IMG/VR virus record: IMGVR_UViG_3300009703_001833
Location: 1-26,296 of that record
Origin: a virus
Length of the DNA stretch: 26,296 nt
Reading direction: 5' to 3' (one strand)
Below are positions 1-26,296 of this stretch, one piece after another. Numbering within the stretch: the stretch's first letter is position 1; the number at the start of each line of letters is the position of its first letter. A program made the translations under genes and the position numbers. The notes beneath the pieces were generated by a model. That model was not told the DNA's origin. It searched no databases and saw only the letters and a list, made by a program, of their open reading frames with translations.

Positions 1-489
1 ACTTACTACATTATCTGCGAAGGTATATTTTTCTTTTCCGGTTTTGCAATGCTACTTTCTTTTAATAGACAAAACAAGCTGCCGGGAATTGGAGAACAAA
101 TTCAATACACACTTCGTGATGAAAGTCTACATATTAAATTTGGAACCAATTTGATTAATAGAATTAGAGAAGATAATCCAAAAGTTTGGACTAAAGCATT
201 TGAAAAAGAAACTTTAGAACATATAGACAAAGCTATGGAACTTGAACTTGCCTATGCAAGAGATGTTCTTCCAAATGGCATTCTAGGATTGAACTCTGAA
301 ATGTTTATTGACTATGTTCAATTCATAGCAAATAGAAGACTAGAAAATCTAAATTTACCAAGCCCTTATGAAGATACCAAAAATCCATTTCCATGGATGA
401 GTGAAATAATTGACTTGGAAAAATGCAAGAACTTTTTTGAAACTCGCGTAACTGAATATGCAGTAGGAAATATAGAGGACGATTTTTAA
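1..489 (+). CDS. nrdB: Ribonucleotide reductase class I beta subunit (NrdB), 3' part
   Basis: This is the C-terminal part of the radical-generating small subunit of class I ribonucleotide reductase, which with NrdA reduces ribonucleotides to deoxyribonucleotides. The frame is open from base 1, so the gene begins upstream of the window, and the Met at 49 is internal. The visible residues include the iron-ligand Glu codon at 19 in a CEGIFFFSGF segment. The RDESLH motif follows at 115-132, with Glu at 121 and His at 130, matching the E238/H241 ligands of E. coli NrdB. The end, a RVTEYAVG segment followed by a short acidic stretch with terminal Phe (EDDF), is the typical tail that docks into the large subunit. 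The next gene starts one base after the stop. The large subunit is presumably upstream, outside the window. Family identity is certain; the subclass (Ia or a variant) is not resolved. Confidence 0.95.
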   Translation, partial: TYYIICEGIFFFSGFAMLLSFNRQNKLPGIGEQIQYTLRDESLHIKFGTNLINRIREDNPKVWTKAFEKETLEHIDKAMELELAYARDVLPNGILGLNSEMFIDYVQFIANRRLENLNLPSPYEDTKNPFPWMSEIIDLEKCKNFFETRVTEYAVGNIEDDF

Positions 490-490
490 T

Positions 491-838
491 ATGAAGAGTA
501 AGCTAGTAGAGGAATACTCAGCAAAAGGCGAAATAAGCAAAGTAGTTTATCAAGATGATTCTCCAATTCATGGATTGGGATTGTTTGCTAAAGAAGATAT
601 TGCAAATAAAACTTTTATTCATGACACACATATTTGGAGCAATATGGCTAATAGCTATATAAACCTCAAACCTAATTGTATGTACAATCATAGTACCAAA
701 CCCAACTGCAAAGTCAGCAAGACAGGCAACAGGATTAGACTTGAAAGTACAACATCTATAAAAAAGGGCGATGAACTTCTCGTAAACTATAATCAAAACC
801 CTGACATAGAATTGCCACAAGAAGATTGGATAAATTGA
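491..838 (+). CDS. Minimal SET-domain protein, putative protein lysine methyltransferase
   Basis: This 115-aa protein is almost entirely a SET domain, the fold that transfers methyl groups from S-adenosylmethionine to protein lysines. The visible motifs are HGLGLFA at residues 27-33 (the GxG SAM-binding motif), NHSTKPNC at 66-73 (the NHSxxPN pseudoknot motif) and GDELLVNY at 93-100 (usually GEELTxDY, carrying the catalytic Tyr). There is no pre-SET or post-SET cysteine cluster. The size matches the stand-alone viral SET protein of chlorella viruses (about 119 aa), which methylates histone H3; that comparison comes from family knowledge. The start ATG lies one base after nrdB and the stop overlaps the dut ATG by one base, so it is co-transcribed with nucleotide-metabolism genes. 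The substrate in a bacterium is unknown. An antifreeze-like or other SAF-fold protein is less likely because all three SET motifs are present in order. Confidence 0.85.
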   Translation: MKSKLVEEYSAKGEISKVVYQDDSPIHGLGLFAKEDIANKTFIHDTHIWSNMANSYINLKPNCMYNHSTKPNCKVSKTGNRIRLESTTSIKKGDELLVNYNQNPDIELPQEDWIN

Positions 839-1272
839 TGGAACTTGGTTACAAACATTTTGAAACTAAACTATTGTATGACTCCGCTAAAGCTCCAACT
901 AAAGGTCATATGAACGATGCTGGTTGGGACTTATACGCTTTTGAAACAATCTCTATACCTGCTGGATCAACCGTTCTTGTCTCTACTGGTGTTGCTATAG
1001 CCATTCCTAAAGAGCATGTCGCCTTAATCTGGGATAGGTCTTCAATGGGAGTCAAAGGCGTTCATAGACACGCAGGAGTTATAGACTCTAATTATAGAGG
1101 TGAAGTAAAAGTATGCCTGCACAACACAACAAAAGAACCGTATCATATAGATAGAGGCGATAGGATCGCACAAATGTTAATACAAAAAGCCCCAAACTTT
1201 ATACAACATGTAGTTCAAGAACTAGACTCTACAAACAGGGGCGATGGAGGGTTTGGTTCAACAGGTAAGTAG
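838..1272 (+). CDS. dut: dUTPase (deoxyuridine 5'-triphosphate nucleotidohydrolase)
   Basis: Trimeric dUTPase hydrolyses dUTP to dUMP and pyrophosphate. It keeps uracil out of DNA and feeds dTMP synthesis. All five family motifs are present in order: AGWDLYA (motif 1), DRSSMGVKG (2), GVIDSNYRGEV (3), GDRIAQMLI (4) and the C-terminal RGDGGFGSTG arm (5) that closes over the nucleotide. The 144-aa length is standard. I chose the ATG at 838, which overlaps the stop of the SET gene by one base. An in-frame TTG at 826 would add four residues but lies inside the upstream gene and lacks a better ribosome site. It belongs to the nucleotide-metabolism cluster with nrdB. Confidence 0.96.
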   Translation: MELGYKHFETKLLYDSAKAPTKGHMNDAGWDLYAFETISIPAGSTVLVSTGVAIAIPKEHVALIWDRSSMGVKGVHRHAGVIDSNYRGEVKVCLHNTTKEPYHIDRGDRIAQMLIQKAPNFIQHVVQELDSTNRGDGGFGSTGK

Positions 1273-1273
1273 T

Positions 1274-1942
1274 ATGGCTAGAAAAAAGAATAATGAGTCA
1301 GGATATACTACTAGACGGAAGGCTTTAAAGCCTAAAACGGAAAACCAGACAGAGTACATCAAAATCATATCAGAAAATGATGTAACTTTTTGCACAGGTC
1401 CAGCAGGTACTGGTAAAACAGCAGTAGCGGTTGGTTTAGCTTGTGATTATTTATTAGACAAAAGAGTTGAAAAGATAGTTGTTACTAGACCTGTAATTGA
1501 GTCTGGTAGAGGATTAGGTTTCTTACCCGGAACTTTTGAAGAAAAAATTCATCCATATTTAGTTCCTGTGCTAGAAGAGATGCAGTATAGGCTGAATACC
1601 AATAGGGTTCAAGCATATAGAGAAGAAGGAAAAATTGAAGTTGTTCCTTTGGAGTATATGAGAGGTAGAAACTTTCACAACTGTTTTATGATATTAGATG
1701 AAGCTCAAAATGCTACGTTTGAACAACTAAAAATGTTCATAACTAGAATTGGATGGGATTCAAAAGCTGTTATTAATGGCGACATCGACCAAACAGACTT
1801 GCAGAACAAAGATCGAGGAGGGCTAGAAGAATTCCTCGAACGGCTTGAAGGAGTTGATGGTGTTGGTATTGCTGAATTAACAGAAGCTGATATAATTAGG
1901 AACAAGATTATTTCTCGTATTCTGGATGCACTTTACGACTAA
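1274..1942 (+). CDS. phoH: PhoH-like P-loop ATPase
   Basis: PhoH-family proteins are P-loop NTPases related to superfamily 1 helicases and are very common in marine and large phages. Their phage role is not settled (RNA metabolism or phosphate-stress links are proposed). The Walker A motif GPAGTGKT is at residues 42-49, followed by the family signature TRPVIESGRGLGFLPG at 71-86. The Walker B motif is FMILDEAQ at 139-146. A KMFITRIG segment follows. The 222-aa length fits the C-terminal PhoH domain without the N-terminal PIN or KH extensions. I chose the ATG at 1274, just after the dut stop; an upstream in-frame ATG at 1244 lies wholly inside dut motif 5. The stop overlaps the next start by one base (TAATG). 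Confidence 0.93.
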   Translation: MARKKNNESGYTTRRKALKPKTENQTEYIKIISENDVTFCTGPAGTGKTAVAVGLACDYLLDKRVEKIVVTRPVIESGRGLGFLPGTFEEKIHPYLVPVLEEMQYRLNTNRVQAYREEGKIEVVPLEYMRGRNFHNCFMILDEAQNATFEQLKMFITRIGWDSKAVINGDIDQTDLQNKDRGGLEEFLERLEGVDGVGIAELTEADIIRNKIISRILDALYD

Positions 1943-2304
1943 TGCCTACTTACGACTACCTATGTAACGAATGTGGTTGTGAATTCGAGCAATCTCATGG
2001 ATTCGGCAAGAAGCCAAGTCCGTGTGAAAGTTGCGGGTCTTCAGATATTAAGATTGTAATAAACCAAGTTCCAATGGCCTTCGTAAAGGGCGAAGCGAAA
2101 ACTTTAGGCCAGCTTGCTGATAGAAATACCTCTAAGATGGGTAGCTATGAACTTAGCGAAAAAAGAGCGAAGCAAGAAGAAGGAAACCTGAAGAAACAGA
2201 AATCTAAGGATTGGTGGCAGAAATCTGGAAGTGCTAACTCTTCAGATATAAACAAAATGTCTACCTCTCAAAAGGCCAAGTATATCAAAGACGGAAAAAA
2301 ATGA
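1942..2304 (+). CDS. FmdB-type zinc-ribbon small protein
   Basis: A 120-aa protein that opens with an FmdB-like zinc ribbon: MPTYDYLCNECG, with paired cysteines C8/C11 and C28/C31. The rest is charged and Lys/Gln/Ser-rich, with a predicted helical stretch around residues 70-105 and no further domain that I recognise. FmdB-type ribbons are widespread in bacteria and phages as short proteins of unknown function. The name comes from a proposed regulator of formamidase, which has no relevance here. It starts on a TAATG overlap with phoH and ends on an ATGA overlap with the next gene, so it is translated from the same message. A nucleic-acid- or protein-binding adaptor is a reasonable guess, but nothing in the sequence identifies a partner. 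Confidence 0.75.
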   Translation: MPTYDYLCNECGCEFEQSHGFGKKPSPCESCGSSDIKIVINQVPMAFVKGEAKTLGQLADRNTSKMGSYELSEKRAKQEEGNLKKQKSKDWWQKSGSANSSDINKMSTSQKAKYIKDGKK

Positions 2305-2573
2305 GCGAAAAAGAAATCATTATCGTCGAAGACTTAGAATACAAAGAGGTCACTTGTGCAGATTGCGAAGAGCCTTTACTAAATCTTTTGAGAAAATCTA
2401 AATCTGATAAGAAATGTAGATTGCTCGTAAACTGCCCTTACTGTAGTGGCCAAAGCTGGCTGATCGAAATGAAAGGTGACTACTTTCAAGCACCGGCTGA
2501 AGGTTTAGGTCTTGGAGCGATGGACGAAAACAATGACACTTTTATTTTGGATATGGTGAAGACTGATGCCTGA
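2301..2573 (+). CDS. Small zinc-ribbon-like protein, function unknown
   Basis: A 90-aa protein with two CxxC knuckles, C19/C22 (CADC) and C45/C48 (CPYC), spaced as in a zinc ribbon, plus an extra Cys at 39. The N-terminus is acidic and the C-terminus has a short Gly/Ala-rich loop. I do not recognise a family. It shares an ATGA start/stop overlap with the gene before it and overlaps the next by eight bases. It forms a pair of consecutive zinc-ribbon genes with the FmdB-like protein, which may point to a shared job such as binding RNA polymerase, ribosome or DNA, but that is only inferred. Confidence 0.7.
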   Translation: MSEKEIIIVEDLEYKEVTCADCEEPLLNLLRKSKSDKKCRLLVNCPYCSGQSWLIEMKGDYFQAPAEGLGLGAMDENNDTFILDMVKTDA

Positions 2574-2889
2574 TGAAGATATTTCAGAATTTGTAGACAA
2601 CATAGATGTTGTTTATACTTTCTATGACAAAGATGGAACGATTGTAGAAGATAAGGTTGAAGGATCTTGCGCCTACATTGCAACAGTGAACCAAAAGGTA
2701 AGCTACTGGGTAAAAACTTTTCGCAATTCACTCTTTGATCCTCAAGGAATGGATGCAAGCAAGATAAACTCAATTCACACTAAGTTTACCAAAACAAATA
2801 AAGAATCTTTTGACTATTACGTTAAGTATTTAACAAACAAACAACGTAATGATTTTACTTGGGCTAGCAGAGGAATGATTGATGTCTAA
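2566..2889 (+). CDS. Hypothetical protein (107 aa)
   Basis: I do not recognise this 107-aa acidic protein. The N-terminal half alternates hydrophobic and charged residues in a way that suggests beta strands (around DVVYTFYDKDGTIVED and AYIATVN). The C-terminal half looks helical. There is no signal peptide, membrane segment or cysteine cluster. It overlaps the upstream gene by eight bases and the downstream one by eight bases. The tight packing and normal base composition support it as a real gene. Confidence 0.65.
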   Translation: MPDEDISEFVDNIDVVYTFYDKDGTIVEDKVEGSCAYIATVNQKVSYWVKTFRNSLFDPQGMDASKINSIHTKFTKTNKESFDYYVKYLTNKQRNDFTWASRGMIDV

Positions 2890-3214
2890 AAAGAAGAAGA
2901 CAGGAAAACTTACTAAGGTAGAAAAATTCTACATAGAAAACAATCTCGACAAGGATATTGCGGATGTAGCTAATGACCTGAACAGAACTGAATCATCAGT
3001 TAATAAATATATTGACTCAATAGAGGAAGAAAAAGATACAGGTCATATCGCAAGTAGCAAACAAGATCCTGATGTCAGCAATCTAATGGGCTACAATGAT
3101 CGTGGTTCTACAGTTATGACTCCAGCCGCTTCAGAGCGTTCAGACGATACAAGAACAACGCGCGTCAATACCGGCAAATACGAAGGCATTATTCACACGA
3201 TCAAAGAAAAATGA
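2882..3214 (+). CDS. Small lysine-rich protein with possible helix-turn-helix
   Basis: A 110-aa protein with a basic N-terminus (SKKKKTGKLTK) followed by a helical segment, roughly residues 12-45. In it, the pattern of a dipeptide DIA, a short turn and a second helix (residues ADVANDLNRTESSVNKYI) resembles a helix-turn-helix of the sigma region 4 or LuxR type. The remaining 65 residues are polar and look disordered. I chose the ATG at 2882 because an AGAGGA ribosome site at 2869-2874 sits seven bases before it; a TTG at 2879 is less likely. It could be a DNA-binding regulator or a transcription appropriator, but the helix-turn-helix call is only a pattern match. Confidence 0.6.
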   Translation: MSKKKKTGKLTKVEKFYIENNLDKDIADVANDLNRTESSVNKYIDSIEEEKDTGHIASSKQDPDVSNLMGYNDRGSTVMTPAASERSDDTRTTRVNTGKYEGIIHTIKEK

Positions 3215-3696
3215 GCGTTTTTGTAAGCAAAGAATTAGATACTTATATCAGCATTTACTCTGATTCTAATCCAATCTGGATAGCCACATTGTCAAATGAT
3301 GAAGTCATTTATCAGGACGATGGCAGGCCAGACGTAGAACCAGCAAGTGCTTGGTTAAGAATGAAACAGTATTGCAAAGAAAATGATTTGCATATAACCA
3401 ATATGAAGGTTAGAAATAGATCTCATATTGAAGATGCTGGTTCAAACTATGATGGCTACTTCTTCTGCAAAGGAGCAGGAGCTTTGATGTTTGGGGACTT
3501 TACTGTCCACACGTTTAATATAGGTGTATTAGAAAACGGAAAGCTTAGAGTTAGAACTTGGAGACTTCCTGAACTAATACCAGAAAGATTTGAAGAGAGA
3601 GATCCCTACGAGGCTTCTCCTGAATGTTTGATAATTAAGAAGGGTGCATTGGATGAACAAAGGTTACAAGCATCGGACGACAGGCCAATCATGTAA
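3211..3696 (+). CDS. Hypothetical protein (161 aa)
   Basis: A 161-aa soluble, slightly acidic protein that I do not recognise. It is likely alpha/beta: strands are suggested by SVFVSKELDTYISIY, PIWIATL and a later GKLRVRTWRLPEL stretch. There is a Gly-rich turn around residues 87-95 (CKGAGALMFG), not a P-loop. No catalytic signature is evident. It starts on an ATGA overlap with the gene before it, and its last 44 bases overlap the next gene, the longest overlap in the window. Its place between nucleotide-metabolism and recombination genes says little about function. Confidence 0.65.
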   Translation: MSVFVSKELDTYISIYSDSNPIWIATLSNDEVIYQDDGRPDVEPASAWLRMKQYCKENDLHITNMKVRNRSHIEDAGSNYDGYFFCKGAGALMFGDFTVHTFNIGVLENGKLRVRTWRLPELIPERFEERDPYEASPECLIIKKGALDEQRLQASDDRPIM

Positions 3697-4078
3697 CGCC
3701 GCTCAGTACATAGCAGAGCTATGTTGTTTAAGAGAAGCAGAAAAAGAGAATGTTGGTAGACCAGCATATGCTTTATGGAATACTGAAAAGTGGCAAAAGA
3801 AATATAAAAGCCAAGTAACAAAGGCTTATAATCTTCTCAACAAATATAGCGACAAAGCTATCATCAACGCCTTAAACTCTTATAAAGGCAAAAGAATATA
3901 CTCTCTGCGTGTTAAGTTTCTTGAACCAATCATAGAGGCTGAGCAAAAAAAGATAGATAAAATAAACAGCAAAGAAATTAAAGAAATAGAATATAAAGAC
4001 GCCACCTTAGAAAAACCAAGACAGCCTTTTGGTAAGAAAAGTAGACTATCAGAACTAGAGGACTTTGATAATGAGTGA
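3653..4078 (+). CDS. Hypothetical protein (141 aa), cysteine-containing, helical
   Basis: A 141-aa protein with no family that I can name. The N-terminus has a KGYKHRTTGQSCNAAQYI stretch with Cys at the end of a polar loop, then ELCCLREAEKENVG. The middle (about residues 45-115) is rich in Lys, Tyr and Leu and looks helical. The end is acidic and Lys-rich. I chose the ATG at 3653 with an AAGAAGG ribosome site at 3637-3643, nine bases upstream; a GTG at 3644 lies too close to that site. It overlaps the upstream gene by 44 bases and the recombinase gene by eight. A DNA-binding or recombination-accessory role would fit its position but is not shown. Confidence 0.65.
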   Translation: MNKGYKHRTTGQSCNAAQYIAELCCLREAEKENVGRPAYALWNTEKWQKKYKSQVTKAYNLLNKYSDKAIINALNSYKGKRIYSLRVKFLEPIIEAEQKKIDKINSKEIKEIEYKDATLEKPRQPFGKKSRLSELEDFDNE

Positions 4079-5138
4079 TGCAGCATTAAAAAATATTACG
4101 AAAAAGTATGGAAACATTCTCGTTAACGGAGCTGATGTTTTTCAAGAACTACAAGACATGCAGGTTATTCCCGTTAGTCCTTCTCTAGACTATGCTCTTG
4201 GAGGTGGTTTTCGTGAAGGAACTTGGATTCAAATGATTGGAGATCCAAAGTCTGGTAAAACCACAACCGCCTTGCAGTTCGCAGCTAACTGTCAGAAAAA
4301 AGAATATGGAGAAAGACCTATCTTCTATGTGAATGTAGAAGGAAGATTAAGTACAAAAAACTTTGAGGGAGTTCATGGTCTAGAGGCTAGTAAGATTACT
4401 GTTGTTCAGTCTGAAGGAGAAACCCTTAGCGCAGAAAAATATTTAGGCGCTGTAGAAAAGATTGTTAAATCGCATCCTAATTGTGTCGTCATCATTGATT
4501 CGATATCTAGTTTTATAGCACAGAAGGATTTAGATGAAGAAGTTAGAGGCGACTATAGGCCGGGAGTTCCTAAGATACTATCTAACTTCTGCAAGAAAAT
4601 GAGCAGTGTAGTTCCTAAACAAAAAGCTATCATCATTATGATCACGCACTTCATTGCTAATACTGGCGGTATGGGCAAAAAGAAAGTTGCTGATGGAGGT
4701 GTGAAGGTTCGCTATCAAGCAGATACTATTTTAGAGATTGCTTGGATTCAGGCATGGAAAGAAAAAAATGATGGTCGTCAAATCGGCCAAGCCCTTCACT
4801 GGAAGGTGGTGACATCTGCTCTTGGTGGATTTGTAGGCTCTGAAGCTATTGGTTGGCTTCGTTACGGTATAGGTATTGATTACAAGCAAGAACTGTTCGA
4901 TCAAGCAAATGACTTTGATTTAATCTCAGCGGCTGGAGCATGGTACACTTGCGACTTTTTGGTTGATGACACCAAGCCAATTAAAAAGTTGCTAGAATCC
5001 GAAGGCATCGACAAAGAAGATGAAGAAAAAATTACCAAGCTGGTCAAGTTTCAAGGACAACAAAGACTAAGAGACTTCCTTGACGCGAACGATCTCTGGC
5101 CTGCTTTGCAGAATTCATTAAAGGAAATGTTGTTTTGA
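4071..5138 (+). CDS. recA: RecA/UvsX-type recombinase
   Basis: This ATP-dependent strand-exchange protein coats ssDNA and drives homologous pairing. In phages it supports recombination-dependent replication and repair. The Walker A motif GDPKSGKT is at residues 57-64. The acidic residue after the next strand is Glu94 in FYVNVEGRL, as in RecA-type ATPases, and the Walker B motif VVIIDS is at 143-148. The L1/L2 DNA-binding loops likely lie near residues 160-200, with a Gly-rich NTGGMGKKK stretch. The 355-aa length is typical. I chose the ATG at 4071 (overlapping the upstream stop); an in-frame TTG at 4065 is less likely. It is followed by a nuclease and a possible mediator, as expected for a recombination module. 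It looks more RecA-like than archaeal RadA-like, but I cannot place it in a phage subfamily. Confidence 0.93.
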   Translation: MSDAALKNITKKYGNILVNGADVFQELQDMQVIPVSPSLDYALGGGFREGTWIQMIGDPKSGKTTTALQFAANCQKKEYGERPIFYVNVEGRLSTKNFEGVHGLEASKITVVQSEGETLSAEKYLGAVEKIVKSHPNCVVIIDSISSFIAQKDLDEEVRGDYRPGVPKILSNFCKKMSSVVPKQKAIIIMITHFIANTGGMGKKKVADGGVKVRYQADTILEIAWIQAWKEKNDGRQIGQALHWKVVTSALGGFVGSEAIGWLRYGIGIDYKQELFDQANDFDLISAAGAWYTCDFLVDDTKPIKKLLESEGIDKEDEEKITKLVKFQGQQRLRDFLDANDLWPALQNSLKEMLF

Positions 5139-5557
5139 AGGCCGTAGGTTTTGATGGCCGAGAAAGAAATTGGAACCTGTCAAAGTGCGTAGTTTCAGGG
5201 GATCAGACAAGACCTCGAAGTAAATTACATATTTTGGCAAGAAAACTACTTCGACAAGAGTTTCCGTATGATACAATCCTTGAGGAAGTGCCGCTTGCCG
5301 GTTCTCACAAGCCATCGAGAAGGTCTACTCTGTATGTTGACTTCCTTATACCGTCTCATTCGCTGGCGGTAGAAGTTCATGGGCGACAACATTTTGAATT
5401 CGTTGCTCACTTTCATGGAGACAGAAAAGGTTTCAGAAAGTCGAAAGCTAGAGATCGTGACAAAGAAAACTGGCTCAATAACAATAACATAGATTTGATT
5501 ATATTAAGTTATTCAGGTACTGAAGATGAATGGAAACAATCTATTATCAATAGATAA
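5135..5557 (+). CDS. PD-(D/E)XK-like endonuclease (Vsr/DUF559-type core), TTG start
   Basis: A 140-aa protein with a compact nuclease core. A helix with RPRSKLHILARKLLRQEF precedes Glu50. YVDFLIP (Asp69) follows, then AVEVHGRQHF with Glu80 and a following Gly-x-Gln-His. A basic helix (KARDRDKENWL) and a final strand IDLIIL complete it. This order matches Vsr- and DUF559-like PD-(D/E)XK enzymes. The usual ExK is replaced by Glu-Val-His, a variant also seen in that group. The only plausible start is the TTG at 5135: the frame has no internal Met, an AAGGAA ribosome site lies at 5121-5126, and TTGA overlaps the recA stop by four bases. Directly behind the recombinase, it could be a Holliday junction or recombination nuclease, but a homing-type nuclease cannot be excluded. 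Confidence 0.75.
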   Translation: MKAVGFDGRERNWNLSKCVVSGDQTRPRSKLHILARKLLRQEFPYDTILEEVPLAGSHKPSRRSTLYVDFLIPSHSLAVEVHGRQHFEFVAHFHGDRKGFRKSKARDRDKENWLNNNNIDLIILSYSGTEDEWKQSIINR

Positions 5558-6005
5558 GCTAGATGAATTCATGGATAAGTTAGACAATTACATGTCTGAC
5601 ATTATTTATGTTGAACCAAATCCAGAAATAGAAAGGGTTCTTTCACTAACTAGCTTTGAACTCAAGTCTCTAACACCAGAAGAGTGTTGCGAAAAAGCCT
5701 ATGCTATATACAACTATTGCAACTTCTTGCAAAAAAAGCACAACAAAGAATTGGCTAGAGCTAGGTGGTGTGAAGAATTTATAAACTATGCAGTCTCAAA
5801 AGTTTCAAACCAGTTCGATAAGTACACTAAGTGGGAAGTCAAAGTAAACTCTGTAATAAGAGAGGACGACTTTGTGCAAAAGGTTTGGAGAGTCAAGAGA
5901 GTCATAGATGGAAGTGTGACTTCTTCTTCGGAAATAATTAGAGATATTAGAAAACAAGCAGATACGTTACTCGAACTTAGCAGAAGAAAGCAGAGTAGAG
6001 GTTAA
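5526..6005 (+). CDS. Helical protein, possible UvsY-like recombination mediator
   Basis: A 159-aa, charged and mostly helical protein. It has a conserved-looking start with LSLTSFELKSLTPEECC (residues 38-54). A coiled helix follows with AYAIYNYCNFLQKKHNKELARAR (about 58-80) and then a basic C-terminal helical region. I do not recognise a family with certainty. The size, helical layout, YxxxLxKxH-type central helix and position two genes after the recombinase resemble T4 UvsY (137 aa), which loads UvsX onto SSB-coated ssDNA. That link is inference from context and shape, not from a clear sequence match. It overlaps the nuclease by 32 bases at an ATG at 5526; a later ATG at 5571 is possible. 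Confidence 0.6.
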   Translation: MNGNNLLSIDKLDEFMDKLDNYMSDIIYVEPNPEIERVLSLTSFELKSLTPEECCEKAYAIYNYCNFLQKKHNKELARARWCEEFINYAVSKVSNQFDKYTKWEVKVNSVIREDDFVQKVWRVKRVIDGSVTSSSEIIRDIRKQADTLLELSRRKQSRG

Positions 6006-6007
6006 TT

Positions 6008-6466
6008 ATGTCACCATTAGAAATGATAAAGAACGGATTACTCAACAATGATCTTAAAGAAATTGCTCAAGGTTATAATGCCCTCACGGGAGAAAGCATC
6101 TCAATCGGAGACGAAGAACCAATCGCAGAAATGCCAGAAGCACCTAGAAGTCAACCATACGCAGAAACCGAACAGCCACCAGTGCAGGTGCGGTCGTCGG
6201 ACTTAGACTTCTCAGTAAAACCAAGAGAAGAACAACAAACAAAATATGGAAGAAGACAATCAATACAAATTGGGGAAAATAAGTTTGTTGATAATGGAAC
6301 GGAAGCAAAGGGCGCTGAGTTTGAAACTCCCGATGTTCCTCTAACTCCTAGAAGATCTCCTGTGAAGATGGTTGAAGTTACTTGCCATAATTGTGGAAAA
6401 AAAGAAGAGATTAATCCTAGATACAAAGTAGGTACTTATCATCGTTGCAGTGAATGTTTAGGTTAA
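6008..6466 (+). CDS. Disordered protein with C-terminal zinc ribbon
   Basis: A 152-aa protein. The first 25 residues look like an amphipathic helix (MSPLEMIKNGLLNNDLKEIA). Residues 30-118 are Pro-, Glu-, Gln- and Ser-rich and probably disordered. The end carries a zinc ribbon, with C126/C129 (CHNCGK) and C147/C150 (CSEC). A short N-terminal anchor, flexible linker and metal-binding tip suggest an adaptor that bridges two partners. It lies between the recombination genes and the dnaB-type helicase, so a helicase-loading or ssDNA-binding accessory role is possible but unproven. The gap to the helicase ATG is nine bases. Confidence 0.65.
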   Translation: MSPLEMIKNGLLNNDLKEIAQGYNALTGESISIGDEEPIAEMPEAPRSQPYAETEQPPVQVRSSDLDFSVKPREEQQTKYGRRQSIQIGENKFVDNGTEAKGAEFETPDVPLTPRRSPVKMVEVTCHNCGKKEEINPRYKVGTYHRCSECLG

Positions 6467-6475
6467 GCAGATTAA

Positions 6476-7969
6476 ATGAAAAAAGAACTTAGTGATGTTG
6501 TTTCAGAAAGAGCCGTGCTTGCTGGCTTGATACGGCATGGAAAAAATGCTTTTATTGATATTGATGGAAAACTAAACGAAGGATCGTTTACGTTAGAAGA
6601 AAACACGATAATCTGGAGTTGTCTTGCGAAGCTATTTGATACTTCAGATACAGTTGATTTGTCTAGCCTTTATGCGGCGGCAAAATCAATAGACTTAGAC
6701 TCAGTCTTCATGAAGCGTGTTCCTAAAGACTACTACAAAACCCTTCAGTCTATAAACGTAGAATTAAGCAATGTTAAGGAACATGCAAAAATTTTAGTTA
6801 AGTACGCGATAGCTAGAGAAGTAGATAGGAAAGCAACGCAAATAAAATCAAACATCAGGGATATTAATATCGCTGACAGTACACCGACTGGAATAGTTAG
6901 TGTAGCTGAGGCAGCTGTGTTCAACCTAATTGATGATTTTCATGGGCAAGCAGAAAATGAACCCACCGACATTGGAGAAGACATTGACGACTACATTCAA
7001 AGCTTAATTGATAATCCTAAAGAAATGATGGGTCTAAGTACAGGGTTTCCACGTTTCGATAAAGCTATTGGTGGAGGCTTAAGAAGGGGAAATGTTGATT
7101 TAATTGCAGCCAGAGCTAAAGCCGGTAAGAGTTTGTTTGCAGATAGTGTAGCATTGCATGTTGCTGGAAGTCTTGGAATACCAGTTTTGATGTTAGATAC
7201 AGAGATGTCTAGAGAAGATCACATTCATCGACTACTAGCAAATATGTCCGATATAGAAATAAACGACATATCCACTGGTCAATTTGGAAAGTCTAGTGGT
7301 CTACAAGAGAGAATAAAACAAGGCGTAGAAAAACTAAAAGATCTTCCCTACAAATATGTCACAATAGCTGGAACAAGCTTTGATGAAACGCTTTCTATTA
7401 TGAGAAGGTGGTTAAGAAGAGAGGTTGGTTATGACGAAAACGGCAACACCAATCCATGTTTAGTAATTTATGACTACCTGAAACTTACAAGCTCTGCACA
7501 AATGAACGACATGAAAGAGTTTCAAGCTCTTGGATACCAGATGCAACAACTTGTGAACTTTACTATTAAAGAAAAAGTTCCATGCTTATCGTTTGTGCAG
7601 TTAAATAGAGATGGAATTACCCGTGAGTCAGAAGATGTTATTAGTGGGTCTGACAGGTTGTCTTGGTTTTGCAGCAGCCTAACTATCTTCAAAAAGAAAT
7701 CAGAAGAAGAGCTAGCAGAAGACGCTGGAGAAAGCGGAAATAGAAAATTGGTTCCACTAATAGCTCGTCATGGAGGAGGTTTAGCAGACGACTTTGATTA
7801 CATTAACATGAGCCTCAATGGTGCTTTTGGAAGAATAGACGAAGGGTTCACAAAGTCAGAGTACATTCTAGCTAATAAAAAACAAAAAGAAGGATTTGAG
7901 AACGAAGTTAGCGATAGAGAGGAAGGCTTTGTAGTTGAGGAGGAAATTGATGAAGACAAGCCTTTCTAA
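6476..7969 (+). CDS. dnaB: DnaB-type replicative DNA helicase
   Basis: This 497-aa hexameric 5'-3' helicase unwinds the fork and organises priming. The N-terminal domain (about 1-110) is followed by a linker and a RecA-type motor domain. The Walker A motif is ARAKAGKS at 212-219 and motif 1a is LDTEM at 240-244. The Walker B motif LVIYDYLKL is at 329-337 (Asp333), motif 3 FVQLNR at 373-378, and motif 4 is near GSDRLSW at 391-397. The length is close to that of bacterial DnaB. The C-terminus is strongly acidic and ends in Pro-Phe (VEEEIDEDKPF), unusual for DnaB and reminiscent of the acidic tails of T7 gp4 helicase and bacterial SSB. The codons for that tail also contain the ribosome site of the next gene. 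Neighbours are primase and dNMP kinase. Confidence 0.95.
   Translation: MKKELSDVVSERAVLAGLIRHGKNAFIDIDGKLNEGSFTLEENTIIWSCLAKLFDTSDTVDLSSLYAAAKSIDLDSVFMKRVPKDYYKTLQSINVELSNVKEHAKILVKYAIAREVDRKATQIKSNIRDINIADSTPTGIVSVAEAAVFNLIDDFHGQAENEPTDIGEDIDDYIQSLIDNPKEMMGLSTGFPRFDKAIGGGLRRGNVDLIAARAKAGKSLFADSVALHVAGSLGIPVLMLDTEMSREDHIHRLLANMSDIEINDISTGQFGKSSGLQERIKQGVEKLKDLPYKYVTIAGTSFDETLSIMRRWLRREVGYDENGNTNPCLVIYDYLKLTSSAQMNDMKEFQALGYQMQQLVNFTIKEKVPCLSFVQLNRDGITRESEDVISGSDRLSWFCSSLTIFKKKSEEELAEDAGESGNRKLVPLIARHGGGLADDFDYINMSLNGAFGRIDEGFTKSEYILANKKQKEGFENEVSDREEGFVVEEEIDEDKPF
7938..7943 (+). promoter_or_regulatory. Strong ribosome-binding site for the primase gene
   Basis: A perfect AGGAGG lies six bases before the ATG at 7950 and inside the last codons of the helicase gene. 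It is the best Shine-Dalgarno match that I noticed in the window. It decides the primase start at 7950 over the in-frame TTG at 7935, which would sit upstream of it. Confidence 0.85.
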
Positions 7970-9035
7970 AACAAAGCTTTCAGCGAAAGAATTAAAGAAG
8001 CTTTCAGACAAAGCCGCAAAGAGAATTTGCTTTATACTTTTTCATTTTGGTTACAGGTCGAATGATTGTGGCGATAATGTGTTCTGTCCCTGTCCAATAC
8101 ATGGCGGAGACAATCCAACTGGCTTCTCTATGAACACTGATGAATCTAGTACATACTTTGGAAATTGGGCGTGTTGGACTAATCATTGTCACGAAGAACA
8201 TATAAACACGCCGATAGGTCTTATTAGAGCATTGATGTCAATAAAAGAAGACCGAGAGGTTAGCTTTCAAGAGGCTATTGAGTACACAATAAAGTTAACC
8301 GAAACGGATTTAGATACTTTAGCAAAAGAATCAGAAGATTTTGAGTTCGACACATGTGATTCAAAAACAGAAAGAGAACACCAAAAAAGACAAAGGAATA
8401 TAGATGGTGGTGTTGCAAGAGAAAAAGTTAGGTCTTCATTGGTTATACCGCCAGAGTATTATATTAAAAGAGGATATACAGCTGAGGTATTAAATCAATT
8501 CGACGTAGGTACTTGCCCAAGAGCTAAGAACCCTTCCATGAGAGACAGAGTCATTGTTCCTGTTTATGATGATGATTTTGATTGCATGGTCGGCCATCTT
8601 GGTAGGGCGCAGCACGAAAATTATCATGGTAGGAAGTGGGTTAACTCAGAGGGTTTTTATACTGGAGTTTGGCTCTATGGCTATTGGCTATCAAAGCCAT
8701 TCATAAACAAAGCTAAATCAGTTATATTAGTTGAAGGACAAGGTGATGTCTGGAGGTTGTGGGAAGCTGGGATAAAGAATGTGGTTGGCATTTTTGGTGC
8801 GAGCTTGTCTGATGCTCAAATGAGAATATTAGAAACATCTGCTGCCCTTACTATTATCCCCCTAACAGACAATGATGAAGCTGGGATCAAAGCAAAAGAG
8901 TCAATCAAGAAGAAGTGTGGTAGGATGTTTAATATAGTGGAAGTTGACCTACCAGCCAAAGATGTTGGCGAACTTTCTGTATCTGAAATAAATCAAATCA
9001 TAAAACCACAAATTGAGGGTCTATACAATGACTAG
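7950..9035 (+). CDS. dnaG: DnaG-type primase without the C-terminal helicase-binding domain
   Basis: A 361-aa primase makes the RNA primers for the lagging strand. The N-terminal zinc-binding domain shows CPCPIHGG (C46 or C48, H51) and CWTNHC (C75, C80). A central segment follows with FDVGTCP and MRDRVIVPVYD. The TOPRIM catalytic domain has Glu262 in VEGQGD and Asp307/Asp309 in TDNDEAG. The C-terminal domain that binds DnaB in E. coli is missing; the chain ends about 50 residues after TOPRIM. The start is fixed by the AGGAGG six bases upstream, which gives a 20-base overlap with the helicase. Together with the helicase, this is the primosome. How it is recruited is unclear, though the acidic helicase tail could be involved. 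Confidence 0.93.
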   Translation: MKTSLSKTKLSAKELKKLSDKAAKRICFILFHFGYRSNDCGDNVFCPCPIHGGDNPTGFSMNTDESSTYFGNWACWTNHCHEEHINTPIGLIRALMSIKEDREVSFQEAIEYTIKLTETDLDTLAKESEDFEFDTCDSKTEREHQKRQRNIDGGVAREKVRSSLVIPPEYYIKRGYTAEVLNQFDVGTCPRAKNPSMRDRVIVPVYDDDFDCMVGHLGRAQHENYHGRKWVNSEGFYTGVWLYGYWLSKPFINKAKSVILVEGQGDVWRLWEAGIKNVVGIFGASLSDAQMRILETSAALTIIPLTDNDEAGIKAKESIKKKCGRMFNIVEVDLPAKDVGELSVSEINQIIKPQIEGLYND

Positions 9036-9789
9036 AATAATTGGATTTTCTGGAGCCAAACAAAGCGGCAAAACTACTTGTTGCAAATTTCTTCATGGCT
9101 ATCAAATGAGGCTGTTTGATTCAATAGAAAAGTTCTTGATGGATACGGATGGTTGTCTTATTATCAATGCCATCTATATGGATGACAAAGGAGAAGAAAC
9201 TGAAGGACTAGGCATCTTAGATATTGACCGGAGAGATCCTGAATTTATTGAATATGCATCGACCAAGATATGGCCTTTCGTGCAGTCTTTTAGTTTCGCA
9301 GACCCATTGAAGGCTATTTCAATGCAGTTGTTTGGTCTAACTGAAGAACAATGTTTTGGAAGTGACGAACAAAAGAACACACCCATTAATATTAAGTGGG
9401 AAAACATGCCGCTTCATGGAGACAGATCTGGATTCATGTCGGCAAGAGAATTTTTACAATATTTTGGAACAGATGTCTGTAGAAGAATCAAAGATAGCAT
9501 TTGGGTTGATAGCTGCATAAAGAGAATACTACAAAGCGGAACAGAACTGGCTATTGTTCCAGATGTTAGGTTTCCTAATGAAGTGAAAGCAATACAAGAA
9601 GCTGGAGGTAAAGTAATAAGACTTGATAGAAAACCTCACGAAGACGAGCATCCTAGCGAAATCGCTTTGGATACCTACAAAGGTTTTGACTATTATGTCA
9701 AAAACCACGACATGACAATCGACGAAACCAACATGAAACTGCTAGATATCCTAAAGGAGTGGGGATGGCTACAAACAAAAAGTTTATAA
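9028..9789 (+). CDS. Deoxynucleoside monophosphate kinase (T4 gp1-like)
   Basis: A 253-aa P-loop kinase that phosphorylates dNMPs to dNDPs, completing dNTP supply. The Walker A motif GAKQSGKT is at residues 9-16, and the family signature PDVRFPNE at 178-185 is typical of T4 gp1-type phage dNMP kinases. It also has a basic segment with VIRLDRK just after. The ATG at 9028 gives an eight-base overlap with the primase; a GAGGG site lies at 9015-9019. An in-frame TTG at 9013 would add five residues but falls on that site. Position within the replication cluster fits the role. Confidence 0.88.
   Translation: MTRIIGFSGAKQSGKTTCCKFLHGYQMRLFDSIEKFLMDTDGCLIINAIYMDDKGEETEGLGILDIDRRDPEFIEYASTKIWPFVQSFSFADPLKAISMQLFGLTEEQCFGSDEQKNTPINIKWENMPLHGDRSGFMSAREFLQYFGTDVCRRIKDSIWVDSCIKRILQSGTELAIVPDVRFPNEVKAIQEAGGKVIRLDRKPHEDEHPSEIALDTYKGFDYYVKNHDMTIDETNMKLLDILKEWGWLQTKSL
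9754..9759 (+). promoter_or_regulatory. Ribosome-binding site setting the start of the nuclease gene at 9765
   Basis: AAGGAG lies five bases before the ATG at 9765. This favours that ATG over the in-frame GTG at 9759, which overlaps the site itself. Confidence 0.75.
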
Positions 9790-10340
9790 GTGTTCCATGG
9801 GATGACAGGATGGTCACCCGTGCAAGAAAAAAAGCTAATCAACTTGGAAAGATAAACAATTCTATTCTAAAGGGTGGCGGCAATGCCGCTGGCTATCTAG
9901 GAGAGGAAGCTGTAGCTGCTTATATAAAAGCTGAAATAATTAGCTGCAATGATGGAAATGATAAATATGATTATGACATATGGTCTAATGATGAACGCAG
10001 AATAGAAATAAAAACTAAAAGAAGAACAGTTGAACCAAGAGACTACTATGATGTGTCAGTTGCTAAAACGAGTGCGCATCAAAGACCTGATCTCTACATT
10101 TTTGTAAGTATAGAATTTGAAGATATGAAGATGGTCAAAGGTAAGCGTGCTTACTATGGCATCAAAAACATTTGGATAGTAGGGCAGGCAGAGCCTGAAG
10201 ATTATTTTTCTAGAGCCAAAATTTGGAGAGCTGGAGACATTGATAAACGAAATGGTTTCAAAACACATGTAGATATGTACAACCTGCCCATATCGGAAAT
10301 AGATGAGTTAGATGATAGTTTGCTACCACAGGAGCAGTAG
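9765..10340 (+). CDS. PD-(D/E)XK-superfamily nuclease-like protein
   Basis: A 191-aa protein with the look of a restriction-endonuclease-like fold. It has a helix with GYLGEEAVAAYI (residues 43-54), then a YDYDIW strand (Asp69/Asp71) and RIEIKTKRR with Glu81-x-Lys83. Further on a strand with LYIFVSIEF follows. The GxxGE helix, Asp and ExK spacing is the usual PD-(D/E)XK arrangement, as in phage and restriction-type nucleases. The target is unknown: host DNA degradation, replication processing and defence are all possible. It overlaps the dNMP kinase gene by 25 bases and the next nuclease by 29 bases, so two nucleases are translated back to back. Confidence 0.75.
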   Translation: MATNKKFISVPWDDRMVTRARKKANQLGKINNSILKGGGNAAGYLGEEAVAAYIKAEIISCNDGNDKYDYDIWSNDERRIEIKTKRRTVEPRDYYDVSVAKTSAHQRPDLYIFVSIEFEDMKMVKGKRAYYGIKNIWIVGQAEPEDYFSRAKIWRAGDIDKRNGFKTHVDMYNLPISEIDELDDSLLPQEQ

Positions 10341-11331
10341 TCTTGGAACGCTAGAGTTTTGCCAGCAAAAATATTTTTTGCAGTACAACCTATCCTTTAA
10401 AGACAAGACCAACAAAAAAGCCTTAATGGGTACTATTACCCATAAGGTCATGCAGACCCTTGGAGACAAGAAGGTTGCTATAAACAAAGGTCTAGACATT
10501 GTAGAGGATGAAGAAACAGGAAAAAACTTGACGCTAGAAGAATGTGATGACCTAAAGCTCTTAAACGACATTGCTTTTGATTATTACAGTAGCGCTTTTC
10601 CAGAGGTCGATATAACAGAAGCAGACAGAAGGAAATGTCTTAAATGGGCAGAAAAGGCAGTAGCCTACAGAGACGGGATGCTAGACCCAAGAAACCAAAA
10701 CGTATTTGCTACTGAGCTATTTTTTGATATTGAAATTAAGCAACCATGGGCTAAATACAAATATGAATTTGAAGGAGAGACAATAGAAGGATACTTATCA
10801 ATCAAAGGAACTGTTGACCTCATTCTAGAACATGGCGATGGTTACTACGAAATATTAGATTACAAGACCGGAAAGAGAATAAATTGGGCGACAGGAGAAG
10901 AGAAGACCCACGAAAAATTGCAGAAGGACACGCAATTGCTTCTGTATTATTACGCCTTGAAAAACATGTATCCAGACAAAGAATTTTCAGTCAGCATCTA
11001 CTACATTAATGATGGCGGATTGTTCTCAATGGTATTTGATGAAGAGGATTATAAAAAAGCAGAACAAATACTCAGAAAGAAGTTTGAACAAATAAGAGAT
11101 ATAGAACAACCAAAACTTCTATCTAATGAAAATAAGCATTGGAAATGCCAGAAGTTATGCAAGTTCAGCCAGCCCTATAAAGAAGGTGCTGAAAAAAGTG
11201 TTTGCCAATACATTAGAGACCAGATAAAGGGTCGAGGTATTGTCGAAGTTGTTGAAAAGTTTGGAAAAATTGACAAGATCGCCACTTACGGAGATGGCGG
11301 CGGAAGATTAGCAGAAGATAATAAAAAATGA
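10312..11331 (+). CDS. Cas4/AddB-like PD-(D/E)XK exonuclease with probable Fe-S cluster
   Basis: A 339-aa nuclease of the PDDEXK_1 (Cas4/RecB/AddB) group. The visible elements are SSSLGTLEFCQQKYFLQY near the start with Cys17, then GTITHKV with His44. GTVDLI (Asp169) precedes YEILDYKTGK (Glu180, Asp183, Lys185), and QLLLYYYA is the conserved helix with Gln208. Cysteines at 279, 283 and 298 near the end, together with Cys17, match the four-Cys Fe-S arrangement of Cas4 and AddB. It probably acts as a 5' end-processing exonuclease in recombination with the RecA-like protein. The ATG at 10312 overlaps the upstream gene by 29 bases; the stop overlaps the polymerase start (ATGA). No CRISPR array or Cas1/Cas2 is seen, so a CRISPR role is unlikely. 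Confidence 0.87.
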   Translation: MIVCYHRSSSLGTLEFCQQKYFLQYNLSFKDKTNKKALMGTITHKVMQTLGDKKVAINKGLDIVEDEETGKNLTLEECDDLKLLNDIAFDYYSSAFPEVDITEADRRKCLKWAEKAVAYRDGMLDPRNQNVFATELFFDIEIKQPWAKYKYEFEGETIEGYLSIKGTVDLILEHGDGYYEILDYKTGKRINWATGEEKTHEKLQKDTQLLLYYYALKNMYPDKEFSVSIYYINDGGLFSMVFDEEDYKKAEQILRKKFEQIRDIEQPKLLSNENKHWKCQKLCKFSQPYKEGAEKSVCQYIRDQIKGRGIVEVVEKFGKIDKIATYGDGGGRLAEDNKK

Positions 11332-13238
11332 GTTGGACTCCATTACACCTACACACCCACTATAGTTTACTAGATGGCCTTTCTAAGCCCTCACAGGTCG
11401 CCTCACGCTGTTCAAAGCTTGGCTATACCTCCTGTGCCATAACTGATCACGGCACGATATCTGGAGCTGTGGCCTTCACACAGGCAATGAAGAAAGAGAA
11501 CATCAAACCAATACTTGGGTGCGAGTTCTACCTAAGCCAGCAAGATTGCACAATTAAAAACGAGGGAAATAGGAAGCTCAGTCATCTTTGCGTGTTAGCT
11601 AAAAACAAGCAGGGTTGGGACAATCTAATCCAAGCAGTATCAAAAAGTAATAATGAAGAAAATTACTACTACAAGCCTAGATTAGACCTCTCTACTCTAG
11701 GTCAGTTTTCTGATAACTTGATCGCTTTCTCTGGTCATCTGGGTAGCGATTTAGCTAATGCGATATTTGTTGATATTAAATCTGCATACAATGCTGTAAC
11801 AATTGACGAAGTCAAAAGATACACCCATCCTGAATGGGATAAACAGGTTCTTGAAGTAGCAAACAAATACAGAGACATATTTGGCAAAGATAACTTCTTC
11901 ATAGAAATCCAAACTATTGACCAAGAAAATTCTCCTGCTTCAAATTTAGTAGCTCAAGGTTTGAGATACATCGCTAAGAAGTATGGATTCAGGACAGTCG
12001 CTACTGCTGACTCTCATTATCCAGAAAAGCAAGATGCTAATGATCAACTCTTATTGCTGTGTTCTTCTTTGAAAACGACACTTCCAAAGATAAGGAAGAA
12101 GCTGAAAGAAACTGGGGATGCTGCTTTTACTGGGTTTATGAGATCAAACAATTTTCATATACCCTCACTGGAAGAAATACAGGCTGTTAACACCCCTCAA
12201 GAAATCGCAACAGCAATGGAGATTGCTGATATGTGTGAGGAGTATGACATTTTAGGCAAGCCAATGCTTCCTAAATTCAAATGCCCCAAAGAACAAACAG
12301 AAGAGCAATATCTCAGAGACCTATGTCGTGATGGATGGAAAAATGTATTAATGCCAACAGGCAAAGTTAATACCCAATCTGCAAAAGATTTATACACAGA
12401 AAGAATTAAGGCAGAGCTTGATGTTATTAGTGACGCCAATCTTTCTGGTTATTTTCTAATTGTTAGAGACATTGTTAATAGTGTGCATCAAAGAAATCAT
12501 ATTCCGGGTCCCGGAAGAGGTTCTGCTGCTGGGTGTTTAGTGTCATATTTAGTTGGTATAACTCAAGTAGATCCAATTGAATATGGTTTAATTTTTGAAA
12601 GATTTTACAATGCTGGAAGAAATACTGCTGATAGAGTCTCCTTGCCTGATATTGATATTGATGTACCAGCTACTAAACGGGATGAAACCATCGACTACAT
12701 CCGACAAAAATATGGAAACGAAAGAGTTGGTCAAATGGTAACTTTTGGTAGGCTGCAAGGACGAAGCGCATTAAAAGAAGTCCTGCGTATGAATGAAGCT
12801 TGCGGTTTTGAAGAAATGAACAATATAACCAAAAGCCTACCTCATGAACATGAAGTATCCGATCAATTAGCTGAAATGGAGGAGTCTTCTGTTATAAAAT
12901 GGACTCTAATGAATCAACCTGAATCTTTGCGAGGTTATTGCCGACTAAATGACGATGGTGAACTTGAAGGAGACTACGCAAAAGTATTTCAACAAGCCAT
13001 GAGAATTGAGGGAACTTTCAAATCTCAAGGAAAACATGCTGCTGGCGTAGTCATATCTTCGCACAACTTAGATCAAGTATGCCCTATGGTCAGAGATAAA
13101 AAAGGATCAGAAAAAATTGCTGGTCTTGAAATGAATGATTTAGAAGCTATGGGTCATGTAAAATTCGATATATTGGGAATCTCATTGATGGATAAAATTA
13201 TGGGTGTGAGAAACCAACTAGAGAAAGCAGATGCATAA
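11328..13238 (+). CDS. dnaE: DNA polymerase III alpha, N-terminal half (PHP domain, palm, thumb)
   Basis: The first of two genes that together encode a bacterial-type replicative DNA polymerase. The 636-aa chain begins with a PHP domain carrying metal-ligand-type residues: HTH at 9-11, Asp16, Asp40/His41, Glu66, His86, His137, Glu193 and Asp228/His230. The polymerase core follows with the GPGRGSAAG motif at 394-402, the palm motif PDIDIDV (Asp441 and Asp443) and the third catalytic Asp614 in VKFDILG. These match E. coli Asp401, Asp403 and Asp555. The chain stops 22 residues after Asp614, exactly where E. coli alpha continues into the fingers, and the missing part is in the gene at 14855. There is no intein-like end. 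An ATGA overlap with the nuclease gene gives the start. Confidence 0.95.
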   Translation: MSWTPLHLHTHYSLLDGLSKPSQVASRCSKLGYTSCAITDHGTISGAVAFTQAMKKENIKPILGCEFYLSQQDCTIKNEGNRKLSHLCVLAKNKQGWDNLIQAVSKSNNEENYYYKPRLDLSTLGQFSDNLIAFSGHLGSDLANAIFVDIKSAYNAVTIDEVKRYTHPEWDKQVLEVANKYRDIFGKDNFFIEIQTIDQENSPASNLVAQGLRYIAKKYGFRTVATADSHYPEKQDANDQLLLLCSSLKTTLPKIRKKLKETGDAAFTGFMRSNNFHIPSLEEIQAVNTPQEIATAMEIADMCEEYDILGKPMLPKFKCPKEQTEEQYLRDLCRDGWKNVLMPTGKVNTQSAKDLYTERIKAELDVISDANLSGYFLIVRDIVNSVHQRNHIPGPGRGSAAGCLVSYLVGITQVDPIEYGLIFERFYNAGRNTADRVSLPDIDIDVPATKRDETIDYIRQKYGNERVGQMVTFGRLQGRSALKEVLRMNEACGFEEMNNITKSLPHEHEVSDQLAEMEESSVIKWTLMNQPESLRGYCRLNDDGELEGDYAKVFQQAMRIEGTFKSQGKHAAGVVISSHNLDQVCPMVRDKKGSEKIAGLEMNDLEAMGHVKFDILGISLMDKIMGVRNQLEKADA

Positions 13239-13449
13239 AAAAAGCCACAGAGAATCCATAAAAGAAAAGATAACAAACGGAAGGTACGTTGAGTATAGAG
13301 GTTTATCTATTTGCAAGATAAATGATTTTTACCCTCTTGCTAACGGGAAAACAAAATACCAAGTTCACTCATATTACTTTAGTGAGCTGTATGAAAATAT
13401 TGATGAAGCGCTAGATAGATTTTTTGAGATAAGAAGGAAAATTAGATGA
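13231..13449 (+). CDS. Hypothetical protein (72 aa) between the polymerase half and exonuclease
   Basis: A 72-aa basic protein with no family that I recognise by name. The pattern (a basic start, a YRGLSICKIND strand, then a YQVHSYYFSELYENIDEALDRFFE strand-helix unit) resembles small phage proteins with a C-terminal 'F.t.eEA' helix. The 49-aa protein encoded at 23853 has a similar end. It overlaps the polymerase N-half stop by eight bases and the exonuclease start by four. Because it directly follows the split point, an accessory role for the split polymerase is conceivable, but nothing in the sequence shows it. It is not an intein fragment: no splicing-block residues are present. Confidence 0.65.
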   Translation: MHKKSHRESIKEKITNGRYVEYRGLSICKINDFYPLANGKTKYQVHSYYFSELYENIDEALDRFFEIRRKIR

Positions 13450-14129
13450 ACTATAGAGACATAATTGTCTTTGACTTTGAAACTGGATCGAGGAATCCAG
13501 ATAGAACTCAACCAGTACAAATTGCCGCAGTTGCCATACATGGGCGTAAACTAACGATTCAACCTGATGGTTATTTTAATAGCTTGATGCGTCCAATATT
13601 CGACGATGAAGAAGCTTTAGAGCTTGGGTTAGACCCAATAGAAGACGAAGCTCTTGCCGTAAACGGTAAAACAAGAGAAGAGCTAGCAAAGGCTCCATCC
13701 GCTAAAACGGTGTGGAAGAAGTTCACTAATTTTGTGAACAAATACAACTTCAAAAAAACACCTTATTACGCCCCAATAGCCGCCGGATATAACATTGTCG
13801 GCTTTGACATGCCCATAGTTCAAAGATTATGCGACATGTATGGGCCAATAGACAAGAAAACAGGAAAACAAACTCTGTTTAATAAAATCCACAGAATTGA
13901 CGTAATGGATAATGTTTGGATGTGGATGGAAAACAATGCTGATGTAAAATCCCTGAGCATGGACTCTATGAGGGACTTATTTGGAATCAGTAAAGAGAAC
14001 GCTCATGATGCGTTACAAGACGTTAAAGATACCGCTAATCTTATGATTGGATTTATGAAACTACATCGCCGTGTTGCACCTAAAGTCAAATTTGAAAAGG
14101 CGTTTGCAGATGGAAACATCCATATATAA
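13446..14129 (+). CDS. dnaQ: DEDDh 3'-5' exonuclease (DnaQ/epsilon-like)
   Basis: A 227-aa exonuclease of the DnaQ fold. ExoI is FDFET (Asp10, Glu12), ExoII includes GYNIVGFD (Asp121), and ExoIII is HDALQD (His187 and Asp192), which defines the DEDDh class. In a Pol III-type system this would be the proofreading epsilon subunit. Its position inside the split polymerase locus supports this. No beta-clamp-binding motif is obvious, and the protein is somewhat shorter than E. coli epsilon (243 aa). A role as an RNase T or a general single-strand exonuclease cannot be excluded. It starts on an ATGA overlap and its end overlaps the methyltransferase gene by 20 bases. Confidence 0.88.
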   Translation: MNYRDIIVFDFETGSRNPDRTQPVQIAAVAIHGRKLTIQPDGYFNSLMRPIFDDEEALELGLDPIEDEALAVNGKTREELAKAPSAKTVWKKFTNFVNKYNFKKTPYYAPIAAGYNIVGFDMPIVQRLCDMYGPIDKKTGKQTLFNKIHRIDVMDNVWMWMENNADVKSLSMDSMRDLFGISKENAHDALQDVKDTANLMIGFMKLHRRVAPKVKFEKAFADGNIHI

Positions 14130-14847
14130 AGAAGAAGTTTGGAAGCAATTAAATGCTATTTCAAAAAAGTCTTGGAGAATAGCTTTAAAGCAGTTATTTT
14201 CAGACCCAATAAACAGGTCTCAAGTTGACGCTTTGAGAAAAGAAAATAATCTAACAGCAGCTTACGAGTTTGGTGTTTACTCTGGAAAGAGTATAGTAGA
14301 AATTGCAAACAATATAGTAGATATTGAAGTTATTTATGGCTTTGACTCTTTTGAAGGTTTGCCAGACAACACTGACAAAGAAAGAAAAGACTCCATAGCA
14401 AAATCAGATTTTTACCAATGGAAATCTGGAGATTTCGATGCTTCCAGTCTTTATGAAACCAAAGATGTTAAATCTTTCTTAAGTGAAATTTTTGTAGAAA
14501 ATCTAAATACGCCAGTGCATTTGATAGAGGGTTGGTTTAGCGAAACTCTCAACAAAGAAACTATAAGAAAATATGACTTGAAGCCAGCGTCTTATATTGA
14601 CATTGATGTTGATACTTATTCTTCTTGTTGCGAAGTGTTGGACTTTGTTTTCACTAATCAAATTGCCGTCTCTGGAACAGTTATTGGATTTGACGATTGG
14701 GGTGGAACTGTCAACTGGAAAACTTTTGGAGATGGTGTTTCCAAATCTTTCGTAGATTCTCTAAAAAAACATGGAGTTGAAGCGGATTTTGTAGTTCAGG
14801 TAGGAGCTTTTTATCCTCATGTACATAGGCTATATTTGGTAAGGTAA
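14110..14847 (+). CDS. TylF-like SAM-dependent methyltransferase
   Basis: A 245-aa class I SAM methyltransferase. Motif I is EFGVYSGKS at 53-61, the following acidic motif is GFDSFEGLP at 77-85, and later YIDIDVDTYSS (162-172) and GFDDW (193-197) match the TylF/MycF macrocin O-methyltransferase group, whose members use metal-binding Asp residues and mostly methylate sugars. I chose the ATG at 14110, which overlaps the exonuclease stop by 20 bases, with an AAAGG site ten bases upstream; upstream GTG and TTG codons are less likely. The gene separates the exonuclease from the second half of the polymerase by position only, with no replication motif. It may be cargo that belongs functionally with the downstream carbohydrate island. 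The substrate is unknown. Confidence 0.82.
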   Translation: METSIYKEEVWKQLNAISKKSWRIALKQLFSDPINRSQVDALRKENNLTAAYEFGVYSGKSIVEIANNIVDIEVIYGFDSFEGLPDNTDKERKDSIAKSDFYQWKSGDFDASSLYETKDVKSFLSEIFVENLNTPVHLIEGWFSETLNKETIRKYDLKPASYIDIDVDTYSSCCEVLDFVFTNQIAVSGTVIGFDDWGGTVNWKTFGDGVSKSFVDSLKKHGVEADFVVQVGAFYPHVHRLYLVR

Positions 14848-14854
14848 TTGTCTT

Positions 14855-16441
14855 ATGAATACTTTTGATCCACTTAAAGTTAACTTTGATGATGAGGCAA
14901 CTTGGGACTTAATTTGTTCTGGACATACTAAGGGAGTCTTTCAGCTTGAAAGTAACCTCGGTAAGTCTTGGGCTAAGCGAGTTAAGCCTAGAAATGTTGA
15001 AGAACTTGCTGCATTAATTTCTATTATTAGGCCGGGTACATTAAAAGCCATTCAAGATGGCAAGTCAATGACTCAGAGGTTTGTTGACAGAAAAAATCTG
15101 ACCGAAGAAATAATTTACATCCATGACTCCCTTGAGCCAATTCTCAAGAACACTCAAGGAGTTCTTGTATACCAAGAGCAGTCTATGCAGATAGCGCAGC
15201 AGCTAGCTGGATTTGACCTTCAAGAAGCCGACAATCTAAGAAAGGCGATTGGTAAGAAAAAAGCCGACTTAATGGCTGAAATCAAAAAGCAGTTCTTATC
15301 AGGAGCAAAAAGGAAAGGCATAGTAGATGCGACGACAGCGGAAGAAATATTCAGTTGGATTGAAAAATCCAGCCGTTATGCTTTTAACAAGTCTCATGCA
15401 GTCTCTTATGCAATTTGCGCTTATTGGAGTGCTTACGCTAAAGCACATTATCCACTTGAGTTTTACTGCAACTATCTTGTGCATTCGTCGAGCAAGATAG
15501 ATCCTCAGCTTGAAGTAAAACAGTTAGTAAATGATGCAAAAAACAATGAGATATACATCAACCCTCCATCTATAAAAGCAATGAATGCAAAAACTGACAT
15601 AATCGACAAGGAGATCTATTTCGGTTTATTAGATGTAAAGACTGTTGGTGAAAGACAGGTGGATAAGTTCAAGCAAATTATAGAAGACAATGAAATTCGT
15701 ATCAATAAAGACTTCAAAGATTGGTCTTGGTATGAATTTCTGGTTCTTGCTTCACCTAGCTTAAGTTCTAGGATGCTTGTTGCAGTGATATCCGTTGGGT
15801 TTTTTAGTCATCTTCCAGAATCCAGATCTAGGATGATTGATGAGTTAGATACTTGGAATGAACTCACCAAGAAAGAAAAGGAATGGGCGATTGATAACTT
15901 TCATAGATTTGATGACATAATAAGTTTGTTGATAGCTTTATCCCCAACCAAAAAAGAGGGCGGCGGAACCTTCAATTCAAAAAGGTCAATCAAAATAAAA
16001 GACTTAGTTATTCAATGCAAAACTCCTTCTTATTCTTTGAACGATGATCCAGAATGGGTGATCAGAACAGAAGAGCATTATTTAGGAGTCGCTCTTACTT
16101 ACTCCAGAGTCGAAGCTTATGATACTAGGCTCGCCAACACAACGATAAAAGAGTTTGTTGATGGAAAGCGTGGAGATGTTAAAATAGCGGTAACGATATC
16201 CGAAGTCAAAAAGTGGGTTACCAAGAAAGGAAAAATGCAAGGGTCTGAGATGGCTTTCCTTTGCGTTGAAGATATGACTGGAACTCTTGATACGGTCACT
16301 GTCTTTTCTGAAAAGTGGAAGGAATACAAGAACGTACTCTATCCCGGAAATAATGTCATCATTTCTGGCCAAAGTAGTAAAACAACCAGAAGACAAATAG
16401 ACGATGGGCTTGTTGTCCAAGACATTATAGAGCTTAATTGA
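14855..16441 (+). CDS. dnaE: DNA polymerase III alpha, C-terminal half (fingers, HhH region, OB fold)
   Basis: The second half of the alpha subunit, 528 aa. It opens with a segment that lines up with E. coli alpha just after the palm, LKVNFDDEATWDLI, then GVFQLES and a IIRPG motif. The fingers region shows VYQEQSMQIAQQLAGF and ADNLRKAIGKK, and SSRYAFNKSHAVSYA at 172-186 is the conserved FNKSH motif. An OB fold lies at about 418-520 (IAVTISEVKKWVTKKGK onward). The two halves sum to 1164 aa, close to the 1160 of E. coli DnaE. The start at 14855 is forced: the frame has a stop at 14840-14842 and no other start codon after it. I see no clear beta-clamp motif. The split differs from the cyanobacterial intein site, which lies at the FNKSH motif. 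Confidence 0.94.
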   Translation: MNTFDPLKVNFDDEATWDLICSGHTKGVFQLESNLGKSWAKRVKPRNVEELAALISIIRPGTLKAIQDGKSMTQRFVDRKNLTEEIIYIHDSLEPILKNTQGVLVYQEQSMQIAQQLAGFDLQEADNLRKAIGKKKADLMAEIKKQFLSGAKRKGIVDATTAEEIFSWIEKSSRYAFNKSHAVSYAICAYWSAYAKAHYPLEFYCNYLVHSSSKIDPQLEVKQLVNDAKNNEIYINPPSIKAMNAKTDIIDKEIYFGLLDVKTVGERQVDKFKQIIEDNEIRINKDFKDWSWYEFLVLASPSLSSRMLVAVISVGFFSHLPESRSRMIDELDTWNELTKKEKEWAIDNFHRFDDIISLLIALSPTKKEGGGTFNSKRSIKIKDLVIQCKTPSYSLNDDPEWVIRTEEHYLGVALTYSRVEAYDTRLANTTIKEFVDGKRGDVKIAVTISEVKKWVTKKGKMQGSEMAFLCVEDMTGTLDTVTVFSEKWKEYKNVLYPGNNVIISGQSSKTTRRQIDDGLVVQDIIELN

Positions 16442-16497
16442 CAAGAAACACTCTGACATATAACATTTATATAAACATTAAAATATACGAGGAATAG
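16442..16497 (+). promoter_or_regulatory. Largest intergenic gap; possible promoter and RBS for ssb
   Basis: This 56-base gap is the longest in the window and very AT-rich. It holds a GAGGA ribosome site (16489-16493) four bases before the ssb ATG. A TATAAA at 16470-16475 and a TGACA at 16454-16458 resemble promoter parts, but their spacing (11 bases) is too short for a host sigma-70 promoter. A phage-specific promoter read by a sigma factor is possible but not shown. I see no hairpin that would act as a terminator of the upstream operon. Confidence 0.3.
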
Positions 16498-16860
16498 ATG
16501 AATACCATTTCTAATTACTGTCGTTTTATCGGGAAAATGGTCAATAATCCGAAACTAGTTGAGTTTGATGCCACTAGTTTATGCACATTTACTCTAGCGA
16601 TAAACGAATATCGCAGAGAAAAGAATGGGGAAAAGAAAAAAACTGTTAATTATTTTGACTTCGAGGCTTGGGATAGCGGTGGACTTGCTATCAATAAGCA
16701 TTGCGAAAAGGGTGATATAATCGACCTAGTCGCTTCAGCAAGAAACAATTCTTGGACTGACAAGAACGGAGAAAAAAGATACGCAACAAAGTTTAGGGTA
16801 AAAGAATTTAAGTTATTCAACACAACTAGGAATAAAGAACCTTCAGGTGTCGAACAATAA
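16498..16860 (+). CDS. ssb: Single-stranded DNA-binding protein
   Basis: A 120-aa SSB with a single OB fold. The opening NYCRFIGKMVNNPKL, then TFTLAINEYRRE, YFDFEAWDSGGLAINKHCEKGDIIDLVA and a late KFRVKEFKLFN strand match bacterial SSB. It coats ssDNA at forks and during recombination. The protein ends right after the OB fold (EPSGVEQ) and lacks the acidic DDDIPF-type tip through which bacterial SSB recruits partners. The helicase in this window carries an acidic tail instead. It has its own ribosome site and is preceded by the largest gap here, which hints at separate or stronger expression. Confidence 0.92.
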   Translation: MNTISNYCRFIGKMVNNPKLVEFDATSLCTFTLAINEYRREKNGEKKKTVNYFDFEAWDSGGLAINKHCEKGDIIDLVASARNNSWTDKNGEKRYATKFRVKEFKLFNTTRNKEPSGVEQ

Positions 16861-17332
16861 AAAAGCAATAGACGCCAAAGAGCTTGAGGAAAGACTTATC
16901 CAAGACAATTATGGATTAGTTATTTCGCAGGCTCTTCGTTTTTTTGAAGACCCCAACTTTGATGACTATGTTCAAGCCGGTTTAATGGGTTTGCTAAAAG
17001 CAATTAGGAAGTATGATAACAGTAAATCTCAATTTGTGAAATACGCTTCTGTTTGCATAAAAAACTCCATATCCAGATTGCAGAAAAAAATAGAGAATCA
17101 TGGATCAAAAAAAGTACGTGTTGTAATAGAACAAGATAGACAGTATTCAACAAAAGAAAAAATAAAAAATTTATTGCCAGAGTCTATATCTGAAGATGAT
17201 AAATTCATACTCAATTGTAGAATAGAAGGTTATACCAACTCAGAGATAGCTAGCTTTATGATGTCTAGCAAGAATGACATCAAGAGTAGAATAGAAATCA
17301 TAATAAAAACTTTGCAAGATTACAATAAATGA
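16847..17332 (+). CDS. Sigma-70-like factor, gp55-type (GTG start)
   Basis: A 161-aa protein with sigma-70 region 2 at about 20-80: DNYGLVISQALRF, then DDYVQAGLMGLLKAIRKYD and FVKYASVCIKNSISR. A C-terminal region 4-like helix-turn-helix lies near 112-156 with a DDKFILNCRIEGYTNSEIASF segment. There is no region 1.1 or 3. The size resembles T4 gp55 (185 aa), the late-promoter sigma factor, so it may direct host RNA polymerase to phage late promoters. The GTG at 16847 is the only credible start: the next Met lies inside region 2. It overlaps ssb by 14 bases and the next gene by four. The gp55 comparison rests on size and region content, not on a detailed match. Confidence 0.8.
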   Translation: MSNNKKAIDAKELEERLIQDNYGLVISQALRFFEDPNFDDYVQAGLMGLLKAIRKYDNSKSQFVKYASVCIKNSISRLQKKIENHGSKKVRVVIEQDRQYSTKEKIKNLLPESISEDDKFILNCRIEGYTNSEIASFMMSSKNDIKSRIEIIIKTLQDYNK

Positions 17333-18960
17333 GAAAAAAAAGAATACTATTTTGCGGTGAAGCTACATATCTTAATACTGGATATGCCACTTATCTTCGT
17401 GAAATTATGAAAAGGCTGCACGCCACTGGAAAGTATGAGTTAGCAGAGTTCGCTAGTTATGGAGAACAAGGCAGTCCAAATGCATCATCTATTCCTTGGC
17501 ATTTTTACGGAAATCTTCCAGTAAATGATGAACAAAAAGAAGTATACGACTCAGTTCCCACAAACCAATTTGGTGAATGGAAATTTGAGGCTGTGCTTTT
17601 GGATTTTCTTCCTGATATTGTTTGCGACATTCGAGACTTTTGGATGCTTGAGTTTCAGGAAAGATCTCCGTTCAGACCTTATTATCATTGGGTGATAATG
17701 CCTACTGTCGATGCTTTTCCTCAAAACGAACAATGGTTAGCGACTTTTGCTAACGCAGACGGTGTCTTCAATTATTCCGATTGGGGGCATGACGTACTAA
17801 AGAAAGAGTCAAACGGCAAAGTTAAATGCTTAGGTAGCGCTCCTCCTTCTGCTGACGCTGCTTATGTGCCTGTAGAAGATAAACAAGAACATAAAATTAG
17901 TTTTGGTTTTGATCCGAAAGCAAAGTTTGTTGGCACAGTGATGAGAAACCAAAGAAGGAAGTTGTTTCCTGACTTGTTTGAGGCATTTAGATTATTCCTC
18001 GATATGTCTGAAGACAACGACACATACTTGTATTGCCATACTAGCTATCCTGATCTCGGTTGGGATATACCAAAACTTTTGAATCAATACTCTTTGTCTA
18101 GCAAAGTATTGTTCACCTATGTCTGCAATAGTTGCGGACACACTTTTCCTTCGTTCTTCTCTGATGCTAGAAGAAAATGCGGATCTTGTGGAAAGTTTAC
18201 TGCCGGATTATCAAACGTGCAAAAAGGTGTATCTTATGAATACCTAGCAAGCACTATGAATATATTTGATTTATATATTCAATATGCAAATAGCGAGGGC
18301 TTTGGCCTGCCTCAAGTAGAAGCAGCGGCTTGTGGTGTTCCAGTCATGAGCGTTGATTACTCAGCAATGAGTAGCGTAGTAAGAAAATTAGGCGGAGTTC
18401 CACTAAAAACAAAAGCCCTATATAACGAAGTAGAAACAGCCTGCAATAGAGCAGTCCCAGATAATGAGAACACGGCAAGAGAGATTAAAAAGTTCTTTGA
18501 TCTTAGCGAAGTCGAAAGAAAGTCTTTATCTAATACAACAAGACTGAATTTTGAAAAATACTATCAATGGGATAAGACAGCTAAAAAGTGGGAAGAATAC
18601 TTTGATAGCGTAGATATTAGGCCATCAAGTCAAAGTTGGGGCGCTCCTGCTAGAATACATCAACCAGCAGCTCAACTAAATGTTGAGCTACCTCCTTCGC
18701 AATATGCTAGATGGCTAATAACAGATGTGCTAGGAGATCAAGAAAAGTTAGGAACATACTTTGAATCTAGATTAATACGAGACCTAAACTACGGAATGTA
18801 TATTAATGGTGCTGGAGAAATGTATCTTAACGAAGACTCCTACAAATTTGTCAAGCCAAATTATGAAGAGTTTGGCCAAGAAGAAGCCTACGAAATGATG
18901 GTTGGCCTTTGTAATAGAAGGAACCAATGGGAACAAAAAAGGAAAGACCTTTTATCATGA
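17329..18960 (+). CDS. GT4-like glycosyltransferase with an inserted zinc ribbon
   Basis: A 543-aa GT-B-fold glycosyltransferase. The N-terminal domain starts with KRILFCGEATYLNTGYATYLREIMKRL. The nucleotide-sugar-binding C-terminal domain has KFVGTVMRNQRRKLFPDLFEAF and the retaining-type EGFGLPQVE motif (Glu323 and Glu331). Between them, at about residues 264-289, lies a zinc ribbon with C266/C269 and C284/C287 (CNSCGH and CGSCGK), an insertion uncommon in GT4 enzymes. About 100 residues after the GT domain form an uncharacterised C-terminal extension. It opens the carbohydrate island and starts on an ATGA overlap with the sigma-like gene. The donor and acceptor are unknown. Confidence 0.87.
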   Translation: MRKKRILFCGEATYLNTGYATYLREIMKRLHATGKYELAEFASYGEQGSPNASSIPWHFYGNLPVNDEQKEVYDSVPTNQFGEWKFEAVLLDFLPDIVCDIRDFWMLEFQERSPFRPYYHWVIMPTVDAFPQNEQWLATFANADGVFNYSDWGHDVLKKESNGKVKCLGSAPPSADAAYVPVEDKQEHKISFGFDPKAKFVGTVMRNQRRKLFPDLFEAFRLFLDMSEDNDTYLYCHTSYPDLGWDIPKLLNQYSLSSKVLFTYVCNSCGHTFPSFFSDARRKCGSCGKFTAGLSNVQKGVSYEYLASTMNIFDLYIQYANSEGFGLPQVEAAACGVPVMSVDYSAMSSVVRKLGGVPLKTKALYNEVETACNRAVPDNENTAREIKKFFDLSEVERKSLSNTTRLNFEKYYQWDKTAKKWEEYFDSVDIRPSSQSWGAPARIHQPAAQLNVELPPSQYARWLITDVLGDQEKLGTYFESRLIRDLNYGMYINGAGEMYLNEDSYKFVKPNYEEFGQEEAYEMMVGLCNRRNQWEQKRKDLLS

Positions 18961-20069
18961 AAGTCCTTTACATAGGTTGCTATAGAGATGGTACTGGCTG
19001 GGGACAAGCAGCTATAGATTACATACTTGCTATGGATCTTGCTGGAATTGATGTAGTTCCTAGACCAATCAAACTCAACTCTAGAAATCACCAGCCACCA
19101 AAAAGAATCTTGGAGTTAGAGGCCAAGAGTTCAAGCGGTGCGGACATATGTATTCAACATACATTACCGCACTTAATGGACTACAGCAATAAATTTAAAA
19201 AGAATATTGCCCTTTACGCCACAGAAACAGACAGCTTTATTGATTCTGGTTGGTCTAGAAAAATCAATATGATGGACGAAGCATGGGTGATAAATAACCA
19301 AATGGTTAAATCTTCCAAAGAAAGCGGAGTCAATATACCAATAAAGGTTGTTCCTCATGCCAGTGATGTAAAAAAGTTTTACAAAAAGTATGACAAGCTT
19401 ACACTACCACAAGCGGAAGGAAACTTTGTTTTCTATACGATTGCGGATTTAAATAGAAGAAAAAATCTTGAATCTTTTATAAGAGCTTTTCATACTGAAT
19501 TTGAGCCTTCAGAGCCGGTCTCAATACTAATTAAATCATCAAAGTACGGAATGGCTACAGAAGATACGGCAAAAAACATAAAAGATATATGCACCAAGGT
19601 GAAGTCTGGTATTAAAAAGTTTATCAGTCTTGATGCTTATAAAGAAGATTTAATAATCGCGGATTTTATTAATGATGAAGCAATTTGTGGAATACATGAA
19701 AGCTGTGATTGTTTTGTGATGCCTAGCTATGGAGAGGCTTGGTGTATTCCTGCTTTTGACGCTATGGGGTTTGGTAACACTCCTATCTGTACGAATGTTG
19801 GTGGAATGGCTGACTTCGTTGGAAACGCTGGATTCTTGATTGAGGGAAGACTAGAGCCTGTCAGAGGCATGACGGAGACTTTTGCAGACTTGTTTACTGG
19901 AAATGAAAATTGGTTATCTATTGATGAGCTAGAGCTTATGAAAGTGATGAGACACGTTTACGAAAACAAGGATGAGCTATCAAGGATGCGTCAAGAAGGT
20001 TTAGAGCAGGCACAGAAGTATTGTCATAAGAATATTGGCGATTTAATGAAGGGGTTGTTAGATGCTTAG
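18957..20069 (+). CDS. GT4-like glycosyltransferase
   Basis: A 370-aa GT-B glycosyltransferase. The N-terminus KVLYIGCYRDGTGWGQAAIDYILAM is a typical acceptor-domain start. A middle VVPHASDVKKF segment and FYTIADLNRRKNLESFIRAF precede the C-terminal donor domain, where the EX7E motif is present as GEAWCIPAFD, with Asp in place of the second Glu. GGMADFVG is the following loop. I chose the ATG at 18957 (ATGA overlap with the upstream stop); the ATG at 18927 lies inside the previous gene. The Asp replacement may be tolerated. Its partner enzymes are the adjacent glycosyltransferases, and the product is unknown. Confidence 0.87.
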   Translation: MKVLYIGCYRDGTGWGQAAIDYILAMDLAGIDVVPRPIKLNSRNHQPPKRILELEAKSSSGADICIQHTLPHLMDYSNKFKKNIALYATETDSFIDSGWSRKINMMDEAWVINNQMVKSSKESGVNIPIKVVPHASDVKKFYKKYDKLTLPQAEGNFVFYTIADLNRRKNLESFIRAFHTEFEPSEPVSILIKSSKYGMATEDTAKNIKDICTKVKSGIKKFISLDAYKEDLIIADFINDEAICGIHESCDCFVMPSYGEAWCIPAFDAMGFGNTPICTNVGGMADFVGNAGFLIEGRLEPVRGMTETFADLFTGNENWLSIDELELMKVMRHVYENKDELSRMRQEGLEQAQKYCHKNIGDLMKGLLDA

Positions 20070-21075
20070 TCCAATTACTTCGATAATTAGAGCAGCCACC
20101 AGAAAAAAAGAAGACAAGCTCAATATTCTCACTTTCCCAACGCATGAGCGTTATGAAAGCATGTTGGCTAAAACTGGTCATAACTTTTACGCATATCGAG
20201 CAGAAGGAATAAAAGACTGGAACGAGACCTATGCTAAAATTCCAGACAATTATATTCTTCTAGATCCTGCTCTTGGAAACGCTCAAGTTCCTCAGTATGT
20301 TGATTTTGATTTAGTTCTTTCGCAGAACAAGTTTGGTCAATTTCAAAAAGCAATACAGTTATCAAAGACTCTACACCTGCCCTTAATTAGCTTAGAGCAT
20401 ACACTCCCTATGCCTCAATGGGATAGCAATGTTATGACGCAAGTTAGGAATATGAGAGGTGATTTGAATCTTTTTATATCAAAATACAGCATCAATGCTT
20501 GGGGATGGGAAGATAAGAATGACACAAGTGTTATAACTCATGGCATAGATACAGATCTGTTCTGTCCAGCGGATGTTGAAAGAAGCGATGAAATCCTATC
20601 AGTTGTGAATGATTGGATAAACAGAGATTGGTGTTGCGGGTTTAATATCTGGAGAGAGACAATAGATGGATTGCCACATAAAGTTGTTGGCGATACGCCC
20701 GGTTTATCTAAGCCAGCATCTTCTACTGAAGAACTTGTCTCAGACTATCAAACTAGTAGGATATTTTTAAATACTTCAACAATATCTCCAGTTCCAACAG
20801 CCTTGATGGAGGCAATGTCTTGTGGATGTGCTGTAGTTTCTACTGCGACTTGCATGATTCCAGAAGTTATAAAACACGGAGAGAATGGATTCATAACAAA
20901 CGACCCTAGAGAAATGAAAGAATACTTAGTCCAGCTTTTGAATGATGAAGACTTATCAAAAGAAATGGGCGAAAAGGCTAGGGAAAGCATTGTTTCTAGG
21001 TATTCTTCTGACAAATTTGTTACTAAATGGAATAAGTTTTTAGACATTGCGTCTAGAAAAGTTTACAGAGGCTAG
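20062..21075 (+). CDS. GT4/GT1-like glycosyltransferase
   Basis: A 337-aa GT-B glycosyltransferase. The first 130 residues form a divergent N-terminal domain with LISLEHTLPMPQWDS and LNLFISKYSINAWGW. The C-terminal domain has VITHGIDTDLFCP, then SPVPTALMEAMSCGCAVVST and EVIKHGENGF, all typical of GT4. The first Glu of EX7E is Ser here, so catalysis may be altered or use another residue. It overlaps its upstream neighbour by eight bases and its downstream one starts one base after the stop, so they form one operon. Confidence 0.84.
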   Translation: MLSPITSIIRAATRKKEDKLNILTFPTHERYESMLAKTGHNFYAYRAEGIKDWNETYAKIPDNYILLDPALGNAQVPQYVDFDLVLSQNKFGQFQKAIQLSKTLHLPLISLEHTLPMPQWDSNVMTQVRNMRGDLNLFISKYSINAWGWEDKNDTSVITHGIDTDLFCPADVERSDEILSVVNDWINRDWCCGFNIWRETIDGLPHKVVGDTPGLSKPASSTEELVSDYQTSRIFLNTSTISPVPTALMEAMSCGCAVVSTATCMIPEVIKHGENGFITNDPREMKEYLVQLLNDEDLSKEMGEKARESIVSRYSSDKFVTKWNKFLDIASRKVYRG

Positions 21076-21076
21076 T

Positions 21077-21541
21077 ATGAAAATTAGAATAACTGTAGGT
21101 GCTAATGAGCAACTAAGTGGATATGTAAATATAGATCCAATTAGCAAGTTTAACGACTTAGCAATAGACATACGAGATTTAAGTGAAGTTGTAGAAAACT
21201 CTGAGTGTAGAGAGATCTTAGCTGAAGATGTTATTGATTTTCTTGAAAAGAAGGAATCGTTTACGGTAATATCAAATTGGATTAGTAAACTAAGACATGG
21301 TGGTAAAATAATAATCACTTCAGTAGACGCCCATGTGACTAGCGGACTACTATATAAAGGAAAGATAGAGTTAAGCGCATTCAATAAGCTTATACATGGA
21401 GACTTTACTGCTCCTTGGGATGTTAAACTTAGTCACACTACAATAGAAGAGATGTCTAGCTTTCTTATTTCTCAAGGATTAGTGATTAATAAGAAGAGAC
21501 AAAATGGCCCAAATATGATAATAGAGGCAGAAAGACCATGA
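21077..21541 (+). CDS. SAM-methyltransferase-like protein (COG4627-type, degenerate)
   Basis: A 154-aa protein resembling the small SAM-dependent methyltransferases that sit in polysaccharide clusters. The start KIRITVGANEQLSGYVNIDP corresponds to 'lNlGcG..l.GwvNvD', but the glycine-rich motif I is weak (VGANEQ). A later EILAEDVIDFLEKKESFTVISNWISKLRHGGKIIIT segment matches the 'sehvlEHl......l.ew.rvLkpGG.l.I' pattern of that family. The usual GxGxG is absent, so it may bind SAM poorly or not at all. The ATG at 21077 has an AGAGG site at 21067-21071. A scaffold or pseudo-enzyme is possible. Confidence 0.65.
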   Translation: MKIRITVGANEQLSGYVNIDPISKFNDLAIDIRDLSEVVENSECREILAEDVIDFLEKKESFTVISNWISKLRHGGKIIITSVDAHVTSGLLYKGKIELSAFNKLIHGDFTAPWDVKLSHTTIEEMSSFLISQGLVINKKRQNGPNMIIEAERP

Positions 21542-22389
21542 CAGACGAATTGTTAGATGTATTTTCCGAAATGAAAAATTCGGGAACTAAAAAAGAATTA
21601 TCCGATTTAGCGACTTCCTGTGAGGATTGTATTTTCCTAGAAGACCTTGATTGTAAGCTTGGTAATATATCGAAATACCGACAAAGAGGAGTAAAAGTAT
21701 TACAATCAGAAAACAAGGAAGGTGAACCAACGCTAACTGTTGGAACTATATGTCATACATACAGAACAGACTTATGGGAATTAGCCAACGATGACGCAGA
21801 GGATATACTCGATGTTTTAGAATTGGAAACCGATCCAAAAGTTGGATTCTTCATCCTAGTAAAAAATGATCACGAAGGACTAGAAAGAAGTATAAAATCA
21901 ATTCTCAACCAAGAGATATTTTCAGCAAAGTATATTTTGATAAGTTCTACCTATGAAACTGATCAAATAGAAATAATACAAAAAACACAGTCGATTCTCG
22001 AAGGAACGGAAATACCATACAAGGTTCAACGAATTCTTGAAGAGGAAGTGACAGACGATCAATTTATAGACTTGTCATTTTCTAACGCAAAAAATGGCTA
22101 CTATTGCGTACTAGAATGTGGCCATGAAATACCAACTGATTTAATAAAAATACTACACAAAGCTTTGGTGTTTGATCTTTATAGCGTAGCTTATGTAGAG
22201 GGTTATGAAGGGATAAACGGAAGAACAGTACAATGCGCAATCCATAAGTTTCTTATTGGAAACAAAGGAGCGACAATAAAAACAAAGATATTAGAAGGGG
22301 AAGAATACGACAAGCAGCAAGCTAGAACAGAGCTGAGATCAGTAAGAAAAGATTCAATGGTAACAACTTGGGATAAACTAAGAAAATGA
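21538..22389 (+). CDS. Cys-cluster protein fused to a divergent GT-A-like domain
   Basis: A 283-aa protein in two parts. The N-terminal 75 residues hold C28, C31, C39 and C72 (CEDCIFLEDLDC and ICHTYR), which could bind zinc or an Fe-S cluster. From about residue 100 on, VGFFILVKNDHEGLERSIKSILNQ and KYILISST resemble the start of a GT2/GT-A Rossmann-like fold. A later YYCVLECGHEIPTDLI is where the catalytic DxD would be expected, but no clear DxD is present. It could be a glycosyltransferase relative that has lost activity or a binding protein. An ATGA overlap joins it to both neighbours. Confidence 0.6.
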   Translation: MTDELLDVFSEMKNSGTKKELSDLATSCEDCIFLEDLDCKLGNISKYRQRGVKVLQSENKEGEPTLTVGTICHTYRTDLWELANDDAEDILDVLELETDPKVGFFILVKNDHEGLERSIKSILNQEIFSAKYILISSTYETDQIEIIQKTQSILEGTEIPYKVQRILEEEVTDDQFIDLSFSNAKNGYYCVLECGHEIPTDLIKILHKALVFDLYSVAYVEGYEGINGRTVQCAIHKFLIGNKGATIKTKILEGEEYDKQQARTELRSVRKDSMVTTWDKLRK

Positions 22390-23156
22390 ACCTACCTAAA
22401 GTAACAATATTAATTGCAAATTATAACGACGAAGATTATCTAGATAGATGCATCGAGAGTGCTGTAAATCAAGACTATCCCGGATATTTGAATATTTGTA
22501 TTGTAGATGATGGATCTACTGACGGTTCTTGGGAAATAATTCAATCATATTTTGATGACAAAGACGGAGATTTATTAAAGAGGAAGCGGACTGGAAGATT
22601 CGGGTATACAGACCTGATTGCTATAAAAAGCAAAAATGGAGGTCCTAGTCCTGCAAGAAATATAGGAATAAATCACACGTTAGACAATACGGATATATAT
22701 GCAATATTAGACTCGGATGACGAAATGTACGAGTACAAGATAAGCAGTTGCGTTTCGGTATTTGAAAAAGGAGATGGCGCTATTGGAGTTGTGTATGGAG
22801 ACTACGACGTAGTACACACATCCACTGGAAAAATTATAAGAGAGTATAAAGAACCTTATAACAGAAGAAGATTAGTAAGAGAATGTATAGTGCATAGTGG
22901 CTCTCTTATACTAAAAGATGCACTAGTTTCTGTTGAAGAAGATACAGGTTTTTATGATGAAGAAATGCGCACTTGTGAAGATTACGATTTATGGATGAGA
23001 ATTAGTGAAAAATACATCATAGCCCATGTCCCTAAGTCATTGACTAAGGTAAGAGTAACTGGCGATAACTCTTCTTTTATTGTGAACCAAGAAGTCTGGC
23101 AAAAAAACTGGACCAGAGTAATGGAAAAAATGCAAGCAAGAATAAATGGGCAATAG
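22386..23156 (+). CDS. GT2-family glycosyltransferase
   Basis: A 256-aa GT-A fold inverting glycosyltransferase. VTILIANYNDEDYLDRCIES opens the Rossmann-like half. DDGSTDGS at 41-48, NGGPSPARN at about 84-92, and the metal-binding DSDD at 109-112 follow. The acceptor-domain ED motif EDYDLW is at 197-202 with the putative catalytic Asp198. All key residues are in place, so it should be active. It transfers a sugar from a nucleotide-sugar donor; the identity of sugar and acceptor is open. There is no membrane segment, so it acts in the cytoplasm. Confidence 0.93.
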   Translation: MNLPKVTILIANYNDEDYLDRCIESAVNQDYPGYLNICIVDDGSTDGSWEIIQSYFDDKDGDLLKRKRTGRFGYTDLIAIKSKNGGPSPARNIGINHTLDNTDIYAILDSDDEMYEYKISSCVSVFEKGDGAIGVVYGDYDVVHTSTGKIIREYKEPYNRRRLVRECIVHSGSLILKDALVSVEEDTGFYDEEMRTCEDYDLWMRISEKYIIAHVPKSLTKVRVTGDNSSFIVNQEVWQKNWTRVMEKMQARINGQ

Positions 23157-23853
23157 ATTCACCACAAAAATCAAGAAGGGTGGATCGGGCTTAAAGCCAG
23201 AACATCCTCTATCGGTAGTCATTCCCGTAGCAGGTATGGGTCATAGGATGAAATCTTATGGTCCGAAGTGCCTGCTGCAAGCTAACCAACAAGAAACAAT
23301 ATTAGAAAAGACGATAAAGAATATAAAAAAAGAGTATCCTTTTTCAGACATAATAGTTGTAGCAGGTTTTGAGTCTGAAAAAATAGTAAAAACTTTGCCG
23401 CACGACATAAGGATTGTAGAAAATTATAATTATCAGGACAGCAACATAGTAGAAAGCATAAGGCTTGGCATTAATGCATCGTCATATGAAAATGTTCTGG
23501 TTATATATGGAGATTTAATTTTTAATGTTTACTCAATACGTCACATAACTTCAGATGGCTCCTGCATAATTGTAGATTCAAAGTCTAGATTCAAAGATGA
23601 GGAAATAGGAGTAACAGTTGTTGATGACCACGTTACAGCTTTTGCTTATGGGTTATCAAAAAAATGGTCTCAGATAGCATATCTAGAAGGCGAAGAATTC
23701 TTTGCTATCAAAAAGTTATGTTCAGATAAAAGAAAAAACAAACTTTACTTATTTGAGCTACTCAACATTATGATTAACAATGGACATAAAATAAAAGCAA
23801 AAGAACCCAAGGGTATGTTAATAAAAGAAGTAGATTCGTTAAAGGACTTATAA
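23146..23853 (+). CDS. Sugar/choline-phosphate nucleotidyltransferase (LicC/GlmU-like)
   Basis: A 235-aa nucleotidyltransferase that makes an NDP-activated compound. VVIPVAGMGHRMKSYGPKCLL (residues 24-44) has the GxGxR loop and the Lys41 that stabilise the NTP. ETILEKTIKNI and VVAGFESEKI follow, then VENYNYQDSNIVESI and NVLVIYGDLIFN with the metal-binding GD. The pattern and size fit LicC-type CTP:phosphocholine cytidylyltransferases or sugar-1-phosphate nucleotidyltransferases; the substrate cannot be read. It overlaps the GT2 gene by 11 bases. It may supply the donor for the neighbouring glycosyltransferases. Confidence 0.82.
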   Translation: MGNRFTTKIKKGGSGLKPEHPLSVVIPVAGMGHRMKSYGPKCLLQANQQETILEKTIKNIKKEYPFSDIIVVAGFESEKIVKTLPHDIRIVENYNYQDSNIVESIRLGINASSYENVLVIYGDLIFNVYSIRHITSDGSCIIVDSKSRFKDEEIGVTVVDDHVTAFAYGLSKKWSQIAYLEGEEFFAIKKLCSDKRKNKLYLFELLNIMINNGHKIKAKEPKGMLIKEVDSLKDL

Positions 23854-24002
23854 TGGGAAATTATTGGGCTTGGCTTAAAAACAATTACAAATGGTACGCT
23901 TGGAAATATGTAGAAGATAAAGTCAAAGTCAAGCTTGGACCATTTCATACGATAGAAGAAGCTCAAGAAGCGGCAGAAGAATATGAAGATTCTAATAAGT
24001 AG
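23853..24002 (+). CDS. Small protein (49 aa), function unknown
   Basis: A 49-aa reading frame that starts on a TAATG overlap with the nucleotidyltransferase stop and ends inside the next glycosyltransferase gene, overlapping it by 20 bases. The N-terminus is Trp- and Tyr-rich (YWAWLKN, YKWYAWKYV). The end, LGPFHTIEEAQEAAEEYED, is a strand-plus-acidic-helix pattern like many small phage proteins. Without this gene there would be a 130-base gap between genes that otherwise abut, which supports it. I do not recognise a function. Confidence 0.6.
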   Translation: MGNYWAWLKNNYKWYAWKYVEDKVKVKLGPFHTIEEAQEAAEEYEDSNK

Positions 24003-25032
24003 TGACGGACCTCATGCTCATTATTATATAAGGCAAGCATGGGGAAAAGTATTATCCTCAATGGGACATGAAGTTTCTTTGTGGGATATAAACACAAAGA
24101 GTGTTTTTGATGCGTTTGATGAATTTGAGCCTGATATCTTCATGGGACAAACATATAATGTCACCGAAGGTTTAGTGAAGTGTATTAAAGAAAGACCTCA
24201 CTTAAAGGTTGCAATGCGTGCATCTGATTGGGGTGAATTTCAAGACAATATCGACCTTGATAAGTACCCAATTCTTGTTGCTCAAGAAAAAGAAAAAAAA
24301 TTGCTTGAGCGATTAAAGAAAGAGACTGGAAAGCCGGACTTTGTTCATAATCACTATACACAAAGCTGGATCGACGTGACGCATAATAGCTGGCAAGACA
24401 AGTTAGGTATTAAACCTGTTTCATTAATACATGCCGCAGACTTGTATGACTTTCATCCAAAGCCAAGATTAAGCGTGTTGGATTGCGATATAGCATTTGT
24501 CGGAGGTTACTGGCCTTACAAAGCGGAGCGACTTGATCCATACATTATCAGCTTATGCCATCCTGTTGGTGACTACGACATAAAGATATTTGGCTCTAAC
24601 TGGCCTGTAGCTCAAAGTCATGGGATAATCGCTACAGACAACATGTCATCGCTGTTTGCTTCTGCTAAGGTCTGCCTGAACGTCAGTGAGCCTCACTCTC
24701 AAGACTTTGGTTACGACATCATAGAGCGTCCATTTAAAATACTATCCAGTGGTGGGTTTTGTATATCGGACTATGTAGAATCAATGGCGAATGAAGTATT
24801 TACAAACAATGAAATAGTCTTTGCTAAGACGCCAAAAGAATTCAAACAACTAATTGACTATTATGTTAATAACCCGAACAAAAGATTATCCTATATGCAG
24901 TCTGGTTATCAATGCGTCATAGAAAACCATACATACTTTGAAAGAGTAAAAACGATACTGCTAGAGCTAGGATTGAGCAATGAAGCTGAAAAATGCAATC
25001 AAGCTAAGTCAGCGCTTTTTGGAGATGAATAA
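23983..25032 (+). CDS. CgeB-like glycosyltransferase
   Basis: A 349-aa GT-B-type protein. The start is KILISSDGPHAHYYIRQAWGKVL. In the middle, ADLYDFHPKP and CDIAFVGGYWPYKAERLDPYI resemble the CgeB/YkvP (Glyco_trans_1_2) family. The end has KVCLNVSEPHSQDFGYDIIERPFKILSSGGFCISD, where Glu (in IIERPFK) corresponds to the conserved nucleotide-sugar-binding residue. The ATG at 23983 gives a 20-base overlap with the small upstream gene. It is likely cytoplasmic. Its acceptor is unknown, as for the other transferases here. Confidence 0.82.
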   Translation: MKILISSDGPHAHYYIRQAWGKVLSSMGHEVSLWDINTKSVFDAFDEFEPDIFMGQTYNVTEGLVKCIKERPHLKVAMRASDWGEFQDNIDLDKYPILVAQEKEKKLLERLKKETGKPDFVHNHYTQSWIDVTHNSWQDKLGIKPVSLIHAADLYDFHPKPRLSVLDCDIAFVGGYWPYKAERLDPYIISLCHPVGDYDIKIFGSNWPVAQSHGIIATDNMSSLFASAKVCLNVSEPHSQDFGYDIIERPFKILSSGGFCISDYVESMANEVFTNNEIVFAKTPKEFKQLIDYYVNNPNKRLSYMQSGYQCVIENHTYFERVKTILLELGLSNEAEKCNQAKSALFGDE

Positions 25033-25973
25033 TGGCGACCCTAGTCACTGGAGGTAATGGCTTTGTAGGACAACACCTAATAAAGACATTGAAAGAGAAC
25101 AGTTCTGTTTTTGGAAAGATAATTAATGTTAGCAGGAGAGAGTTTAAATCTCCTTACCTTGACATGAATTACAGATGCGATCTGGGTTCATCTGATTATA
25201 ATGATCCTGAATTCTACTGTCTGCGTTATATTATGAAAACGCATGAGCCAGAATACATCTTTCACTTAGCGAGCAAAGCTACGGTAAAGATGGACGGCAC
25301 TGAGCCATTCGATATTATTCAAGACAATATCTTAAGCACGCAGAAAATCTGTGAATGGGCGCCGAAAGGCGCTAGAGTGGTTCTTGCCTCATCAGTTATT
25401 GTCTATGGCGACTGGATGTTCCAAGAAGACGATGTTAGACCATACGTCGAAACGGATCGTACAGAACCAACTTCGATTTATGGAATGACTAAGCGAGCCT
25501 CCGAAGGAGTATTAAAATATCACACCAGCACGGAACAAATAAATGGTGTTTCGGCTCGTATGTGTGCTACTGTTGGGCGTGGTCTTACCCACGGAGTTGT
25601 TTATGATTTTATTAGGAAAATTCTAAACAATCCCACATTAGAAGCTTTAGGAAGTTTTCCCGGTTCTACAAAACCATATATGCATGTTGATGATCTAGTC
25701 AAAGCTTTATCTTTATTAGCCTTGAAAAAGAAAGTCAGCGGAGAGTTTAATGTAGTACCGGATGATGTTATAAACATTCAAGAAGTAGCAGAGTCTGTAA
25801 TGGACGGCTTAGATGTTCATAAAGAAATAGAATGGTTGGGAGATGGAGCTAACTGGAAGGGCGACAATAAAATAATATCAGCGAGTAACCAAAAGCTAAA
25901 AGACTTAGGCTGGTCTCCAGACTACACATCCAAGCAAGCAATAAAAAAATCAGTAGAAGACTCAAAAGAATGA
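25032..25973 (+). CDS. NAD-dependent nucleotide-sugar epimerase/dehydratase
   Basis: A 313-aa extended short-chain dehydrogenase. TGGNGFVG at 6-13 binds NAD(P). ASSVIVYG at 119-126 carries the active-site Ser. Y150-x3-K154 (YGMTK) is the catalytic pair. The C-terminal segment KPYMHVDDLVKAL is typical of UDP-galactose-4-epimerase- and dTDP-glucose dehydratase-type enzymes. The exact reaction cannot be assigned. It starts on a TAATG overlap. It probably makes the nucleotide sugar used by the upstream transferases. Confidence 0.9.
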   Translation: MATLVTGGNGFVGQHLIKTLKENSSVFGKIINVSRREFKSPYLDMNYRCDLGSSDYNDPEFYCLRYIMKTHEPEYIFHLASKATVKMDGTEPFDIIQDNILSTQKICEWAPKGARVVLASSVIVYGDWMFQEDDVRPYVETDRTEPTSIYGMTKRASEGVLKYHTSTEQINGVSARMCATVGRGLTHGVVYDFIRKILNNPTLEALGSFPGSTKPYMHVDDLVKALSLLALKKKVSGEFNVVPDDVINIQEVAESVMDGLDVHKEIEWLGDGANWKGDNKIISASNQKLKDLGWSPDYTSKQAIKKSVEDSKE

Positions 25974-26296
25974 AAATTTTTTTCTGCCCTTTAATGCCAG
26001 TACAGATGCATGACGCAAGCTCTGTATCAGATTACCAATCAGACATGGTATTTCATGGGTTGGTCAAAACTTTAGGCAAAGACTTGCATACAAGCCACAA
26101 AATGTGGTGGCATCACAAAAAAGAAAAAGAATCAAGACCCGAAGAGTTCAAAAGAATATGGGGAAAAGGGTTCACTATGTATGGTCTTTTAGATGAAGAC
26201 GAATACACAAGAGTAGAACCCAACCAAGAAGGCGAAGATTATGATGCTGTGGTGATTCCTATTCATCACACGTTTACCCAACAAGATACGATGTTA
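25970..26296 (+). CDS. Partial gene, possible carbohydrate-island member
   Basis: The frame opens with an ATGA overlap at 25970 and stays open to the end of the window (109 codons), so the 3' end is missing. The visible start MKIFFCPLMPVQMHDASSV begins with a hydrophobic strand, as GT-B proteins do. A region with SHKMWWHHKKEKESRPEEF and a DYDAVVIPIHHTF strand follows. I cannot assign a family. Its place suggests another glycan-related enzyme. Confidence 0.65.
   Translation, partial: MKIFFCPLMPVQMHDASSVSDYQSDMVFHGLVKTLGKDLHTSHKMWWHHKKEKESRPEEFKRIWGKGFTMYGLLDEDEYTRVEPNQEGEDYDAVVIPIHHTFTQQDTML

Follow-up and report, generated by a model that had tools for sequence, protein, structure and literature searches.

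In a virus known from the IMG/VR record IMGVR_UViG_3300009703_001833, the alpha subunit of the C-family DNA polymerase (Pol III alpha) is spread over two genes. In textbook accounts the bacterial replicase, Pol III alpha, is one large chain. Here the chain is broken at the joint between palm and fingers, and a gene for a DEDDh exonuclease lies in the break. The stretch of DNA analysed, called the window below, comprises 26,296 nucleotides. We consider it probable that this arrangement represents one old break, which has been kept as an obligate two-chain Pol III alpha with the exonuclease as its proofreading subunit. A two-chain enzyme, as put forward in an earlier note on this DNA, is the simplest reading, and we infer from the genes, their conservation and the complementary predicted folds that the two chains assemble physically and are active.

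Organization of the Polymerase Locus

The two halves belong to a run of five genes (11328-16441), all on the plus strand, which are closely packed and partly overlap by the coordinates of the open reading frame list (Table 1). The five ORFs are as the earlier note has them, apart from the start of the methyltransferase gene: ATG 14110, which lies inside the exonuclease gene so that the two genes overlap by 20 nt, and which is the place where many relatives begin the C half, is more likely to be the start than GTG 14071. In a set of 68 related loci, the PD-(D/E)XK nuclease gene is found 5′ of the N half except in L043, L044, and L068, which begin too near the N half, and a gene for single-strand DNA-binding protein follows the C half wherever the locus reaches that far.

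Table 1. Genes of the split polymerase locus and its surroundings in the window.
Feature	Position	Strand	Length	Family	Remark
DnaB-like helicase	6476-7969	+		phrog_19	
Primase	7935-9035	+		phrog_47	
PD-(D/E)XK nuclease	10312..11331	+		PF12705	Conserved upstream neighbour
Pol III alpha N half	11328..13238	+	636 aa	PF02811, PF07733	PHP + palm + thumb, three catalytic Asp
72-aa ORF	13231..13449	+	72 aa		Lineage-specific
DEDDh 3′-5′ exonuclease	13446..14129	+	227 aa	PF00929 (RNase_T), phrog_192	Probable proofreading subunit
TylF-like methyltransferase	14110..14847	+		PF05711	Sublineage passenger; ORF finder: GTG 14071, 258 aa
Pol III alpha C half	14855..16441	+	528 aa	PF17657	Fingers + HHH/beta-binding region + OB fold
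Single-strand DNA-binding protein	16498..16860	+		PF00436	Conserved downstream neighbour

The Two Halves of Pol III Alpha

The N half carries the Pfam domains PHP and DNA_pol3_alpha and the C half carries DNA_pol3_finger, with HHH_6 and OB matches that fall under the Pfam cut-offs. An AlphaFold model of the N half (pLDDT 92.8) covers residues 4-577 of Escherichia coli alpha (Z 39.3 to 2hnh), and that of the C half (pLDDT 91.9) covers residues 572-1074 (Z 22.5 to 5fku) and also matches OB folds. The two predicted folds are complementary, and in these models the break is the palm/fingers joint, as the earlier note had placed it. It had likewise assigned all three palm aspartates to the N half; this is borne out, as Asp441, Asp443, and Asp614 are kept in all 60 aligned N halves and the N half stops 22 residues past Asp614. 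The FNKSH motif, at which the cyanobacterial split DnaE is broken, is found well inside the C half (residue 177), in agreement with the claim that the present break lies elsewhere. One argument has to be given up, namely that nothing appears lost since the halves add up to 1164 aa. In the structural alignment the final C-half residue falls at residue 1074 of E. coli alpha, and the C-terminal region beyond, presumably the tau-binding one, is absent; a longer N half offsets this loss, so that the sum is a coincidence. At the joint itself, little or nothing is missing. The pair of genes accounts for the PHP domain, palm, fingers, three catalytic aspartates, HHH/beta-binding region and OB fold of DnaE, and what it lacks is the single continuous chain and the C-terminal tau-binding region.

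The working enzyme would then consist of a first chain with PHP, palm and thumb, including the whole catalytic triad, and a second chain with fingers, HHH/beta-binding region and OB fold, both produced from a single series of genes that are tightly spaced and in many cases overlap. The chains would bind non-covalently in the ordinary geometry of Pol III alpha.

Conservation of the Break

The earlier note had proposed a search for other phages with the same break. Related loci from IMG/VR together with the window amount to 170 unique loci, of which 151 have both halves in view and 19 are cut off so that only the N half is seen. All 151 are broken at the palm/fingers joint in the order N half, DEDDh exonuclease, C half, and none is fused. 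These loci are not independent, the relatives being the best 80 of 551 and the best 80 of 590; the 144 used in comparison form 116 groups at 90% and 22 groups at 70% identity over palm and fingers. Within the clade, identity to the halves of the window goes down to 46% (N) and 40% (C). In three of the N-only loci (L030, L121, and L151), 1.2-2.5 kb of sequence past the exonuclease contains no C half, which may sit farther off. The estimated start of the C half overlaps the exonuclease stop codon in 72 of the 151 loci and lies within 30 nt of it in a further 20, while in 22 the two are more than 200 nt apart. Assembly error or frameshift is ruled out by the identical break in every one of the 151 unique loci.

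Three observations were named at the outset as speaking against the split, and none came true as far as sequence can tell. A fused version in close relatives is absent from the 151 loci, no second alpha gene is found in 24 long, possibly incomplete, records, and no sign of an intron came from the Rfam scan given below. The palm domain is present as one copy in each of these 24, and the fingers domain as one copy in 12 of 12 records. PolB was found in 0 of 12 and PolA likewise in 0 of 12.

Post-transcriptional restoration of a single chain, whether through an intron, through a split intein or through programmed bypassing, has to be considered. Cyanobacterial DnaE is encoded by two genes and its halves are joined by a split intein, and both a Staphylococcus SPbeta-like phage and Bacteroides phage BS-TP1 have a gene with an interruption near residue 420-440. 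Several results oppose such a process at the palm/fingers joint. The tail of the N half and the lead of the C half together have a median of 38 residues (27-98; 95 of the 151 loci measured), and the same joint in fused loci has a median of 40 (39-53; 6 of 23 measured, none of the six from the sister clade described below). Since the joint is about as long in split as in fused loci, there is usually no space for intein halves, in keeping with the earlier view that neither end looks like an intein. Positions 11000-17000 of the window, the region scanned, gave no Rfam match. Finally, the gap between the halves, at least 666 bases long, contains the conserved exonuclease gene in all 151 loci. An intron, intein or pseudogene is an unlikely explanation, and we hold restoration of one chain to be very unlikely indeed.

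The halves could also be relics in a phage whose DNA is replicated by the host enzyme. The phage beta clamp (PF00712) was not found in 11 split-clade records or in one sister record, so that host parts may be used. Against this stand the invariant catalytic residues, the retention of both halves in all 151 loci, and purifying selection: dN/dS is 0.010-0.052 for the N half and 0.017-0.078 for the C half (5 of 10 pairs with a ratio for each), and 0.003-0.027 for the exonuclease (3 of 10), the remaining pairs being saturated at synonymous sites. That the halves are relics seems to us extremely unlikely.

The split clade is large and appears to consist of viruses of bacteria that have not been brought into culture. 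No cultured phage of this clade occurs among the matches listed (60 of 1345 records), the best full-length match to the N half being 34%. A 120-aa palm fragment has as its best match among those listed Chryseobacterium phage MA9V-3 (54.6%), the alpha subunit of which is a single ORF. In a 161-kb relative, the twenty large ORFs include matches to terminase, portal, tail fibre, rIIA and ribonucleotide reductase, and the matches of these ORFs gave no pointer to a host.

The Exonuclease and Other Genes in the Break

The exonuclease has the family PF00929 and D10, E12, D121, H187, and D192, which are invariant in 11 of 11 aligned sequences and correspond to what we take to be the five-residue active-site pattern of DEDDh 3′-5′ exonucleases. 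Its best PHROG family, phrog_192, is annotated as "DNA polymerase exonuclease subunit," and PADLOC assigns it to a general DEDDh model and nothing else. A search by sequence for relatives of solved structure gave none at E 0.001. That this gene sits between the halves is no proof that its product touches the polymerase.

The exonuclease is probably the proofreading subunit of the polymerase, to judge from its sequence and genomic setting. It would be the equivalent of epsilon; its motif, its position and the lack of any other such exonuclease are observed features, from which we infer contact and function. A three-part proofreading core consisting of the two polymerase halves and the exonuclease, as suggested in the earlier note, is plausible on the same grounds. 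An obligate three-chain core, in which the exonuclease would bridge both chains, assembly would need the proofreader and no polymerase could arise that lacks editing, is a more tentative idea that we think rather unlikely. Alternatively, the two-chain polymerase is real and the exonuclease is an independent nuclease that occupies the slot by chance. Neighbouring genes do not equal binding, and 5 of 8 records of the fused sister clade have an RNase_T gene 42-56 kb away from the polymerase, so that such a polymerase manages without a linked exonuclease. In the split clade, by contrast, the exonuclease occupies the break in all 151 loci, and 16 of 16 long records have it as the sole RNase_T-type exonuclease found; its PHROG family is that of a polymerase subunit, and its dN is lowest as compared with the N and C halves in 8 of 10 pairs. 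A chance occupant is accordingly improbable.

The 72-aa ORF and the methyltransferase had also been treated as possible parts of the machine, and they do not hold up as such. The 72-aa family was detected by four search rounds in 65 of 151 gaps, which weakens the case for a conserved assembly factor; among the 86 gaps without it, the first 40 hold other small ORFs or none. Its dN/dS is 0.08-0.15 (ratio obtained for 6 of 10 pairs). The TylF methyltransferase is rejected as a polymerase part, being sporadic among the 68 loci: beyond those nearest to the window, it occurs only in L005, L015, and L048. Both genes are lineage-specific extras.

Origin of the Break

In an unrooted tree whose rows include fused phage and bacterial enzymes, the split clade is monophyletic (SH-aLRT 100) and is grouped at 99 with a fused sister clade. 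Viruses of the sister clade have a fused polymerase with a similar helicase-primase pair upstream and no RNase_T exonuclease beside it. A single-chain ancestor in such a helicase-primase-polymerase neighbourhood was probably broken once, and the exonuclease came to occupy the break. The likeliest trigger, tentatively, would be insertion of a gene of the homing-endonuclease type: HNH/endonuclease VII-like genes are present in 13 of 151 gaps (8 of the 13 are query sequences) and hint at how the break originated, but they may have entered a break already present. Later, the break would have gained lineage-specific small genes, endonucleases, uracil-DNA glycosylases and methyltransferases.

The opposite order, in which the break is ancestral and fused forms were made by later fusion, is compatible with a tree that has no root, and a primary-split view has been proposed for the minimal Pol III of jumbo phages (PMC7824862). 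Yet the split rows form one group amid fused phage and bacterial enzymes, and Rossellomorea phage phiT1 shows that new breaks arise at the palm/fingers joint (p-AU 0.00036 versus grouping with the clade). We consider an ancestral break very unlikely and favour a single splitting of a fused enzyme.

Comparison with Known Split Polymerases

The break had been called unusual. It is so in comparison with ordinary DnaE, but it is the rule in a large clade, and two-gene phage replicases are already known, including T4-like PolB, jumbo-phage Pol III, and actinophage enzymes split between PHP and palm. No earlier account of a palm/fingers split with an exonuclease appeared among the matches listed in open-licence PMC papers. 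The clade has kept Pol III alpha in two chains despite its wide divergence, and it offers a natural system for asking if the assembly of a polymerase can be tied to proofreading. For annotators, such two-gene polymerases are not fragments or frameshifts.

PolC has a DEDDh exonuclease inside the polymerase chain, whereas the exonuclease here is a separate ORF. The cyanobacterial split DnaE depends on a split intein and is presumably broken at FNKSH, whereas the window shows no sign of intein halves and has FNKSH inside the C half. In T4-like Aeromonas phages, PolB is split as gp43A and gp43B, by insertion of a seg-type homing endonuclease in phage 25 and by untranslated sequence in 44RR, and the phage 25 products 43A and 43B co-purify and have polymerase activity, according to the matching passages of that paper (PMC2988022). 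As in the window, a phage replicative polymerase is made from two genes; it belongs to family B, and those passages mention no exonuclease gene in the break. Group 2.2 jumbo phages are described as encoding a minimal Pol III alpha in two proteins from distant genes with PolB alongside (PMC7824862). That version is without other Pol III domains, whereas the enzyme of the window spans PHP to OB, its genes are linked, its break follows the third aspartate, and PolB was found in 0 of 12 records. Salicola phage SCTP-2 gp291, whose match ends at about residue 427 of the N half, before the catalytic aspartate pair, would appear to belong to the jumbo-phage version. The two-gene DnaE of actinophages is spread over genes that lie side by side or nearly so (MacGully 68/67, LittleFella 69/70, BiteSize 64/66, and Onyinye 82/84) and is broken between PHP and palm, which the window keeps in one ORF. 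The closest parallel in position is the cultured phage phiT1, in which gp20 and gp18 are split at the same palm/fingers joint; its gap holds a 50-aa ORF and no exonuclease, it does not group with the clade, and its break arose independently. This suggests that the palm/fingers joint is separable in nature and has been separated at least twice independently.

Distribution of the split polymerase

In the viruses sharing this cut (the split clade), DNA polymerase III alpha is encoded by two genes broken between palm and fingers, with a DEDDh exonuclease gene fixed in the gap, and this arrangement is real, old and conserved. Four scans of IMG/VR gave 223 loci (224 with the window), 170 of which are unique by sequence. 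Of the 170, 151 show both halves, and all 151 are split, with the order N half, exonuclease, C half on a single strand; a fused polymerase was sought among them and none was found. These loci are not independent, the 144 comparable ones falling into 116, 66 and 22 groups at 90, 80 and 70% identity, respectively. The gap from the N-half end to the C-half match is 666 to 4589 bases (median 950). The remaining 19 loci show the N half only, followed by the exonuclease in 13; the C half was not found 1.2 to 2.5 kb beyond the exonuclease in L030, L121 and L151, and the other exonuclease-bearing N-only loci stop sooner. Because the alignment-based scans retained the best 80 of 551 and the best 80 of 590 relatives, fused relatives farther off would be missing from the list. 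Under the identical rule, 80 of 81 control loci were called fused; the remaining one was unclassified, with both parts in a single ORF. The controls were Moorella phage MTATph1 and 80 loci found by scanning with fused phage enzymes, a scan biased toward fused forms by design. The best 80 of 591 relatives in bacterial genomes were 30-36% identical. In L045, a split-clade locus, the C half carries a further interruption, its match being divided into two parts (11130-11939 and 12940-13956) with about 1.3 kb between them.

Position of the break and selection on the parts

In sequence alignment, the N half reaches residue 563 of E. coli alpha and the C half begins at 587. For the N half, AlphaFold2 with a 60-row alignment gave a model (pLDDT 92.8, pTM 0.90) that matches E. 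coli alpha 4-577 in 2hnh (Z 39.3, 568 residues, rmsd 2.9). The C-half model (pLDDT 91.9, pTM 0.84; 64 rows) matches 572-910 in 2hnh (Z 21.0, 322 residues, rmsd 2.8) and 572-1074 in 5fku (Z 22.5, 450 residues), where the rmsd of 9.3 indicates a different domain arrangement. In the predicted folds, one alpha subunit is tiled by both chains with a seam near residue 577, just past the palm; the region beyond 1074 is absent from the split polymerase. All three catalytic aspartates are kept in 60 of 60 N halves; for each of nine PHP positions presumed to form the metal site, the number of N halves retaining it ranges from 49 to 56 of 60. L035, L042, L046 and L063 have a shortened PHP domain, with several presumed metal-site residues gone, and thus PHP catalysis is probably dispensable in this sublineage, which retains the exonuclease with its active site.

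Ten pairs were tried for dN/dS by the Nei-Gojobori method, more distant pairs being synonymously saturated and giving no ratio. With W as the window, the N half gave 0.023 (W/L002), 0.024 (L004/L006), 0.010 (L013/L047), 0.037 (L006/L058) and 0.052 (W/L013), and the C half 0.044 (W/L002), 0.047 (L004/L006), 0.017 (L013/L047), 0.050 (L006/L058) and 0.078 (L008/L013). The exonuclease gave 0.005 (W/L002), 0.003 (L004/L006) and 0.027 (L013/L047), the 72-aa ORF 0.08 to 0.15 in six pairs, and the methyltransferase 0.134 (W/L002).

Gene packing in the break

The source record is a virus of 26,296 bases, in which a tRNA search found none. A single plus-strand gene run spans recombinase through glycosyltransferases, polymerase region included.

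Genes of the plus-strand run in the window
Feature	Position	Strand	Location
UvsX-like recombinase		+	gene run
HNH endonuclease		+	gene run
DnaB-like helicase		+	gene run
Primase		+	gene run
dNMP kinase		+	gene run
PD-(D/E)XK nuclease		+	gene run
N half	11328-13238	+	polymerase region
72-aa ORF	13231-13449	+	polymerase region
DEDDh exonuclease	13446-14129	+	polymerase region
TylF-like methyltransferase	ATG 14110 to 14847 (GTG 14071 per ORF tool)	+	polymerase region
C half	14855-16441	+	polymerase region
SSB		+	gene run
Sigma-factor-like gene		+	gene run
Glycosyltransferases		+	gene run

Past SSB, 16847-25973 resembles a surface-glycan cluster, with several glycosyltransferases and a nucleotide-sugar epimerase besides the sigma-factor-like gene. 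A YQV motif is conserved in the 72-aa family, which by eye seems to form strands and a helix.

Across the 151 loci, the estimated C-half start overlaps the exonuclease stop in 72, lies within 30 nt of it in 20 more, at 31-200 nt in 37 and at more than 200 nt in 22. In some relatives, L004 and L019 among them, the C-half ATG is inside the codons of the exonuclease Ala-Asp-Gly-Asn tail, 20 nt ahead of the stop; in the window the corresponding ATG is used by the methyltransferase, and the C half sits downstream. The genes are packed as if for translation in series, and such tight packing and overlapping starts would favour equal, local synthesis of N half, exonuclease and C half. The two halves would associate at what was once the palm/fingers seam, and the exonuclease would bind the polymerase the way epsilon binds alpha.

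Descent and origin of the break

In a palm-plus-fingers tree of 78 sequences (a quick method without bootstrap), all 20 rows of the split clade cluster together (SH-aLRT 100) and are united with six fused viral rows, the sister group, at SH-aLRT 99. Of 15 fused loci in or near the sister group, 13 carry matches to HNH, DnaB and primase ahead of the polymerase; searched within these loci, the exonuclease and 72-aa profiles matched none of the 15. The exonuclease profile, in a search without positive control, matched none of eight sister records (L365, L366 and L407, which are tree rows, and five 66-92% identical to sister rows). With the broader RNase_T model, five of the eight yielded an exonuclease, about 42-56 kb from the polymerase by coordinate subtraction. 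In split-clade records the sole exonuclease found is that in the gap (4/4 and 12/12, one of the 12 below the family cut-off). Since no such exonuclease was found beside the fused sister polymerases and the only one found in the split clade is in the gap, break and exonuclease go together; the exonuclease may have reached the break by relocation or by new acquisition.

Eight of nine nuclease-like gap ORFs match HNH or endonuclease VII families of PHROG, and that of L171 matches none; with Pfam, L180 replacing L204 among the nine, only L160 and L167 match a nuclease family (Endonuclease_7). Relatives of the eight occur in the gaps of 13 of the 151 loci, those eight included. Endonuclease VII also acts as a resolvase, so not all gap nucleases need be homing enzymes. 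Other gap genes are a uracil-DNA glycosylase (L106) and, by eye, more glycosylase-like and methyltransferase-like ORFs. A second small-ORF family (about 59 aa, conserved SCC motif; weak match to phrog_2183, function unassigned) occupies the gap in many of the loci in the L117-L154 range, and replaces the 72-aa ORF in another sublineage (e.g., L130:8869-9045). Passages of PMC2988022 describe T4-like phage genes split by homing endonucleases with halves still functional, such as nrdA of Aeh1, report a homing endonuclease in gene 43 of phage 25, also split, and caution that an already split gene may be invaded by an endonuclease. By analogy, the gap nucleases of the split clade may have invaded an existing break.

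Comparison with other split polymerases

Breaks in cultured phages come from a sample (60 rows in one listing) of the 1355 matching phage records. Rossellomorea phage phiT1 (gp20 and gp18) is broken at the same palm/fingers joint as the split clade, likewise with a small ORF (50 aa) in the gap. Because placing phiT1 and the split clade in one group is rejected (p-AU 0.00036; LG+G4 on 30 rows), the joint has probably been broken on two or more occasions. Unlike the split clade, four actinophages are broken between PHP and palm, a Staphylococcus SPbeta-like phage and Bacteroides phage BS-TP1 at residue about 420-440, and Salicola phage SCTP-2 at about 427. In BS-TP1 (L073, PQ571274), the polymerase is interrupted near residue 426, a Dda-like helicase gene lies between the pieces (2665-4395 and 5635-7341), additional residues on both sides resemble intein halves by eye, and most of the second piece has no annotated CDS. 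In the SPbeta-like phage (L074), about 460 bases (4431-4894) separate dnaE_2 and dnaE_1, broken near residue 419-441, possibly by an intron.

No prior description of the split clade was found among the matches listed from open-licence PMC papers. In the portions available, split alpha is not mentioned in a bacterial polymerase survey (PMC12926913), nor a split polymerase in PMC2993671; PMC9123017 reports PF07733 from roughly half the members of a group of marine jumbo phages, with no mention of a split in the passage seen, and excerpts of PMC8008677 describe Bacteroides DnaE phages. A split Pol III alpha is reported in group 2.2 jumbo phages, which, from the sections seen (PMC7824862), differs from the split clade in gene order, domains and partner polymerase and, we infer from SCTP-2, also in break site. 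Split phage replicases are thus already known, and the two-gene Pol III alpha described here is a variant among them.
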